Assembly (NCBI RefSeq): GCF_027474405.1
Contig: NZ_CP114872.1
Span: forward strand, 40,041 to 104,040
Source: Caulobacter sp. NIBR2454
Lineage (GTDB): Bacteria > Pseudomonadota > Alphaproteobacteria > Caulobacterales > Caulobacteraceae
Length of the DNA: 64,000 bases
Direction of reading: 5' to 3'
In this document: positions 1-64,000 of the stretch, in pieces
Numbering within the stretch: position 1 is the first letter of the stretch
Layout: every line of letters starts with the position of its first letter
Program-made: the position numbers and the translations under genes
Notes under the pieces: model-generated
What the model was told of the DNA's origin: nothing
What the model saw: only the letters and a program-made list of their open reading frames with translations
Databases searched by the model: none

Positions 1-518
1 TGACCGATGGTCGAAACGCCCATCGGCTGCGCCTGCGCGATTTCGCCATCGCCGCGACGTTCGACCTGGTCCTCGAAGCGGCGAACCAGCGCTTTTCGCG
101 AATGTCGCGCGGAAGGTTCTCGCTATTGCGGAAGTATGAGGGGGGCGACGGCCGGGCCAGGGCAGGATTGGATATCGAGGTCTACGACGCCCACACCGAC
201 CAGAAGCGCGACGCTCATACGCTCTCGGGCGGGGAGGGATTCCTCGCGTCTCTGTCGCTAGCACTTGGGCTTTCGGATGTCGTCCAGGCTGAGGCCGGCG
301 GCGTCAAACTCGACGCGATCTTCATTGATGAAGGGTTCGGCCACCTCGACGACGAGACCCTCGATGTCGCCCTCGATACCCTGCGTGACCTAGTGGGCCA
401 GGATCGTGCGGTCGGCGTCATTAGCCACGTCGAGGCCGTGAAGGAGCAGATCCCGATGGGCTTCGACGTGTTCCGCCAACCGCAGGGTAGCGTGATCAGC
501 CAACGGGTCGGGATCTAG
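1..518 (+). CDS. sbcC: SbcC-like exonuclease ATPase subunit, 3' end only
   Basis: Partial gene entering from the left edge; the frame is open from base 3. What is visible is the C-terminal ATPase lobe of an SMC/Rad50-type protein: the ABC signature LSGGEGFLASLSLALGLSD, then the Walker B and D-loop segment AIFIDEGFGHLDDETLD, and the H-loop in GVISHVEAVKEQIP. This order and wording is typical of SbcC, which pairs with the SbcD nuclease to cut hairpins and protein-blocked DNA ends. The N-terminal Walker A half, the zinc hook and any sbcD lie outside the window. The next gene starts 9 bp downstream, so the three genes at this end may be one transcript. The family is clear; housekeeping versus defence-associated copy cannot be decided from the fragment. 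Confidence 0.88.
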   Translation, partial: TDGRNAHRLRLRDFAIAATFDLVLEAANQRFSRMSRGRFSLLRKYEGGDGRARAGLDIEVYDAHTDQKRDAHTLSGGEGFLASLSLALGLSDVVQAEAGGVKLDAIFIDEGFGHLDDETLDVALDTLRDLVGQDRAVGVISHVEAVKEQIPMGFDVFRQPQGSVISQRVGI

Positions 519-527
519 AGCACAGCC

Positions 528-1196
528 ATGACAGGAAATGCAGCAGTAGATTTGGCGGCAGCGGTTCGCGGGGCCGCGGAGGCGGCGCAGGCTTGTCTGG
601 TTGAGGGAGTCCCCGAGCAGGTCGACCGCCTTTCAGTCCCGATGATCCGACTTGGACAAGAGGACGCTGCCCGGTTGTTGGGGATCGCCCGGCCGAAGGC
701 CGTATATATGATCGAGGTCCCCTTCGATCCGGAAGAGGCCATCAACGACGCCGCAGAATCGCTGGCCGAATTGGGGGTTGAGAAACTCCCGGCTTCGCTG
801 AAAGCGGCTCACCGGCGAGTGGCGGATCGGGCCGGGGAAATCTGTACAACCTTGGCCGCATTTATGGTCGATGGCGTGTTGCACACGGCCGTCGCGTCAG
901 CCGATTGGCATGATGCGTTTGATGAGGCCGTTGACGAGACGCTCGATGCGGCACGGGCGGATGCAGAAACCCAAGGTCAGGCGGGCGCCAAAGCCGCCAA
1001 CGCCGAGATCGCCGCGAAGGCGGCCATCCTCGCAGCCCATCCGTCGTTCAATTTTAGCAGGGTATCGTTCGATAAGCGGCTGACCTTGGCCGAGGCGCTA
1101 TTCAAGGATTGCGACGACCAAGAGCTGCGAGAAGTGACACGCGTCGCTGAGAACCTCTTCTGGCTTGAGCAATCGGGATTTACTTCGCGGGGCTGA
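528..1196 (+). CDS. Unrecognised 222-residue protein between SbcC-like and RloC-like ATPases
   Basis: I do not recognise this protein. It is soluble, alanine-rich and acidic, with no signal peptide, membrane span or catalytic motif that I can name. It looks largely helical; the stretch around residues 138-175 is Ala/Glu-rich and could be a long helix. It begins 9 bp after the SbcC-like stop and ends 31 bp before the start of the RloC-like gene, so it is probably co-transcribed with both. The position suggests an accessory or regulatory partner of one of the two ATPases, but that is only inference. Base composition is like its neighbours. Confidence 0.7.
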   Translation: MTGNAAVDLAAAVRGAAEAAQACLVEGVPEQVDRLSVPMIRLGQEDAARLLGIARPKAVYMIEVPFDPEEAINDAAESLAELGVEKLPASLKAAHRRVADRAGEICTTLAAFMVDGVLHTAVASADWHDAFDEAVDETLDAARADAETQGQAGAKAANAEIAAKAAILAAHPSFNFSRVSFDKRLTLAEALFKDCDDQELREVTRVAENLFWLEQSGFTSRG

Positions 1197-1227
1197 GCTG
1201 GAAAGCCGGTGCGCACAGGGGGAAGTA

Positions 1228-3471
1228 ATGCTTCAAGAAATCAAAGTCGCCAGTGAGGCCACTTACTCAGCCACTGGCCAAGTCCTAGACAATCTGAAGT
1301 CCATAAACTTCGTTTTCGGGACGAATGGTTCCGGAAAGACGACGATTTCTCGGGTTATTGCGGATCCCGACGTGCGGCAGGCATGCAAGCTGACCTGGAG
1401 CGGTGGAGCCCCTCGCGAATGTCTAGTTTACAATAGTGATTTCGCTGACCGCAACTTTGCAGCCCAAATGCCGGGGATATTCACCCTGGGGGAGGCTCAA
1501 GCGGAGACCATTGCCGCGATCGAGGTCGCGACACGGCAAGTGCAGTCATTGACCCAGGAAATTCAGGGCCTCAGAGGCACCCTGGGAGACGAAAATTCGG
1601 GAAAACTCGGCGAGCTGCGCCAGCTCCGCGCCGCTTTCGAAGAGAAGTGCTGGAGCATCAAGACCACCCACGACCCTCACTTCCAGGATGCCTTCACGGG
1701 CTTTCGTAATTCTAGGACGAGCTTCTGCGACAAAATCCTCGGCGAGTGGGCGCAAAACTCGGCCAGCGTCGTCGCGCTGGACGATCTAAAAAAACGCGCC
1801 CTGACGGTGTTTGCAAAGGGCCTCGAGCGCATCGCGCCCCTTGAGGCCCTCGACTCGGCCGAACTCTTGGCCCTGGAACAGACGCCGGTGCTCGCGAAAA
1901 AAGTCGTCGGAAAGGACGACATCGACATTGCGGCGTTAATCCGCAGGCTGGGCAATAGCGACTGGGTCCGACAGGGACTTACCTACATCAATGAATCCGG
2001 CGCCCAATGTCCATTCTGCCAACAGGACATCGCCGATGACCTGGCGCAGAAGCTAGACGAGTATTTTGACGAGACGTACCTCGCAGACCTTCAGGCGATC
2101 GAACGTACCCGTGATGCGTATGCAGCTTTTTCGAAAGTGATTCTGGACCGGCTTGAAGGCCACGTTGTATCCGGAAATCGGTATCTCGATACGCCAGCCC
2201 TTCAGGCAAACATCGACCGCTTCAAAGGCAAGGTGGAGTTGAACCTTCGCCAGTTGGACCGGAAGCGGAAGGAGGCTAGCGCTCAGATTACGCTAGACGG
2301 ACTGGGTGACGTTTTGGCGTCCCTGCTCGGCACCATTGAAGCGGCCAACGTGGAAGTCGCCGCTCACAACGCGATGGTCGACAATCTCACAAACGAACGC
2401 GCAACGCTGATCTCGCAAATCTGGAAGTGCCTCCTCGAGGACGCGAAGCTCGAATTTACCACCTACACCGCATCAAAAACTGCCCTTGATCGAGCCGTGA
2501 CGGGCTTGAACTCGGGCCTGACGGCCAAGCGGCAAGCGCTAGCCCAAGCCAAGGCTCACCTGGCGGAGCTCGAAAAGGGCGTCACGAGCGTTCAGCCGAC
2601 TGTCACCGAGATCAACGCGATACTTAAGTCGTTCGGTTTCACCGGCTTTCGCCTAGCGACCGCCGGCGAGCATCAAAACTTATATGAAATTGTTCGGGGC
2701 GACGGGAGCGAAGCTGCGGCCACCCTGAGTGAAGGTGAGCGCAGCTTCATCACGTTCCTCTATTTCTATCACTTAATCCGCGGAAGCGTGACCACAAGCG
2801 GAGTGAATGCCGAGCGGATCATAGTTTTTGATGACCCGGTTTCAAGCCTCGATAGCGATGTACTGTTTATCGTCAGCGCGCTAATTAAGCGGGTTCTTGA
2901 CGAGGCTTGCCGCGGTGATGGATTAATCAAGCAAGTATTCGTACTGACACACAATATCTATTTCCATAAGGAAGTTTCCTTCGACCCAAAGCGGGGGAAG
3001 GAATGCCGCGCCCATGAGACGTTCTGGATCGTCAGGAAGCTAAACGATGAATCCGTCGTCGTTGGCTATAACCACAATCCGATCAGCACCTCCTACGAGT
3101 TGTTGTGGCAGGAGGTTAGATCGCCAGAGCGTTCGAAGATTACCCTTCAGAATACTCTTCGTCGGATCCTTGAAAACTATTTCAAAATTCTCGGCAATCT
3201 CGACAAGGATGAGATAGTCGAGCTGTTCGACGGGCGCGACCAGCAGATTTGCGGCTCGCTATTTTCTTGGGTGAATGACGGGTCGCATAGCTTCAACGAC
3301 GACCTGTATATCTCGGCGGACGACGCAGTGATCGCGCGTTACCTGGACGTCTTTCGCCGGATATTTGAAGTCACCCACCATCAGGCCCACTATGAGATGA
3401 TGATGGGACCAGAGGCGCTCGCAGCGTCAGGCCTGGCCGGTACGGTTGCAGTAGCGCCAGCCGTGCAGTGA
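1228..3471 (+). CDS. Zinc-hook AAA ATPase, candidate RloC-like anticodon nuclease
   Basis: A 747-residue protein of the AAA_13 (COG4694) type. Walker A GTNGSGKT is at residues 31-38. A coiled coil follows, with a CPFC zinc hook at 261-264, then the ABC signature LSEGER near 500 and Walker B/D-loop DDPVSSLD at 535-542. After the ATPase core come R645-xxx-E649 and, further on, NDGSH ending at H687. An Arg-Glu-His set with RxxxE spacing is the catalytic triad known from the anticodon nucleases PrrC and RloC, and the zinc hook is the feature that separates RloC from PrrC. ATG 1228 was chosen over an earlier in-frame start at 1165 because GGGGGAAG precedes it and the longer form overlaps the upstream gene. 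If the reading is right, it cuts a tRNA anticodon loop after DNA damage or phage attack. The ATPase family is certain; the nuclease call is inference. Confidence 0.8.
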   Translation: MLQEIKVASEATYSATGQVLDNLKSINFVFGTNGSGKTTISRVIADPDVRQACKLTWSGGAPRECLVYNSDFADRNFAAQMPGIFTLGEAQAETIAAIEVATRQVQSLTQEIQGLRGTLGDENSGKLGELRQLRAAFEEKCWSIKTTHDPHFQDAFTGFRNSRTSFCDKILGEWAQNSASVVALDDLKKRALTVFAKGLERIAPLEALDSAELLALEQTPVLAKKVVGKDDIDIAALIRRLGNSDWVRQGLTYINESGAQCPFCQQDIADDLAQKLDEYFDETYLADLQAIERTRDAYAAFSKVILDRLEGHVVSGNRYLDTPALQANIDRFKGKVELNLRQLDRKRKEASAQITLDGLGDVLASLLGTIEAANVEVAAHNAMVDNLTNERATLISQIWKCLLEDAKLEFTTYTASKTALDRAVTGLNSGLTAKRQALAQAKAHLAELEKGVTSVQPTVTEINAILKSFGFTGFRLATAGEHQNLYEIVRGDGSEAAATLSEGERSFITFLYFYHLIRGSVTTSGVNAERIIVFDDPVSSLDSDVLFIVSALIKRVLDEACRGDGLIKQVFVLTHNIYFHKEVSFDPKRGKECRAHETFWIVRKLNDESVVVGYNHNPISTSYELLWQEVRSPERSKITLQNTLRRILENYFKILGNLDKDEIVELFDGRDQQICGSLFSWVNDGSHSFNDDLYISADDAVIARYLDVFRRIFEVTHHQAHYEMMMGPEALAASGLAGTVAVAPAVQ

Positions 3472-3774
3472 GAGAGGGCCTTGGCATTCAGTCGGTTAAG
3501 GCGCCCCGTCGCCTACTACAATAGATGCGTAGTTTCACTGGAATTGATGCTGCATTTGAAGCGACCATCGTCGATACGAGGATCGCACTCGGTCAGAAAT
3601 TTCGCGGCAATTGACGCGCAAGATCAGGTGCTAGATGTGGCTTAGTGGCCCGGGGCGCCGTACGCGCCAGTCTGTTGTTCAGCACGAGGCGCGGTGTTTT
3701 CTAATCCCCGTCAAACATAGACCTAGAATCTACGAACTACTTGATGTCGCCGCGGATCGCTGCCGGCTCGCCTA
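3472..3774. other. Intergenic gap between the RloC-like gene and the metal operon
   Basis: About 300 bases with no convincing open frame, repeat or RNA gene. It is more AT-rich than the czc operon that follows. It probably holds the terminator of the upstream unit, but no strong hairpin with a T-run is visible. Confidence 0.6.
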
Positions 3775-3813
3775 CTGTATCTTATAACATACAGGCGTGC
3801 GGTAACTTATAAC
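3775..3813 (+). promoter_or_regulatory. Candidate operator of the metal-efflux operon: 20-bp dyad plus repeated CTTATAAC
   Basis: Bases 3775-3794 read CTGTATCTTATAACATACAG, a dyad in which 18 of 20 positions are self-complementary. The core CTTATAAC (3781-3788) occurs again at 3806-3813, 25 bp later, in the same orientation. The site lies just upstream of the first gene of the czc operon, where a metal-responsive repressor or activator would bind; one TATAAC could also serve as a -10 element. No regulator gene for the operon is present in the window, so the binding protein is unknown. Confidence 0.5.
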
Positions 3814-3851
3814 GCATTGCCAAAGCACTCGACGCTTACTACGTGGCGGCT

Positions 3852-4205
3852 ATGGACCGGACGATCGCAAGCTTTAAGCGGCTGATCGCGGCGCTGACCC
3901 TCGTGGTCGCCGTGTTCGTCGCTGCGCCTGTCATCGACGCTGTCACCTGCGCGCCAGAGTCGCCCGTTGCGGCGGCTGAGCATGTCTCCTCTGATCACGG
4001 ACCTAAGGGCGGCGACCACGGTGGAGCAGGGGCGGATCACGCCGTCTGCGCGCATGGACATTGCCACCACGGCTCGTCTCTCCGGGGCGAGTTCATCGCC
4101 ACTGAGACGCTGACGCTGGTCGGCGCCAACGATCGTCCGCTCATGGCGGATCCGGCGCTCGCCTCGATTACACCCGAAGGCCTGAAGCGCCCACCCAAGG
4201 CCTGA
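3852..4205 (+). CDS. CzcI-like His-rich exported protein
   Basis: A 117-residue protein with an N-terminal hydrophobic segment (about residues 8-30) that should act as a signal peptide. A short His/Asp/Cys-rich stretch follows, with HGPKGGDHGG and CAHGHCHHG. First position in a czc operon and this composition match CzcI-type proteins, small exported metal-binding or modulatory proteins of RND efflux operons. The rest of the sequence has no recognisable domain. A GTG at 3843, three codons upstream, is an alternative start. czcC begins 52 bp downstream. The role in metal sensing or buffering is inferred from context. Confidence 0.72.
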   Translation: MDRTIASFKRLIAALTLVVAVFVAAPVIDAVTCAPESPVAAAEHVSSDHGPKGGDHGGAGADHAVCAHGHCHHGSSLRGEFIATETLTLVGANDRPLMADPALASITPEGLKRPPKA

Positions 4206-4257
4206 CCGCCGCCGCGCCGATGAGCGCGTCTCGTGTCAGCTCTTTGGGACTCCAATC

Positions 4258-5514
4258 ATGTCATCCGTATTTCGGCGGCCGCCGCGCTTTGCGGCCGGCT
4301 GCGCGTGGATCGCTCTAGCGACCGCGCTCACCAGCCCTGCCTGGGCTGAACCCGCGCCCCCGTTTCAGGACCTCCTGAAGCGGCTCGATCAAACACCAGC
4401 CGCGCAAGAAGCGGCCGCTCTTCAGGACGCCGCCGAAGGACGGCTCCTCCAGGCTCGCGCTCGACCCAACCCTACGCTCGGCCTTGATGCAGAGAACGTG
4501 CTGGGGCGGGGTGCTTACTCTGGCTTCAACGCGGCCGAGACGACCTTGTCGGTCAGCCAACAACTGGAGCTTTGGGGGCGGCGGGGCATTCGTATCGACG
4601 CCGCCAGAGCCGAAGCCGGGGCTGCCGCCCGCCGCCGCGATCTGGCCGCGTTCGATGCGGCCGGCCGCCTTGCGTTGGTCTATGCCGAAGCCGAGGCCGC
4701 TCAGCGCCGCTACCTCCTTGCAGATGAGGCCCTGTCGCTTACCGAAGCGGACACCAAAGCTGCGCGCCTGCAGGTGGAGGAGGGGCGTGAACCGGCCCTC
4801 CGGGGTGTCCAGGCGCAAAGCCAGTCGGCTGCGGCTGCCGCCGCGCGCGATGAAGCGCTCGCCGAAAGGGACGCAGCCTTCGCTCGTCTGCGAGCCGTCG
4901 CCCTGTTGGCAGAACCTGTCACGAGCGTCGAGGTAAGCCTCCTGGATCTTAGCCCAGCGCAACGTGGCGATGGGTCATCGACACCCCCGTCGGTGCAGGT
5001 GGCTGAGGCTGAGCGTCTCGCGGCCGAGCGGGCCATCGCCGTGGAGCGTGTGCGCGCCATGCCCGATATTACCGCCAATGTCGGTGTGCGGCGGTTCGAA
5101 GTCGATGATACGGCGGCCGTCGTGTTCGGCGTCAGCATGCCGCTTCCTCTGTTCGATCGGAACCGGGGTAATCTGCGGGCCGCACAGGCCGAGTACCGGG
5201 CGGCAGACGCAAGGCTGTCCTCGGCGCGTCAGGACGCGGCGGCGGGCTATGCGGCGGCGAGCGCGCGTCTTCGGGCGTCGAGCTCACGCGTGCAGGCCAC
5301 CGACGTGGGCGTCGCCACAGCTCAGGAAGCCTACCGTCTGTCACGCATCGGCTTTGAGGCCGGGCGCATCTCACAACTTGAGCTGCGAACGACACGGTCG
5401 GCCCTGATCGACGCGCGCACGACCGCTGTCGAAGCCCGTCTCACGCGCGTCCGCGCTGAAATCGATCTGGCGCGCCTGGAAGGCCGCGCCCCTTACCAAG
5501 GCTCATCTCAATGA
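4258..5514 (+). CDS. czcC: CzcC, TolC-family outer-membrane channel of a metal RND efflux pump
   Basis: A 418-residue TolC/OEP-family protein. The first ~30 residues form a signal peptide ending in an AWA cleavage site. The rest is Ala/Arg/Glu-rich, with the two repeated long-helix modules expected of an outer-membrane efflux duct; NPTLGLDAENV and the later PLPLFDRNRGNLRAAQAEY are family hallmarks. It provides the exit tunnel through which CzcA and CzcB expel Co2+, Zn2+ and Cd2+ from the periplasm. Its stop overlaps the start of czcB (ATGA), showing translational coupling. Confidence 0.93.
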   Translation: MSSVFRRPPRFAAGCAWIALATALTSPAWAEPAPPFQDLLKRLDQTPAAQEAAALQDAAEGRLLQARARPNPTLGLDAENVLGRGAYSGFNAAETTLSVSQQLELWGRRGIRIDAARAEAGAAARRRDLAAFDAAGRLALVYAEAEAAQRRYLLADEALSLTEADTKAARLQVEEGREPALRGVQAQSQSAAAAAARDEALAERDAAFARLRAVALLAEPVTSVEVSLLDLSPAQRGDGSSTPPSVQVAEAERLAAERAIAVERVRAMPDITANVGVRRFEVDDTAAVVFGVSMPLPLFDRNRGNLRAAQAEYRAADARLSSARQDAAAGYAAASARLRASSSRVQATDVGVATAQEAYRLSRIGFEAGRISQLELRTTRSALIDARTTAVEARLTRVRAEIDLARLEGRAPYQGSSQ

Positions 5515-6665
5515 AACTCTCCAAAAGCCTCCTGATCGGAGCAAGTGTGGCGGCTGTCGTCGCTGCGGGCGTGGCCTTCAACTGGCCGCGTGAACAGCAT
5601 CCACCGGCGGACGCGCAGGCGCCGCAGTCCGGCGAGGCCTCAGAGCCCAAAGCCCCTGAAGGCGTGATCGCCCTCGATGCGCAGCAAATCGAAGCCTCAC
5701 GCATCGCTGTCGTCACCGTCGGCAGGGGCGGCGGCGCCGAAACCCGCGTCTCGGGCCGCGTCGAGGCCATGGTCGACGCCAGGGCAGCAGCTGGCGCCGC
5801 CGTGGCCGGTCGTGTCGAACGTGTTCTGGTGGCGGCCGGGCAAACGGTCCGGGCGGGTCAGCCGCTGGTCACCCTGGTCAGCGGCGACGCAGCATCGCTC
5901 GCGGCCGACGTCTCGGCGGCGTCGGCCCAGGCCGAAGCTGCGCGTCTGGTCTACCAGCGCAACCGCAACCTGGCCGACCAGGGCGTGGTGGCTCGGCAGG
6001 AGGTTGAGGCCTCACGCGCACAACACGCCGCCGCCGCCGCCGCCGCCCAGGCGGCGCGAGCTAGGACCAGCGCCGCCGGATCGCCAAATGCGTCGGGGCG
6101 TCTGAGCATCACCAGCCCGATCTCTGGCGTCGTCACCGGCGTTCAGGTCGGACCTGGCGGCTTCGTCGCCCAGGGCGGCGTGGTGGCCGAAGTCACCGAC
6201 CCGACCCGCGTGGAGCTGGTGTTCAACGCGCCAGCCGGCCTCGCCAACCAGGTGAAGGTGGGTTCGGCTATCCGCGTCACCGGACCGGCCGGCGACTTCC
6301 AGGCCGAAGTGACCGGGGTCGCCGCCAACGCCACGCCGCAAAGCGGCGCGGCGGTGATCCGTGCCAAAGCCTCTAGCGCGGTTCTTCCACCGGCGGGCGC
6401 CGCCGTCACCGGAGCGGTCGTCACCCAGACTGGCGACCAAGGCTTGACCGTTCCGGCTGACGCCATCCAGACCCTGGAGAGCGGGCCGGTCGTGTTCGTG
6501 CAGGTTAAGGAGGGCTTCAGGGCCCGTCCCGTCGTCGTCGGCCGTCAGGCCGAAGGGCGAGCCGAGATCGTCGGCGGTCTCACTGGCCAAGAGCGGATCG
6601 CTTCCACCAACACCTTCCTGCTGAAGGCTGAGCTCTCCAAGGGCGAAGCCGGGCATGGGCACTAG
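5511..6665 (+). CDS. czcB: CzcB, periplasmic adaptor of the metal RND pump
   Basis: A 384-residue membrane-fusion protein. One N-terminal anchor (about residues 8-25) is followed by a lipoyl-like half-motif (AGRVERVLVAAGQTVRAGQP). A long alanine-rich alpha-hairpin spans about residues 125-190, then comes the second lipoyl half and a beta-barrel (SITSPISGVVTGVQV, VTDPTRVELVFNAP). It links CzcA in the inner membrane to CzcC in the outer membrane. The start overlaps the czcC stop by 4 bp and czcA starts 11 bp after its end. The C-terminus ends in GHGH, a possible minor metal contact. Confidence 0.93.
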   Translation: MKLSKSLLIGASVAAVVAAGVAFNWPREQHPPADAQAPQSGEASEPKAPEGVIALDAQQIEASRIAVVTVGRGGGAETRVSGRVEAMVDARAAAGAAVAGRVERVLVAAGQTVRAGQPLVTLVSGDAASLAADVSAASAQAEAARLVYQRNRNLADQGVVARQEVEASRAQHAAAAAAAQAARARTSAAGSPNASGRLSITSPISGVVTGVQVGPGGFVAQGGVVAEVTDPTRVELVFNAPAGLANQVKVGSAIRVTGPAGDFQAEVTGVAANATPQSGAAVIRAKASSAVLPPAGAAVTGAVVTQTGDQGLTVPADAIQTLESGPVVFVQVKEGFRARPVVVGRQAEGRAEIVGGLTGQERIASTNTFLLKAELSKGEAGHGH

Positions 6666-6676
6666 GGAGCAGGCCC

Positions 6677-9600
6677 ATGTTCAAACCCATCATCGAACTT
6701 TCCGTCCGCCTCAGGTGGTTCGTCGTCCTCATCGTCGCCGTCGTGGCCTCCTACGGCCTCTTCGAGCTGACGAGACTGCCGATCGACGCTGTTCCGGACA
6801 TCACCAACCGCCAAGTCCAGATCACGACGGTCGCGCCGGCGCTGGCTCCCGAACAGATCGAACGCCAGGTCACCTATCCGCTGGAGACCGCCATGGCCGG
6901 CATTCCCGGCCTGACCAGCACCCGATCGCTGAGCCGCAACGGCTTTAGCCAGATCACCGTGATCTTCACCGACCAGACGGACATCTACTTCGCCCGCCAG
7001 CAGGTGGCCGAACGGATGGCCCAGGCGCGCGAACGCTTGCCAGAGGGGGTAGAGCCCGCCCTAGCGCCGATCACCACCGGTCTGGGCGAAGTCCTCATGT
7101 GGACGGTGGACTACAAGCCGTTCAATCGCGCCATGGCGCGCGACGACAAGCCGGGCTGGCAATCTGACGGCGCCTATCTGACGCCGGAAGGGGACCGGCT
7201 CGCCACGCCCGAGCAGCGCGCCACCTATCTGCGCACGGTCCAAGATTGGATCGTCGCGCCGCAAATGCGAACCGCCAAGGGCCTTGCCGGCGTCGACACC
7301 GTCGGCGGCTACGTCAAGGAGTATGCGGTCCGGCCGGACGTCGCGCGCCTGTCTTCCTACGGACTTGGACTGCAGGACCTGATCACAGCCCTGGATCGGG
7401 CCAACATGCAGGCTGGCGCCGGCTATGTGCAGCGGGCCGGCGAACAGCTCGTGGTGCGCACTGACGCCCTGGCGCTTCGCACTGAAGACCTCGCCCAGGC
7501 TCCGGTCACCAACCGCAACGGCCTGGTGGTGCGCGTGGCTGATGTGGCGACTGTCGAGATCGGCCAGGCGCCGAGGCTTGGCGGCGCCAGCCGCGACGGT
7601 CACGAGGCGGTGCTCGGCACCGCTCTGATGATCGCCGGCGGTAATAGCCGCACGGTCGCCCAAGCGGCGGGCGAGCGGTTGGAGGAAGTGCGCAAGACCC
7701 TGCCGCCAGGCATCGAGGCGGTGACGGTCCTTGACCGCTCCGCCCTGGTGAACTCCACCATCAAGACCGTGGCGCGCAACCTCACCGAAGGCGCGCTACT
7801 GGTGGTCGTCGTGCTCTTCTTGCTGCTGGGCAACATCCGCGCGGCCAGCATCACGGCGCTGATGATCCCCATCAGCTTCCTCTTCGCCGTAATCGGCATG
7901 AACCGCTTTGGCATCAGCGGCAATTTGATGAGCCTCGGCGCGCTCGACTTCGGCCTGCTGGTCGACGGTGCGGTCGTGGTGGTCGAGAACACACTGCTGG
8001 TGTTGGCGCAAAAGCGTGCGGACATCGGGCGCGCCTTGACCCGCAAGGAGCGCTTTGAAGCCGCCGGCAAGGCGGCCGGTCAGATGGTCAAACCTGCCGC
8101 CTTCGGCCAATTGATCATCCTTCTGGTCTTCACGCCGCTGCTTCTGCTCGAGGGCGTGGAGGGCAAGACCTTCATTCCCATGGGCGCCACGGTGATGCTG
8201 GCCCTTGTCGGGGCCTTCATCTTCTCCTTCACCTTCGTGCCCGCGATGACGGCGCTTTTGGTGCGTGAGCCCAAGAGTGTCCATGTCGCATCGAACGGCG
8301 AAGCCGAGGAACACGAGACCCTGGTCATCCGCTTTGCGCGGCGCTGGATCGAGCCGGCCATATCCGCGGCCGTGGCGCGTCCCAAGATCGTCCTTATCTC
8401 GGCGCTCGCGGCGCTGGTCGTCGGAGGGCTAGCCTTTGCGACCCTTGGTCGAGAGTTCATTCCGACCCTCGATGAAGGTGACATCGCCATGCAGGCGCTG
8501 CGCGTGCCGTCGGCGTCCCTGGAGCAGTCGCTGGCCATGCAGATGGCCCTTGAGCGCGCCATCACCGCCCAGCCCGAGGTCGAGACCATGTTCTCGCGCA
8601 CCGGCACGGCCGAGGCGGCCGTGGACCCCATGCCACCAAACATCTCCGACAGCGTCATCGTGCTGAAGGACCGCAGCGACTGGCCCGACTCCAAGCTTCC
8701 CAAGGAAGACCTCATCGCTCGGATCGAGAAGGAGGCTTCGCTCCAGATTGGCAACAGCTTTGAATTCAGCCAGCCGATCGAGCTACGGTTCAATGAACTG
8801 ATCTCCGGCGTGCGGACCGACCTTGCCGTCCTCGTCTATGGCGATGACTTCGCCACTCTGCAAAAGGTCGCCGATCAAGTGGCCGGTCAGCTTCGCCAGA
8901 CCAGCGGCTCGGCCGACGTTCGTGTGGAGCAGGCCTCGGGACTTCCCACCTTGACCGTCAGCGTCGATCGGTTCGCGGCCGCCAACTACGGCCTCACCGC
9001 CGGCGATGTCAGCGATGCGGTCTCGGCCGCGATCGGCGGTGCGCAAGCCGGGCGGATTTTCGAAGGCGACCGCCGCTTTGACGTTGTCGTGCGCCTGCCG
9101 GAGACGTCTCGCAACGACCCGGCCAGTCTGGCGGCGCTGCCGATCGTGTCGGCCAGTGGAGTCACCGTGCCGCTGTCGTCGGTGGCGCGTATCGAAACCG
9201 CCGAGGGTCCCAATCAGATCAGCCGCAACAATGGCAGCCGGCGTATGGTGGTGCAGGCCAATGTGCGCGGTCGCGATCTGGGCGGCTTCGTCGCCGAGGC
9301 TCAAGGCAAGGTCGATCAGATCGCCTTGCCGGCCGGCGTGCGTCTGGAATGGGGCGGGCAGTTCGAGAACCTCAAGCGGGCGGAACAGCGCCTGGGTCTG
9401 GTGATCCCCGTCGTGTTCGTCCTTATCGGCCTGCTGCTATTCATGGCGCTGGGCTCGGTCGCCGAAGCCGGGCTGGTGTTCGCCTGCGTGCCCTTGGCGC
9501 TGATCGGGGGCGCCTTGGCGCTCGTCCTTCGAGGCATGCCGTTCTCGGTATCTGCGGCGGTCGGCTTTATCGCCGTCTCGGGCGTGGCCACCCTCAACGG

Positions 9601-9895
9601 CCTCGTCCTCATGCAAGCGATCCGTGAACGCCTCGACAGGGGTGTCGCCAGCGTCGAGGCCGCAGTTGAGGGGGCGGCAAGCCGCCTGCGCGCCGTGCTC
9701 ACAACCGCACTGGTCGCCATCGTTGGCTTTATCCCCATGGCGATCGCTCATGGCGCCGGCGCCGAGGTGCAAAAGCCCCTGGCTACGGTCGTGATCGGCG
9801 GCCTGCTGACCTCGACGGCTCTGACCCTGCTCGTACTGCCGACCTTCGCCGCTGTCGCGGCTCGCCGTCGCAAGCCCAAGGCGGTTGAGGAATGA
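6677..9895 (+). CDS. czcA: CzcA, heavy-metal RND inner-membrane pump
   Basis: A 1072-residue HME-RND permease, full length for the family: 12 membrane spans and two large periplasmic loops. The proton-relay segment DFGLLVDGAVVVVEN places acidic residues at D424, D430 and E437, the spacing known from Cupriavidus CzcA and typical of the Zn/Co/Cd-exporting subgroup. The N-terminus (PIDAVPDITNRQVQI) and the central LIPVVFVLIGLL-type span of the second half are also typical. The residue 145-190 region carries an insert (WQSDGAYLTPEGDR) that is probably a periplasmic variation. It uses the proton gradient to drive metal from periplasm or cytoplasm out through CzcB and CzcC. The next gene overlaps its stop (ATGA). 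Confidence 0.95.
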   Translation: MFKPIIELSVRLRWFVVLIVAVVASYGLFELTRLPIDAVPDITNRQVQITTVAPALAPEQIERQVTYPLETAMAGIPGLTSTRSLSRNGFSQITVIFTDQTDIYFARQQVAERMAQARERLPEGVEPALAPITTGLGEVLMWTVDYKPFNRAMARDDKPGWQSDGAYLTPEGDRLATPEQRATYLRTVQDWIVAPQMRTAKGLAGVDTVGGYVKEYAVRPDVARLSSYGLGLQDLITALDRANMQAGAGYVQRAGEQLVVRTDALALRTEDLAQAPVTNRNGLVVRVADVATVEIGQAPRLGGASRDGHEAVLGTALMIAGGNSRTVAQAAGERLEEVRKTLPPGIEAVTVLDRSALVNSTIKTVARNLTEGALLVVVVLFLLLGNIRAASITALMIPISFLFAVIGMNRFGISGNLMSLGALDFGLLVDGAVVVVENTLLVLAQKRADIGRALTRKERFEAAGKAAGQMVKPAAFGQLIILLVFTPLLLLEGVEGKTFIPMGATVMLALVGAFIFSFTFVPAMTALLVREPKSVHVASNGEAEEHETLVIRFARRWIEPAISAAVARPKIVLISALAALVVGGLAFATLGREFIPTLDEGDIAMQALRVPSASLEQSLAMQMALERAITAQPEVETMFSRTGTAEAAVDPMPPNISDSVIVLKDRSDWPDSKLPKEDLIARIEKEASLQIGNSFEFSQPIELRFNELISGVRTDLAVLVYGDDFATLQKVADQVAGQLRQTSGSADVRVEQASGLPTLTVSVDRFAAANYGLTAGDVSDAVSAAIGGAQAGRIFEGDRRFDVVVRLPETSRNDPASLAALPIVSASGVTVPLSSVARIETAEGPNQISRNNGSRRMVVQANVRGRDLGGFVAEAQGKVDQIALPAGVRLEWGGQFENLKRAEQRLGLVIPVVFVLIGLLLFMALGSVAEAGLVFACVPLALIGGALALVLRGMPFSVSAAVGFIAVSGVATLNGLVLMQAIRERLDRGVASVEAAVEGAASRLRAVLTTALVAIVGFIPMAIAHGAGAEVQKPLATVVIGGLLTSTALTLLVLPTFAAVAARRRKPKAVEE

Positions 9896-10494
9896 CGACC
9901 AAGGCGCAATCGGAACGTCGCCAGCGCAAGACGCTGGCGACGGTGTTCCTCCTCAACGCAGCCCTTGCAGGCGGGCTTGGTGTTGGCGGCGTCGTCGCTG
10001 ACTCCAGCGCGCTGCTCGCCAACGCCGTCGACAACGCCTCGGACGCGGCGGTCTATCTGATCAGTTTCCTAGCTGTGGGCAGGGCGGGCAGGTGGAAGCG
10101 CGGGGCCGCCCGCCTGTCGGGGATCATGCTGCTGATCTTCGCTGTGGGCGTGGTGGCTGACGCCGTCCGCCGCTGGGTCGTCGGAACCGAGCCTGTCGGC
10201 GGCACGATGATGGTCCTGGCCCTAGTCGCGGCCGTCGTGAACCTCGTCTGCCTGATCCTCGTCAAACGGCAGGGCGGCAAGGATGTGAACATGCGCGCGG
10301 CCGAGACCTTCAGCCTGAACGATTTCGCCTCCAACGGCGGCATCCTTCTGGCTGGTGTGCTGGTCATGCTCACGGGCCAAGCCTGGCCCGACCTGGCGAT
10401 CGGCGTCCTCGTCGCCGCCATAGCGTTGAAGGGCGGCGTCGAAATTCTTCAGGACGCGCGTCGCGAGTCCGACAGGCAAGGGGAGGGCCGCTGA
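9892..10494 (+). CDS. Cation diffusion facilitator family transporter with variant metal site
   Basis: A 200-residue protein with about five to six membrane spans and no cytoplasmic C-terminal domain, so a short CDF-family member. The second-span site reads DNASD (DxxxD). The fifth-span site reads DFASN, where classical zinc CDFs have HxxxD. The motif LTGQAWPDLAIGVLVA near the end is a strong CDF marker. It should move a divalent cation out of the cytoplasm in exchange for protons, feeding the periplasmic RND pump. It is translationally coupled on both sides (4-bp overlap with czcA, 1-bp overlap with the ATPase). The altered site may mean a different metal preference. Confidence 0.85.
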   Translation: MTTKAQSERRQRKTLATVFLLNAALAGGLGVGGVVADSSALLANAVDNASDAAVYLISFLAVGRAGRWKRGAARLSGIMLLIFAVGVVADAVRRWVVGTEPVGGTMMVLALVAAVVNLVCLILVKRQGGKDVNMRAAETFSLNDFASNGGILLAGVLVMLTGQAWPDLAIGVLVAAIALKGGVEILQDARRESDRQGEGR

Positions 10495-12551
10495 TGGCCG
10501 ACCAAAAGCACCAAGATCATGTCGCGCCTTCCAGTTCCGAAGACCAGCACGTCCATGCTGGCTTCCTCGGGGCCAACACCGAGCTGATTTTCGCCCTGGC
10601 CTGCGGCGCGTTGCTGGGCATGGGCTTCGCTGTCGAAAAGCTCGTCTCTGGCGCATCAGGCGCGTTGCCGATGGCCTGCTACGTTGCAGCCTACGGCTTC
10701 GGCGGCTTCTTTACGGCGCGCGAGGCTCTTGAGAACCTCAAGCACAGGAAGTTCGAGATCGACACCCTGATGCTGGTCGCCGCCCTGGGCGCGGCTGCGC
10801 TTGGGGAATGGGCCGAAGGCGCCTTGCTGCTCTTCCTCTTCAGCCTAGGCCATGCGCTTGAGCACTACGCCATGGGGCGCGCAAAGCGCGCCATCGAGGC
10901 GTTGGCCGAACTTGCGCCCGACACCGCCACCGTCCGTCGCGAAGGGCAAACACTCGAGATTGCAGTTGAGGAGCTGCTAGTCGGCGACACCGTCATCGTT
11001 CGCCCCAACGAGCGGCTGGCGGCCGACGGCTTCGTCATCAAAGGCGCCAGCGCGATCAACCAGGCGCCGGTCACTGGCGAAAGCATCCCCGTCGACAAGT
11101 CACCCGTGTCCGACCCGGCCATGGCCCGTGAACGACCAGACTCCATCGACGCTGCGAGCCGGGTGTTCGCCGGCACGATCAACGGCGGCGCGGTGATCGA
11201 GATCGAGGTGACCCGGCGCTCGGACGAGACCGCCCTGGCCAAGGTCGTCAAGATGGTCAGCGAGGCGGAGACCCAAAAGTCGCCGACCCAGCGGTTCACC
11301 GAACGGTTCGAACGGTTCTTCGTCCCCGCCGTGCTGATCACCGCCGTCCTACTACTCTTCGCCTGGGTGGTCGTGGACGAGCCGTTCACCGACAGCTTCT
11401 ATCGCGCCATGGCTGTTCTCGTTGCAGCAAGCCCCTGCGCCCTGGCCATCGCCACGCCCAGCGCCGTCCTCTCCGGCGTCGCTCGGGCGGCGCGGGGTGG
11501 AGTGCTCGTCAAGGGCGGCGCGCCCTTGGAGAACCTCGGCTCGCTCAAGGCCATCGCCTTCGACAAAACCGGCACCCTGACCGAGGGGCGCCCGCGGATC
11601 ACCGACATCGTTGCGGTCGATGGCGCCACCGACCAGGAGCTGCTGGCTGTGGCGGTGGCGGTCGAGGCTATGAGCGACCATCCGCTCGCCCAAGCGATCG
11701 TCAGGGATGGGCGTGAACGCCTGGGCGAGCAGACCTTGCCTGTGGCGACCGATCTTCGCAGCTTCACGGGCAAGGGCGTCGCCGCGAAGATCGATGGAGA
11801 CACCGTCTGGATCGGCAAGGCCGAGATGTTCGGTGTGGAGAGCGTGCCCGCGCTGGGTAAGGCCGCCAAGGACGCCATCGCCAAGCTTCGCGAGGCGGGG
11901 CGTACGACCATGGTGGTGCGCAGGGCGGGGAGGGACCTTGGCGCCATCGGCCTGATGGACACGCCGAGGAACTCGGCGAAGGCCGCGCTCGCAAAGCTGC
12001 ACAAGCTGGGCGTCGGCCGCATGATCATGATCTCGGGTGACAACCAGAAGGTCGCCGACGCCATCGCCAGGGAGGTTGGGCTCGACGAAGCCTGGGGCGA
12101 CCTGATGCCCGAGGACAAGGTGGCGGCGATCAAGAAGCTCGCCGGTGAGGACAAGGTCGCCATGGTCGGCGACGGGGTCAATGACGCCCCGGCCATGGCC
12201 AGTGCGACGGTCGGCGTCGCCATGGGGGCGGCCGGTTCGGACGTCGCGCTCGAGACAGCGGACGTGGCGCTGATGGCCGATGATCTCGCCCATCTGCCGT
12301 TCGCGGTGGGCTTAAGCCGCAGCACACGGCGGATCATCCGCCAGAACGTCTTCGTCAGCCTCGGCGTCGTGGCGATACTGGTGCCCGCGACGATCATGGG
12401 TCTGGGGATCGGGCCGGCTGTGATGATGCACGAGGGGTCGACCTTGCTGGTGGTGTTCAACGCCCTTCGCCTGCTGGCCTACCGCGATCCGATGACAGCC
12501 AATGACGAACTTGACCCTGTACCAGCTACAGGGCGCAGGGTGCAGGCATGA
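10494..12551 (+). CDS. P1B-4-type heavy-metal ATPase (CzcP/CoaT-like)
   Basis: A 685-residue P-type ATPase lacking an N-terminal HMA domain and starting instead with a short His-rich leader. Visible motifs are the actuator loop TGES, the membrane metal site SPC at 313-315, the phosphorylation motif DKTGTLTEG with D357, a GDGVNDAP hinge, and HEGSTLLVVFNALRLL from H646 in the last membrane span. SPC together with HEGST is the signature of the P1B-4 class, known exporters of Co2+, Zn2+, Cd2+ or Fe2+, and differs from the CPC class represented by ZntA and CopA. It acts in the inner membrane, removing cytoplasmic metal. The next gene overlaps its stop. Confidence 0.92.
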   Translation: MADQKHQDHVAPSSSEDQHVHAGFLGANTELIFALACGALLGMGFAVEKLVSGASGALPMACYVAAYGFGGFFTAREALENLKHRKFEIDTLMLVAALGAAALGEWAEGALLLFLFSLGHALEHYAMGRAKRAIEALAELAPDTATVRREGQTLEIAVEELLVGDTVIVRPNERLAADGFVIKGASAINQAPVTGESIPVDKSPVSDPAMARERPDSIDAASRVFAGTINGGAVIEIEVTRRSDETALAKVVKMVSEAETQKSPTQRFTERFERFFVPAVLITAVLLLFAWVVVDEPFTDSFYRAMAVLVAASPCALAIATPSAVLSGVARAARGGVLVKGGAPLENLGSLKAIAFDKTGTLTEGRPRITDIVAVDGATDQELLAVAVAVEAMSDHPLAQAIVRDGRERLGEQTLPVATDLRSFTGKGVAAKIDGDTVWIGKAEMFGVESVPALGKAAKDAIAKLREAGRTTMVVRRAGRDLGAIGLMDTPRNSAKAALAKLHKLGVGRMIMISGDNQKVADAIAREVGLDEAWGDLMPEDKVAAIKKLAGEDKVAMVGDGVNDAPAMASATVGVAMGAAGSDVALETADVALMADDLAHLPFAVGLSRSTRRIIRQNVFVSLGVVAILVPATIMGLGIGPAVMMHEGSTLLVVFNALRLLAYRDPMTANDELDPVPATGRRVQA

Positions 12552-13213
12552 CAAGCTGTTCAACCACCAAATCCTCGACGCCGACCGCCGGATCGTCGTG
12601 CTGCGGCCAGACCGTTCGCTTCGATGGCGCCTCGAAGGCCTACCGGCGCATTCTTGCGGCGGTGATCGCCATCAACCTCGTGGGGTTCGTGGTGGTCGCG
12701 GTCGGAAGTCTGGTGGCGCAATCGACGACGCTTGCGGCCAACTCACTGGATTTCGCGGCCGATGCGGCGACTTATGGGCTTAGCTTGTGGGTGATCGGCA
12801 AAAGCGTCGCGGCGCGGACCAATGCGGCCTTTATTAAGAGCGCCAGCCTGGCGCTCTTGGCGGCCAGCGTCGTCGGCATCGCCGTTTGGCGACTGGTGTC
12901 GGGCGCGGAGCCTGAGGGCTTCGCGATTTCTGGCGCAGGACTGTTCGGCATCGCCGCCAATCTGCTCGCCGCGCTGCTCCTACTTCGATACCGCGACGGC
13001 GACGCCAATGTCCGCTCGGTTTGGCTCTGCACCCGCAACGATGTCATCCAATGCATCGCCGTGGCGTTCACTGGTCTTGTGGTCAGCTTGACGGGCTCGC
13101 GCTGGCCCGACCTGATTTTCGGCGTCTTCCTGGCCGTGATTTTCCTTCGCTCGGCTTGGCAGATCACCCTGCAGGCGCGCGAGGAGCGGAGCGCCGCTGG
13201 AGCCGCGGCATGA
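12548..13213 (+). CDS. Second CDF-family cation transporter with Cys-rich leader
   Basis: A 221-residue short CDF protein, paralogous to the one upstream. The second-span site is DFAAD (DxxxD); the fifth-span site is DVIQC, again not the canonical HxxxD, this time ending in cysteine. The closing motif LTGSRWPDLIFGVFLAV matches the other copy. The first 20 residues hold three cysteines (MTSCS... SCCGQ), which could bind soft metals before transport. It overlaps the ATPase stop and the start of the DUF3703 gene (ATGA both times), so it belongs to the same operon. Substrate is unknown. Confidence 0.85.
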   Translation: MTSCSTTKSSTPTAGSSCCGQTVRFDGASKAYRRILAAVIAINLVGFVVVAVGSLVAQSTTLAANSLDFAADAATYGLSLWVIGKSVAARTNAAFIKSASLALLAASVVGIAVWRLVSGAEPEGFAISGAGLFGIAANLLAALLLLRYRDGDANVRSVWLCTRNDVIQCIAVAFTGLVVSLTGSRWPDLIFGVFLAVIFLRSAWQITLQAREERSAAGAAA

Positions 13214-13554
13214 CGCTCAAGCCGAAACGGTTGGCCGCCTATCGCGACGAGGCCGCCTTGGCGAAGGAGGCGTTGGCCAAAGGCGATCTTGACGAGGCCT
13301 TTCGGCGCCTGGAGCGCGCACACATCCTGGGTCAACCTTCGGCCGGAGCTCATAGCTGGGCCCATTGGACGATGCTGAAAGTCGGCTTGCGCCGGCGTGA
13401 CTGGCGCGAGGTGAGGGGGCAGATAATCCGCCTGGCGGCGGGTGGCTTACTGTCGTGGATGGGACGCTTGCCCGTCGGCAATACCGGGGGCGCTGATGTA
13501 CCAGCTGAAGCGCCGATGCCAGTCCCGTCCGATCTGGTCGAACTTTGTCAGTAG
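13210..13554 (+). CDS. DUF3703 family protein, last gene of the metal operon
   Basis: A 114-residue soluble protein with the conserved core RAHILGQ, then HSWAHWTML, and the end motif PVGNTGGADV followed by PMPVPSDL. These identify DUF3703, a family commonly seen at the end of Czc-type and P1B ATPase operons; its function is not known. The conserved His residues could bind metal. ATG 13210 was chosen because it overlaps the upstream stop (ATGA) and gives the N-terminus expected for the family. A longer in-frame reading that starts inside the upstream transporter is not credible. Confidence 0.85.
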   Translation: MTLKPKRLAAYRDEAALAKEALAKGDLDEAFRRLERAHILGQPSAGAHSWAHWTMLKVGLRRRDWREVRGQIIRLAAGGLLSWMGRLPVGNTGGADVPAEAPMPVPSDLVELCQ

Positions 13555-13865
13555 TTGGCTATGCAACGACACGCGTGACGGCGCGCGGTGACGACTCCAA
13601 CGTTCGCGCCGGCATCACCTATGTAAAGCCCTTCTGAATCATGGCGGCTCCTAGGCGGACATGCTCCACTGTAGCCCGCGTCCGAAAAACCTACGTTTTC
13701 CGGACAGCAGCTGCCGGCGACGCATCGTTGAAATATTTCCGGGTAGGTGCGTCCGAGAACTCTGTAGCGAAATCAAAGTCGCGAAACCTCCGCATCGGAC
13801 GAGTTTCGGGACAGTCGCGACCTGGGCGATGGCGGTGTCTTCGTTCTCCGGGCCGGGACAATGCC
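13555..13865. other. Gap between the metal operon and the recombinase element
   Basis: About 310 bases. Short open frames exist on both strands but have no start signal, codon bias or family resemblance, and I see no gene in it. A shift from GC-rich operon sequence to more AT-rich sequence occurs here, consistent with a boundary of inserted DNA. Confidence 0.6.
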
Positions 13866-13936
13866 GCATCTATTTTGGCGAAAAGCGGCATCTATTCCGG
13901 TGCCAAAAGCCGCATCAATTAAATGGGGCATCTATT
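13866..13936. repeat. Four short direct repeats GCATC(T/A)ATT at the likely left end of the recombinase element
   Basis: The 9-mer GCATCTATT, once as GCATCAATT, occurs at 13866, 13888, 13912 and 13928, in one orientation with spacings of 22, 24 and 16 bp. Clustered short direct repeats just outside a set of tyrosine recombinases are what recombinase-binding sites at an element end look like. No matching cluster was found near the right-hand boundary, so the assignment is tentative. Confidence 0.5.
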
Positions 13937-13946
13937 ATGGTCAGTG

Positions 13947-14052
13947 ATGCGCCCTAATGGTCATACAAAACAAATAGTTAGAAAAACGCATAATTAACAA
14001 TGCGCCCTAATGGTCATACAAAACAAATAGTTAGAAAAACGCATAATTAACA
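13947..14052. repeat. Exact tandem repeat, two copies of 53 bp
   Basis: Bases 13947-13999 and 14000-14052 are identical 53-bp units with no mismatch. They contain GCGCCCTAATGGTCATAC and an AT-rich tail (GTTAGAAAAACGCATAATTAAC). The array lies directly right of the short GCATC(T/A)ATT repeats and about 155 bp upstream of the first recombinase gene. It could be a recombination or attachment site, a recombinase-binding array, or a duplication made on insertion. Confidence 0.85.
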
Positions 14053-14112
14053 TTATCGGAAGGGAACACCAGTTCGACAGTGTTGCACCATTCCAAGCAA
14101 CATAGCTCGACG

Positions 14113-14150
14113 CCCCGCTGCGCAGCCATTCAAACAGCGCAGCAGCGGGG
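14113..14150. other. GC-rich hairpin upstream of the first recombinase
   Basis: CCCCGCTGC at 14113-14121 pairs with GCAGCGGGG at 14142-14150, a perfect 9-bp stem with a 20-base loop. There is no T-run after it. It may insulate the recombinase operon from outside transcription or be part of the element end. Confidence 0.45.
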
Positions 14151-14207
14151 CTTCGGGCGGGCCTCATCCACAACTTTCGATCTTGATAAAGCTCCACAGC
14201 ACGTGAC

Positions 14208-15401
14208 ATGCGATGGCCTGTAATCCAGTGCGCGTGTGTCATGCATATCAAGCTTCCCGAGGCCTTAGCCGGGCCTTACTGCTCCGATCCAAGCGGACTG
14301 CCTCGCTACTGCGCCACGATATGGATTGATGTCCTTAAGGGGCATTTGGCTCCCTCCACACGAGACAAGTACGTCAGCGCTGCTGGGGCTCTCTATCAAC
14401 AAGCCGAGAGCATGGTGCCTCCAATAGATCTCGACGCGGCGCTCATGGCTCCAAATTTTCCTGAAATTGAAGCCGTTCTTTCAGCTAATTTGCTCACGCG
14501 CCAAGCCGACCATGATCTACGGCGTTGGAAATTGTCCTGTAGTTTTGTCTTTTCGATCCTGAAAAATATAGTCGGATCCGACAGTCAAGACCTGGCGCAG
14601 CGCTTGCGCTTCATGCGTCAACGATTTTCGCAACTCAGCGTACGTCCACGTATTCCGTCAAGTCGAGTTCGGGCTATTCCAGCCATCGCCCTAGAAGATC
14701 TCTACGACATCTTTCACCCATATAGTGTTCGAAATCCTTTCAGGATCGATGCGCTCAAGTGGAGGAATTTCGTTATTTTCATTCTTCTAGTTCAACTCGG
14801 TCTACGTAAAGGAGAAGTTCTCAGTCTGTCGGTGGATGCACTAAGAGACCAATTTGATCTCCGCACCGGTGAGGTAAAAAGATGGATCAATGTAAGTCGC
14901 TCGGATGAAGCAACCGATCGGCGAGCGCGTCGTCCTAGGATGAAAACCGTCCACGCGGTGCGTCAGTTGCCTGTATCTCTCACATTGTCGGCGATCCTGG
15001 ATACCTATGTCGGGCAGTATCGCGGCGACGTTGATCATGCCTTCCTGTTCTCGTCTTCAGAGGGCCAACCATTAGCGCTGAGTTCGGTTGATCATGTCAT
15101 TCGGACGGCGCACCAGCACATGTCTCAGGATGCCCAGGCTGCGCTCAAATATGAAGGTGTAGACCGTCTTTCCGCACATGCATTCCGGCACACGGCGGCC
15201 GTGATCCGTCTCCAGCATTTCATGGAGACCGGCATGGAGCAGGACGAAGCACTGCATCGCTTGAGGCCGTTCTTCGGTTGGAGTCGGTCGTCTGAAATGC
15301 CTTTCCTTTACGCTCGAGCTTATTTCGAGCCGCGCCACAGCCGAATTTGGGAAGAGGCTTTTGAGACAAGCTTGGCCTTCCTTCGGGCAGGTGTTCGATA
15401 A
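14208..15401 (+). CDS. Tyrosine recombinase 1 of a three-recombinase cassette
   Basis: A 397-residue tyrosine recombinase. The catalytic Arg I is in LGLRKGEVLSLS and the HxxR box is HAFRHTAA. The nucleophile region GWSRSSEMPFLYARAYFE supplies a Tyr at the expected distance. An N-terminal SAM-like DNA-binding half precedes it. The stop overlaps the start of the second recombinase by 1 bp (TAATG). The ordering of three long recombinases plus a small coiled-coil protein recalls the TnpA-TnpB-TnpC set of Tn554 and the RIT (recombinase-in-trio) elements. ATG 14241 is an alternative start. Base composition is more AT-rich than the flanks. Confidence 0.85.
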   Translation: MRWPVIQCACVMHIKLPEALAGPYCSDPSGLPRYCATIWIDVLKGHLAPSTRDKYVSAAGALYQQAESMVPPIDLDAALMAPNFPEIEAVLSANLLTRQADHDLRRWKLSCSFVFSILKNIVGSDSQDLAQRLRFMRQRFSQLSVRPRIPSSRVRAIPAIALEDLYDIFHPYSVRNPFRIDALKWRNFVIFILLVQLGLRKGEVLSLSVDALRDQFDLRTGEVKRWINVSRSDEATDRRARRPRMKTVHAVRQLPVSLTLSAILDTYVGQYRGDVDHAFLFSSSEGQPLALSSVDHVIRTAHQHMSQDAQAALKYEGVDRLSAHAFRHTAAVIRLQHFMETGMEQDEALHRLRPFFGWSRSSEMPFLYARAYFEPRHSRIWEEAFETSLAFLRAGVR

Positions 15402-16870
15402 TGATCGAGCAACTGGAACTCTTTGATGCGCAATCCCCCCTACCCGCGTTACCGCCTCTGGCCCGTCTCGTACGCTACTATGACGACTATGATCGGCAGC
15501 AGCGGCGCTTGGAGAATCTGGACAGCGATGTTTGGCGTATCCACGTCAATGGAGGGAGCTCGAGTTGGGACTATGCGCGCTTTCCAGAACCAGCACGCAG
15601 TGTTCTGAAGCGCGTATTCTCAGAGACATTAATCGCCCACTCGTCGACCTCTGCCATTGGTTTCTGGAGTGCATTGGCCGCCGCTGACAGTGGCCTCCTC
15701 AGCGAGAGCGTGAATAACGCGTTGCGTGAATCACCAGTGCAGTTTCGATTCTGGTGGACCGCCCATGCACGAGGTCGCTTCAGTCGCAGCCAAGCTGTTG
15801 CATTCCGCCACGTGCTTCACTGGTTCTGCCGTTGGGAAATTGGGGAGTGGCACCAACCGGATCGAGATCTCGTCCGCGCCCTCCCCGGCCATGCATATGA
15901 AAAGTACATGTCGGTTGGCGATCGCTCGTCAATCGTGCCTCAGCAGGCCAAGTCGAAGATAGTTTCCTACCTCGACGAAGCGAGTGCTGCTGCGAAAGCT
16001 GGGAAATGTTCCCCCGAAATGGCTCGTGATGCCGCAGTCTTGGCGATCGCGTATCAGCATGGCCTTCGCCCGCGTCAGATCGCCATGCTGGAGGCGAGCG
16101 ACGTACGGATCATCGACGCCCAGACCGTCCATATCCGACCCACGTTGATTAAGCAGCTCGGTGAGAACATTGGCCGGTCAATCAACCGCAAGATTCAACC
16201 TGAGTGGACAGCGCTATTCGTTCGCTGGGCGTCGCATCGAGCTGAAACCGTCAAATTCTTCGAGATTAGGCCAATCGCGGTTGGGCAGATTATCAAATCT
16301 ATGACGGCGGAAATCTCCGGCACGCCCTACACCGCACGGGAACTTCGACACACTGGCGCCCAGCGGCTGGCTGACAATGGAGCATCTAGAGAGTCGGTCT
16401 CAGAATACCTCGGTCATACTGATACGACCTCCGCCAACATCTATTTCGAAAGCTCGCCCGCCCAAAACATGCTTGTAAATGCCGCCCTGGGAGAGTCGCC
16501 AACGTATCTGTCAGTTGCGGCCGCAGCGCGAGGCCAATTGATCACTGCTGCAGATCTCGCAGGCCGTCCAGCGGATCAACAGATTGCGGGGATGCCGCAC
16601 GGCGTACCTATTGCCGGGATCGGGGCGTGCGCTGCAGGCCAATCGCTTTGCTCACGTAATCCGGTTCTCGCCTGCTACACGTGCCACAAGTTTCTCCCCG
16701 TTTCGGAGGGCGCGGTCCACCGACAGGTCTTGTCCGACTTGAAGGATGTCGTCCGCGGATTCGATCAGCCGGCCCGACTGGATCGCGTATCTCCAGCGAT
16801 GATGCAGCTTAGATCGACTTTGGAAGCCATAAATGCCGTTCTGGGCGACATCGGTGAGACGCATCAATGA
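15401..16870 (+). CDS. Tyrosine recombinase 2 with C-terminal Cys cluster
   Basis: A 489-residue tyrosine recombinase. Arg I is in YQHGLRPRQIAMLE. The second box reads ARELRHTGAQ, so the usual first His of HxxR is Arg here. LGHTDTTSANIYFES gives the Tyr nucleophile. A C-terminal extension of about 100 residues carries a cysteine cluster (GACAAGQSLC, then LACYTCHKF) that looks able to bind zinc. It overlaps its upstream partner by 1 bp and the downstream recombinase by 4 bp. The three probably act together as a heteromeric recombination complex, as in Tn554-like elements; that is inferred from the gene order. Confidence 0.83.
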   Translation: MIEQLELFDAQSPLPALPPLARLVRYYDDYDRQQRRLENLDSDVWRIHVNGGSSSWDYARFPEPARSVLKRVFSETLIAHSSTSAIGFWSALAAADSGLLSESVNNALRESPVQFRFWWTAHARGRFSRSQAVAFRHVLHWFCRWEIGEWHQPDRDLVRALPGHAYEKYMSVGDRSSIVPQQAKSKIVSYLDEASAAAKAGKCSPEMARDAAVLAIAYQHGLRPRQIAMLEASDVRIIDAQTVHIRPTLIKQLGENIGRSINRKIQPEWTALFVRWASHRAETVKFFEIRPIAVGQIIKSMTAEISGTPYTARELRHTGAQRLADNGASRESVSEYLGHTDTTSANIYFESSPAQNMLVNAALGESPTYLSVAAAARGQLITAADLAGRPADQQIAGMPHGVPIAGIGACAAGQSLCSRNPVLACYTCHKFLPVSEGAVHRQVLSDLKDVVRGFDQPARLDRVSPAMMQLRSTLEAINAVLGDIGETHQ

Positions 16871-19185
16871 GCCGCGCCTTTGAACAGTTTGTCGCCGACG
16901 GACAGTCCCTGGCTGAAGGTCGCGGGCTTACCTGGAATGTGAGCTACGATCACGCGAGCGGCAGAATCTCCAAGGATGAGTGGTGGGACCTCTCCGCCGC
17001 CGCCGGCAGGGTCGAACGGCCACGAAAGATCATCTCATCCTTTGCGGCGCCGCCCCCTTCTCATGTGGCGGTTCAAACAGTGTTGAAAAGAAGCGTGCCT
17101 CACGTCATGGCCGCTTCATGGGTCGCTTTTTTCAAGTCGATCGCTATGCACGACCTATTCGTGAACGGTCGCACGCCCGGAAATTTCACAAGCAACGTCT
17201 CGGAATCCCTGCGAATATTGGCGATATGCGCCGGCGATACACCTCCCCCGCTCTTGACCGCCGACATCGTATCAGCTGCCTACAACGCCGCTCTTATCGC
17301 TACCCCATCAGGTAAACGTGCAAGCACGTTAAAGGCTCTTATAGCGACCTGGTTGGATGGAACGGGCATCGCCAGCCATCGACCGTTGGCGCAGTATTGC
17401 GAGCCGAATGCCCAAATTGCTAAAGCGCTGGAAGGTGAAGCTCGGCTCGTCACGACGCGTCGCCGTCAAGCAGATAGTAAGCGTCCAAATGCGCTGCGCA
17501 GTGAGCTAAGCCAGCAGCATTTCGCTGAAAAATTGCCTGACGAGGAGGCGCTCGCAGAGCTGCTGCGGATTGTGTTCAGCGCGGCCCCTGAAACGTTCAC
17601 CGATCTGGTGCGCTTCCATCAGGCTCGATTGTTGATCGCAAGTGGCTTGCGCCTAGGGGAACTTGTTTCCCTTCCTCAGGATTGCCTTGTGGTTCAGGAG
17701 CCAGAGCCTACCCGTGCTGGGGTCTTCGGGCCCCAGGTTCCGCTAGTCATGCTCAAGCACTATGCCGAAAAGCAAGGGGCAGCCGGACGGGGCGTTGAAT
17801 GGGTCAATGCAGTCCAACATGTCCCCTCTCTGCTGGTACCAACGGTTGCGGGAAGCATATCTGCTGTTCTCGATGCCACCGCCCCCTTACGAAACATGGT
17901 TGAAGCCCAGCGTCGAACGGGTTCTCTATTCCCAGACCTTGAACAAGATGCCCTCATACCATGGACGGACGCCTATACACGCCTATCTGGCATGATGAGG
18001 GTATCTAAAGAAGAAATACCAGGCCGCCTAAGATCCGAATATCGAAAGAAATATGATCTTGCCGCTCTTGCTAGAATTAGACTTCATCAGCGGAAAGCAA
18101 TAGAATTTGCTGGTGTAACAAATAGGGTAAGAGACTATTTCTGGGGTATTCAGGCAGATATTTGCAGCAATGGCCTTCTGCGTGACGCCTTGGGGTCAGG
18201 GGTCCCTCTGGTAAAGAATGAACGATTTGGGCAGCGAACACTATATGTTCGGGTAGGAGAAATGGAGGATTACGCACGAACACATCTTCCAACCAAGGTG
18301 CCCGATATGCGCCTTAGCCAGTCAACGCTTGGTGCGATTGGAATGGAGCATAAGCTTTTCCTGTACCCAGGCCGCGCCCTAGCTGAAGCAAAGCATGACT
18401 CTATTGTTGATATAGAGCGGTATTTTTCTGTTCAATCTGCATCACCAAAAGATTTGGAGCTTCAGCTCGGAGGAAAAGCCAAGGGCGGAAGATTGTTTCA
18501 GCGGTACGGCGAATCACCGAAAGCCATCGATTATGGCATCAACCCTCACTCGCTCAGACACCTTCAGAACACCGAGCTTTTTCGACTTGGGATTGCCGAC
18601 ACCATCATAACTAAGCGCTTTAATCGTCGAACTACGGCGCAAAGCTACGTTTATGACCATCGGAGTCTGTCCGATCATCTGGAAGAAATGGAGCCTGAGA
18701 AGGCACGGATGGCCGACAAGGCATTGTCCCCCAATGCTCGAAAGGCGTTCGACCTGATGCGCGGGGGGAAAATTAGAGGCCCGGTCGTCAGTGCGTTCGA
18801 GCGTCTCCAGGCGGAGCAAGGAGATGAATCGGCCTTCGAATACCTTAACGCCGAGGCGGGAGCATTGCACTTTACCCCCTACGGATTCTGCTTAAACAGT
18901 TTTGCTGCCAGCCCGTGCGTCAAGCATCTGGAATGTTTTAACAAATGTAGCCACTTGGTTCGGTCGGATTCACCCGATGAGCAAAAGACTCTAGAGACCC
19001 TGAAGACGCGATACGAGGTGTATGTCCGAAGACTGCATGATCGACCGAGCAGAGCGCCGAACTTCCAGGCGCAGCTCGGGCACGCCGAGGAGCGTTTGGC
19101 AGGCCTGAAGGCGGCGCTCTCACAAGCGCCCGGCCAGTCCGTCTTCCCGGGTGGCGAGAGCCTGCATTCCTCATCCAAAGGATAG
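16867..19185 (+). CDS. Tyrosine recombinase 3, large TnpB-like, with C-terminal Cys cluster
   Basis: A 772-residue protein, far longer than a phage integrase and in the size range of Tn554 TnpB. Arg I lies in IASGLRLGELVSLP, the HxxR box is PHSLRHLQN, and TTAQSYVYDHRS holds the candidate Tyr. A cysteine cluster near the C-terminus (SPCVKHLECFNKCSHLV) may bind zinc. ATG overlaps the previous stop (ATGA). The large N-terminal extension of unknown fold could mediate contacts with the other two recombinases. The next gene begins 8 bp after the stop. Confidence 0.83.
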   Translation: MSRAFEQFVADGQSLAEGRGLTWNVSYDHASGRISKDEWWDLSAAAGRVERPRKIISSFAAPPPSHVAVQTVLKRSVPHVMAASWVAFFKSIAMHDLFVNGRTPGNFTSNVSESLRILAICAGDTPPPLLTADIVSAAYNAALIATPSGKRASTLKALIATWLDGTGIASHRPLAQYCEPNAQIAKALEGEARLVTTRRRQADSKRPNALRSELSQQHFAEKLPDEEALAELLRIVFSAAPETFTDLVRFHQARLLIASGLRLGELVSLPQDCLVVQEPEPTRAGVFGPQVPLVMLKHYAEKQGAAGRGVEWVNAVQHVPSLLVPTVAGSISAVLDATAPLRNMVEAQRRTGSLFPDLEQDALIPWTDAYTRLSGMMRVSKEEIPGRLRSEYRKKYDLAALARIRLHQRKAIEFAGVTNRVRDYFWGIQADICSNGLLRDALGSGVPLVKNERFGQRTLYVRVGEMEDYARTHLPTKVPDMRLSQSTLGAIGMEHKLFLYPGRALAEAKHDSIVDIERYFSVQSASPKDLELQLGGKAKGGRLFQRYGESPKAIDYGINPHSLRHLQNTELFRLGIADTIITKRFNRRTTAQSYVYDHRSLSDHLEEMEPEKARMADKALSPNARKAFDLMRGGKIRGPVVSAFERLQAEQGDESAFEYLNAEAGALHFTPYGFCLNSFAASPCVKHLECFNKCSHLVRSDSPDEQKTLETLKTRYEVYVRRLHDRPSRAPNFQAQLGHAEERLAGLKAALSQAPGQSVFPGGESLHSSSKG

Positions 19186-19192
19186 TGCCTCC

Positions 19193-19654
19193 GTGCCAGA
19201 TCTCCCTTCTTTGCAACAGCTGCTCAACGAAATGATCGAGCAGGACATTACCGTCACCTTCCGAAAGGTTGCGGAGCAGTCCGGTGGGCGCTTCCCACAC
19301 GCGAGCACACTTACACGTAGCCCGGATCGACGGGCAGTTGTCGAAGCTGCTGTTGTCAGACAAGCCGCAGCGAGAGCGGTAGCCAAGAAATTCGCCAAGA
19401 ATTCACCCTCGCGACTCGCCGATCGACTAGCCGAGCTAGAAGCGGAGAACCTTCGACTCAGGCGTCAGCGCGATCTTCTTGCGGCAAGCCATCGCGCTGC
19501 GATTCTGGCGATCGGCAAAATCGGAGGAATGAAGGCATGGCGCGAGTACTTCCCTGAATATAGCGAAGCCATTTCAGGGCTGCAGGACCTAGGTGCACTT
19601 CCAGACGCACATGTCGCGGAGTTTCTAGCCGCGGCGAAAAGCGCCAGGAAATGA
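19193..19654 (+). CDS. TnpC-like coiled-coil accessory protein
   Basis: A 153-residue protein from a GTG start at 19193, preceded by AAGGAT at a suitable distance. The N-terminal ~60 residues look like a small helix-turn-helix (VTFRKVAEQSGGRFPHASTL). A Leu/Glu/Arg-rich coiled coil follows (LADRLAELEAENLRLRRQRD). Tn554 TnpC is likewise a small DNA-binding coiled-coil protein encoded right after TnpB, and it influences the orientation and frequency of transposition. Position, size and architecture agree with that role here; sequence identity to TnpC cannot be judged by eye. Confidence 0.7.
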   Translation: MPDLPSLQQLLNEMIEQDITVTFRKVAEQSGGRFPHASTLTRSPDRRAVVEAAVVRQAAARAVAKKFAKNSPSRLADRLAELEAENLRLRRQRDLLAASHRAAILAIGKIGGMKAWREYFPEYSEAISGLQDLGALPDAHVAEFLAAAKSARK

Positions 19655-19659
19655 AGAGA

Positions 19660-19896
19660 CTATCCCTGCGGCTGCGGCATCAAAAGACGCCACGGCTCGA
19701 CCCCTAGACCGTGGGCAAGCGCCGCGATGCTGTCGATCGACAGGTTGCGTTCAGAGCGCTCGACGGACCCAATATAGGTACGGTGAAGGTCTGCGGCTGC
19801 GCCCAGTTCTTCCTGGCTAAACCCTCGTTCACGACGGATCGAGCGAACATTCGTCGCCACAACCGTTCGAAGCTCTAGCCCCCGCCCCTCTGACAT
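19660..19896 (-). CDS. XRE-family transcriptional regulator
   Basis: A 78-residue single-domain Cro/C1-type helix-turn-helix protein. NVRSIRRERGFSQEELGAAA and then HRTYIGSVERSERNLSIDS form the classic recognition helices. It is encoded convergently with the TnpC-like gene and divergently from the 268-residue gene, with a 56-bp shared control region that contains a small dyad. It probably represses its own promoter and the neighbouring cargo genes. Ligand or partner is unknown. Confidence 0.85.
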   Translation of the reverse strand: MSEGRGLELRTVVATNVRSIRRERGFSQEELGAAADLHRTYIGSVERSERNLSIDSIAALAHGLGVEPWRLLMPQPQG

Positions 19897-19925
19897 GGGG
19901 CTGAACGTCGATGGATGATGACTTT

Positions 19926-19939
19926 ACGTCGACAGACGT
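19926..19939. promoter_or_regulatory. Small dyad in the divergent xre promoter region
   Basis: ACGTC at 19926-19930 and GACGT at 19935-19939 form an inverted repeat with a 4-base spacer, in the 56-bp gap between the divergent XRE gene and the 268-residue gene. Position and size suit an XRE operator. Arms this short are common by chance. Confidence 0.35.
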
Positions 19940-19952
19940 TAAGTAGCATTTC

Positions 19953-20759
19953 ATGGCCCAGCCCGACGTTCTCGAATCCGACACCTCGCCAGTCTGGACG
20001 GTTTTGGTAGCCAATTCCGTTCGAGATGAATTGACTGCCTTGGCGCACAACGAAGGCATCCCGCTGCCTCGGTACGTCGCGGGCTTGGTTTCAATGCGCG
20101 CAGCAGTCGAACTGATCGCGCCATCACCAACATGGTTGGCTATCCCAACCGACGTGTCCGCCGTCCAACTGGAGCCCTCGCCTGAACTAGCCGAACGCAT
20201 TGAAGCGCTCTGCCAGTTATCCGGCCAACATCAAGACGTCGTGGTTAGCAATCTCGCCAGCGGAGGCCCTCCAATGCCGCCGCCCCAATTACCGCTAGGC
20301 TATTTGCGTACGGATCCTGGACGCGGGCGGGTTTTCGGAATGTATTTCGAGATCGCAGGATTTCAGTACTCACTGATGCGCCATCTGGCGGGTGACGCAT
20401 TTCGTAACAGCCAGGCGTTAGATGCTGCATTTCTGGCGTTGGCTTCGCAGGCCGCGAGCACGGGGAAATTCATGAACGAGTCGATCACCGACACTGCACG
20501 GCAGTTTGCTACAAAAGTCGTCATGATCGCCAATCGGCGGAGCGTTTCCCCTAGAGACATAGCGGTGGCGGGTCGAACCAAGACAACGACCGCGCACCAC
20601 GGCTCAGCGGAGAAAGGGGATATAGAAAGGCACCAGGACAGCGCTCCCAGAAAAGGCGATCCGAAGTCTGCGCACCAACCGCGCGGAGGTGATCCTTTTG
20701 CAGCCTTCAGCGAATGGGATGAGGACATCGACACCAAGGCCTACGGGAAGCTGGAATGA
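19953..20759 (+). CDS. Unrecognised 268-residue protein, element cargo
   Basis: I do not recognise this protein. The first ~90 residues (VWTVLVANSVRDELTALAHN and on) have a helical pattern that might be DNA-binding. The middle (VFGMYFEIAGFQYSLMRHL) is hydrophobic but not a clear membrane span. The last ~70 residues are low-complexity and charged, probably disordered. The stop overlaps the start of the HigA-like gene by 4 bp, so the two are translationally coupled, as toxin-antitoxin pairs often are. No known toxin fold is evident. It is expressed divergently from the XRE gene. Confidence 0.65.
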   Translation: MAQPDVLESDTSPVWTVLVANSVRDELTALAHNEGIPLPRYVAGLVSMRAAVELIAPSPTWLAIPTDVSAVQLEPSPELAERIEALCQLSGQHQDVVVSNLASGGPPMPPPQLPLGYLRTDPGRGRVFGMYFEIAGFQYSLMRHLAGDAFRNSQALDAAFLALASQAASTGKFMNESITDTARQFATKVVMIANRRSVSPRDIAVAGRTKTTTAHHGSAEKGDIERHQDSAPRKGDPKSAHQPRGGDPFAAFSEWDEDIDTKAYGKLE

Positions 20760-21037
20760 CGCCGGTTCAAGGCGCCAGCCTTCACATGGCCGCACGCATG
20801 AACGCGGCGCTCGCCTCTGAAGGCCCGAGGGCCGCACTGCGATGCTTCATGGAGGACTTGGAAGAGTTCGAGCTCCTGGAAGCTGTAGCGAAAGCTACAG
20901 GGCTGACGCCGTTGAGGGTTGTGAGTCTCCTCTCCAGCAAGCGAAGTCCACCATTCGCGACGGTTGTTGCTTTATGGAAGGCCGCTGGCCTTCGATTCAC
21001 TGTCGAAGTCGCCCCAACAGGTGGCGGCAGGGCCTAG
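20756..21037 (+). CDS. HigA-like addiction-module antitoxin
   Basis: A 93-residue protein resembling the 'probable addiction module antidote' type. An N-terminal helix (ALASEGPRAALRCFMEDL) is followed by a helix-turn-helix (LLEAVAKATGLTPLRVVSLLS) and the typical end (PPFATVVALWKAAGLRFTVE). Such proteins bind a RelE/HigB-like toxin and repress the operon, but no such toxin gene is adjacent. The coupled upstream 268-residue gene is the only candidate partner. The stop codon abuts the point where the lysR fragment begins, so the module sits at the element's edge. Confidence 0.6.
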   Translation: MTPVQGASLHMAARMNAALASEGPRAALRCFMEDLEEFELLEAVAKATGLTPLRVVSLLSSKRSPPFATVVALWKAAGLRFTVEVAPTGGGRA

Positions 21038-21520
21038 CTGCGGTTACGGACCGCGATCATGTCCTTCTCGACGCTTTCGCCGAGCCGGACGCCGGCGTCG
21101 TAACCCTCCTCGACGATGTTGCGGAAGCTGCTGTCCAGCAGCAGTTCGACGCTGATGTCCGGATAGGCCTGGAGCGCGGGCTTCAGCTTGGGCCAGACCA
21201 CGGTCTGCAGGGCGTGGTCGGACAGGGTTAGCCGGATCGAACCGGACGGCTTGTCGCGGAACGCCGTCAGGGCGGCGATCTCTTCCTCGATCTCGGTCAT
21301 GCGCGGGGCGATGGTCTGCAGCAGCCGCTCGCCCGCGACGGTCGTGGCGACGTTGTGTGGTCCGCATCAGCAGGCGAATGCCCATCCGGGCTTCAAGCTG
21401 CTTGATCGCATGACTGAGCGTCGACTGCGCCACGCCGAGCCGCGCCGCCGCCTTGGTAAAGCTGCGCTCCTCGGCGACCGCCTGGAACCAGGTCAGTTGA
21501 TTGAAGTCGGTCCGTTCCAC
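21034..21520 (-). pseudogene. LysR-family regulator, frameshifted and 3'-truncated
   Basis: The N-terminal winged helix (NQLTWFQAVAEERSFTKAAA, then GVAQSTLSHAIKQLEARMGI) is intact. After IRLLMRTT the frame shifts by one base near 21354-21360. In the other frame the expected continuation appears (NVATTVAGERLLQTIAPRM, later GSIRLTLSDHALQTVVWPKL). It then stops after DMIAVR, about halfway through the effector domain, where foreign sequence begins. A full LysR is about 300 residues, so roughly 130 are lost. It lies divergent to the MFS gene it would have controlled, with its operator still visible. Non-functional as a whole; the DNA-binding part alone might still be made. Confidence 0.85.
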
Positions 21521-21564
21521 GGGCGGTCTCCTCCTCGGCGCTGCGTCAGACTATTCGTTCATAT

Positions 21565-21597
21565 CGATTAGTTCATGCCGATTAGGGCGACTAATCG
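21565..21597. promoter_or_regulatory. LysR-type operator in the lysR-mfs divergent promoter
   Basis: CGATTAG occurs at 21565-21571 and 21579-21585, and its complement CTAATCG at 21591-21597. The last two form an inverted repeat with a 5-base spacer, giving the T-N11-A type core that LysR regulators bind. Its preservation next to a broken regulator suggests that the loss is recent. Confidence 0.6.
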
Positions 21598-21627
21598 CTT
21601 TGTGCGTTCGCCGATAGAAGTTCGGCC

Positions 21628-22818
21628 ATGATCGAAGTCGCCCTCACTACCGATACGACCGTCAAGCCCGCCGCCGCCTGGGGCGCGGTCCTGTCTATGG
21701 CCCTGTGCGTGGCGATGCTGATCGCCTCGGAATTCATGCCAGTCAGCCTGCTGACGCCGATGGCCGAAGGCCTCGGCGCAACCCAGGGCCAGACCGGGCA
21801 GGCGATCTCGATCAGCGGCCTGTTCGCCGTCGTGGCTAGCCTGCTCATCACCACGGCGGCCGGACGGCTGAACCGCAAGTGGGTCCTAGTCGCCATGACC
21901 GCCCTGATGCTGCTGTCGCTGGTCCTGGTCGCGGCCGCGCCGAACTTTGCGGTGCTGATGATCGGCCGCGCCTTGCTGGGCATCTGCATCGGCGGCTTCT
22001 GGGCCCTGGCCACAGCCGTCATCATGCGCCTGGTTCCCAAAGACGACGTGCCGCGCGCCCTGGCCCTGATGTACGGCGGCCAGGCCATAGCGGCGGCTTT
22101 CGCCGCCCCGGTCGGCAGCTATCTCGGCGACCTGTTCGGCTGGCGCGAGGTCTTCTGGGCCCTGACGCCCATCGTCGCCGTCAACCTGATCTGGCACGTG
22201 GTGGCCCTGCCCTCCCTGCCTGCGGGCCAGAGGCAGGACGTCCGGACCATGTTCAGCCTGCTGAAGCGCCCGTATTTCCTGATCGGCCTCATCGCCTCGA
22301 TGCTGTCCTGGGGTTCGGCCTTCACCATGTTCACCTATCTGCGCCCCTTCCTGGAGCGGGTGACGGGGGCGAACGTGACGGTGCTGTCGGTCCTGCTGCT
22401 GGTGCTGGGCTGTGCGGGCTTCGTCGGCACCTGGGCCTCCGGCCGTTTCCTGAAAGGCGATGTCGCCCGCCTTCTGCGGCTGCCGGCTCTGCTGATGGGC
22501 GGCTGCACGCTCGGACTTCTGTTCCTGGGCGGATCACCGTTCGCGGCCGGCGTGCTGCTGGCGCTGTGGGGCGCGATGAATACCGCCATGTCGGTGATCT
22601 GGATGACCTGGATGTCCCAGAACGCCGACGATGCCCCGGAAGCCGCAGGCAGCCTGATGGTCGCGGCGGTCCAGGCCTCGATCCTGCTCGGCGCCGTCGC
22701 TGGCGGCTGGCTGCTGGACGGCTTTTCGATCCGGGCGACCTTCATCGGCAGCGCGGTCCTGGCCGGGGCGGCGCTGGTCCTGATCGGCAACGGCCGCCGG
22801 CTGCTGAAACCCCAATGA
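21628..22818 (+). CDS. MFS exporter, DHA1 family (AraJ/NepI-like)
   Basis: A 396-residue 12-span major facilitator. The motif A region GRLNRKWVLVAMTALM follows span 2, and motif C-like glycine-rich segments (ALALMYGGQAIAAAFAAPVG) mark the exporter class. N- and C-terminal halves are complete and the length is normal. AraJ/YdhP/NepI-type relatives export sugars, nucleosides or drugs; the substrate here is unknown. It is divergent from the broken lysR and followed by the hydrolase gene, so the three once formed a regulator-exporter-enzyme unit. It may now be expressed without its regulator. Confidence 0.88.
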   Translation: MIEVALTTDTTVKPAAAWGAVLSMALCVAMLIASEFMPVSLLTPMAEGLGATQGQTGQAISISGLFAVVASLLITTAAGRLNRKWVLVAMTALMLLSLVLVAAAPNFAVLMIGRALLGICIGGFWALATAVIMRLVPKDDVPRALALMYGGQAIAAAFAAPVGSYLGDLFGWREVFWALTPIVAVNLIWHVVALPSLPAGQRQDVRTMFSLLKRPYFLIGLIASMLSWGSAFTMFTYLRPFLERVTGANVTVLSVLLLVLGCAGFVGTWASGRFLKGDVARLLRLPALLMGGCTLGLLFLGGSPFAAGVLLALWGAMNTAMSVIWMTWMSQNADDAPEAAGSLMVAAVQASILLGAVAGGWLLDGFSIRATFIGSAVLAGAALVLIGNGRRLLKPQ

Positions 22819-22841
22819 CCGACATGAACGAGGAGATAGCC

Positions 22842-23789
22842 ATGACCACCTCAGACACGAGCCGCCGCAACCTTATGAAACTGACCAGCGCCGGCGTGGT
22901 CGCCGCAGCCGCCGGGTCGCTCTTCAACACGTCCAATGCAAAGGCGCAGACCATGCCGAATGACTGGGACAAGCTTTTCCCCAAAAGCGAAAACGTCGAC
23001 CACCAGAAGGTCACGTTCAGGAACCGCTACGGCCTCACACTTTCGGGCGACCTCTATCTGCCCAAGTCCCGCAGCGATCGGCGCCTGGCCGCGCTGGTCG
23101 TCGGCGGGCCGTTCGGCGCGGTGAAGGAACAGTCGTCGGGCCTCTATGCCCAGACCATGGCGGAGCGCGGCTTCGCGACCCTGGCCTTCGATCCGTCCTT
23201 CACGGGGGAAAGCGGCGGAGAGCCGCGCAACGTCGCCTCGCCTGACATCAACACCGAGGATTTCAGCGCGGCGGTCGACTTCCTGGGCCTACATCCGTCC
23301 GTCGACCGCGAGCGCATCGGCGTCATCGGCATCTGCGGCTGGGGCGGCATGGCCCTGAACGCCGTCGCCGTGGACAAGCGCGTCAAGGCCGTCGTCGCCA
23401 GCACCATGTATGACATGACCCGTGTCATGTCCCGGGGCTACAACGACAGCGTCACGCTGGAGCAGCGCACGCAGACGCTGGAGCAATTGAGCCGGCAGCG
23501 GTGGGAAGACGCAGCGGCTGCAACCCCGGCCTACCAGCTGCCCTATAATGTGCTGCAAGGCGGCGAGCCGCAGTTCATGGTGGGCGACAGCTACCTTCGA
23601 CGTCTTCTCGTCGTCGGGGCGACAGCCGTCCTCCGAATGGCCCGGCAGCAAAGACGCGAGGGCTGGGTTGGCAATCTCCTCGAACGCAAGAAGCCGAAGG
23701 TCGCTGCCGTGGCCTTGGCCAACAAGACGGCCCGCATCGCCTGGACCCTGATGGCGCGACAGGAGGACTACAAGCCCACGGCGGCCTAG
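22842..23789 (+). CDS. Chimeric gene: Tat-signal alpha/beta hydrolase fused to an IS110-type transposase tail
   Basis: The first ~245 residues are an alpha/beta hydrolase of the dienelactone-hydrolase/YcjY type. A twin-arginine signal (SRRNLMKLTSAGVVAAAAG) opens the protein and the nucleophile elbow reads GICGWGG. The active-site acid and His region expected near the end is missing. From about base 23580 the frame continues without a stop into GDSYLRRLLVVGATAVLRMA and ERKKPKVAAVALANKTARIA, the C-terminal signature of IS110/IS1111 transposases. So an insertion-sequence remnant has replaced the enzyme's 3' third in frame. ATG 22842 has GAGGAG at the right spacing; an earlier ATG at 22815 overlaps the MFS stop. 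The protein is very likely inactive as an enzyme. Confidence 0.82.
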   Translation: MTTSDTSRRNLMKLTSAGVVAAAAGSLFNTSNAKAQTMPNDWDKLFPKSENVDHQKVTFRNRYGLTLSGDLYLPKSRSDRRLAALVVGGPFGAVKEQSSGLYAQTMAERGFATLAFDPSFTGESGGEPRNVASPDINTEDFSAAVDFLGLHPSVDRERIGVIGICGWGGMALNAVAVDKRVKAVVASTMYDMTRVMSRGYNDSVTLEQRTQTLEQLSRQRWEDAAAATPAYQLPYNVLQGGEPQFMVGDSYLRRLLVVGATAVLRMARQQRREGWVGNLLERKKPKVAAVALANKTARIAWTLMARQEDYKPTAA

Positions 23790-23900
23790 AGATCGGCCCG
23801 GTCTTCACCCAGGACCGGCGCCGTAGGCGAAGGAGTGGTGAGACGTGATGACGAACCGGCCGCAGCCGGGGATCGGTGAAACCCAGGGGGTCAGAGCGCC
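23580..23900 (+). mobile_element. IS110/IS1111-family remnant, 3' part
   Basis: The coding tail runs from about 23583 to the stop at 23789 (GDSYLRRLL to the end) and is recognisable as the last ~68 residues of an IS110-family transposase. The DNA after the stop, with GTGATGACGAACCGG and GGGGATCGGTGAAACCC, resembles the non-coding 3' flank such elements carry. In the IS1111 group this flank encodes the guide (bridge) RNA. The 5' part with the DEDD catalytic domain is gone. The right end is not defined; 23900 is a guess. Confidence 0.6.
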
Positions 23901-24109
23901 TTGAGCGCGTTGACGTGATTAGGGAGCCGGTCCGCGGACTTCATCAGGGCCAGCAGCGCACACAGCTGCATCAATAGGCCGAACACATGACTGCACTCGA
24001 CCGAGCGCCCACGTCGTTTCCACTCTTGCGTCTTGGAGGTCGTCCACACATGACGTCCCTGATGACGACACCGCCAGAACAGCCGGTTAGGCGGAGGTCG
24101 TCCACACCA
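23901..24109. repeat. Non-coding gap with a 15-bp direct repeat
   Basis: About 200 bases without a gene between the insertion-sequence remnant and the stress operon. GGAGGTCGTCCACAC is present at 24035-24049 and again at 24093-24107, 58 bp apart and in the same orientation. It could be a footprint of insertion or excision, or part of a degraded element end. The second copy lies just outside the stop of the NDUFS4-like gene on the other strand. Confidence 0.55.
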
Positions 24110-24649
24110 TCACGTCACCGTCCACGCCGGAGGATCAGAGGCGGGGAAGGATTCGAGCGAGGCTTCGAGGACCGGATCGAAACTCTCCCTGTCGCTGGTA
24201 GACGGGTTGGCCGTGCTCTCATGCTGGACGCCTCTTGAGAGGCCGCGATCGGGGCGGAAGGGGACCCGGAAGGCTCCCGGGGCATCGACGCCCCTGTGCA
24301 GCCGGTGGCGCGTCTCACCCGCCCAAGGGTTCGCCATCCGGGCTCCCCCAGCGTCCTCGCGCACGACATAGTGCCAGTCCTGCCGCTCTGCGAAGTCCAC
24401 GGCGCTGTCGCGATCCGGAAACTTCAGCCGAATCGGACGATAGGGATCGCCGCTGGACGTGTATCCCATCAGCGGCTCGATCTGCGGCGGCCGGGACGGC
24501 TCGAACTCGAGGACCCAGTAGTTGGGCCGAGGCGCCGATGTCATCGCGGAACGGGCAGGACGGTAGATGATTGCCGTCGGCACGTCCCAGGATGGCTGAT
24601 CGGTTCCGGGAATTTTCGGCGGGAATGGTGGGCGATTATGGCCGCGCAT
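24110..24649 (-). CDS. NDUFS4-like (complex I 18-kDa subunit family) protein of the stress locus
   Basis: A 179-residue protein. Residues ~25-95 carry the ETC_C1_NDUS4 signature: AIIYRPARSAMTSAPRPNYW, VLEFEPSRP, PLMGYTSSGDPYRPIRLKF and then FAERQDWHYVV. The alphaproteobacterial NDUFS4 subunit of complex I is shorter. This version has a long, charged C-terminal extension with SFDPVLEASLESFPASDPPAWT at the end, a motif also seen as a short stand-alone tail in rhizobial and caulobacter stress proteins. It is the last gene of the clpK operon, suggesting a role under stress and not as a core respiratory subunit. Function is unknown. Confidence 0.78.
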   Translation of the reverse strand: MRGHNRPPFPPKIPGTDQPSWDVPTAIIYRPARSAMTSAPRPNYWVLEFEPSRPPQIEPLMGYTSSGDPYRPIRLKFPDRDSAVDFAERQDWHYVVREDAGGARMANPWAGETRHRLHRGVDAPGAFRVPFRPDRGLSRGVQHESTANPSTSDRESFDPVLEASLESFPASDPPAWTVT

Positions 24650-24650
24650 A

Positions 24651-25277
24651 TCAGTTCTCCCGGGTGTCGGTGGATACGAGAAGGTGACGTTCGAGATCGT
24701 CGAGTTTTTCCATTCGCCTCGAATTCAGGCGAACGGCGCGTTCGGTGTTCTGCGAAGGAAAGGCAGCAGCGTGCAGGACGTCCGACCGCATCGCTATCGT
24801 GAGATCGGCGACGGCATTCATCACGCCCTCTCCGTCCCCGTCCGAGAGCGTGCCGTCAGCAAAACCGGACTGCAAGCTCTCCAGTACCTGCTCGAAGCTG
24901 GACACGACCCCTGCACTCGCGACCACAGCCAGCTTGTGGCTGAGAACACGCAGTTCATCGATCAGCTTCGCATCGTGCCTTGCGGTTTCCACGATCTCTG
25001 CGACCTTCTCGATACAGGCCATGTAAATGTCGCATTGCTGCTGGAGGATGATGACCCTTCCTTCCTTGCGAAGCTCGAGATCGGTCTGGCGATTGAGAAG
25101 CGCCGCGGTCAGAATGATCGTCACGACAGCGCCGAGGAAGATGAGCGTCATCTCCTGCGCGAAAGGCAGTATGTCTTCGGCAAGATACATCGAGCGAAAA
25201 ACGAAAACGATTCCGATGCCCAAGGCAGCGGCCGCAGCAGCAAATGCCAAGTCAGGCAGGCGGTTCGACATCAGCAC
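24651..25277 (-). CDS. Two-span membrane protein of the stress operon, unknown function
   Basis: 208 residues. Two membrane helices occupy the N-terminus (about residues 9-28, LAFAAAAAALGIGIVFVF, and 42-62, MTLIFLGAVVTIILTAALL). A soluble, mostly helical cytoplasmic domain follows that could form a coiled coil (LELRKEGRVIILQQQCDIYM onward). I do not recognise a named domain. It overlaps the upstream 71-residue gene by 7 bp and is followed by the NDUFS4-like gene after 1 bp, so it belongs to the operon. A membrane-stress sensor or scaffold role is conceivable but unsupported. Confidence 0.7.
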   Translation of the reverse strand: MLMSNRLPDLAFAAAAAALGIGIVFVFRSMYLAEDILPFAQEMTLIFLGAVVTIILTAALLNRQTDLELRKEGRVIILQQQCDIYMACIEKVAEIVETARHDAKLIDELRVLSHKLAVVASAGVVSSFEQVLESLQSGFADGTLSDGDGEGVMNAVADLTIAMRSDVLHAAAFPSQNTERAVRLNSRRMEKLDDLERHLLVSTDTREN

Positions 25278-25486
25278 CCCGCATTTTCGGTGTCAGGTGG
25301 CATGCACGGCTTTGCATCGGCGTCCGGCGCCTCTGCGTCCCGGTGCCGCGGGAAGATTGGCGTCGGACCGCTGCCGAACGGATTGAAGCCGGCGCTCAGG
25401 CAACGGTCGAAGATCGTTTCGTCCCATCGGGTGAAATCGTGCTCCTCGCCGGCAATTCGCCCGTCATCCACCATAGGGCACCTCAC
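25271..25486 (-). CDS. Small unrecognised protein coupled to hdeD
   Basis: 71 residues from a GTG that overlaps the hdeD stop (GTGA), or 67 from an internal ATG at 25474. The start of the next gene overlaps its end by 7 bp. It is acidic and rich in Asp, Pro and Gly, with FDRCLSAGFNPFGSGPTPIF in the middle, and has no membrane span. Tight coupling on both sides is the main reason to accept it. Function unknown. Confidence 0.55.
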   Translation of the reverse strand: MRCPMVDDGRIAGEEHDFTRWDETIFDRCLSAGFNPFGSGPTPIFPRHRDAEAPDADAKPCMPPDTENAGC

Positions 25487-26130
25487 GCCTTTGCCGATGG
25501 GGGAGCGTCATCGAAGGCCGCACCGTCCGAACGATCCGCCTTGCGAAGCCGTAGCCCGAGGAGGATCATCATCACCCCGAAGACCGCGGCGTAGAAGCCG
25601 ATCAGCCAGCCGAGCGCGAGGAAGCTTTCGACCGGGCGCGTCAGCAGCATCCAGGTCACGACGACACCGAGAACGACCGAGAGAAGGCCGCTCAGGATCA
25701 GCCAGATTTCGCCGTTGATTTCCTTTCGCAGGCGGATCGCTGCCGCGATCTCGAGGGCACCCGAGAACACGGACCAGAAGGCAATACTGGCCCAAAGGAA
25801 CGTCGCTAGGACGAGTGTGGCAACGAAGGGCGAGATCACGACGACGATTCCCGTGGCGATGCCGAGCAGGCCGCTGACCATGAGCCAACCCCACCGCCGG
25901 CCCTTCCGGATGTTGCGAATGGCGGAGATCAGGCCTAACACGCCATCGGCGAAGGAAAAGGTGCCGAATACCAGCGTCAGAGCCAGGAGCGATTCAGCCG
26001 GCATCAGGAACGCAAGCGCGGCGATGATCAGCGCCAGCACGCCGCGCAGGATGACCAGCCACCAGTTGCGCGTCAGCGTGCAGAGCATGTCTTCGATGTC
26101 CCGGGCCGGGTTGAGCGAGTTGATGTTCAT
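25483..26130 (-). CDS. hdeD: HdeD-family acid-resistance membrane protein
   Basis: 215 residues with six membrane spans, in the HdeD/DUF308 pattern of repeated two-helix units (NWWLVILRGVLALIIAALAF and GFYAAVFGVMMILLGLRLR). HdeD of E. coli lies in the acid-fitness island and supports survival at low pH at high cell density. Homologues are regular members of the transmissible stress-tolerance loci that carry ClpK/ClpG. It overlaps both neighbours (4 bp with the hibernation-sigma gene, 4 bp with the small gene), so it is translationally coupled in the clpK operon. Confidence 0.88.
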   Translation of the reverse strand: MNINSLNPARDIEDMLCTLTRNWWLVILRGVLALIIAALAFLMPAESLLALTLVFGTFSFADGVLGLISAIRNIRKGRRWGWLMVSGLLGIATGIVVVISPFVATLVLATFLWASIAFWSVFSGALEIAAAIRLRKEINGEIWLILSGLLSVVLGVVVTWMLLTRPVESFLALGWLIGFYAAVFGVMMILLGLRLRKADRSDGAAFDDAPPSAKA

Positions 26131-27308
26131 TCGATGCGTCCTCCTGGATGATCGGGCGAGCTTTCGGCATGCGACAGGATGGCCGCCTCGCCGTGCATCG
26201 CAATGACGATCCGCTGCCGTTCGAGGATCGGTTGGGGCAGGCGCGCCGTGCGGGCGATTTCCTGTTCCAGGTTCGCGGTTTCGACGGTTTCGCCCGCGAA
26301 CCCGGCCTCGATCAGTTTCGCGCGAAGAAAGGCGGCCGCGGACAGGGCGATCCGGTCGACCTCGGCCGCATCCAGGCCGAGCGCCGCGGCGGCCTCGGCC
26401 GGCGTGCTGTCGGCAAGGTGGATTCGCTCCAGCACGCGGCGCCAGAGCGCCGGAAGCTGGGCCATCGCGCGATGCAGCGACTGCGCCAGTTCATGCCGCT
26501 CAGCTTCTCTCTCGGGATCGGTCACGCTGTCGTCCGCGACGAGATCCTCGAGCCGCAACACGTCGTCGGGCTGGTGGAATTCGGACAATTCCTGATCGGC
26601 TTCGGTCGGATCCTCTGCGGGCTTCTCGGGCTCGGCGTCGAGCGAGGCGGCGTCCTCGGGCAGGGCCCGGCGGGCCGCACGTCCCTCCTCCTCGATGGTC
26701 TCGTGGGCCAGCCGCAAGAGCCAATCGCCGACCGAGAATTCCGTCGGCCGCGTCTCGAACCGTTCGAGCCCCTTCAGAACCATCGCATCGACCAGATCGT
26801 CGACCCCGAGCCTGCCCGGCGGCACCGATCCGCCGGCTTCGAGATAGGTCAGTTCGCGCCGGACGGCGTCATGGACCCGGTCCAGATGATCCTCGATCAG
26901 GTCGAAATACATCGCCCGCCGGTTCGACTCGGCCGCATCGCGTGCCGGGGGCAGAAGCGCGCCGATGCGGCGGCGGCGGGCCGGGCGCTTCCAGTCCGGT
27001 TCATGTTTGAGGCGCGCCACATGCCGGTCAACCCGCTGGCGCAGGTTGGCAAAGGCCTTGCGCAGGACAGGCTCAATCTCGAACCCCTCTTCCTGTGCCG
27101 CGATCACGCCCGAGGGCAGTTGCAGGCGCAGGCTGACCTGGATGCGCGTCTTGCCGCTCGTCTGGGACGCGACGACTTCGAGCCGGACGAGATCCTCGCG
27201 GAAGCGTACAAGATGCGGTTCAAGTTGCCGCACCTCTTCCTCGATGACCTCAGGCGCGCGCTGTTGGCCGTGCCGGTCGAGATTGCGAAATGCTCTGATG
27301 ACTTCCAT
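26127..27308 (-). CDS. Fusion of HPF/RaiA-like ribosome-hibernation domain and sigma-70-like domains
   Basis: 393 residues from ATG 27308 (a longer in-frame form starts at 27362 with an unlikely leader). Residues ~1-105 resemble the HPF/RaiA/S30EA fold: MEVIRAFRNLDRHGQ, LEPHLVRFREDLVRLEV, LQLPSGVIAAQEEGFEIEPV. The middle (about 130-225) has the look of sigma region 2, with VDDLVDAMVLKGLERFE and FSVGDWLLRLAHETIEEE. The end (about 285-345) resembles region 4 (AQSLHRAMAQLPALWRRVLE, then PAEAAAALGLDAAEVDRIAL). It would thus combine ribosome binding with promoter recognition. It lies between clpK and hdeD. The domain reading is mine from sequence pattern; the sigma part is less certain than the hibernation part. 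Confidence 0.72.
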   Translation of the reverse strand: MEVIRAFRNLDRHGQQRAPEVIEEEVRQLEPHLVRFREDLVRLEVVASQTSGKTRIQVSLRLQLPSGVIAAQEEGFEIEPVLRKAFANLRQRVDRHVARLKHEPDWKRPARRRRIGALLPPARDAAESNRRAMYFDLIEDHLDRVHDAVRRELTYLEAGGSVPPGRLGVDDLVDAMVLKGLERFETRPTEFSVGDWLLRLAHETIEEEGRAARRALPEDAASLDAEPEKPAEDPTEADQELSEFHQPDDVLRLEDLVADDSVTDPEREAERHELAQSLHRAMAQLPALWRRVLERIHLADSTPAEAAAALGLDAAEVDRIALSAAAFLRAKLIEAGFAGETVETANLEQEIARTARLPQPILERQRIVIAMHGEAAILSHAESSPDHPGGRIE

Positions 27309-27386
27309 GCCGTATGACCTTGCTTGTCGCTTTTTGACGAAATGAGCCGGCGCGACCGTCATCGCGCCGGCCAGTCCTTCACGACG

Positions 27387-30293
<2,907 letters not shown>

Positions 30294-30348
30294 TCGTCTT
30301 CTCCGTTTTCACTATCCAGTCAGGGTTGTTCGCCGATCATCTGCGCCA

Positions 30349-30361
30349 GTGACAGTGTCAC
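30349..30361. promoter_or_regulatory. 13-bp palindrome upstream of clpK
   Basis: GTGACAGTGTCAC is perfectly self-complementary around its central base and lies 56 bp upstream of the clpK start, in the expected promoter zone. A repressor operator is possible. Palindromes of this length occur by chance several times in 64 kb, so the evidence is positional. Confidence 0.35.
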
Positions 30362-30379
30362 GCAGCGACCTGTCTCTCG

Positions 30380-30890
30380 TTGCAGGAGATCCTGCGCCGA
30401 TTGCTCGAGAAGATCCAGATTGGTTTCAAGAAGGGTGAGGGTGCGCTTGAACACGCCATCCACGATGTCGCGCAGCGAATCCTACCGGCGAGGCCGTATC
30501 TGGTGGTGCTTCTTCCCGCCCCGCGAGGCTGGCGAAGGCGGCATTGGCTCACTTCTCGGGACTTGGGGCGGAGAAGCCCTCTATAATTCCCACGACTCCA
30601 ATGCAGTGATGGGGCCGCTGCTTAGGTCCATCGGCACGCCGGCGGTCGTAGAGGCCGACATTCCGATCGCTCTATTGGGTGACAGCGCAAGTCCTGCCTT
30701 TTCTATCGTGGCCCACTATCTGGCGTCTCTTGGTCACTCCGCACGAGACCATCTGGAGTTCGAGGACCGAGTCACTGAGGACCTCCCCGCCCGACAGGTG
30801 CGGCGGATCGTTCGCTATCCTGAGCCGGATTTCCTCGCTCTGACGGGCTGCGAGACTTGGTCTCGACCCATTGGAAGCGCCCCGAGGTAA
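30380..30890 (+). pseudogene. Degenerate coding-like stretch between clpK and the helicase
   Basis: Two adjoining reading frames on the + strand look protein-like. The first runs from 30380 (LQEILRRLLEKIQIGFKKGE, later ILPARPYLVVLLP). The second, in another frame, runs from about 30515 to 30890 (GIGSLLGTWGGEALYNSHDS, then SIGTPAVVEADIPIALLGDS, later RRIVRYPEPDFLALTGC). A single frameshift near 30510 would join them. I do not recognise the family. No ribosome-binding site is seen, and the open frame extends backward only as antisense of clpK. Confidence 0.3.
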
Positions 30891-31008
30891 CAAAGCCCTC
30901 GCGCCAGAACACTCTCGGCTGTGAACAACCTTAACCGTGTGGTGGAAAAGGCCGTTCGGTGCACTATCCTTAGTGGAGCTCATCCAAGAGCTCGCGCCTA
31001 GGACAGTC

Positions 31009-34000
31009 ATGTCGCAGCCAGACCTCTTCACTGCTGAAGCACCGACGGCATTCACATTGCCGACCGTCAAGTACGGACCCATCCGAACCCCGACGGGAAG
31101 AATAGAGTGCCTGCTGCGCGGGCCGATCGTGGTCGAAGCTACCAAGATCGGCGAGGTTGCCGTGTCGCCTCGTGTCAAAGAACCGATCTATCGGACTGCG
31201 GACGGTGAGACCTTTATCCTGACAACCCGGACTAAAGTAGCTCGACCTCCCGCTGCGGATGGTGTGCTGCTCAGCGGTGCCGATGGAAGCCTGTCTTGGA
31301 CTTCACACCGGCTCGTCGATGACCTGGAGGCTCAAGCAGCTGCCGAGGGATGGCCGGCGGTCGTGACGGCGCGCGCTCGGCTTTGGGAGGGTCAAGTAGC
31401 TTTCCGTGCCGAAGCACCCAACGACGATGGGACTGTCGATGAGGACCGCCGAGGTCTTCGACCTCCGCAGCTAGGTGCGTTGCACGCCATCGGGGCACAC
31501 TGGAGCCTTCATAGGCAGGCGGCGACGGTTGTCATGCCGACCGGTACCGGCAAAACCGAAACCATGTTGGCCGCGCTTGCGGCGTACATGCGGAAGCCGA
31601 TGCTTGTGGTGGTGCCAGGTGATGCGCTCCGAGCGCAAACGATCGGCAAGTTCATCAACATGGGACTACTTCGCTGGTTGAAGGTGCTCCCCGAAGACGC
31701 ACCAAACCCGATCGTGGGGATCATCACAAAAGTACCTAAGACGCCCGACGCTCTGGAAGTCTTCGAGCGCTGCAATGTGATCGTCACCACCATGACATCC
31801 GTCGCGGACGCAGGTGCTGAGCCTCTATGGCCGGAAATCGTGAAGCGAGTAGGAGCGCTCGTCATCGACGAAGCCCATCACGTGTCGGCTGCCCGTTGGT
31901 CGAGCTTCCGAGAGGCCTTTGCCGACCGGCCGATTCTTCAGTTCACTGCTACGCCTTTCCGCCGTGATGGACAGTTGGTCGACGGCCAAGTCATCTACAG
32001 CTACTCGCTGCGGCGCGCTCAACAGGATGGATATTTCCGCCGGATCACGTTTGACCCGGTGTACGAACCCACGCCATCCAAAGCGGACAAAGCGATCGCT
32101 GAGGCCGCCGTTGCCAAGCTCCGGGAAGATATAGCAGCAGGTTTGGACCATCGGATGATGGCTCGATGTGCGAGCATCGATCGCGCCAACAAAATCCATG
32201 CGCTTTACGGACGCTTGGCACCGGAGCTCAAGCCGACCATCATCCATTCCGACCAGACGGATGCACGACAGCGAGTCGCAGATCTGATCGCTGGTCGCAA
32301 TCACATCGTAGTGTGCGTGAATATGTTGGGTGAAGGGTTCGACCTCCCTCAGCTAAAGGTCGCGGCCGTCCATGATCTCCACAAAAGCCTGGCCATCCTG
32401 CTCCAGTTCACAGGCCGCTTCACGCGAAGCTCGGCCGAGAATATCGGCAACGCGACCATCATCGCGAACATCGCCGAACCGAACGTCTCCGCCGCACTTG
32501 AACGGCTCTACAGCGAAGATGCCGACTGGAACGACGTGCTCAGCGAACTTAGTTCCCAAGCCGCCCAGGAACATGCGCGGCTGGTGGCATTTCTGAACGA
32601 GGCTCAGCGTCTCGACAAAGGCGTGCAGAACGAAGACACACCGATCTCGCACAAGCTCCTAAAGCCGCCGCTGAGCACACTCTTCTACGAAGCCAAGAGC
32701 TTCCAACCGAAGAATTTCCACCAAGGCCTTCCTGAGAGCTTCGTTCCTTACCGAGTGTGGCTGCACAGCCCGTCGAACACACTGTTCCTCGTCACTCGCT
32801 CCGAACCCTCGGTGAAGTGGAGCCGTTCGAAGGCGGTGCGCGACCGAACATGGACCCTCTTCGTCCTGCACTACGACGCGACCCGAAGCATCCTGTACCT
32901 CGCCTCGACCGACAAGGATTCCAACTTCGCGCCGCTTGCAAAGGCAGTCGGCGCCACCACGCTTATTAGCGGTGATGTGATCTTCAGGGCCTTGGGCCGC
33001 ATCAATCGCCTCATCTTCCAGAACTTGGGGGTCAAGAAGCACGGCCGGCGCAATCTCTCATACGCCTCCTACACAGGCGCGGAGGTGGTGGGCGCCCTGA
33101 GCCAAGCGGAGAAGAGCGGCTCCATCAAAGCGCTGCTATCCGGCATCGGATGGGAGCACGGCAGGCAGACGACAGTCGGCTGCACGGTGAAAGGTCGCGT
33201 TTGGTCTCGCGATCAAGGTGGTTCGCTGCCTCGCTTTATCGAATGGGCGCAAGGCGTCGGCGACAAGCTGCGCGATGCCTCGATCGATAGCAGCAAGCTC
33301 ATCGATAACGTCCTGCTCCCCACGGTCGTGACCGCGCTGCCAACGGCGGAACTGTTGGGTGTCGATTGGCCTGTCGAACTTCTCCGGCAGTCCGAGGAGC
33401 GAGTGGTCTTCAGCGACGGCACAAGCAAAGCCGCGCAGACTACCTTCGAACTCACGATCGCAGGGATGGACCGCTCGACGAATGCGATCGAATTCGACCT
33501 CGTCGAAGCGACTACAGGCCTTTGGGCCCGCTTCCGGTTCGAACTTTCGGGACCAGACGGCTACACAGTTACCCAGATCAGCGGCAGTACTGTGCATGTG
33601 ACCAGCGGGAAGCTGCACCAGCCGCTGTCCGATTATTTCGGCGACTACCCGCCACTGTTCCGTTTCGTCGATCTTTCCGAGTTGGACGCCAACCTCCACA
33701 TTGTCCCGCAGACTCCCTACGACCTGACCATTGGGGAGGATCGGTTCGAATGTTGGGATTGGACCGGGGTGGATATCACCAAAGAGTCAATGTGGAAGGA
33801 CGGTGCGGAGCGCGCTGACTCCATCCAGGCGCATGTCGCGAAACACTACATCGATGCTGGGTTTGATATCGTTTTTGATGACGACGCGAGCGGTGAAGCG
33901 GCGGACCTCGTATGCATAAAGGCAGAGAAGGATCATCTTCGCCTTGCCTTGGTTCACTGCAAATTCTCTGGCGGAACCACAGTGGGCGAACGCGTCAAAG

Positions 34001-34323
34001 ACGTCGTCGAAGTGGCTTCGCAAGCCGTGCGATCTGCACGTTGGTTGGGTCGCTTCCAGCATCTCGCCCAACACCTGAAAGTACGAAACGAAGCGCTCAA
34101 GGCACCATCACGTCCCTCGCGCTATCTGAAGGGCGGCCCCGGCGAACTCAATCAGTTGGTGAAGTTCCACCGCTTCCATCCCATTCGGGCCGAAATCGTC
34201 ATGGTCCAACCTGGACTATCGAAATCTAAGCGCACCAGCTCACAGGACACCGTCTTGGGTGCAGCCCTGACGTATCTGAAGGAAACAGTAGGCTTGGACC
34301 TCGCCATCGTCTGCAGCGAGTGA
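31009..34323 (+). CDS. Large SF2 helicase with nuclease-like C-terminus, candidate defence protein
   Basis: 1104 residues from ATG 31009. A ResIII/DEAD-type motor has Walker A MPTGTGKT (176-183), DEAH at 287-290, motif III in FTATPFRRDG and motif VI QFTGRFTRSS from 466. About 400 residues of unknown fold follow. Near the C-terminus D966 and H983-C984-K985 (ADLVCIKAEKDHLRLALVHC then KFSGG) look like a PD-(D/E)XK-type core in which the acidic residue before the lysine is replaced by His, followed by a Gln-containing helix (VASQAVRSARWL). A helicase joined to a nuclease in one chain is a common layout of single-gene phage-defence proteins. The longer form starting at 30937 lacks a good start signal. 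Defence role is inferred. Confidence 0.82.
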   Translation: MSQPDLFTAEAPTAFTLPTVKYGPIRTPTGRIECLLRGPIVVEATKIGEVAVSPRVKEPIYRTADGETFILTTRTKVARPPAADGVLLSGADGSLSWTSHRLVDDLEAQAAAEGWPAVVTARARLWEGQVAFRAEAPNDDGTVDEDRRGLRPPQLGALHAIGAHWSLHRQAATVVMPTGTGKTETMLAALAAYMRKPMLVVVPGDALRAQTIGKFINMGLLRWLKVLPEDAPNPIVGIITKVPKTPDALEVFERCNVIVTTMTSVADAGAEPLWPEIVKRVGALVIDEAHHVSAARWSSFREAFADRPILQFTATPFRRDGQLVDGQVIYSYSLRRAQQDGYFRRITFDPVYEPTPSKADKAIAEAAVAKLREDIAAGLDHRMMARCASIDRANKIHALYGRLAPELKPTIIHSDQTDARQRVADLIAGRNHIVVCVNMLGEGFDLPQLKVAAVHDLHKSLAILLQFTGRFTRSSAENIGNATIIANIAEPNVSAALERLYSEDADWNDVLSELSSQAAQEHARLVAFLNEAQRLDKGVQNEDTPISHKLLKPPLSTLFYEAKSFQPKNFHQGLPESFVPYRVWLHSPSNTLFLVTRSEPSVKWSRSKAVRDRTWTLFVLHYDATRSILYLASTDKDSNFAPLAKAVGATTLISGDVIFRALGRINRLIFQNLGVKKHGRRNLSYASYTGAEVVGALSQAEKSGSIKALLSGIGWEHGRQTTVGCTVKGRVWSRDQGGSLPRFIEWAQGVGDKLRDASIDSSKLIDNVLLPTVVTALPTAELLGVDWPVELLRQSEERVVFSDGTSKAAQTTFELTIAGMDRSTNAIEFDLVEATTGLWARFRFELSGPDGYTVTQISGSTVHVTSGKLHQPLSDYFGDYPPLFRFVDLSELDANLHIVPQTPYDLTIGEDRFECWDWTGVDITKESMWKDGAERADSIQAHVAKHYIDAGFDIVFDDDASGEAADLVCIKAEKDHLRLALVHCKFSGGTTVGERVKDVVEVASQAVRSARWLGRFQHLAQHLKVRNEALKAPSRPSRYLKGGPGELNQLVKFHRFHPIRAEIVMVQPGLSKSKRTSSQDTVLGAALTYLKETVGLDLAIVCSE

Positions 34324-34336
34324 CGAGGTCCTGGTC

Positions 34337-34573
34337 CTAGAACAGCGAAAGCTGCCGGCTGCTGACCTCGTGGGCCTGCGATTCAGCAGGCCCTGCCATC
34401 ACGTCCAGCCAGGTCTCTACATAGGCTGCCGGTCCGCCGGCTTCTTCGATCTCCTCGGAATGGGGAAGGGCGACCGGTAGCCGGTTCCACTGCACGCCCA
34501 GAAGCGGACGCCCAGACGTCCCGCTATGAGTCAGAAACCGACATCCGTCTTCGCTTCTGGCGCTTATCCACAA
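34337..34573 (-). CDS. Small protein ending in the clamp-binding motif QLSLF
   Basis: 78 residues, convergent with the helicase gene (13 bp between stops). The C-terminus reads SSRQLSLF, an exact match to the QL(S/D)LF pentapeptide by which polymerases and repair proteins dock on the DNA sliding clamp. The preceding part (GVQWNRLPVALPHSEEIEEA) is not familiar to me. It may be an independent small protein or the 3' end of a longer gene, for example a DNA methyltransferase, whose 5' part is lost. The start is uncertain. Confidence 0.45.
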   Translation of the reverse strand: MWISARSEDGCRFLTHSGTSGRPLLGVQWNRLPVALPHSEEIEEAGGPAAYVETWLDVMAGPAESQAHEVSSRQLSLF

Positions 34574-34965
34574 CCTATCTATACCTTATGTTTTCCTGGC
34601 CATCGGGCCTCTGCAGCCGGCCGAGCGCCATCGAGTTTGCAACAGAAGCTCCGCTGCTAAGCGCAACGCCTGCCCCTCTCAAATTGCATCATTTTTGGCG
34701 TTAATTCAGCGGTTTATGGCTGCAACAGCTTCCGAAGCTGTGCTGTCTCGGAAATAGTATAAAATAGTCGCTGTCAATACAATGTCTTGTGAAGAAACGA
34801 GCACGCTCTGGAAGAATCTGTTGGACTCTTCGCGGCCGTAGTGTTGCGGGTACGCGCAAGTGAGCCCTTGCTCGACATTGAAATTCAATGTCAAGGCGGC
34901 ATAAATGATCCCTAGTGAAACGGGCAGCAGATCAAATGGTTGAGGCTCAGGGTCGTGGTCCCCCA
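34574..34965. other. AT-rich intergenic region
   Basis: About 390 bases, visibly more AT-rich than the flanks, with no gene I would accept. It contains the 19-bp palindrome listed separately and short runs such as ATAGTATAAAATAG that could be part of a promoter. An 88-codon open frame on the minus strand (34706-34972) lacks supporting signals. Confidence 0.5.
34874..34892. promoter_or_regulatory. 19-bp perfect palindrome upstream of the small gene at 34966
   Basis: GACATTGAAATTCAATGTC has two 9-base arms around one central A. It lies 73 bp upstream of the proposed start of the next gene, and TTGACA-like sequence is embedded at its edge on the minus strand. Arms of this length are unlikely by chance in a GC-rich region, so an operator for a dimeric regulator is likely. 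The regulator is unknown. Confidence 0.55.
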
Positions 34966-35196
34966 ATGCCATTCAGGACACAATTCGCAACTCCCGCAGA
35001 ACTCGCGGCCGATCCGAACCTGCGTGATGAGCAAAAAATTGAGATTCTCCGCCAGTGGGAGCAGGACTTGCGTCAACAAATGACGGCAACGCGGGAGGGC
35101 ATGTCGCCGACTGAACCGATTCAGGCGCCGGAGACACTTCGAGCGGTTCGAGCTTTACTGAGGGCCCTAGAGGCGGTCGCGCAGCCTGACACCTGA
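34966..35196 (+). CDS. Small conserved-looking alphaproteobacterial protein
   Basis: 76 residues from ATG 34966; an in-frame start at 34915 gives 93. The core TPAELAADPNLRDEQKIEIL and then RQWEQDLRQQMTATREGM resembles a family of small cytoplasmic proteins that I have seen near stress genes in rhizobia and caulobacters, with the pattern KIE-L-QWE-DLR. Predicted all-helical, no signal or membrane segment. Function unknown. It precedes the ATPase-channel operon by 500 bp. Confidence 0.62.
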   Translation: MPFRTQFATPAELAADPNLRDEQKIEILRQWEQDLRQQMTATREGMSPTEPIQAPETLRAVRALLRALEAVAQPDT

Positions 35197-35696
35197 GGTC
35201 GTTCACAGTGATCCAACGAAGTTTCGCTGCGCGTAAAAGGCTACCAGAATCTCATGGCGTTCGCGCCGCTTTCTGTGGGCCGGTGTTTCCCGGGGAATGG
35301 CCGCCCGACGCCGAAGTCGCAAATCCTTTGCCTTTGCCCTAGCGGGAAGCTTGCTGGCGCTCGGCGCTAGGAGGCCGCACCGGACCATCGGTGAGGCATT
35401 GACTTGAATTTGCGTCTACGTTGTCGGCCCCCTTGGGCAGAGGATCATTCAGAGCATCCCTGATTTCGAGCCCATCAGGAAGCCAGAGATTACAACCAGA
35501 TCATCACAATTGTAGACTGGCCCATCGACGGATGGAGCGCGGGTATTGGGGATGTCTTGCGGGATCAACTGCAGACGGGGCCCAGGCGGAGGTCAAATGC
35601 AGCACAGCGGTAGTCGAAAGCGGCCCGTGGCGTTATTTAGGCGGAGCGACGAGTCGTCTTCGATCCTGAGGTCGCCATACCTGCGGAGCGGACGCC
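35197..35696. other. 500-bp gap upstream of the ATPase-channel operon
   Basis: No convincing gene. Short open frames on both strands have no start signals or family likeness. It must contain the promoter of the following operon, but no clear sigma-70 or EcfG-type pair could be assigned by eye. Confidence 0.5.
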
Positions 35697-38420
35697 TTGG
35701 ATAGGACGGGTTACAGGATTTTGATCGCGTTGTGTTCGGCCGGCGCCATCCAGCTTGCCGCGCCGGCGGTTGCTGGGGCTGGCCCCGATGCAGTTCACGC
35801 GACCGCCACTCCCTCCCCGGCCGTTGTGCGGTCCAACATGGAGGTGCAGATCGGCGTACCCTCGTCGACTCTGCCTGCGGTGCCGACCAGCGCTGCCGCA
35901 CAAGTGGCCAACGAACAAAACCTAGCGCTGCAGGCCGCCGCCCGCGCCCGCCTCGCCGCCGAACAAGCCGTCAAGACCGAAGCGGCGCGCCTCATGAGTT
36001 TGAAGCGTCAGTATGAACTACAGGAGCAAGAGCTCACGACGATGGCGTCTCAGACGGGCGTGCGCCGTGACGCGGTTCTTGGCTGGCGCGCGCGGGCGCG
36101 CGAGGCCGCTTTGGCCGCCGGCCCAGCGGATTCTACCTACACAGCGCTGCGCGGGGCTCTTCGCGCCGCCCGGCAAGACCTGGCCTCGACGCTTGATATG
36201 ATCGCGTCGGGGCCCGTCGACCTCGCCGAGGTGGGACCCGATCCCCTCTTCGACTTACCGGAGGGCGTTGATGCCCGCGAGGTTGAGGCGACCCGTGCGG
36301 CGCTTACTGCGCGCCGCGTCAAGCTTGTCGCGGCGACGCATGCGACACACGTCGCTGTGGCCGCCGATCTGCTGAACGAGATCAGTGTGTTGAACGACAG
36401 CCGTCTTGCCCTTCTGGTTCACTTGTCGCCCGCAAAGAGGGCGGCCGTCACGGGTTTCACCGCGACTGGTTGGGACCAGGCGCGGGCCGAAGCGCGGCAG
36501 TTGATTCTATTAGCTCGATACCACGCCTACGCAGCGTCGGACTGGGTGGCGACGGCGCTGCTCACACCCGCGTCAACAGCTCTGTCGGCGCTTGCAGGAA
36601 GCAGTCGAGTCCTGATCCCTTGGGCAATCCTTTCGACTGTATTCCTTTGGTGGCGCCGGCAAAGCACACGAGTGTTCGCATCCTGGGAGGAGATCCTGGC
36701 ACTTGCGGATCGTAGGGCGCTGAGACCCAGTCCGAGCTGTCAGCTACGTGCCCTCAGGTTCATCCGATCGATACGGCGTCCCTTGGGGTGGCTTGTACTC
36801 TACTTCGCGCTTATGTCGGTCCTGCCGTCGGCGTTGCACGATCTTTTGGAAGTCAAACTCCTAAGCTTGATAGTGCTTTGGGCATTGGGTGGGGCCCTGG
36901 TCGTCGCCATCATCAATGCGGCCTTTGCGGACTCCAGCACTCGACGGCTAGATCCGCAGCAAGGTCGACAAGATCTCAGTCGTATCCGCCTAAGATCTTT
37001 GAGCCTAATCGGCGGCGTGATTGTCGCTTATGGGTTGATCCTCAGCTTGACCGCTGAGCTTGTCGGGCAAGGCACAATCTACCGATGGGTGGGATCGACC
37101 GCCTGGTTCGCCATCGTTGCGGTCCTTCTCATGCTAGTGAGATGGTGGATGAGCCTCCTTTTCGCCTGGGCTGAAACGCACAATCGCAAGTCGGCCTTCC
37201 ACCAGTGGGTGCTGGAGCATCGGATCGGACCGATCGGTTTTCTGGCCGCGACGCTCGTCGCTGTTGAATATGCCGGGATTGCAACAGGGCGCCTCGCTCA
37301 CCGTTGGTTTGGGTCACTTGCGCTTGTCCGGCGCGCCGCCGTTTTCCTGTTTCGCCGCGAGATGCTCCGCCGCCAGTCCGAACAGCACCACGAGGACCGG
37401 CGCTGGATCGATGGGCCGGTGTTTGACGCGTTGGGTCCGGACACCCCGTCCTCGACCTGGATCGCGACCGACGCAGAAAGTCAGATCGCCGCGTGGCTTG
37501 TTGGAACGGGCGCCCCCGCTCCCCGCACGATAGCCCTGGTTGGTGAACGCGGCGCGGGAAAGACTTCCAGCCTGCGACAGCTCACCAGGGCGCTGGCGGG
37601 CGCCATCGTCATCGATTGCGGCGAGTCCTGCGCGTTGGACGCCATAATTGCCACAATCGCGGCCGAAGCCGATAGCGCCCCGGGAAATCCGCCGCCCGCG
37701 ATCCTGATCGACAATGTGCAGGCTATGATACGCCCGGTCATGGGTGGGCTTCGGCTATTCGACGAACTTATGTCCCTGATCAGGCAATGCGAAAGCGGCG
37801 TCACCTGGGTTCTCGCCATCGACTCGGCAATTTGGCCCTTCCTCGTGGCATCTCGCGGATCCCGCCCGATGTTCGACCAAGTGATCACGCTCGGGCGATG
37901 GCCGGACACCGCGATTGGCGCTCTGCTGGACGCTCGATGTGAGCAGGCCGGCATCGACCCGAGCTACGAAGACCTCCTGGAGCCGTCGATGGCCGAGACG
38001 GATGAAATCTACCGCCTTGACGCGCTGGCGGCAAAGAAGGCGGCGTACACACTTTTGGTTTGGGACTACGCAAGCGGCAACCCCGGCGTGGCGCTCGATG
38101 TCTGGCGCCGCTCTCTGGCGGCAGGCCCGTCGGGTCACCTCTTCGTGCGACCGATGCACACGCCCAAGGCGGCCGAACTGGACTTGTTGGTCGACGAGAC
38201 GTTGCTTGTCCTGCGGGCCGTGCTCCAGGGGGCGCCAACGACGGCCCACGACATTCAAAGTGCGACCCGTCTATCTTCCCGAGAGGTTGAGAACGCCCTT
38301 CGCTTTTGTACCGGGCACGGAATTTTGGATGAGCATGAGGGCCGCATCCAGGCGTCTTGGACCTGGCATCGCGAGATCACACGCAAGCTCGAGCGCCGTC
38401 ATCTGATGGCCAGCGCATGA
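35697..38420 (+). CDS. Membrane-embedded P-loop ATPase with winged-helix end, first gene of an MscS operon
   Basis: 907 residues from a TTG start with GGAGCGGA upstream; the start is supported by a clear signal peptide (residues ~8-27). A periplasmic coiled-coil region (~75-150) is followed by about six membrane spans between ~285 and 540. The cytoplasmic half has Walker A GERGAGKT at 616-623 and Walker B AILIDN, resembling an AAA/ORC-like or STAND ATPase. A winged-helix-like end follows (DIQSATRLSSREVENALRFC). The stop overlaps the start of the first MscS gene (ATGA) and a second MscS follows. It may energise, gate or sense through these channels. I do not recognise a named family for the whole chain. 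Confidence 0.78.
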   Translation: MDRTGYRILIALCSAGAIQLAAPAVAGAGPDAVHATATPSPAVVRSNMEVQIGVPSSTLPAVPTSAAAQVANEQNLALQAAARARLAAEQAVKTEAARLMSLKRQYELQEQELTTMASQTGVRRDAVLGWRARAREAALAAGPADSTYTALRGALRAARQDLASTLDMIASGPVDLAEVGPDPLFDLPEGVDAREVEATRAALTARRVKLVAATHATHVAVAADLLNEISVLNDSRLALLVHLSPAKRAAVTGFTATGWDQARAEARQLILLARYHAYAASDWVATALLTPASTALSALAGSSRVLIPWAILSTVFLWWRRQSTRVFASWEEILALADRRALRPSPSCQLRALRFIRSIRRPLGWLVLYFALMSVLPSALHDLLEVKLLSLIVLWALGGALVVAIINAAFADSSTRRLDPQQGRQDLSRIRLRSLSLIGGVIVAYGLILSLTAELVGQGTIYRWVGSTAWFAIVAVLLMLVRWWMSLLFAWAETHNRKSAFHQWVLEHRIGPIGFLAATLVAVEYAGIATGRLAHRWFGSLALVRRAAVFLFRREMLRRQSEQHHEDRRWIDGPVFDALGPDTPSSTWIATDAESQIAAWLVGTGAPAPRTIALVGERGAGKTSSLRQLTRALAGAIVIDCGESCALDAIIATIAAEADSAPGNPPPAILIDNVQAMIRPVMGGLRLFDELMSLIRQCESGVTWVLAIDSAIWPFLVASRGSRPMFDQVITLGRWPDTAIGALLDARCEQAGIDPSYEDLLEPSMAETDEIYRLDALAAKKAAYTLLVWDYASGNPGVALDVWRRSLAAGPSGHLFVRPMHTPKAAELDLLVDETLLVLRAVLQGAPTTAHDIQSATRLSSREVENALRFCTGHGILDEHEGRIQASWTWHREITRKLERRHLMASA

Positions 38421-39307
38421 CCCGGAAAGAGCATGCCGGACGATCTGTCGCCCTTGCGCTGATCGCTTCCGGAGGTTTACCCGGTTCCGCGTGGGCTGCA
38501 GAAGATCCCAAGCTGGCGCAGATCGCAGACTTCGTTCAATGGAGCGGCGTCGCCCTCTCAGTGGTCGTTGTGGCCGCCGCGCTGCTTATTCTGCGAATGT
38601 TAGAGGGCGCCAGCGCCCGCCTCAGTAAACGGTACACTCATCGGCGGCCAACGATCGACAAAGTCGCCTCGACGGTGCGGTTTGCGATCTACTTGACCAC
38701 AATAGTCCTCTGCGCGGCGCTGAGCGTCAGGCTCAACGAAACTGCACTGACCGTCATCGGTGGCGGATTGGCGTTCGCGGTCGGCTTCGCCATGCGCGAT
38801 CTTGTGGCGGCCTTCATTGCCGGCATCACCATCATCTTCGACCGCCCCTTCCAGGTCGGCGATAGGGTGTCGTTCGCGGGACAGTACGGCGACATCATCA
38901 AGATCGGGCCACGCAGCGTGCGCATGAACACGCTCGATCACAACATCATCACCATCCCCAACAACAAGGTGCTGACCGATATCACCTCGAGCGGAAATTA
39001 CGGCAATCTGGAGATGCAGGTCGCCATGGATTTCTACGTCGGTGTCGATCAGGACGTCGAGCGTGCGACGGAAATCATCACGGAGGCCTGTCTCACAAGT
39101 CCTTTCATCTTCTTCGCCATGCCGGTGCCTATCCTGATCAAGCAAACCATCCTCGACCACTATGTCGCCGTGCATATCAAGGCGAGGCCCTATGTGTTTG
39201 ATTGCAAGTACGAGAAACCGTTCGAGACCGACGTTCATTTCCGGGTGCTTTCGGCGTTCAGCGACGCTGGAATTGGTCCGCCAGCCATCCTTCATCGGCA
39301 CATCTGA
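38417..39307 (+). CDS. MscS-family channel 1 of the ATPase-channel operon
   Basis: 296 residues. A hydrophobic signal-like N-terminus ends in GSAWA. Two further spans precede the MscS pore helix and beta domain: VIGGGLAFAVGFAMRDLVAA, then FDRPFQVGDRVSF and NTLDHNIITIPNNKVL. MscS channels open when membrane tension rises and release solutes, protecting cells from osmotic downshock. The start overlaps the ATPase stop by 4 bp, so both are made together. The presence of a second, different MscS next door suggests a heteromeric channel or a two-layer system. Confidence 0.9.
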   Translation: MTRKEHAGRSVALALIASGGLPGSAWAAEDPKLAQIADFVQWSGVALSVVVVAAALLILRMLEGASARLSKRYTHRRPTIDKVASTVRFAIYLTTIVLCAALSVRLNETALTVIGGGLAFAVGFAMRDLVAAFIAGITIIFDRPFQVGDRVSFAGQYGDIIKIGPRSVRMNTLDHNIITIPNNKVLTDITSSGNYGNLEMQVAMDFYVGVDQDVERATEIITEACLTSPFIFFAMPVPILIKQTILDHYVAVHIKARPYVFDCKYEKPFETDVHFRVLSAFSDAGIGPPAILHRHI

Positions 39308-39321
39308 GGCGTGCAAACCGA

Positions 39322-40260
39322 ATGGACCATCTGAACGCCAATATGTTGGCCTGGCTGGAAAATCCGATCATCTCCAAGATCGGCTTTGTCGTCCTGGCTA
39401 CTGTGATCGCGGTGATTGGAATCCGGTCGCTGCAGGTCATGGTCACCCGGTCGATCAAGGAATCCAACTCCCGCTATCGCATTCGCAAGATGGTGGCCTT
39501 CGTGGGCTACGCGATCCTGGTCGTCGTGGCGATATCGACCTTCAGTGATCGGCTGGGGCAGCTCAGTGTGGTGCTTGGTGTGGCCAGCGCTGGCATCGCC
39601 TTCTCGCTTCAGGAAGTTATCGCCAGCTTCGCTGGCTGGATCGCGATCTCGTTCGGCGCCTTCTATCGGCCCGGTGATCGCGTCCAACTTGGGGGCATCA
39701 AGGGCGATGTGATCGACATCGGCGTCCTACGCACTACCTTGATGGAGATCGGCGACTGGGTCGGCGGCGATATCTACAACGGCCGAGTCGTGAGGGTCGC
39801 GAACAGCTTTGTCTTCAAAGAGCCTGTTTATAACTACTCGGGGGACTTTTCCTTCCTTTGGGATGAGTTCAAGATTCCGGTGCGTTTCGGTTCCGACTGG
39901 CGACTGGCTCAACAGATCATCGAGAAGGCGGTTAACGACCATGTCGCCGTCTACGAAGAATCGTCCGCTGAGGCTTGGAAGGTTTTGGTCAGCAAGTTTC
40001 TCGTTGAGGAGGCGCGGATCGAGCCCCTCATCACCTTGGTCGTGACGGACAATTGGATCGAGTTTACCGCGCGCTACGTGGTCGACTACCGCAAGCGCCG
40101 CATCACCAAGGACGCGATCATGCGGTCGCTTCTGACTGCGTTCGAGGAAAACAAGCCATCCGTGGGGTTCGGCAGCGCGACCTACGAGATCGTAGCCGTG
40201 CCGCCAGTTGCCCTTCGGACGGCGCCAGGATCCGCGTCTTCTGTGGCACCCAATCCTTGA
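39322..40260 (+). CDS. MscS-family channel 2 of the ATPase-channel operon
   Basis: 312 residues from ATG 39322; an earlier in-frame start overlaps the previous gene and is rejected. Two or three spans are followed by the pore helix and beta domain (LGVASAGIAFSLQEVIASFA, GAFYRPGDRVQLGGIKGDVI, RVVRVANSFVF). The C-terminal alpha/beta domain has the extra segment DDFSFLWDEFKIPVRFG-like sequence seen in several MscS subfamilies (here GDFSFLWDEFKIPVRF). It lacks a signal peptide, unlike channel 1, and differs from it in most positions, so it is not a recent duplicate. It is 14 bp downstream of channel 1 and ends the operon. Confidence 0.9.
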   Translation: MDHLNANMLAWLENPIISKIGFVVLATVIAVIGIRSLQVMVTRSIKESNSRYRIRKMVAFVGYAILVVVAISTFSDRLGQLSVVLGVASAGIAFSLQEVIASFAGWIAISFGAFYRPGDRVQLGGIKGDVIDIGVLRTTLMEIGDWVGGDIYNGRVVRVANSFVFKEPVYNYSGDFSFLWDEFKIPVRFGSDWRLAQQIIEKAVNDHVAVYEESSAEAWKVLVSKFLVEEARIEPLITLVVTDNWIEFTARYVVDYRKRRITKDAIMRSLLTAFEENKPSVGFGSATYEIVAVPPVALRTAPGSASSVAPNP

Positions 40261-40650
40261 TGGGCAGAATAGGAACTGCCATTGGCGTATGGGTCGCCAA
40301 CAAGCCGGGCGCCGCGTTTTCGGATGCGCTTCCTTACTGGCGGGACAAACGGCCTACCTTTCGTCCCACTGCGTCGGCGTCGGACGTAGGGCGGTCAAGA
40401 TCTCCGGCCTGCAATCGCGAGATAGCGTGGCGCTCTGGGCCTTGGTCATCTTCCTGCCGCGCTTGTTGAGTATGGTGTCCGCATCGAAACGTTCTCCGCG
40501 CCGCGGGTAAAATGTCGGCAGCATTCAGGCTGACGCTGCAGTTCCTAGGAACTTGAAGAACCAAGACCTGGAAGGAAAGCGAGGGGAATTTCTAAACCCC
40601 GTTCGCAGCGCCCCGGTTTCGCTGGGCCGAACCGAAATAGCGAGGCTCTC
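40261..40650. other. Gap between the channel operon and sod
   Basis: 390 bases without a credible gene. GGCAG...CTGCC just after the channel stop (40263-40280) could be a weak terminator hairpin. AGTTCCTAGGAACT at 40540-40553 is a perfect 14-bp palindrome, about 100 bp upstream of sod. GGGG...CCCC near 40583-40602 could form a small leader hairpin. Confidence 0.5.
40540..40553. promoter_or_regulatory. 14-bp palindrome upstream of superoxide dismutase
   Basis: AGTTCCTAGGAACT reads the same on both strands and lies in the likely promoter zone of the sod gene. It contains GGAAC on each strand, the -35 word of EcfG general-stress promoters, but no matching CGTT-type -10 follows at 16-17 bp, so an operator is the better guess. 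Confidence 0.3.
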
Positions 40651-41562
40651 ATGATCCCCCTTCCCAAACTCCCCTATCCCGCCGATGCCCTCGAGCCGGT
40701 GATCTCCCAGACCACGATGGTCACTCACCACGACAAACACCACGCGAAATACGTTGAGACGGTTAATCGTGAGATGACCGAGGACGATGCCAGAGGTTCC
40801 CTTGAGGATGTCATCGCCGCAGCCGGGTTCTCCCGACGCCCGACGCTTTTCAACGCTGCCGCCCAGGCGTGGAACCATGCGTTCTTTTGGAATTGCATGT
40901 CCCCGGCGCCCACGCGCCCTTCGCCGGCACTGGAAACGGCGATCAACGCGGCGTTCGGCGATCTCGCCGGTCTTCGCACGGCCTTCCTTAGCGCCGGCCT
41001 CACCCATTTCGGGTCCGGATGGGTCTGGCTCGCCGCAATGGACGGCGGCCTCAAGATCCTGACCACGCATGACGCGGAAACACTGTCAGGCCGGCCCGAG
41101 CGTCCCCTTCTGGTCTGTGACGTTTGGGAACACGCCTACTATCTCGACTACAAGAACGATCGGGCGAAATACCTTGGCCTTTGGTGGGACAAGCTCGCGA
41201 ACTGGGACTTCGCCAACGCCGAGTTCGCCGCCCCCTCAGGTGTCCGCTGGGCCTATCCCGCGTTGGTGGAAACCTACGTGACGCCGATCCAGGATCACCA
41301 TGCTTTCGAGCGCGCGCTGGAAGAGGCGGGGATGTTGCTCGGCGACCCGCCGCAGACTGACACACCGCACGGTCGGCGCTTTGGCGCACTTCTCGGCCGT
41401 ATCGCCCAATATGAGCCTAACGCCCCGGCTGTCGGGAGCTTGCCAAAAGTCTCCGAGGACCTGGATCGGCGAATCCGCGCCGCCGCAAGGAATCTGGAGA
41501 CGCCGCGCCTGAACACCCATTGGGAGCCGATGCTTGGCGGTGAATTCCCGCCTGGCGCCTAG
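40651..41562 (+). CDS. sodB: Fe/Mn-family superoxide dismutase with a ~100-residue C-terminal extension
   Basis: 303 residues, whereas Fe/Mn SODs are about 200. The catalytic domain is complete: metal ligands H26, H76, D157 and H161 (THHDKHHAKY, AAQAWNHAFFWN, VCDVWEHAYYLDY). Gln72, just before the WNH motif, is the position typical of the iron-type enzyme. It converts superoxide to peroxide and oxygen, with no signal peptide, so in the cytoplasm. From about residue 200 a new segment begins (SGVRWAYPALVETYVTPIQD onward) with no domain I recognise. The extension could be regulatory or bind a partner. It is convergent with the 52-residue gene, whose stop codon overlaps its own. Confidence 0.9.
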   Translation: MIPLPKLPYPADALEPVISQTTMVTHHDKHHAKYVETVNREMTEDDARGSLEDVIAAAGFSRRPTLFNAAAQAWNHAFFWNCMSPAPTRPSPALETAINAAFGDLAGLRTAFLSAGLTHFGSGWVWLAAMDGGLKILTTHDAETLSGRPERPLLVCDVWEHAYYLDYKNDRAKYLGLWWDKLANWDFANAEFAAPSGVRWAYPALVETYVTPIQDHHAFERALEEAGMLLGDPPQTDTPHGRRFGALLGRIAQYEPNAPAVGSLPKVSEDLDRRIRAAARNLETPRLNTHWEPMLGGEFPPGA

Positions 41563-41717
41563 ACACGCCGCTCGTTGGGCTCGTCTGGGGCATCGTACAA
41601 GAGCGTCTCAATAATGGCGATCAACGCGCGGGCAATCTGCGGGTTGTCGATCGGCCCGTCATTTCGCAACTCGTCCAAACTGCGCGCGAGCTTTCGGCGC
41701 TGATCCTCGGTCAACAT
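41559..41717 (-). CDS. 52-residue protein with a strong ribosome-binding site
   Basis: A short open frame on the minus strand, starting MLTEDQRRKLARSLDELRND and ending in NERRV. AGGAGG lies 6 bases before its ATG at 41717, the best Shine-Dalgarno in this part of the window. The sequence is amphipathic and helical, with a hydrophobic middle (IARALIAIIETLLY). Its stop overlaps the sod stop on the other strand, so the genes are tail-to-tail. It is divergent from the receiver-like gene at 41852. Function unknown; a small regulatory or membrane-associated peptide is possible. Confidence 0.65.
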   Translation of the reverse strand: MLTEDQRRKLARSLDELRNDGPIDNPQIARALIAIIETLLYDAPDEPNERRV

Positions 41718-41851
41718 CTGGCGCCTCCTGCGGTTAGCTTCACGATCCTCATCCGCTCGGCGATGGGACCCCCTCCGATACAGGCCACCAAAGGCCGATC
41801 AACCTAAAATACCATGGCAAGCTTCATTTATTCCAACCGAAAGGAGATCAA

Positions 41852-42226
41852 ATGGATGGCATTCAACACGACACGGTTCTTTTAGTTTGCAGCGATCCGG
41901 ACTTTGCCGATCACGCACTTCGCGGGTTTTTCTTGGCCGGCTATCCTGTCGTTGGCCCGGTGGCTACTGCGGGCATGGCTCTGACTCTGGCCGCGCAAGC
42001 GGCCCCCAAGGTCGCCCTGGTCGCGCGGCCCCTGATAGGGCGGCGAAACGCCCGCGACTTGGCGCGCGCGCTGATGCAGAATTGGGGCATTCACTCGCTT
42101 GTGCTCGACGAGGCCGTACCTGATGCGGGTCTCGTGGCCCACGAAACAGCCAGCTGGTCGCCGCCGCCCGGCGAAACGTCGCGGCTGCTGGGCGTCTTGC
42201 GGAGGCGATATGACAAGCAACACTAA
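41852..42226 (+). CDS. Receiver-like protein lacking the phosphoacceptor Asp
   Basis: 124 residues with the CheY-like fold pattern: VLLVCSDPDF as strand 1 with the acidic pair partly kept, GYPVVGPVATAGMALTLAAQ, and then ALVARPLIGRRNARDLARAL. The strand that should carry the phosphorylated Asp reads VALVARPL, without Asp. It is therefore a degenerate receiver that may act by protein contact and not by phosphorylation. AAGGAG precedes the ATG at good spacing. The next gene overlaps its 3' end by 17 bp. Target unknown. Confidence 0.75.
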   Translation: MDGIQHDTVLLVCSDPDFADHALRGFFLAGYPVVGPVATAGMALTLAAQAAPKVALVARPLIGRRNARDLARALMQNWGIHSLVLDEAVPDAGLVAHETASWSPPPGETSRLLGVLRRRYDKQH

Positions 42227-42509
42227 AACGGTTGCGCTCAAGCGCTTGGGTCCAATGTCCTGGACCGGAGGCCGAAAAGGCCGGGCGCTACGTCGCATCA
42301 CAAGTGGTTCCGAAGCCCCGATTTGTGGGCTCGACGAACTGGAGCGGGAGGCTCTCCACCAATCTCGCCTCATCGTGGCCGCGTTGATGACCCCTTATCA
42401 GCGCTTCCCGACCCGCCGCCAGCTCGGCCGCGCTTGGCGGGCCATACTCGCTTTGGATCGCGCTGAAGCGAGCCTACGATCGCTTGGGTCGCCGCCAGAG
42501 CCTCAATAA
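42210..42509 (+). CDS. Small basic protein overlapping the receiver gene
   Basis: 99 residues from ATG 42210, 17 bp inside the receiver-like gene; an earlier in-frame start lies deep in that gene and is unlikely. It is Arg-rich (GGRKGRALRRITSG) with a helical C-terminal half (LHQSRLIVAALMTPYQRFPT, then LGRAWRAILALDRAEASLRS). No named domain is recognised. Coupling suggests that it works with the receiver protein, perhaps as a nucleic-acid-binding output. Confidence 0.6.
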   Translation: MTSNTKTVALKRLGPMSWTGGRKGRALRRITSGSEAPICGLDELEREALHQSRLIVAALMTPYQRFPTRRQLGRAWRAILALDRAEASLRSLGSPPEPQ

Positions 42510-42755
42510 CCGGAATTCAGTTGAGGTGTGCTTGGCCAGATCATTGACCGAGCGTTCCGCCTTCTCTGAGACGCCGGGGTGGGTGGCTCGAATCAACAGC
42601 CCACAGAACTCGGGCGTTTGCCCCAAAGTCGCCCCTTATCAGGCCGAAACAGACCAGCAACACGGGGGAAATGCGCGCGCTTGCCTGCTCGATTCAGGCC
42701 GCTAACGCGTGGCCGGAAGCTCGCCTCTAACGGTTGTAGCTTTGCTAGAGAAAAA
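42510..42755. other. Gap upstream of the conjugation operon
   Basis: About 245 bases with no accepted gene; open frames here have no start signals. The trbB and traG genes that commonly precede trbC are not present in it. Confidence 0.55.
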
Positions 42756-42785
42756 GCCCGAATCGCACCTTTTTAGTCAAAACAG
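42756..42785. repeat. 30-bp motif upstream of trbC, shared with the rep gene leader
   Basis: The sequence begins GCCCGAATCG and continues with a T-run and GTCAAAA. It matches bases 52492-52521, upstream of the replication gene, at 24 of 30 positions in the same orientation. TTGAC follows at 42790 and may be a -35 element. A shared operator controlling transfer and replication together is the simplest reading. Confidence 0.5.
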
Positions 42786-42864
42786 CCCTTGACCTCGCCT
42801 ATTCCGCGACTCACGGTTGTGACGCCCGGCAAAGGCGGGCGGACGCAATCAAGGGTCAGCTGCG

Positions 42865-43212
42865 ATGAAAAACGCCGGTTCTAGCCAAGCTCGGGGACGC
42901 GCTTCGACCGCCCTGGCCCTCCTCGCGGGCGCGGCTGTCCTCCTAGCAGTAAGCCCAGCTTGGGCCGCTGGCGCGGGCACCGCCATGCCTTGGGAAGGCC
43001 CGCTCGACACCATCATGCAGTCGCTGTCGGGACCGGTCGCCAAGGCCGTGGGCATCATCGCAATCGTCCTCACCGGGCTGGGCTTTGCCTTCGCTGAAGG
43101 TGGGTCGGCCCTGCGCAAAGGGATCGGCATCGTCTTCGGTCTGGCGATCGCTTTCACGGCGACGACCTTCATCTCGACCTTCTTCAACATGACCGCTGGG
43201 GCGGCGTTCTGA
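42865..43212 (+). CDS. trbC: TrbC/VirB2-type conjugative pilin
   Basis: 115 residues: a basic N-terminus, a signal sequence ending in AWAAG, and two membrane helices (GPVAKAVGIIAIVLTGLGFA and GIGIVFGLAIAFTATTFIST), the standard arrangement of VirB2/TrbC prepilins. It is processed and assembled into the mating pilus. First gene of the trb operon; trbD starts at its last base. Confidence 0.9.
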   Translation: MKNAGSSQARGRASTALALLAGAAVLLAVSPAWAAGAGTAMPWEGPLDTIMQSLSGPVAKAVGIIAIVLTGLGFAFAEGGSALRKGIGIVFGLAIAFTATTFISTFFNMTAGAAF

Positions 43213-43478
43213 TGGCCCGGTCGGACGTCGAGGGGTTTGAGATCGCCTTCCACAGCTCGCTGTCGGAGCCGGTGACGATCGCCGGCGTGCCGCGCATGAT
43301 CGCGGTGCTCAACGGCACCCTGACCGCCGTCTTGGCCCTGGGCCTGCAGGTCCCTCTGATCGGGATTCCGCTCGGCCTCGCCATTCACGGCGCCTGCTTC
43401 TGGCTGAACAAGCGCGACCCCTACTTCTTCGACGCGCTCGGCCGCCACATTCGCCAGAAGCCGTACCTGGACGCCTGA
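43212..43478 (+). CDS. trbD: TrbD/VirB3-type inner-membrane protein
   Basis: 88 residues. FHSSLSEPVTIAGVPRMIAV followed by two close membrane spans and the end DPYFFDALGRHIRQKPYLDA are typical of TrbD. It helps pilus assembly and associates with the TrbE ATPase. It overlaps trbC by 1 bp; trbE starts 52 bp downstream. Confidence 0.92.
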   Translation: MARSDVEGFEIAFHSSLSEPVTIAGVPRMIAVLNGTLTAVLALGLQVPLIGIPLGLAIHGACFWLNKRDPYFFDALGRHIRQKPYLDA

Positions 43479-43530
43479 CGTGCGCGCTTGGCTTCACCCC
43501 TCCCCGTCCTTGGTCTCCTAGAGGTTCGCC

Positions 43531-46005
43531 GTGCTGTACCTGCGTGAGTACCGGCCCAAGGCTGATCGCCTGTTCGACCACCTTCCCTGGGTGGCCCTGA
43601 TTGGGCCCGGGCTGGTGCTCAACAAGGACGGCAGCTTTCAGAAGACCCTGGCCTTCCGTGGCCCGGACCTGGCCAGCGCCACGGACGCCGGTCTGGTCGC
43701 GACCCGCGCTCAGCTCAACAACGCCTTGCGACGCCTTGGCTCTCGCTGGTGCCTGCACATCGAGGCGGTCCGCGCGCCGTCTCAGACCTATCCCATCAGC
43801 CAGTTTCCCGACCCCGTCTCAGACCTGGTCGATGAGGAACGCCGCGAGGGTTTCGAGGCACAGGAGCGCCACTTCGAGAGCCGCTACTTCCTGACCTTCA
43901 CCTACCTGCCGCCGGAAGAGGCGATCTCAACGGCGGAGAGCCTCCTGCTCGAAAACGCCCCGTCCGGCCGGGGCGCCGAGGGGATGTACCGCGCGGCGCT
44001 GAGCGACTTCCTCAGCACGGTACACCAGATCGCCGACATCCTGACCGCGATCATGCCGGAGGTCGCAGAACTAACCGACGATGAGACCCTGACCTATCTG
44101 CACAGCTGCATCTCGACCAAGCGCCACACGGTCGCCACGCCGGAGACCCCGGCCTACCTCGACGCCTTCCTCACCGACGATGATTTCCAGGGCGGCCTGC
44201 TGCCCCGACTCGGGGGCCAGTACCTGCGCACACTTTCGGTTCGGGCCTACCCGACCACCTCGTGCCCTGGCCTGCTCGACCGGCTCAACGAGCTGGGCAT
44301 CAGCTATCGGTGGGTCTGCCGGTATCTGCCGCTGGACAAGGAAGACGCGCGCAAGGCGGTGACCACGGTTCGCAAGCGCTGGTTCGCCAAGCGCAAGGGC
44401 GTGATGGCGCTCCTGAAGGAGGCGATCACCCGGGAGCCTTCGCTTTTGGAAGACCCGGACGCGGCGGCGAAGTCCGTCGACGCCGATGCGGCCCTGGCCA
44501 TTCTCGGGGGTGACTACGCCTCGATCGGCTACTTCACCCCGACCGTCACTCTGATGGACGCGGATCCAGACCGCCTGGCGAACCGCGTCCGAGAGGTCGA
44601 GGGCGCCATCAACCGGGCGGGCTTCGTCTGCAAGGTCGAGGACGTCAACGCGGTCGAGTCCTGGATCGGCAGCCTGCCGGGTCAGGCCTACGCCGATCTG
44701 CGTCGGCCCTTGGTATCGTCACTGAACCTTTGCGACATGATGCCGATGTCGGCGATCTGGCCCGGTCCGACCGTCAACGCCCACCTGTCGGCCGAATGCC
44801 AGAAACGGGGACATCCCGGTCTCCAGCCTGCTCTGCTCGTAACGCGCACTGCCGGCACCACGCCTTTCAGATTTGATCTTCACCAAGGCGACGTCGGCCA
44901 TACGATGATCGTCGGACCGACCGGCTCTGGCAAATCGGTCCTGCTCAATACCCTAGCCATGCAGTGGCTGCGTTATCCGGAAGCTCAGGTCTTCTACTTC
45001 GACAAGGGCGCCAGCTCCCGCGCATCGACCCTCCTCGTCGGCGGCCAGTTCTATGTCCTGGGCGGTGACCAGAGCGAGCTGGCCTTCCAGCCGCTGGCGC
45101 AGATCGACGCGCCCGACGACCGCGCCTGGGCCCAGGAATGGGTGCAAGACATTGTCGCCGCCGAGGGCGTGCCGATCACGCCGCCGGTAAAGGACGAGAT
45201 CTGGAGCGGGTTGCGAAATCTCGCCGAGGGACCGCGCGACCAGCGCACCCTCACCCTGCTGGCCGCAACCATCCAGGACCAGACCGTCAAGGCAGCGCTC
45301 ACCCCCTACACGCTGAGCGGACCTTACGGCCATCTGCTCGACGCCAACCAGAACGCCTTGAAGCCTGCCGCCTGGCAGACCTTCGAGATGGCCGAGCTGA
45401 TGGCCAGCAAGTCGGCTTTGGCCCCGGTGCTCACCTACATCTTCCGCAGTCTGGAACGTCGCTTCGACGGAAGGCCGACCCTTCTCGTGCTAGACGAGGC
45501 GTGGCTCTTCCTCGACCAGGGCGCCTTCGCGGCCAAAATCCGCGAGTGGCTGAAGACGTTGCGCAAGTTCAACGTCGCCGTGGTGTTCGCCACACAGAGC
45601 CTGGCGGACGTGGCCCGGTCATCCATCGCGCCAGCCCTGATCGAGAGCTGCCCGACCCGCATCTTCTTGCCCAATCCGGACGCCCAGACGCCGCAGATAG
45701 CGGCGCTCTATCAGGACTTCGGCTTGAACCCGCAGCAGGTTCGGATCATCGCCAACGCCACGCCCAAACGCGAGTACTACTACCAGTCCACGTCCGGGAA
45801 CCGGCTGTTTGAGCTGGGCCTGGGCGGCGTGTCACTGGCCGCCGTGGGCTCGTCCTCGCCGGGGGATCAGCAGCTCATCAGCCAGCTGCTCGCTGACCAT
45901 GACCGCAGTGAGTTCGCCGAGCGCTTCTTCGCGGCCAAGGGCCAGGCGGATGTCGCGCGCTATCTCGGCGGCCAGCGTCGCGTGGCCTATCCAAGGGTGG
46001 CGTGA
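43531..46005 (+). CDS. trbE: TrbE/VirB4-type secretion ATPase
   Basis: 824 residues from a GTG start; LREYRPKADRLFDHLPWVAL and then LVLNKDGSFQKTLAF match TrbE N-termini. Walker A GPTGSGKS is at 462-469 and Walker B in TLLVLDEAWLFL. It powers pilus assembly and substrate transfer at the inner membrane. As no trbB (VirB11 ATPase) is present nearby, TrbE is the only secretion ATPase of this operon. The next start overlaps its stop. Confidence 0.95.
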   Translation: MLYLREYRPKADRLFDHLPWVALIGPGLVLNKDGSFQKTLAFRGPDLASATDAGLVATRAQLNNALRRLGSRWCLHIEAVRAPSQTYPISQFPDPVSDLVDEERREGFEAQERHFESRYFLTFTYLPPEEAISTAESLLLENAPSGRGAEGMYRAALSDFLSTVHQIADILTAIMPEVAELTDDETLTYLHSCISTKRHTVATPETPAYLDAFLTDDDFQGGLLPRLGGQYLRTLSVRAYPTTSCPGLLDRLNELGISYRWVCRYLPLDKEDARKAVTTVRKRWFAKRKGVMALLKEAITREPSLLEDPDAAAKSVDADAALAILGGDYASIGYFTPTVTLMDADPDRLANRVREVEGAINRAGFVCKVEDVNAVESWIGSLPGQAYADLRRPLVSSLNLCDMMPMSAIWPGPTVNAHLSAECQKRGHPGLQPALLVTRTAGTTPFRFDLHQGDVGHTMIVGPTGSGKSVLLNTLAMQWLRYPEAQVFYFDKGASSRASTLLVGGQFYVLGGDQSELAFQPLAQIDAPDDRAWAQEWVQDIVAAEGVPITPPVKDEIWSGLRNLAEGPRDQRTLTLLAATIQDQTVKAALTPYTLSGPYGHLLDANQNALKPAAWQTFEMAELMASKSALAPVLTYIFRSLERRFDGRPTLLVLDEAWLFLDQGAFAAKIREWLKTLRKFNVAVVFATQSLADVARSSIAPALIESCPTRIFLPNPDAQTPQIAALYQDFGLNPQQVRIIANATPKREYYYQSTSGNRLFELGLGGVSLAAVGSSSPGDQQLISQLLADHDRSEFAERFFAAKGQADVARYLGGQRRVAYPRVA

Positions 46006-46343
46006 TGGGCGCGCATGACCTCACCTTTGCGCCCGCTCGGCCGCCGATGAGCCCCCAAGCCTTCGCGCGCCTGGCGTGGCTCAATCGTCACCTCCCGAGC
46101 GCGTGGACCGCGTCGCGCCGGCGTCGGCGGATCCTGTTTCTGGTCCTTGCGGCGCCCGGCTTCCTCGCGGTCTTCGGCACCACCTACCACCACAACTTCT
46201 TCGTCATGCTGGCCGGCTTTGTCCTGTTCGGCGCGGCTGTCGCCTTTCGAGCCGTCTCTGAGCCGCTGTTCGTCCAGGCGACCGGCGACGACCTTTTCCC
46301 GGTCCCTCATCCCTCGCACCAGAAGGACACTCCAGATGCGTAA
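46005..46343 (+). CDS. Small two-span membrane protein between trbE and trbJ
   Basis: 112 residues from ATG 46005, which overlaps the trbE stop; GTG 46002 adds one residue. Two hydrophobic spans (ILFLVLAAPGFLAVFG and FVMLAGFVLFGAAVAF) follow a basic N-terminus. Not a family I can name. It overlaps the trbJ start by 8 bp, so it is an integral part of the operon and probably a mating-apparatus accessory. Confidence 0.72.
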   Translation: MGAHDLTFAPARPPMSPQAFARLAWLNRHLPSAWTASRRRRRILFLVLAAPGFLAVFGTTYHHNFFVMLAGFVLFGAAVAFRAVSEPLFVQATGDDLFPVPHPSHQKDTPDA

Positions 46344-47058
46344 GCAGCTCATGGCCGCGGCGGCGATCGTCGCAGTGTCGCTGGGATTGGGGCCTCTGCC
46401 GCCGCAGTCCGCCGCCGCCCAGCAGATCGTGTTCGATCCGCGCGCCGTGGCGCAAGCGGTCCAGCAGGTGCGCCAGGGCCTGTCTCAGATCCAGCAGCTT
46501 CAGGCGCAGGTCACCAATCAGATGGCGATGCTGCAGAAGCTCGGCACGGACGTGACCCAGCCCTTGGCGCAGATCAACGCCCAGGCCAGCCAGCTCATGC
46601 AGCAGGCCCAGGCGATCGGCTACAACAGCCAGAATATCGCGGGCCAGTTCCAGCAGTTTTACCCCGCCAGCCTGTCCGGGCAGAGCTTCGCGCAGATCCA
46701 GCAGCGCCTCGCGAGTTGGGAGGCGAACAGCCGACTGACGCTGCAGGACTCCATGGCCGTGCAGAACCAGCTGGTTAGGTCGCAGGGAACGACCGCTGGC
46801 GCCGTCAGCGGCGCGGTGGCCGCTTCGCAAGGCGCCGCCGGGCAAACGGCAGCGATCCAGGCGACCAACCAGTTGCTGGCCGCGCTCAGCAGCCAGCTGC
46901 AGGGTCTTCAGACGATCTTGATCGCGCAAGCGAGGACGCAGGAGACGATCCTGGCGCAGCAGCAGGCCGGGGCCATCGCGGCCCGAGCTGAGACGGAGCG
47001 CGCCACCGCTTACACCAAGACTGGTAGCCGGCTCCCGAACATCTCGGATTTTCAATGA
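46336..47058 (+). CDS. trbJ: TrbJ, P-type conjugative transfer protein
   Basis: 240 residues with a signal peptide ending in SAAAQ. Long Gln/Ala-rich helices follow (VQQVRQGLSQIQQLQAQVTN), the family's characteristic coiled coils, related to VirB5. It is exported and probably sits at the pilus tip or in the periplasm. ATG 46336 was chosen at the signal peptide. The downstream lipoprotein gene overlaps its stop. Confidence 0.9.
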   Translation: MRKQLMAAAAIVAVSLGLGPLPPQSAAAQQIVFDPRAVAQAVQQVRQGLSQIQQLQAQVTNQMAMLQKLGTDVTQPLAQINAQASQLMQQAQAIGYNSQNIAGQFQQFYPASLSGQSFAQIQQRLASWEANSRLTLQDSMAVQNQLVRSQGTTAGAVSGAVAASQGAAGQTAAIQATNQLLAALSSQLQGLQTILIAQARTQETILAQQQAGAIAARAETERATAYTKTGSRLPNISDFQ

Positions 47059-47261
47059 TGCGGTCGTTGCTCGTCATCAGCTGTCTTGTTGCCGTTGGCC
47101 TGGCTGGCTGCGGAAAGCCCGCCACAGAGCCGAGTCAAACCGATCCGCCGGCCAAGGCGAAACCGTGTCCGGACATCAACAATCGTGACCGGAACGACCC
47201 ATGTTCACCGCTGTACTTCAAGAAAAAGGGCAGCAGTCTTCCCGATAAAAACAGCCTCTAG
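47055..47261 (+). CDS. TrbK-like small lipoprotein, candidate entry-exclusion protein
   Basis: 68 residues with a lipoprotein signal, MMRSLLVISCLVAVGLAGCG, cleavage before Cys. The mature part is short, with CPDINNRDRNDPCSP. Its place between trbJ and trbL is that of trbK in Ti plasmids and RP4, where TrbK is a small lipoprotein that blocks entry of a second copy. Assignment rests on position, size and lipobox, not on sequence identity. Confidence 0.7.
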   Translation: MMRSLLVISCLVAVGLAGCGKPATEPSQTDPPAKAKPCPDINNRDRNDPCSPLYFKKKGSSLPDKNSL

Positions 47262-47285
47262 GCTTGAAGTGCGCCGAGTTCATCA

Positions 47286-48596
47286 ATGGCCACCGCAGAT
47301 CCCGCAGCTCTAGACCAATTCATCAGTGCGTTCACCGGCCAGGTGGGCAGTGGCTTCGGAGCCATTGCGGGGCCCGTCCAGGGCGTCCTGGCGACATTGG
47401 TGGTCATCAGCATCACGATCTCAGCGATCCTTTGGGCGATCGACGAGACACAGAACATCATGGCTGCGCTCGTCAGGAAGATACTCCTGATCGGGTTCTT
47501 CGCCTGGCTAGTCACCAACTGGCACTCGCTGACCCTCACGGTCATCAATGGATTTGCGAAGCTAGGTCTGCAGGCCAGCGGCGGCGGCTCGATTGGCGAT
47601 TTTACGCGGGCGCCAACTAAAGCCGTCGAAGCGGGCCTCTCGGTCGTAATCGACCTCATCAAGTACATTGGCGACCTTGCGCAGCAGAACGCCGGCTTCG
47701 GCGCGCTGATGCATATCGACATGATCATCGTCGCGGCCGTCGCCGCGATCGGCATCCTGTTGGCCTTCATAATTTTGGCGATCGAGATCGCCGTCACGAT
47801 CATCGAATTCTACATCGTCACCCTGATCGCTTTCGTCGTGGTGCCGTTCGGAGTGCTCTCGCAGACCTCGTTTCTGGCCGAGAAAGCTATCGGCTACGTG
47901 GTCTCCGTCGGGTTCAAGTTCATGGCTCTCGCTGTGATCGCGGGCGTCGGGATCAACATCTTCGAGACCTACTCGCTATCGCCTCAGCCGACCGTGGCTG
48001 AGGAAGCCGGACTGCTGCTGTCGGCGATCTTCTTGATGATGTTGTCGCTCAAAGTGCCCGCGATCGCTGGTGCCATGATTTCTGGTGGTCCGCAGTTGAA
48101 CACGGGTGGTGCTCTTATGGGCGCTGCCGGTGTTGCTGCCGGCGCAGCGGGCGTCGGTCTCGCGGCCCGTGCTGCTGGCGGAGCCATCGCCAGCGGCTGG
48201 GCAGGCGGCGGTGAGAAGATAGCGGCAGCCCGCGCCGCGTCTGGAAGCATCAATTCAGGAGGCCCTCGTCCAAATGGTGGAGGTGGGCCCAGCGGTGGAG
48301 GCATGGCGGCCGACTTCGCCAGGGCTCCGGTTTCGACGATGGTCGCTGAAGGTCGAGCGGCCGGTAGCCGCCTCTTCTCCTCCCGCAATCCTAGTGAAGG
48401 CGAGACGCCCCCTCCCCCGCCGCCGGATGCGCCATCGTCTGGTTCCTCCGTCGTCTCGCGGGCCGAGGCTCGCCGTGGCGGCGGGCTGGCAGGCGCTGCC
48501 CGGGACAGTGCCGCTGCGGCCACGGCCGGGGGAGATGGAAACGGGCCTGGCCTGAGCGCCACACCAACCCGTCGCGATGACGAACCTGAAGAGTGA
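47286..48596 (+). CDS. trbL: TrbL/VirB6-type inner-membrane channel protein
   Basis: 436 residues. Six or so membrane spans occupy residues 20-270 (VQGVLATLVVISITISAILW, then IILAIEIAVTIIEFYIVTLIA, and later LLLSAIFLMMLSLKVPAIAG). A Gly/Ser/Pro-rich disordered C-terminus follows, typical of TrbL. It forms part of the inner-membrane pore of the transfer machine. It starts 24 bp after the lipoprotein gene. Confidence 0.93.
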   Translation: MATADPAALDQFISAFTGQVGSGFGAIAGPVQGVLATLVVISITISAILWAIDETQNIMAALVRKILLIGFFAWLVTNWHSLTLTVINGFAKLGLQASGGGSIGDFTRAPTKAVEAGLSVVIDLIKYIGDLAQQNAGFGALMHIDMIIVAAVAAIGILLAFIILAIEIAVTIIEFYIVTLIAFVVVPFGVLSQTSFLAEKAIGYVVSVGFKFMALAVIAGVGINIFETYSLSPQPTVAEEAGLLLSAIFLMMLSLKVPAIAGAMISGGPQLNTGGALMGAAGVAAGAAGVGLAARAAGGAIASGWAGGGEKIAAARAASGSINSGGPRPNGGGGPSGGGMAADFARAPVSTMVAEGRAAGSRLFSSRNPSEGETPPPPPPDAPSSGSSVVSRAEARRGGGLAGAARDSAAAATAGGDGNGPGLSATPTRRDDEPEE

Positions 48597-48616
48597 CCCC
48601 AGTCGAGAGTGCGCCG

Positions 48617-49300
48617 ATGAACCCCTTCAAACGACCTAATGACCGCTACGGCAGCTCAGCCCCCATCGAGAGCCCATACCTGCGCGCCTCCCGCGAGTGG
48701 GACATGCGCATCGGCTCGGCTGTGGTGCAGGCCAAGAACTGGCGGATGGCGGCGTTCGGGGGCCTGGGGCTCGCGGCCCTGGCGCTGGGCGGATTTATCT
48801 ACGAGGCCAACAACACCAACATCGCCACCTACGTCGTGCCCATCGACCGCTATGCGCGGCCGGGCCGTATCGAGCTTGCGGGGCGCACCTACGAGCCGAC
48901 CACGGCCGAGATCGGCTACTTCCTCGCCGATTGGGTTCGGCGGACGCGCTCGAAGAGCATCGATCCCATCGTCATCCGGGACAACTGGACCGGCGCCTAT
49001 CACTTCGTGTCCGGGCCAGCGATCGGGCAGCTCAACGCCTTCGCCAAGGCCAACGACCCTTTCGCAAACGCGGGCACCCAGGCGGTCAACGTCGAGATCG
49101 TGTCGGTCCTGCCGCGCAGTCCGCACACCTACCAGGTCCAGTGGCGCGAGACGCAGTTCAATGCCGGCACGTCGAGCGCGACGGAGGCCTGGACGGGGCT
49201 GTTCACCACCAAGGTCGTGGCGCCGAAGAACGAGGCCGAGCTGAGGGCCAATCCGCTGGGGATCTACATCACCGAGTTTCAATGGAGTCGTGAGCTATGA
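48617..49300 (+). CDS. trbF: TrbF/VirB8-type assembly factor
   Basis: 227 residues from ATG 48617. FKRPNDRYGSSAPIESPYLR, one membrane span (AAFGGLGLAALALGGFIY) and a periplasmic domain ending in NPLGIYITEFQWSREL are typical of TrbF. VirB8-type proteins nucleate the periplasmic core complex. The next start overlaps its stop (ATGA). Confidence 0.93.
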   Translation: MNPFKRPNDRYGSSAPIESPYLRASREWDMRIGSAVVQAKNWRMAAFGGLGLAALALGGFIYEANNTNIATYVVPIDRYARPGRIELAGRTYEPTTAEIGYFLADWVRRTRSKSIDPIVIRDNWTGAYHFVSGPAIGQLNAFAKANDPFANAGTQAVNVEIVSVLPRSPHTYQVQWRETQFNAGTSSATEAWTGLFTTKVVAPKNEAELRANPLGIYITEFQWSREL

Positions 49301-50286
49301 GCGCCTTGTCCCCCAGACGGCTTTCCTTGGGCGCTGCGGCCGGCCTGCTCATTCTGTTGGCCGCGTCTGAGAGTCCCTCGGTCGCCCAGACGGCGACGCC
49401 CCGACCGACTCTCCCTGTGGCGGCTCGGCCGACACCGGCGGCGCCTGTCGCCTTGGCTCAGGCCGCGACGCCGCCTCGGCCCGTCCCAAGACGCCGCACG
49501 GCGCCGCGCACCTATGCACGGCAGACGGCGCTGACGACCGTACAGTCCGCCAACAGCAGCGCCCGCGACTACCCCAGCGCCGGGGCCTATGTGAATGCGG
49601 CCCTCTACTACGATTTTGAGCCTGGACGGCTCTACACCGTCCACACCAGCCCGCGCTTCCTTACGGCGATCTCGCTTCGCCCCGGCGAAAAGCTGATCTC
49701 CAAGGCGGCGGGCGACACGGTTCGCTGGGTGCTGGGTGAGACCGTCCAAGGCTCGGGCGCGACCCAGCAGGTCATCGTGATGGTCAAGCCGATCCGCGGC
49801 GGCCTGCGCACCAACATCATCCTGACGACCGACCAGCGCACCTACCTGCTCGACGCGGTCAGCTATGAGGGCGACACCTACACCAGCGTTATCAGCTGGA
49901 ACTATCCGCAGGAGGAGGCCCGCGAGCGGCAGGCCGCTCAGGCGGCCGAAACCCAGGGGGTGGCGGCCTCGGGCCTTGCGGTGGACTCGCTGCACTTCGG
50001 CTATCGCATCAAGGCCAACGGCTTTCGCGCGCCGCGCTGGCAGCCGGTTCGCGTCTTCGATGACGGGCTAAAGACCTACATCCAGTTTCCGCGCGACATG
50101 GCCACGACTGAGGCCCCGCCGCTGTTCTTGATCGGACCCGACAAGCAGGCCCAGCTCGTCAACTACCGCTCCCTTGGCGGCTACTACGTCGTGGACCGAC
50201 TGATCGACGTCGCGGAGCTGAGGCTTGGCGAGGGCAAGCAGACCGTCGTGCGGATCACCCGCACCGGCGAAGGGGGCCGCTCGTGA
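49297..50286 (+). CDS. trbG: TrbG/VirB9-type outer-membrane core protein
   Basis: 329 residues with a signal peptide and a Pro-rich linker. The VirB9/CagX fold follows (IQFP then APPLFLIGPDKQAQLVNYRS, near the end YYVVDRLIDVAELRLG). It builds the outer-membrane ring together with TrbI. It overlaps trbF and trbI by 4 bp each. Confidence 0.93.
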   Translation: MSALSPRRLSLGAAAGLLILLAASESPSVAQTATPRPTLPVAARPTPAAPVALAQAATPPRPVPRRRTAPRTYARQTALTTVQSANSSARDYPSAGAYVNAALYYDFEPGRLYTVHTSPRFLTAISLRPGEKLISKAAGDTVRWVLGETVQGSGATQQVIVMVKPIRGGLRTNIILTTDQRTYLLDAVSYEGDTYTSVISWNYPQEEARERQAAQAAETQGVAASGLAVDSLHFGYRIKANGFRAPRWQPVRVFDDGLKTYIQFPRDMATTEAPPLFLIGPDKQAQLVNYRSLGGYYVVDRLIDVAELRLGEGKQTVVRITRTGEGGRS

Positions 50287-51515
50287 CCCATCTTCCGCCC
50301 GACCCGCCTCTGGGCTCCCAGCCACGCAAGGCGCCGCCGGAGAGCGTCCTGGCCGCGCCTCGTAATCCCGTCACGCGCTGGAACCGCAAGTATTTGATCG
50401 CCGGGGCGACGGGCTTGGCTGGAATCGTGGCGCTCGGCTTCTACCTCGGCTTCGGCGGCGCGCACGCGCCTCAAGCCCGCCCGGAGGCGATGACGGACGC
50501 GGCCTACACCGGCCAGGTCCAGACGCCGGCGATCTCCACCAAATACGCGGCGGGCTATGCCGATCCCGCGTTGCAGGCTCAAGCCCTGCCGGGGACGGCG
50601 GCCTTGCCGCCGCCCGAAGGCTCGCCGGGCGCATTGCCCGCCGGCGCGCCGCCTCCGGCTCCCCCGCCGGCGCAGGTCGATCCTGCCGTTCAGGCCGCGC
50701 GTGAGCAGGCGCTCGCCGCCCGGACGTCCGGGCCGTTCTTTGGCGGGCCGCCCCCAGCGGCGGCTGCACCGCCGTCCGCCGATCTCGCTGCGCTGGCTGG
50801 GCCGATCGGTGCGTCCGCCGGGGGCGCCGGGGAGCCGGCCGCCGCCGAGGTGCAGCCGGCCAATGGCCAGGCCGCCAAGCGCCAGTTCGCGGCCAACGCC
50901 CGGACAGACGACTATCTGACCAATCCCCTGCAGCCGGCGCTGAGTCCTTGGGAGGTGAAGGCCGGCAGCATCATCTCGGCCGCCTTGGTGACGGCCATCA
51001 ATTCCGACCTGCCGGGCCAGGTGATCGCCCAGGTCACTGAGCCTGTCTATGACCACAGGACCGGGCGAACCGTGTTGATCCCACAGGGCTCACGGCTGAT
51101 CGGCCAGTACGACAGCCAGATCGCCTACGGCCAGAACCGGGCCCTGATCGCCTGGAACCGGATCATCATGCCCGATGGCCGTTCCATCAACATCGGCTCG
51201 ATGGCGGGCGCCGATCTGTCGGGCGCGGCCGGCTTGCAGGACAAGACCGACGGACACTTCGGCCAACTGGCGCGGGGGGTGATCCTCTCGACCTTGTTCA
51301 GTGTCGGGGCGGCCGCCGCCCAGGACGCCGGCAACAGGAGCTCCGGCGCGCTGGTCATCAACTCGGCCGCCAGCGGGGTTTCCAACTCTGCTCAGCAAGT
51401 CGGCCAGCAGATCACGGGCCGCGATCTCAATCGCCAGCCCACCCTGCGTGTCCGGGCCGGATGGCCCGTCCGTGTGCTTGTCAGCAAGGACATGATCCTC
51501 GCCCCGTATCCGTAA
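50283..51515 (+). CDS. trbI: TrbI/VirB10-type core channel protein
   Basis: 410 residues: short cytoplasmic start, one membrane span near residue 40, a long Pro/Ala-rich periplasmic linker and the VirB10 beta-barrel domain (VKAGSIISAALVTAINSDLP, LIPQGSRLIGQYDSQIAYGQ, and VRAGWPVRVLVSKDMILAP at the end). It spans both membranes and links secretion energy to outer-membrane opening. Its start overlaps the trbG stop. Confidence 0.95.
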   Translation: MTHLPPDPPLGSQPRKAPPESVLAAPRNPVTRWNRKYLIAGATGLAGIVALGFYLGFGGAHAPQARPEAMTDAAYTGQVQTPAISTKYAAGYADPALQAQALPGTAALPPPEGSPGALPAGAPPPAPPPAQVDPAVQAAREQALAARTSGPFFGGPPPAAAAPPSADLAALAGPIGASAGGAGEPAAAEVQPANGQAAKRQFAANARTDDYLTNPLQPALSPWEVKAGSIISAALVTAINSDLPGQVIAQVTEPVYDHRTGRTVLIPQGSRLIGQYDSQIAYGQNRALIAWNRIIMPDGRSINIGSMAGADLSGAAGLQDKTDGHFGQLARGVILSTLFSVGAAAAQDAGNRSSGALVINSAASGVSNSAQQVGQQITGRDLNRQPTLRVRAGWPVRVLVSKDMILAPYP

Positions 51516-51529
51516 GCGTGAGTTTTGCG

Positions 51530-51967
51530 ATGACCCCATCGGCAGAAAAGCTCGGCCTGTTCCTCCCGGAAGGCCTTCACCAGGACATGCTCGACACCGC
51601 CGAGCGCCTGAACACCCGCAAGAATCCCAGGGGCTGTGTTCGGCTGATCTATGAGCGCGCCTTCCGCGAGCTGGTCGAGGCGCTCGACGGCGGCGAGGCG
51701 GTGACCTTCCCCGCCGTCCGCGGCGCCAAGAACCGGGTCTCTGTGCGGCTCTCCAAACCGCTGTGCGTGCGGATCCGCCGTCAGACCGACGCCCTCAATC
51801 TCAAGCTCACCGACTTCGCCTTCACGGCGATCGACCGCTTCCTGCAGACCACTCAAGGAGACGCCCATGACGCGCCCCGCCAAGACCGCCCTGGCCCTCG
51901 GCAAGATCGATCTCGAGGAGAAGACAACCGACCTGCGTTTGAAGCTGAAGGGCAAGCTCGCCGTTGA
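51530..51967 (+). CDS. Ribbon-helix-helix-like protein at the end of the trb operon
   Basis: 145 residues from ATG 51530. The N-terminal part (GLFLPEGLHQDMLDTAERLN) and the part RVSVRLSKPLCVRIRRQTDA with DFAFTAIDRFLQ resemble ribbon-helix-helix DNA-binding units. The last ~35 residues overlap the next gene by 101 bp and are Arg/Asp-rich, probably a by-product of the overlap. It may regulate transfer genes. An earlier in-frame start lies inside trbI. Confidence 0.6.
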   Translation: MTPSAEKLGLFLPEGLHQDMLDTAERLNTRKNPRGCVRLIYERAFRELVEALDGGEAVTFPAVRGAKNRVSVRLSKPLCVRIRRQTDALNLKLTDFAFTAIDRFLQTTQGDAHDAPRQDRPGPRQDRSRGEDNRPAFEAEGQARR

Positions 51968-52112
51968 CCTGGCCGACTACCAGCGCGCCTTCGCCCAGGC
52001 CAATGAGCAGAGCCTAGAGCTCGAACAGCTCGTCCCTCACATCCTCGCGGCCTTCATCGACGCCGACAAAGGCTTCCAGGCCTGGCGCAAGGCGCAGCCC
52101 GCAAGCGCCTGA
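51867..52112 (+). CDS. DUF2274 family protein
   Basis: 81 residues: LALGKIDLEEKTTDLRLKLK, VDLADYQRAFAQANEQSLEL and HILAAFIDADKGFQAWRKAQ match DUF2274. These are small proteins regularly found right after trbI in conjugative elements of this kind. Function is unknown; the fold looks like a ribbon-helix-helix relative and could bind DNA. It overlaps the previous gene by 101 bp, an unusually long overlap. Confidence 0.82.
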   Translation: MTRPAKTALALGKIDLEEKTTDLRLKLKGKLAVDLADYQRAFAQANEQSLELEQLVPHILAAFIDADKGFQAWRKAQPASA

Positions 52113-52117
52113 CCGCT

Positions 52118-52327
52118 TCAGTGTAGGCTGCAGCCGCTCGGCGTTCCGAAACGTCGCGCGAGATCAGCGGCCAGATAGGCCACCTCAGCGTCCAGCACCG
52201 CCGGATCCGCATCAGGCCCTGCCGCCCTTGCCACAAGCGCCAGGGCGCGGTCGACCAAGGCGCGTGCTTCTGGATTGCGCCGAAAGCGCAGGCGAAGTTC
52301 CAGCAGGTGCGCCAGGGCATCCGACAT
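52118..52327 (-). CDS. Small helical protein opposite the trb operon end
   Basis: 69 residues from ATG 52327, convergent with the DUF2274 gene (5 bp between stops). MSDALAHLLELRLRFRRNPE, then ARALVDRALALVARAA and VLDAEVAYLAADLARRFGTP: all helical, Ala/Leu/Arg-rich. I do not recognise it. Coding character is good, but there is no strong start signal. Confidence 0.5.
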   Translation of the reverse strand: MSDALAHLLELRLRFRRNPEARALVDRALALVARAAGPDADPAVLDAEVAYLAADLARRFGTPSGCSLH

Positions 52328-52653
52328 GCTCCACCTTGTCGGAGACCTTCGGTCTGCGAGCAAGCGCGCGGCGCCGGCGTTCCGGCTTGTGAGCGGCTAA
52401 ACCCTAGCTGTGGTGGGACGGGGCGAGCGAACCGCAACCCCTAGAGGCCTGAGTCGTCTTCAGCGGACTCGTTTCTCGAACGGCGTCAACCGCCCGAATC
52501 GGCCCTTTTTGGCCAAAAGGGTGCAATTCCGAGCCTTTAGGAATCCTCAGACTCACTGAACGCTGTCGTCGACTGAGTCGCGTGTCGGGTCTTCCGCGCG
52601 CGCTCGGTCACCCCAGAGGACTTCATCTTGACCTAGACGAGACCCCTAAACGG
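52328..52653. repeat. Leader of the replication gene with the shared 30-bp motif
   Basis: About 325 bases without a gene. Bases 52492-52521 match the motif upstream of trbC at 24 of 30 positions. Here its centre is also a near-palindrome, CCCTTTTTGGCCAAAAGGG. GACTCA (52551 region) and TGAGTC (52574 region) form a further inverted repeat. This is a plausible control or origin region for the replication protein. Confidence 0.45.
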
Positions 52654-52685
52654 CGAGAGCCCCCCGTTGGCGCGGGAGGCTCTCG
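52654..52685 (+). promoter_or_regulatory. Long hairpin in the rep leader
   Basis: CGAGAGCC at 52654-52661 pairs with GGCTCTCG at 52678-52685. An inner CCCG/CGGG pair makes the stem nearly continuous. No T-run follows. It lies 157 bp before the rep start, where an attenuator or countertranscript target would be expected; it may equally be a terminator. Confidence 0.5.
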
Positions 52686-52841
52686 GAAATCGCAGGCGCC
52701 GTGTGGCAGCGGCTTGATTGATCGAGTTGAATCTAGGCGGCGCTTTTTGCGTCGTCAAGGCCTCGAACAGGAGACCTATGGTCTTTTGCCTGCCGGTTTC
52801 GCCACCGCGAAACGGCCTCGTCCCCGTTAGGAAGGGACGAT

Positions 52842-54245
52842 ATGCGAACGGCCTTAGCCGGCGACGATTGGCGACCTGGTTTCGCCAAGCGCGCCCCCAA
52901 TTTCGACGCGGTCTGCGCCCAGGCCCGGTCCTGGCGCTGGCAGGCGGGCGTCACTGTGGCGCGGATCGCCGCGGCGGTCCTGAAAGGCACGCCCACGCTC
53001 ACCGTGCAGCAGCGCATGACCCTGCTGCTCTATGTCGAGCATCTCAACCAGGACCGGCTTGAACAGGACGTGGCGACGGTCTGGCCGGGCACGAGCCTGA
53101 TCGCGGACTATCTGGGCTGCACCGAGAGCAACGCGCGCGCGCACCGCCGGGCCCTGGAGGCGGCCGGCTTCATGGTTCGCGACTACACCCGCGCCAACCG
53201 GCCGGCCGGGGTCGAGGCCTATGACCTCGCCCCCCTCGTGGCTCGCCTGGATGAACTGGAGGCTGCGGATCTAGCGGTTCGTGAAGCGGCCCAGGCCCGC
53301 AGGGCCGCCTATTCCGAAGCCGTCGTCTTCAGTGAAAGAAGCACCGCCCGGGCGCCAGGATTCACTCACCTAGAACAGTCCCATCAGAACGTCAGTTCTT
53401 CTGTACGAGGAAAGGACGCGCCTTCAGCGCGACATCAGTCTGCTAGTCGGCGGCCTTCGTCCGCCGGAACCGGCAACGACAGCAAATCCTCGGGCCAACG
53501 TCCAGGAACCCGACCAGACAGCGCCATTTGCTCTCCGGAGGGAGCAAGCGGTTTCTCCAGCGCCTTTTCTGAGGGGTCCGCGCCCGCGGAAATGGTCCGC
53601 CAGGAGCTTAGGGCCGCCTTCCAGGTCTCTCCACGCATCGCCGCGCTGGTGGGGCCTTCCGCAGTGGCCGATCCGGCCAGCGTCACGCCTGCTGACCTCG
53701 CGCGGGTCGCCGCCGCCGTCGATGACTTGCTCCCCGAGCGCGAGCGCAACAACGATCAGACCTTCGCCTGGGCCCTGAAGCGCCACGGGGTGCGCGCCAT
53801 CGCCATGCTGGCGATCGCGATCGAGGATCCCGACGTCCGCAGTCCCTGCAAATACTTTGGCCGCATGGCCTCCTATGAGCCGCGCGGGGCGCCGGACCTG
53901 CGCCTGAATTTCGCGCGGGTGCTCAAGGCCAAGGGGGATATTCCGCCGCCGGCGGCTCTGCCGGAACCGGCGGCGCTGATGGCGGCGCCGGGCGCCGACG
54001 ATCCGATCTGGCAGGCGATCGCCGCGCCGTTGCGGCGGCTGGTCCGCGAGGGCGCCTATGGCAGCTGGTTTGGCCGGGTCGGGTTCCATGGCCTGACCGA
54101 CGGCGTGCTGCAGCTGTCGACGCCAAGCCAGATCGCGGCCGACCGGATCAAGAGCCAATATCTGGACGCCGTGCTGCACGCCGCCGAGGTCGCGGAGATC
54201 TTCGTGGAGCGGGTGGTGATCACTTTGCGCAAGGATCAGCGATGA
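52842..54245 (+). CDS. Plasmid-type replication initiator with DnaA-N-like C-terminus
   Basis: 467 residues. The N-terminal half resembles RepC-like initiators: SWRWQAGVTVARIAAAVLKG, LTVQQRMTLLLYVEHLNQDR and TSLIADYLGCTESNARAHRR, the last a winged helix. A variable Ser-rich linker occupies ~155-245. The C-terminal ~80 residues (WQAIAAPLRRLVREGAYGSW then FGRVGFHGLTDGVLQLSTPS) resemble DnaA domain I. Such a domain could recruit the replicative helicase, as it does in DnaA. It is translationally coupled to the broken nuclease gene downstream. The name is a family-level guess. Confidence 0.72.
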   Translation: MRTALAGDDWRPGFAKRAPNFDAVCAQARSWRWQAGVTVARIAAAVLKGTPTLTVQQRMTLLLYVEHLNQDRLEQDVATVWPGTSLIADYLGCTESNARAHRRALEAAGFMVRDYTRANRPAGVEAYDLAPLVARLDELEAADLAVREAAQARRAAYSEAVVFSERSTARAPGFTHLEQSHQNVSSSVRGKDAPSARHQSASRRPSSAGTGNDSKSSGQRPGTRPDSAICSPEGASGFSSAFSEGSAPAEMVRQELRAAFQVSPRIAALVGPSAVADPASVTPADLARVAAAVDDLLPERERNNDQTFAWALKRHGVRAIAMLAIAIEDPDVRSPCKYFGRMASYEPRGAPDLRLNFARVLKAKGDIPPPAALPEPAALMAAPGADDPIWQAIAAPLRRLVREGAYGSWFGRVGFHGLTDGVLQLSTPSQIAADRIKSQYLDAVLHAAEVAEIFVERVVITLRKDQR

Positions 54246-54763
54246 TCGGGCGGGTAGGGTTGTTGTTCCTTGCCGTTGGCCTGGCGGCCGCCGCACCGGC
54301 GGAGTTGACCGGGTTCGCGCGGGTCGTCGACGGCGACACGTTCAGCCTAGGCGCCGAGCGGGTCCGCCTCTGGGGCGTCGATGCCCCCGAAGGCCGTCAG
54401 GTCTGTCAGGACGGCCAGGGCCGTGGCTATGCCTGCGGTGACGTCGCCCGTGACCAGCTCGTCGGCCTGATCGGCGGGCGGTCGATGCGCTGTGAGGTGC
54501 GCGACCGCGACCCTTACGGCCGGGCGGTTCGAGACGCCTTCGAGCTGGCGGGCGAAAACTCACCTGGCCCAGCCGGTGCCGGCTGGGCCGCCTTCGTCGG
54601 GGTGCGTGATCAAGGGGAATATCAACGGCAAGGGCCAGCACACTTCCATGTCCCAGGCCAAGAGGACTACGCTGCCACGCGGGTCGACGCGGCTCGCGGT
54701 GAGCGTTGGTTTTGGTCGGCCGCTGAGGCGATCGCGGCGGGCTGTACGGCGGTGGCGCGTTGA
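54242..54763 (+). pseudogene. Thermonuclease/ExoI-like gene with internal deletion and frameshift
   Basis: A signal peptide and the first half of an SNase domain are intact (FARVVDGDTFSLGAERVRLW, later RDRDPYGRAV). Then the chain leaves the family. In another frame the expected C-terminal part resumes (GRFETPSSWR, later GCVIKGNINGKGQ). After one more shift it returns to the first frame for HVPGQEDYAATRVDAARGER, the closing motif of ExoI-type proteins. About 40-50 residues with catalytic residues are missing between the two GR sites. It overlaps the rep stop (ATGA), so the intact ancestor was part of the same operon. The product is unlikely to be active. Confidence 0.75.
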
Positions 54764-54871
54764 GCAACTTGCTCGTTTTGGTAGGTCGTTGGACGTGTGT
54801 CCCGAGTGAATCTCTAGTCGCCCTAACCAACCTTTGAAACTAAATTGGCAGGGCTGCCTAGGAGCGAATCG

Positions 54872-56689
54872 ATGGACCTGCCCTCCCTTCACGCCTCAGC
54901 GGCGATGGTGATCGCGCTGATCACCTTCTGGCTCTTTGCGGATGGCAGAGTACGGATCGAGCTCGTTTCATTGTTGCTCATCGCCGTCCTGGCGTTGTTG
55001 TTCAACTTCTTCCCCGTCGAGCATGACGGCTACCGGGCCAGTATCGAGCTGGCGTTCGGAGGTTTCGGCCACGAGGCCCTGATCGCGATTTGCTGCCTCA
55101 TGATTATGGGCCGCGGCCTGGTGGTGACCGGCGCTCTCGAGCCCGTCGCGCAGCTCATGACGAGACTGTGGCGGTACAATGAACTCCTAGGTTTGCTGTT
55201 CTCGTTGGTCCTTGGCGGCGCGATGAGCATGATCGTGAACGACACGCCTGTGCTCGTCCTGACGATGCCGATTCTGCTAAATTTAGCGGCCCGCACAGGT
55301 GTGGCGGCGTCGAAGACCTTGATGCCGATGAACTGCGCGATCTTGATCGGCGGCATGGCCACGACCATCGGCACCTCGACCAACCTGCTCGTCGTGTCCA
55401 TTGCCGAGGACATGGGTTTGCCCCAGTTCAGCGTCTTTCAATTCACGGGAACCGCCCTGATCGCTGCAGCGGTCGCACTGCCCTACCTGTGGCTGGTCAT
55501 GCCGCGCCTCTTGCCTGCGCATTCGGCGACGGACGAGCTTCAATCGCGACGGTTTCGTGGCGCGTTGCATGTCGCAGACGGTTCAACGGCTATTGGCCGA
55601 ACTGTCGACGAAATCCAGGCGAGGCTGACGGGTAATCTCACGTTGCTAGGCGTCATAGGTGCGGACGGGGCGCGGCCCTCGCCTGGCCGACCCCTGGAGA
55701 TCGGCGACACATTGCATGTCGAGGGCACGAGCGCCGAACTGCGCGATGCCAGCGAATCCCTCCGGGCCCCGTTGGCGAACCCCAGCGTTCTCGACACGGT
55801 GCGCGCGAAGGCGCGCGCGCCTGGGGAAGATGTCTATTTGCGCGAGCTGGCGATTGGTGCCGACTCGACGCTCGCTGGTCGCTCAGTGAAGTCTGCTGAG
55901 ATCGCCGATCGCTACGGAGTGACGGTCATCGGGATCTTCAAGCCGGACAGGACGATCCTTCACGGCGGCGGCCGGGCGCGCGAACTCGGTCTGGACGTCG
56001 GTGACGTGTTGCTCGTCCAGGGGACCGAGCCGGCCCTGAAACAGCTGCAGGTCGCAGAAGGCGCGATGGTCCTCGAAGGTGCAGCGGAGTTGCCGCGCAG
56101 CGCCAAGGCGCCGTTGGCGATCATGATTTTTGTCGTCGCCGTTGGTGTTGCCGCCTTCCACCTGGCGCCGATCGCCGTTTCGTCGCTCGCCGGCGGCATC
56201 GCCATGCTTGCGACGGGCTGTGTCAAATTCGATAGGATCGGTCGTGCCCTGAGCGCTAAAGTCATCGTGTTGGTTGCCGCGAGCATCGCGCTTGGCCGCG
56301 CACTTCTCGAAACCGGAGCGGCGCAATGGCTGGGCGAAGCCTTGGCGTTAGGCATGCACGCTTTCCCCCCCGCAGCCGTCCTGGCGACAATGATGGCGTT
56401 CGCGGCTCTTCTGACAAACTTCTCTTCAAACACCGCGGCCGCCGCTGTCGGCGCGCCGATCGCGATCAGCCTGGCGCGGCAGATGGGCGTTCCGCCCGAA
56501 CCCTTGGTCCTGGCGGTGTTGTTTGGCTGCAATCTTTGCTATGCGACGCCCGTAGCCTATCAGACCAACATCTTGATCATGAGCGCGGGCGGATACCAAT
56601 TTAAGGATTACGTGCGTGCCGGCACACCATTGGTATTGCTTATGATCGTGACCCTGTCGGTCCTGCTGGTGTGGAAATATCACCTGTGA
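54872..56689 (+). CDS. SLC13-family permease with two RCK_C (TrkA-C) domains
   Basis: 605 residues from ATG 54872, preceded by AGGAG. N-terminal and C-terminal membrane halves of the DASS/SLC13 type (VNDTPVLVLTMPILLNLAAR, TTIGTSTNLLVVSIAEDMG, ATPVAYQTNILIMSAGGYQF) flank a cytoplasmic insert with two RCK_C domains (~225-310 and ~330-400; each with a GDTLHV- or GDVLLVQG-type end). Such proteins carry dicarboxylates, sulfate or other anions with sodium; the RCK_C parts bind a ligand that gates transport. Substrate unknown. First of a block of ion-transport genes. Confidence 0.88.
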   Translation: MDLPSLHASAAMVIALITFWLFADGRVRIELVSLLLIAVLALLFNFFPVEHDGYRASIELAFGGFGHEALIAICCLMIMGRGLVVTGALEPVAQLMTRLWRYNELLGLLFSLVLGGAMSMIVNDTPVLVLTMPILLNLAARTGVAASKTLMPMNCAILIGGMATTIGTSTNLLVVSIAEDMGLPQFSVFQFTGTALIAAAVALPYLWLVMPRLLPAHSATDELQSRRFRGALHVADGSTAIGRTVDEIQARLTGNLTLLGVIGADGARPSPGRPLEIGDTLHVEGTSAELRDASESLRAPLANPSVLDTVRAKARAPGEDVYLRELAIGADSTLAGRSVKSAEIADRYGVTVIGIFKPDRTILHGGGRARELGLDVGDVLLVQGTEPALKQLQVAEGAMVLEGAAELPRSAKAPLAIMIFVVAVGVAAFHLAPIAVSSLAGGIAMLATGCVKFDRIGRALSAKVIVLVAASIALGRALLETGAAQWLGEALALGMHAFPPAAVLATMMAFAALLTNFSSNTAAAAVGAPIAISLARQMGVPPEPLVLAVLFGCNLCYATPVAYQTNILIMSAGGYQFKDYVRAGTPLVLLMIVTLSVLLVWKYHL

Positions 56690-56744
56690 CCCGGCGCGGG
56701 CGCCGCTCTGTGTGGCGCTCGGCAAGCAAGGGCCGGAGCACTGA

Positions 56745-58352
56745 ATGACCTTGGATGAATTGAACGCCCAACTTGGGCGCAGCTGGCGAGATTTCCGCGG
56801 TCTTCTATTGAAGGCGCTGCACTCTCCGGCCCACCTCCTCGGAGAACAAGATCGCGTCGCCATAGAAGGGGAGATTCATGATGGGGCGCGACTAACGAGC
56901 GGCTACGGCTTCCTGCTGTTCAGCGCTTGCGGGATCGCCGCTCTGGGCCTTCTGCAATCCTCGGTCGCGGTTGTTATCGGCGCCATGTTGATCTCCCCGT
57001 TGATGGGGCCGATCCTGTCGATGGGCATGTCTCTTGCCCGGGTCGAGCCGCGAGAATTTCAACGGGCCGCCATAACCCTGGCGGTCGGCGCCGGCCTTTC
57101 CATTCTGGCCTCGACACTGATTGTCTGGGCCTCGCCTCTCAAGGACATCACGTCGGAGATCCTGGCTCGAACCCGCCCGACCCTTCTGGATCTGGTCGTA
57201 GCGCTGCTATCGGGGTTTGTCGGTGCCTACCTCACGGTCAATCGAAAGGGCGGCTCCATCGCCGGAGTCGCCATTGCGACGGCGCTCATGCCGCCTCTGG
57301 CGGTCGTCGGCTACGGACTTGCCACGGCTTCCTGGCCGATCGCCGGCGGCGCGCTCCTCTTGTTCCTGACCAACGTCGTGGCGATCCTGGGATCGGTTTT
57401 CGGCGTCGCCCGCCGCTACGGCTTCCGGCCCGCGCAACGCCATGGTGCGGCCTGGGAAGTCTACGCACTTTTTGCCGTCACAGTTATCCTGTGCGTGCCT
57501 CTGGCCTTGTCGCTGCGCAACATAGTTGTGGAGGCGCGAGAGACGAACCGGGTCCGCAGCGCCATCGAGCGAGCCTTTGCCGACGCGGGCCCGCACATCA
57601 CCGACCTGGCGGTCGCGGTCGATCGCGGCAAGGTCAGAACCGTTAATTGTGTGGTTGTCACCCGAAGATATGTGTCAGGCGCGTCCGCAAGTGTGGCCAG
57701 GGCGTTGCAGCCCGGCGCCCAAGTCAGCATTGAGCAGATCGTCATTGCGGGTGGGGACAAGCGCTCCGTTCTGGCGACCAATTCCCTCGGCAGCCGGCCG
57801 GCCTTGCCAGGGTCCGAAACATCGCCAGAACAACGTTTGAGGATGATGCTGAGTTCGGCCGGTGAGGTCGCCGGCATCGATCAATCGCCTACGGGGCTTG
57901 CCGTCAAACTTGTCCTGAAGGGGGCGCCGAGTTTGGGGGATTATCGTGCCGTAGAGCAGGCTGCCCAGCGGTTCTTGCCTGACACCTCCGTCGCGATCAT
58001 CCCCCCCCTCATGCCATTGCCAGAGGTCGTTTTCGCGCGTGGTAGCTCGACGATCGACACGGTGGCGAGGCAAGACCTGGCGACGATCAGCTGGGCCTTG
58101 CAGAGGTGGGGTGTGAAGGCCGTTCGCGCCGAGGGCCGCGCCAGCCCCGGTCGATTAGGTCCCCGCCCGATGGACCTGAAGATGGCAGCGCGGCGTTCAG
58201 CGGCTGTCGCTCAGGTGCTGGCGAGCTCAGGTCTCGTCTCTGTCACCCAGTCGACTTTCGTCCCTGATCGCGCCCTTCCGGATGAACGTCCGTTCCTCGT
58301 GGTTCGCCTCAGTCTGGAGGCTGCGACCCCGCCGCCGGCAGACGCAAAGTGA
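56745..58352 (+). CDS. DUF389 membrane protein with OmpA-like C-terminus
   Basis: 535 residues. The DUF389 core of about eight spans covers ~50-250 (AVVIGAMLISPLMGPILSMG and GGSIAGVAIATALMPPLAVV are its hallmarks). A soluble region follows, with an OmpA-like domain at ~420-510 (VVFARGSSTIDTVARQDLAT then AARRSAAVAQVLASSGL). The OmpA-like part would bind peptidoglycan, tying an inner-membrane protein to the wall. DUF389 has no established biochemical role. It follows the SLC13 gene by 55 bp and is convergent with the antiporter gene. Confidence 0.82.
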   Translation: MTLDELNAQLGRSWRDFRGLLLKALHSPAHLLGEQDRVAIEGEIHDGARLTSGYGFLLFSACGIAALGLLQSSVAVVIGAMLISPLMGPILSMGMSLARVEPREFQRAAITLAVGAGLSILASTLIVWASPLKDITSEILARTRPTLLDLVVALLSGFVGAYLTVNRKGGSIAGVAIATALMPPLAVVGYGLATASWPIAGGALLLFLTNVVAILGSVFGVARRYGFRPAQRHGAAWEVYALFAVTVILCVPLALSLRNIVVEARETNRVRSAIERAFADAGPHITDLAVAVDRGKVRTVNCVVVTRRYVSGASASVARALQPGAQVSIEQIVIAGGDKRSVLATNSLGSRPALPGSETSPEQRLRMMLSSAGEVAGIDQSPTGLAVKLVLKGAPSLGDYRAVEQAAQRFLPDTSVAIIPPLMPLPEVVFARGSSTIDTVARQDLATISWALQRWGVKAVRAEGRASPGRLGPRPMDLKMAARRSAAVAQVLASSGLVSVTQSTFVPDRALPDERPFLVVRLSLEAATPPPADAK

Positions 58353-58386
58353 TCAGTCCCGCCTGCCTTTCGGTCGGGGATGTGGT

Positions 58387-59658
58387 TTAGGTTACAGGTT
58401 TGGCGACGGCTCCGCCTGACAGTCGCTTGATCAGCCAACCGACGCTGCCGCCCTGCACGATCACCGCGAACAGCACTACGACGTATGTGGCGCCAAGAAG
58501 AATGGGTTGCAGTTCACCGCGTTCCAGAGACAACGCTAGGGCTATGGAGATGCCGCCACGCAGGCCGCCCCAGACTAAGGTCGGCATCGCGAGTGGGCCC
58601 AGATCGAGAGCTCTTCGTAGCAGCAACAATGGGGCGCCCACGGCGACAGTCCGGGCGAGGATGACCAGTGGGATTGCGGCTGCACCCAGTGCCAACAGTC
58701 GTAAGTCCGGCGCGATCGCCACTACCTCCAGCCCGATCAGCAGGAAGAGGACGGCATTGAGGATCTCATCGATCAGCGCCCAGAACTTGAGGAGGTAGTC
58801 CTTGGTCGTGTCGCTCATGGCGTGGGCGACACCCGCATTGCCGATCAACAGTCCGGCGACCGCCATCGCCACCGGCCCGCTGACGTGCAGCCAATGCGCC
58901 AGGCTATAGCCGCCCATGACAACCGCCAGGCTGATCATCACCTCGACGTTGTAGTCGTCGATGCTGCGCATCGCGCGGTAGGCCACCCATCCAGCGAGGA
59001 GGCCGATCAGGGCGCCGCCGCCGGCTTCACGAACGAACTCAAGGCTCGCGCTGGCTAAGGAGAACGGCTCGGTTCCCATTGCCGCGACGACAAGGATCGA
59101 GAAGACCACGACCCCAACGCCGTCGTTAAAGAGGCTTTCGCCGGCGACTGTGGCTTGGAGGGTGGGGGGAACGAGCGCGCGTTTGAGCACGGCCATGACC
59201 GCCACGGGATCTGTCGGGCTGATCAACGCGCCGAAAACGAAGCACCAAAGGAGAGGTGTGGCGAGGCCAAGAACCTGACTCAAAAGGAAGAAACCGCTGC
59301 CGACGAGCGCGGTCGAAATCAAGACGCCGACGGTGCTCAGAATGAGAATGGGCCAACGCCCTCGGCGCATCTCGCTCCAGTCGACGTGCAAGGCGCCAGC
59401 AAACAGCAAGAACGACAGCATGCCGTCCATCAAGGTGGTGTGGAAATCCAGGGAGTCGACAAACCGGACCATCATTACGGAGAATCCAGCGCCCGGCAGA
59501 AGCCGGTCGATCCCGATCACCAATAGGGAAGCTACCGCGCCCATGACGGTAAGCCCGACTGAGGCGGGCAGTCTGAACACCCGGTGATTGAGATATCCCA
59601 GGGCTGCGGCGAGCACGATGAGGATCGAAGCGGCGTCAAAGGCAGTGAGGCTTGGCAT
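58387..59658 (-). CDS. NhaP/CPA1-type sodium-proton antiporter
   Basis: 423 residues with 12-13 spans. The CPA1 core motif is SPTDPVAVMAVLKRALVPPT followed by AGESLFNDGVGVVVFSILVV; the FNDG pair carries the essential Asp. A downstream VWGGLRGGISIALALSLERG is the second hallmark. It exchanges Na+ or K+ for H+ at the inner membrane. No cytoplasmic tail is present. It is transcribed leftward together with the channel genes, 120 bp from the K+ channel gene. Confidence 0.92.
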   Translation of the reverse strand: MPSLTAFDAASILIVLAAALGYLNHRVFRLPASVGLTVMGAVASLLVIGIDRLLPGAGFSVMMVRFVDSLDFHTTLMDGMLSFLLFAGALHVDWSEMRRGRWPILILSTVGVLISTALVGSGFFLLSQVLGLATPLLWCFVFGALISPTDPVAVMAVLKRALVPPTLQATVAGESLFNDGVGVVVFSILVVAAMGTEPFSLASASLEFVREAGGGALIGLLAGWVAYRAMRSIDDYNVEVMISLAVVMGGYSLAHWLHVSGPVAMAVAGLLIGNAGVAHAMSDTTKDYLLKFWALIDEILNAVLFLLIGLEVVAIAPDLRLLALGAAAIPLVILARTVAVGAPLLLLRRALDLGPLAMPTLVWGGLRGGISIALALSLERGELQPILLGATYVVVLFAVIVQGGSVGWLIKRLSGGAVAKPVT

Positions 59659-59778
59659 GGGGCGATGTCCTACCGCTCGACATCGTGGACCGAAAGGCCG
59701 GCCCCAACCCGCGGGCGATGATCTTAGCCTGATTTGGCGGGCTGAGACATCCTGGGTTTGCTCGTGTCGATCTCCCGA

Positions 59779-60660
59779 TCAGCCCTTCTCTTCGTTCGGT
59801 ATCCTGAGAATCGTTCCGCAGGCTTTGCAATGTACGGCGTCTGGGTCGTGTCGGGCGAGGCCGCAGGTGGGGCAAGAAAACCGGACTTTGTTGGGCCGGA
59901 AGAGCGCTTGGGCCAGACGTACAAAGAGTGTGATGCCGGCGATCATCGTCACGATCGAGATCACTTTGCCAAGCGTACCCGGGAGGACAATGTCGCCGAA
60001 ACCCGTCGTCGTAAGGGTCGCAACCGTGAAATAGAGCGCGTCGACATAACCCTCTATGCCCTCATGGCGTCCGTTGAAAATTGTGTAGACGAAGCCGGTC
60101 ACGACAAAGACGAATGTGAATAGCGTGGCTCCGGCGCGGATAGCGTCTTCCCAAGGCGTGTCATCAAACCGGCGTGCGATTGTCCCCCAAAAGAACTCGC
60201 TATGAAACAGCGTCCAAAGCCTAAGCACGCGCAGGAAGGCGAGGTTAATGAACCAGAGCGGCGCCAGCAGTGTCGCCAAAACGAACAGGTCGATCCAGAC
60301 GATCGGCCGGCGAATCCAATCCCCGACACTACGCCAAGCCAGTGCGCGGGCGCCTAGGTCGAGCGCCAAGAGGAAGGCGACGAAATAGTCGAGCGCAAGG
60401 AAGCCGGGCGTCTCCTTCATGAGTGGGGCGGCAATGAAAAACGCCACCAGCAGGATATCCAGCACGATGATCGCGATGCGAAACCGAACCGCGGCCCTAG
60501 AATGGCCGTGATAGAGACCCCGAAGGCGTGCTTGAAGCCCGCTTAGGCCCGCGATGTTTTTCGGGGTTTCTGCCGGCGTGAGGATAGGATCCACCGCCCC
60601 CGTTTCGCGAGTGGCCGAGCCAGAGAAACCGTGGGTCTCGCTTTCGCGGTCGAGTGTCAA
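59779..60660 (-). CDS. Voltage-gated-type K+ channel with C-terminal zinc ribbon
   Basis: 293 residues: about six spans, an arginine-bearing fourth span (LAFLRVLRLWTLFHSEFFWG) and a pore with filter TLTTTGFGDI, a variant of TVGYGD. The C-terminal tail has two Cys pairs (CPTCGL and CKACG with HDPDAVH between) forming a zinc ribbon, unusual for bacterial K+ channels, which more often end in an RCK domain. The tail could sense redox or metal state. It is followed by the antiporter gene on the same strand. Confidence 0.88.
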   Translation of the reverse strand: MTLDRESETHGFSGSATRETGAVDPILTPAETPKNIAGLSGLQARLRGLYHGHSRAAVRFRIAIIVLDILLVAFFIAAPLMKETPGFLALDYFVAFLLALDLGARALAWRSVGDWIRRPIVWIDLFVLATLLAPLWFINLAFLRVLRLWTLFHSEFFWGTIARRFDDTPWEDAIRAGATLFTFVFVVTGFVYTIFNGRHEGIEGYVDALYFTVATLTTTGFGDIVLPGTLGKVISIVTMIAGITLFVRLAQALFRPNKVRFSCPTCGLARHDPDAVHCKACGTILRIPNEEKG

Positions 60661-60772
60661 GTTGACCGTCCGATCTCTGACGCCCGTCGAAACGTCCTTA
60701 TCAGAGCCGGGCGGAGGCTAGCGAGTCGGGGCGATCGAACGCAGCTACTGGTCGGTCGAGATTTTGGCGCGC

Positions 60773-62083
60773 TCACTGAACGTCCTCTTCCGGGTGCTCG
60801 GCCTGAGTCGGGCAACTCGTCGAAGGACTTGTCCGGATGTGGACGTCGCGCTGAGGGAAGGGAATTTCGATTCCATTGTCGCCAAATAGCACCCAGACCC
60901 GGTTCAAGATATCTGATCGGACGTTGCCTACGCCGTCTTCCGGATCAGAGATCCAGAATAGGATTTCATGGTCGACGGAGCTGTCGCCAAACCCCTTTAG
61001 CCAGACAGAGGGCTTGGGATCCGCCAAAACGCGGGCGGCGTTGCTGGCGGCCTCGATCATAAGCCGTTGAGCTAGGGCGAGGTCACTCGAATAGGCGACG
61101 CCGACAGGGATATGCACACGGACATTTCGGGACGAGTACGACCAATTTTCAACAGCCTCAGTCATCAGCTGCTCATTGGGGATCAGGTGCTCCTTGCCGT
61201 CGCGAGTGACGACAGAAACGGCGCGGACGCCGATCTTGCTGATCGCCCCGAACGTGTCCCCGACAACAATGACATCGCCCGGCTTGACCGACCGATCCAT
61301 CAGCAGGATCAGACCGGCGATCAGATTCCCGAACGTCTTCTGCAGGCCGAAGCCGACGGCCAGACCCGCAGCGCCGGAGAAGACCGTCAAGGCCGTTAGG
61401 TCGATGCCAAGCATATCTACGCCAAGCAGCACCGCCGCGGCGATCACCCCGATACCGGCCAGCTTTTGGGCGAGCACGCGTTGAGATAGGTCGAGCGCGC
61501 TGGCCCGGCCAATCAGATGCGACACAACCTGATTGGCGGCGCGCGCAAGCAGATACAGCACCACGACGACGACGAGGGCGTTCAAGAGCGCCAGCAAAGA
61601 TAGGCGGTGCGACCCGATCGTAAAGCCTATGTCGTCCAGGCCCGTCATCAGAGGTTGCATGCCGCCCAACGTCCCGGCCACGCAGGCGAGCGAGATACCA
61701 ATCGAGACGAACCCTGCCGTGCCTCGGTTCAGGCGCATGGCGCGCAACAGGGTCATTACCAGCAGGCCGACCGCTAGGCTAAGAGCCAACGCCAGGGCGA
61801 TGTTTGCGAGCGGCCTAAGCGAGATTGACTGACCGACGACCAACAGCAGCAGGGCGATTGTGGCGTATTGAACCATGCCCATCGTGCTTGTTGGGCTGCC
61901 GATGAAATTTTTCCCAGTAAGACGGGTCAGTTGGGCGGCGAGAGTCGGGCCCGTCCTTCGTCCAATGTACCAGCCGATCCCGATGGCCCCCGCTATCAGG
62001 AGGATAGCGATGATCATTGAATCCAGATCTGGTGAAGAGGTTAGGGAAAATTCGAGGCGGTCGATCCAATTTCGCCAACCCAT
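60773..62083 (-). CDS. MscS-family mechanosensitive channel
   Basis: 436 residues from ATG 62083, which has GGGAGGG upstream; a longer start at 62143 is less likely. Several N-terminal spans precede the pore helix and beta domain: VFSGAAGLAVGFGLQKTFGN, then DRSVKPGDVIVVGDTFGAIS and GKEHLIPNEQLMTEAVENWS. The C-terminal alpha/beta domain is complete. A third MscS in the window, distinct from the two at 38-40 kb. It protects against hypo-osmotic shock and completes the ion-homeostasis block. Confidence 0.92.
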   Translation of the reverse strand: MGWRNWIDRLEFSLTSSPDLDSMIIAILLIAGAIGIGWYIGRRTGPTLAAQLTRLTGKNFIGSPTSTMGMVQYATIALLLLVVGQSISLRPLANIALALALSLAVGLLVMTLLRAMRLNRGTAGFVSIGISLACVAGTLGGMQPLMTGLDDIGFTIGSHRLSLLALLNALVVVVVLYLLARAANQVVSHLIGRASALDLSQRVLAQKLAGIGVIAAAVLLGVDMLGIDLTALTVFSGAAGLAVGFGLQKTFGNLIAGLILLMDRSVKPGDVIVVGDTFGAISKIGVRAVSVVTRDGKEHLIPNEQLMTEAVENWSYSSRNVRVHIPVGVAYSSDLALAQRLMIEAASNAARVLADPKPSVWLKGFGDSSVDHEILFWISDPEDGVGNVRSDILNRVWVLFGDNGIEIPFPQRDVHIRTSPSTSCPTQAEHPEEDVQ

Positions 62084-62288
62084 GCCGCCCTCCCGTCTCA
62101 AACTATAGATGTCTCGCTCGTCATCCGGCCCAATCGAGGCCACCTATTCGTTCTGCGAAATCGATCAACTCGTGTTTATATATTTTCATAGAGTAGGTAA
62201 TGCTTTGCGCTTAGCCTCGAAATGGCCTTCCGTTGCAATCGCCGTCTATTCGGGTCGTCTGTTGGCATTGAACTAAGCCATCACGGGC

Positions 62289-62651
62289 CTAAGCTGCGCT
62301 GGATCCCCGTTGCTCGGAAGCGCCCATTGGCTGCCGGTCTGTGGAGAGCGTGATGGGGCCGAAGTAGCCGAAGTCGTCACGGCACATTGCGATGGCGCGG
62401 GCGACGTCGCGGTAGACGCGCGGTTCGTCGGACTTGAACATTGCCAGGCGGTGTTCGCCCGAACGGCCGGCCAGGCGCAGCCAGACGCTCCACTCGCCAG
62501 CTTCCGACTCGGTGAGCCGGACTTCCTTGATCGAGCCGCCGCGTTCCAGGAACCAATTGACGTTGCGGGCGCGGATCGGGAAGTCGGGATTGGTCGCGAT
62601 GACCCAGGCCTCCTCGCGGGCGTCCGTTTCTGTTTCCCGTTCAGCCATCAT
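62289..62651 (-). CDS. Conserved-looking hypothetical protein of conjugative elements
   Basis: 120 residues from ATG 62651. Core: EAWVIATNPDFPIRARNVNW, then SVWLRLAGRSGEHRLAMFKS and FGYFGPITLSTDRQPMGASE. Predicted alpha/beta, no signal or membrane span. I associate this type with backbone regions of alphaproteobacterial plasmids and integrative elements but cannot name a function. A long upstream in-frame extension is antisense to the primase-like gene and is rejected. Confidence 0.65.
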   Translation of the reverse strand: MMAERETETDAREEAWVIATNPDFPIRARNVNWFLERGGSIKEVRLTESEAGEWSVWLRLAGRSGEHRLAMFKSDEPRVYRDVARAIAMCRDDFGYFGPITLSTDRQPMGASEQRGSSAA

Positions 62652-63010
62652 CTGCTGCGGCAAAGCCTGCTCCCCTACAATCGTGCTTAACTTGGCAGAA
62701 AAGCACCGTGCTGTCGCGGGGCGGTTGGCGACGAAGCGTGACAGTTCGCCCGGTTTTGCCGGGCAGGCGTCGTATTTTTGAGCCGCATTGCTGGGTCCTG
62801 TCCCTTGAGCGGCCATGGCATGAGCCTTCAAGCGCGAGGCGGGGGGAGCGCCCTCCCCCTGAGTCGCAAAGGCAGGCCTTGAGCGCCTACCCCCTCCAGC
62901 GGGGGCGGTCCCCCGCAACGCCCCCCGAGGGATTGGGCCGGCCTGCGGCGGCCGAAGGCGGAGGGAAGCGGCCTTGGGGCGACCCTTGTGGGGCAAAGGA
63001 GGATCGACCC
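62652..63010. other. Divergent gap before the Toprim gene
   Basis: About 360 bases, GC-rich, with no gene accepted. It holds the divergent promoters of the small hypothetical gene and of the Toprim-type gene; GGAGG lies just upstream of the latter's ATG. No repeat or RNA gene noted. Confidence 0.5.
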
Positions 63011-63916
63011 ATGTCCTTGAAACCCATCGTCCAGGCCCTGGGCGGCGATCTCTACGATCGCGGCCTTCGGGCGAATATCCCGGCGCCCGGCCATAGCGCC
63101 GCTGACCGTTCGGTCTCGCTGCTGCTGCGGGAAGGCCGGGTGATCGTCCACACCTTCGGAGATGGCGACTGGAAGGATGTGCTGGACTATCTGCGCGGCG
63201 AAGGCCTGGTCGATGCGCACAATGCCCCGACCAGTCTCTCGCAGGCGCGTCGCGCCCAAGCGTCCGGGCCCGCGACCGGGCTGGAGCGCCGCCTGGCGGC
63301 GTTACGGATCTGGGAGGCTGGGCGGCCGCTCGCCGGCACCTTGTCAGCACGGCACTGCGCGCTGCGCGGGGTCAGCCGTCCCCTCCCCGGCCCCGACGTG
63401 CTGCGCCATGGCGGCGAGACGCCGGTGTCGGCCTATGCCGCGTCGCGCCATCATCGCCCGGCCCTGTTGGCGGCGATCACCGATGAGGCCGGGGCCTTCA
63501 CGGCCGTTGAGGTCACTTACCTGGCGCCCAACGCCCGCCGGGCGATCGACCTGCGGCTCAGCCGCAAGACGGTCGGTCCCTCGCCGGCCCGGTGCGCGGT
63601 GCGAATTGATCCGGCCTCGCCGCAGATGCTGGTGGCCGAGGGCCTGTTCACCACCCTGTCGGCCAGCGCGCGCTTCGCCCTACCGGCCTGGGCGCTGATG
63701 TCGACACGCAACCTGCGCCACTGGCGGCCGCCGGAGGGCGTGCGCGAGGTGCTCATCGCCGCCGATCGCGGGGCCGACGGCGAGGCCTCGGCCGAGCAGC
63801 TGCGCGCCGGCCTAGCCATCGCCGGCTTGAAGGCGCGGGTCGCCCTGCCGCCGGAGGGCTTTGGGGACTGGAACGAGGCGGAGGCTGCGGGCCTGCTGGA
63901 TCCGGTCCTGAGCTAA
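63011..63916 (+). CDS. Toprim-domain primase/helicase-like protein of mobile elements
   Basis: 301 residues from ATG 63011 with GGAGG upstream; a longer start is rejected. The N-terminal ~90 residues read LKPIVQALGGDLYDRGLRAN, PGHSAADRSVSLLLREGRVI and DWKDVLDYLRGEGLVD. The C-terminal Toprim-type region (QMLVAEGLFTTLSASARFAL, then VLIAADRGADGEASAEQLRA and GFGDWNEAEAAG) carries the E and D-x-D-like acidic residues of the fold. Proteins of this type accompany conjugative backbones and probably help to prime the incoming strand. The remaining ~80 bases to the window edge hold no gene. Confidence 0.78.
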   Translation: MSLKPIVQALGGDLYDRGLRANIPAPGHSAADRSVSLLLREGRVIVHTFGDGDWKDVLDYLRGEGLVDAHNAPTSLSQARRAQASGPATGLERRLAALRIWEAGRPLAGTLSARHCALRGVSRPLPGPDVLRHGGETPVSAYAASRHHRPALLAAITDEAGAFTAVEVTYLAPNARRAIDLRLSRKTVGPSPARCAVRIDPASPQMLVAEGLFTTLSASARFALPAWALMSTRNLRHWRPPEGVREVLIAADRGADGEASAEQLRAGLAIAGLKARVALPPEGFGDWNEAEAAGLLDPVLS

Positions 63917-64000
63917 GCCGCCAAAGGAGGGAGGAAGGGATCGGGCGGGTGCGCCCAGGGGCAGGATGTCCCTCGCCCAGGCGCGAGGAGCTAGACCCCG

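Follow-up and report, generated by a model that had tools for sequence, protein, structure and literature searches.

A membrane AAA+ ATPase obligately paired with an MscS-type channel and carrying an N-terminal half that resembles the sensor half of MscK

Introduction

Channels of the MscS type are usually seen as passive valves. In the giant MscS channels MscK (KefA) and MscM (PF12795/PF12794), a large periplasmic helical domain and extra membrane helices precede an MscS pore, and the sensor half of MscK lies with the pore in one polypeptide without an ATPase. MscS channels with a DUF3772 domain (PF12607) are likewise single polypeptides with a periplasmic and membrane half ahead of the pore, and the Pfam domains listed for them include no ATPase.

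The locus described here lies in a window (the whole stretch of 64,000 nucleotides that was analysed, which closes a 104,040-base contig at its right end) and consists of a gene for a membrane ATPase followed by two MscS genes, MscS1 and MscS2. The ATPase has a large periplasmic helical domain and membrane helices that may be akin to those of MscK and MscM. In contrast to MscK, however, a gene of its own encodes the pore, and the sensor-like half ends in an AAA+ domain and a winged helix; according to Pfam, the ATPase has no MscS domain, and an MscS pore is encoded by the next gene. Because the pore is a separate protein, we do not class the ATPase-MscS1 pair as a member of the MscK family, although its mode of action is probably that of a regulated giant MscS channel. 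Both MscS1 and MscS2 have the beta domain of the MscS (YggB) family above the cut-off, but MscS1 differs from that family in its signal-peptide-like start (judged by eye from the alignment) and in its obligate ATPase partner. Among the PMC full-text matches listed, a scope with most subscription papers and all bioRxiv preprints outside it, there was no description of an ATPase-MscS pair, and the literature matches listed held no description of the function of this ATPase family.

Results

The three genes are tightly linked, as the initial annotation had it: the ATG of MscS1 at 38417 sits inside the ATPase stop codon (ATGA overlap), the ATG of MscS2 at 39322 follows MscS1 after a 14-bp gap, and the Walker A motif GERGAGKT occupies ATPase residues 616-623 (37542-37565). 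The features are collected in Table 1. The MS_channel_2nd domain exceeds the Pfam cut-off of 20.2 bits in MscS1 (E 2.4e-17, 63.2 bits) and in MscS2 (E 2.9e-9, 37.3 bits), and the MscS1 profile found the solved MscS at E 1.5e-18. The whole genome (3.83 Mb) contains six MscS matches in all. For the ATPase, an AlphaFold2 (AF2) model reached a pLDDT of 86.2, and five spans plus one in-plane or partial helix are predicted, with an N-out/C-in orientation. A promoter scan yielded 1 site versus 1.6 expected from shuffles.

Table 1. Coordinates of the ATPase-MscS1-MscS2 operon and its parts in the window
Feature	Position	Strand	Description	Basis
Membrane ATPase, 907 aa, TTG start	35697..38420	+	Candidate MscK-like periplasmic/membrane half, then AAA+ module with winged helix	ORF, Pfam, family alignments, AF2
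ATPase putative signal peptide, residues 1-26	35697..35774	+	Hydrophobic stretch 8-26	Cleavage after AVA by eye
ATPase periplasmic helical domain, residues 27-295	35775..36581	+		AF2 models; low confidence to about residue 61
ATPase membrane region, residues 296-540	36582..37316	+		Hydropathy and positive-inside count, 49 rows
ATPase AAA+ domain, residues 581-820	37437..38156	+		Pfam, alignments, fold match
ATPase C-terminal winged helix, residues 826-903	38172..38405	+		AF2 secondary structure; matched with AAA+ to ORC2 1w5t
MscS1	38417..39307	+	Pore protein, signal-peptide-like start, obligate partner	Pfam, adjacency, tree
MscS2	39322..40260	+	Optional partner, clade other than MscS1	Pfam, tree, profile search

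The ATPase and MscS1 form an obligate pair that is not due to chance. An MscS gene lies directly downstream of the ATPase in all 41 loci (38 from a scan of GTDB contigs, two plasmids and the window), and this adjacency is a fair test in the scan loci because the scan used the ATPase only. In 30 of the 41 loci, a start codon is available at the exact 4-base overlap with the ATPase stop (25 ATG, 5 GTG); this is a count of available starts, since alternative starts are frequently possible. In the remaining 11, the closest ATG or GTG is found at -11 to +11. One locus with a split ATPase frame (L033) was counted once, and in the record of L002 the annotated MscS start lies 2 bases downstream of the ATPase.

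The same pairing was observed in the order of the Archangium genome G061, which carries locus L007. With a profile of the partner MscS (alignment A7, 34 rows; at most 16 candidates scored per genome), six of 142 genomes reached 266-527 bits, and no other match exceeded 113 bits. These six (G361, G405, G061, G485, G404 and G492) are exactly those with a substantial ATPase match: across 145 genomes of the order, the ATPase is full length in four, a contig-edge piece in G361 and partial in G492, and in six others the matches are confined to short AAA stretches of 17-24 bits. The ATPase and MscS matches stand side by side in each of the six. Adjacency was likewise found in G513, G404 and G492, the last being divergent (27% and 39% identity).

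Moreover, a 54-row tree has a branch (support 99/100) that sets the 34 partner MscS apart from all other rows; A7 and the tree take 34 of the 41 pair MscS, without L003, L013, L020, L031, L033, L035 and L041. The distances of the ATPase and the MscS correlate over 29 loci (Pearson 0.75; 0.37 for the winged helix alone), a value without species-tree control that is for this reason not used as proof. Overall, ATPase homologues mostly standing without MscS, the outcome that the initial annotation had named as evidence against its proposal, did not occur.

MscS2, by contrast with MscS1, is optional, and only MscS1 is tied to the ATPase. The two channels are placed in separate clades, in line with the earlier remark that the second is unlike the first. 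MscS2 belongs to a set of eight second channels beside the pair (window, L004, L008, L015, L022, L024 and the divergent L026 and L027) with support 100/99 in a tree that holds few background MscS. Using its profile, we found relatives apart from the pair: at 218-228 bits in five genomes, plus weaker ones, and at 455 bits in G485, on a contig other than that of the pair. Conversely, the congener G513 has the ATPase and MscS1 with no MscS2 within its 16-kb stretch. These pair-free relatives and the G513 locus rule out the two channels as an essential pair.

The C-terminal half of the ATPase combines an ORC/Cdc6-like AAA+ module, its Walker motifs intact, with a winged helix. AAA_16 (E 3.5e-8) and AAA_22 (E 1.1e-6) both pass their Pfam cut-offs, Walker B ends at D672, and the AAA+ domain plus winged helix were matched together to ORC2 (1w5t), which likens them to the ORC/Cdc6 AAA+ initiators. 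A single-sequence search found no solved relative of the ATPase, and the best 60 of 107 matches of its profile among solved structures were P-loop stretches of other ATPases. In the 49-row alignment, R718 is present in 44 rows and R720 in 47; their position may be compatible with that of an arginine finger.

The initial annotation had spoken of a STAND/AAA type, of which the AAA part stands. As for STAND, residues 794-796 read GNP, which we take to resemble the GxP motif of these ATPases. GNP was kept in 19 of 19 rows of alignment A1, whose rows were not selected by GNP and which excludes the window's own protein (P0001). The 30 loci rows of alignment A3 (A2, of 51 rows, minus L002 and L003) do not bear on its invariance, because the scan pattern itself contains GNP. 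Unlike STAND ATPases, however, the protein shows no GRExE-like motif before Walker A and no C-terminal repeats in its consensus, as judged by eye.

The N-terminal half of the ATPase appears to be distantly related to the MscK sensor half, a likeness absent from the initial annotation. This is supported by a profile-profile comparison (probability 93%, E 3.5e-7) in which ATPase residues 196 to 453 align to MscK residues 379 to 648, with a score of 68.7, far above the controls (shuffles, reversal and four membrane families). The N-terminal alignment (A10) comprised 31 rows, database proteins being left out. In a structural search of 350,542 PDB chains, MscK ranked 1-2, with weak scores that an unrelated row equals in VIA; the profile and structural alignments have the same register.

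The outcome depends on the depth of the MscK profile. The likeness is strong with 7 diverse MscK-type rows, a set picked after the first tries, and with 23 rows of all types. It is absent with single sequences and with the 2-row L066 set, and the Pfam models PF12794 and PF12795 have no match in the ATPase. An early hint came from two E. coli sequences (E 0.001, 22%; then E 3.5e-4, 37%) and was gone with 10 near-redundant rows (29 aligned columns, a meaningless alignment). A 14-row profile of DUF3772 channels also matched the N-terminal half (81%, E 1.2e-5, score 54.8; shuffles at most 38.6, n=20).

Members of the ATPase family are rare and come mostly from myxobacteria. Of 5.8 billion proteins, 8,000 candidates were scored, and 18 of these, the protein itself not counted, are relatives at E <= 0.001. 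The ATPase occurs in one of 61 genomes (that of the window and 60 close to it), in 3 of 299 genomes of the family at E <= 1e-30 and, at full length, only in G000 among 289 genomes of the class (two candidates per genome scored), where 7 other rows were short AAA matches of 17-21 bits. The 38 loci of the GTDB contig scan, which used one ATPase pattern and misses genes without it, are mostly from Myxococcota, plus Brevundimonas, Gammaproteobacteria and others, and two Novosphingobium plasmids carry a relative that is 29-30% identical. Among IMG/VR viral contigs, two patterns matched 13 stretches, none of which encodes a relative of the ATPase. A rare, coherent family is thereby named, mostly in Myxococcota, with members in Caulobacteraceae, Novosphingobium and Gammaproteobacteria. 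The Brevundimonas basaltis locus (L016; Caulobacteraceae) belongs to genome G063. The window genome is probably of this family too, since it shares its family with G646, whose match agrees with that of G063 in contig number and coordinates.

Discussion

We lean, by a narrow measure, towards the reading that one channel is built from two subunits, the ATPase and MscS1, as a split MscK whose opening can depend on ATP. We infer both complex formation and gating. The sensor half of an MscK would have parted from its pore and been fused to an AAA+ ATPase. In this arrangement, the ATPase would contribute an MscK-like helical domain in the periplasm together with the membrane helices, its AAA+ module and winged helix facing the cytoplasm, and MscS1 would contribute the pore and the cytoplasmic vestibule. 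The periplasmic and membrane half would set the sensitivity to tension or to a periplasmic cue, as in MscK, and the AAA+ module, placed beside the MscS1 vestibule, may shift the gate according to its nucleotide state. Plentiful ATP would rather hold the channel closed or desensitised than the reverse, a leaning of modest strength, and the channel would open on a rise in turgor or a loss of energy. MscS2, where present, may be an added parallel channel, and the role of the whole would be ion and osmotic homeostasis under stress. Regarding the initial proposal of an ATPase in complex with two channels, an ATPase-channel complex thus seems the best reading, and the second MscS as a fixed part of it was not borne out. 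If the split-channel reading is true, the obligate pair makes gating by cell energy directly testable, and such a two-subunit system allows the sensor half to be deleted or mutated with the pore untouched.

A stronger version, which we regard as rather doubtful, is that an AAA+ ring bearing an MscK sensor half hydrolyses ATP to open or reset the MscS pore against tension, which would make it the first ATP-powered mechanosensitive channel; turgor release would then depend on cell energy.

Several other explanations bear on the same evidence. It is unlikely, in our view, that the MscK likeness is convergent, a product of long helices and membrane spans, and that the N-terminal half is a helical sensor of other descent. 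The weak and tied structural scores, the lack of a Pfam MscK match and the failure of single-sequence and redundant-profile comparisons would fit this explanation, but it has to account for a profile score far above all controls, a register shared by profile and structure, and a top chain of 350,542 that is an MscS-family channel. Such a sensor may still regulate MscS1, and the likelihoods that we give to the readings sum to more than one because convergence is compatible with an ATPase-MscS1 complex. Somewhat less probable still is that the AAA+ protein inserts, assembles or removes MscS1 subunits as an assembly or quality-control factor and is not a gating subunit. The AAA+ fold and intact Walker motifs suit such a factor, its winged helix could bind a client, and obligate linkage fits a dedicated chaperone equally well; a chaperone, however, has no need of an MscK-like periplasmic and membrane half, and no other MscS is known to depend on one. 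We give slightly less credit again to an osmotic-stress operon whose two products have no contact, the ATPase being a separate envelope-stress sensor. Binding is not required between operon partners, and ion transporters and Usp proteins neighbour several myxobacterial loci, yet the pair is obligate both ways in the genomes tested where other neighbours vary, and the ATGA or GTGA overlap is available in most loci.

Defence or abortive infection, in which the AAA+ protein would sense infection and open the MscS so that the cell is depolarised, is by far the least probable of these explanations. Immunity uses ATPases of the ORC/STAND grade, the C-terminus of the ATPase weakly matches wHTH-PRTase_assc and PRTase_III-A (E 0.034 and 0.018), a helicase weakly similar to PbeA is encoded upstream of the operon, and the operon is plasmid-borne in the window, its plasmid-like contig carrying a TrbE gene and a RepC-like gene. 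However, PADLOC gave no match for MscS1 or MscS2 and for the ATPase only E 0.018; on 220 flank proteins, no PADLOC family had more than 2 members among the matches listed (5 of 5 and 25 of 35 families), and the two patterns brought up no ATPase relative in IMG/VR contigs. On the PADLOC results for operon and flanks and on the viral-contig scan, the toxin-like or defence role put forward in the initial annotation is not supported, and the neighbours that recur are genes of ion homeostasis and Usp.

This is illustrated by the flanks of the loci. Pfam at E <= 1e-4 on the 220 flank proteins gave 15 further MscS, 10 Usp, 6 Na+/H+ exchangers and 3 ClC, counts for which the six MscS of the window genome are the only background figure. 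Among the matches listed, all other transporter families recur less often, and hemerythrin is the only other family to reach 3, besides a second MscS model. The proteins came from a simple gene caller, which gave 238 candidates (without L003 and the window); 218 of these were scanned, the 20 left out being mostly short, and two were added by hand (L008:10516-13581, with a prior Usp match, and L009:15967-18135, of the same cluster), so that up to 2 of the 10 Usp counts were selected by hand. The contig of the window also has a citrate-transporter/TrkA_C protein and a third MscS, together with a ClpK-like chaperone and a superoxide dismutase.

Duplicated block upstream of the ATPase gene

A stretch of 20,705 bases (window 14052-34756) is 100% identical to positions 1876493-1897197 of the chromosome contig (C1) of the same genome. 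Its left edge lies shortly before three successive ORFs (14208-19185), two of which encode Phage_integrase domains, and its right end is 940 bases upstream of the start of the membrane AAA+ ATPase gene. Given the identical chromosomal copy and the integrase ORFs at its start, the block is probably a recombinase-type element that moved recently. Its genes include those for an MFS transporter and ClpK; the ClpK-like disaggregase, present in two identical copies in this genome, scored 1601 bits against NF033606, below the model cut-off of 1900. An SF2 helicase/ResIII protein encoded in the block weakly resembles PbeA, a defence protein, with a PADLOC E-value of 2.1e-13.

Features of the window
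Feature	Window position	Remarks
ClpK-like disaggregase	27387-30293	NF033606 match
SF2 helicase/ResIII protein, 1128 aa	30937-34323	inside duplicated block
Plasmid-like region	52842-62143	RepC-like, CitMHS/TrkA_C, DUF389, third MscS

Within the plasmid-like region, which also encodes the CitMHS/TrkA_C transporter and the third MscS of the window, the RepC-like protein has a DnaA_N match and the DUF389 protein a weak OmpA match.

Extent of the family and neighbouring genes

The ATPase-MscS pair of locus L055 (genome G492) is divergent, with identities over the matched parts of 27% (ATPase) and 39% (MscS), which suggests that the family reaches beyond the loci found here.

The beta domain of the core MscS2 clade (window 39322-40260, alignment A9) contains a conserved W-V-x-x-D-x-Y-N/S-G-R stretch, which was not seen in MscS1.

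At four myxobacterial loci carrying the pair (L004, L008, L015 and L039), genes for large proteins that have a Usp domain at the C-terminus lie close to the pair or adjoin additional MscS genes; together, these genes form an ion-homeostasis cluster.
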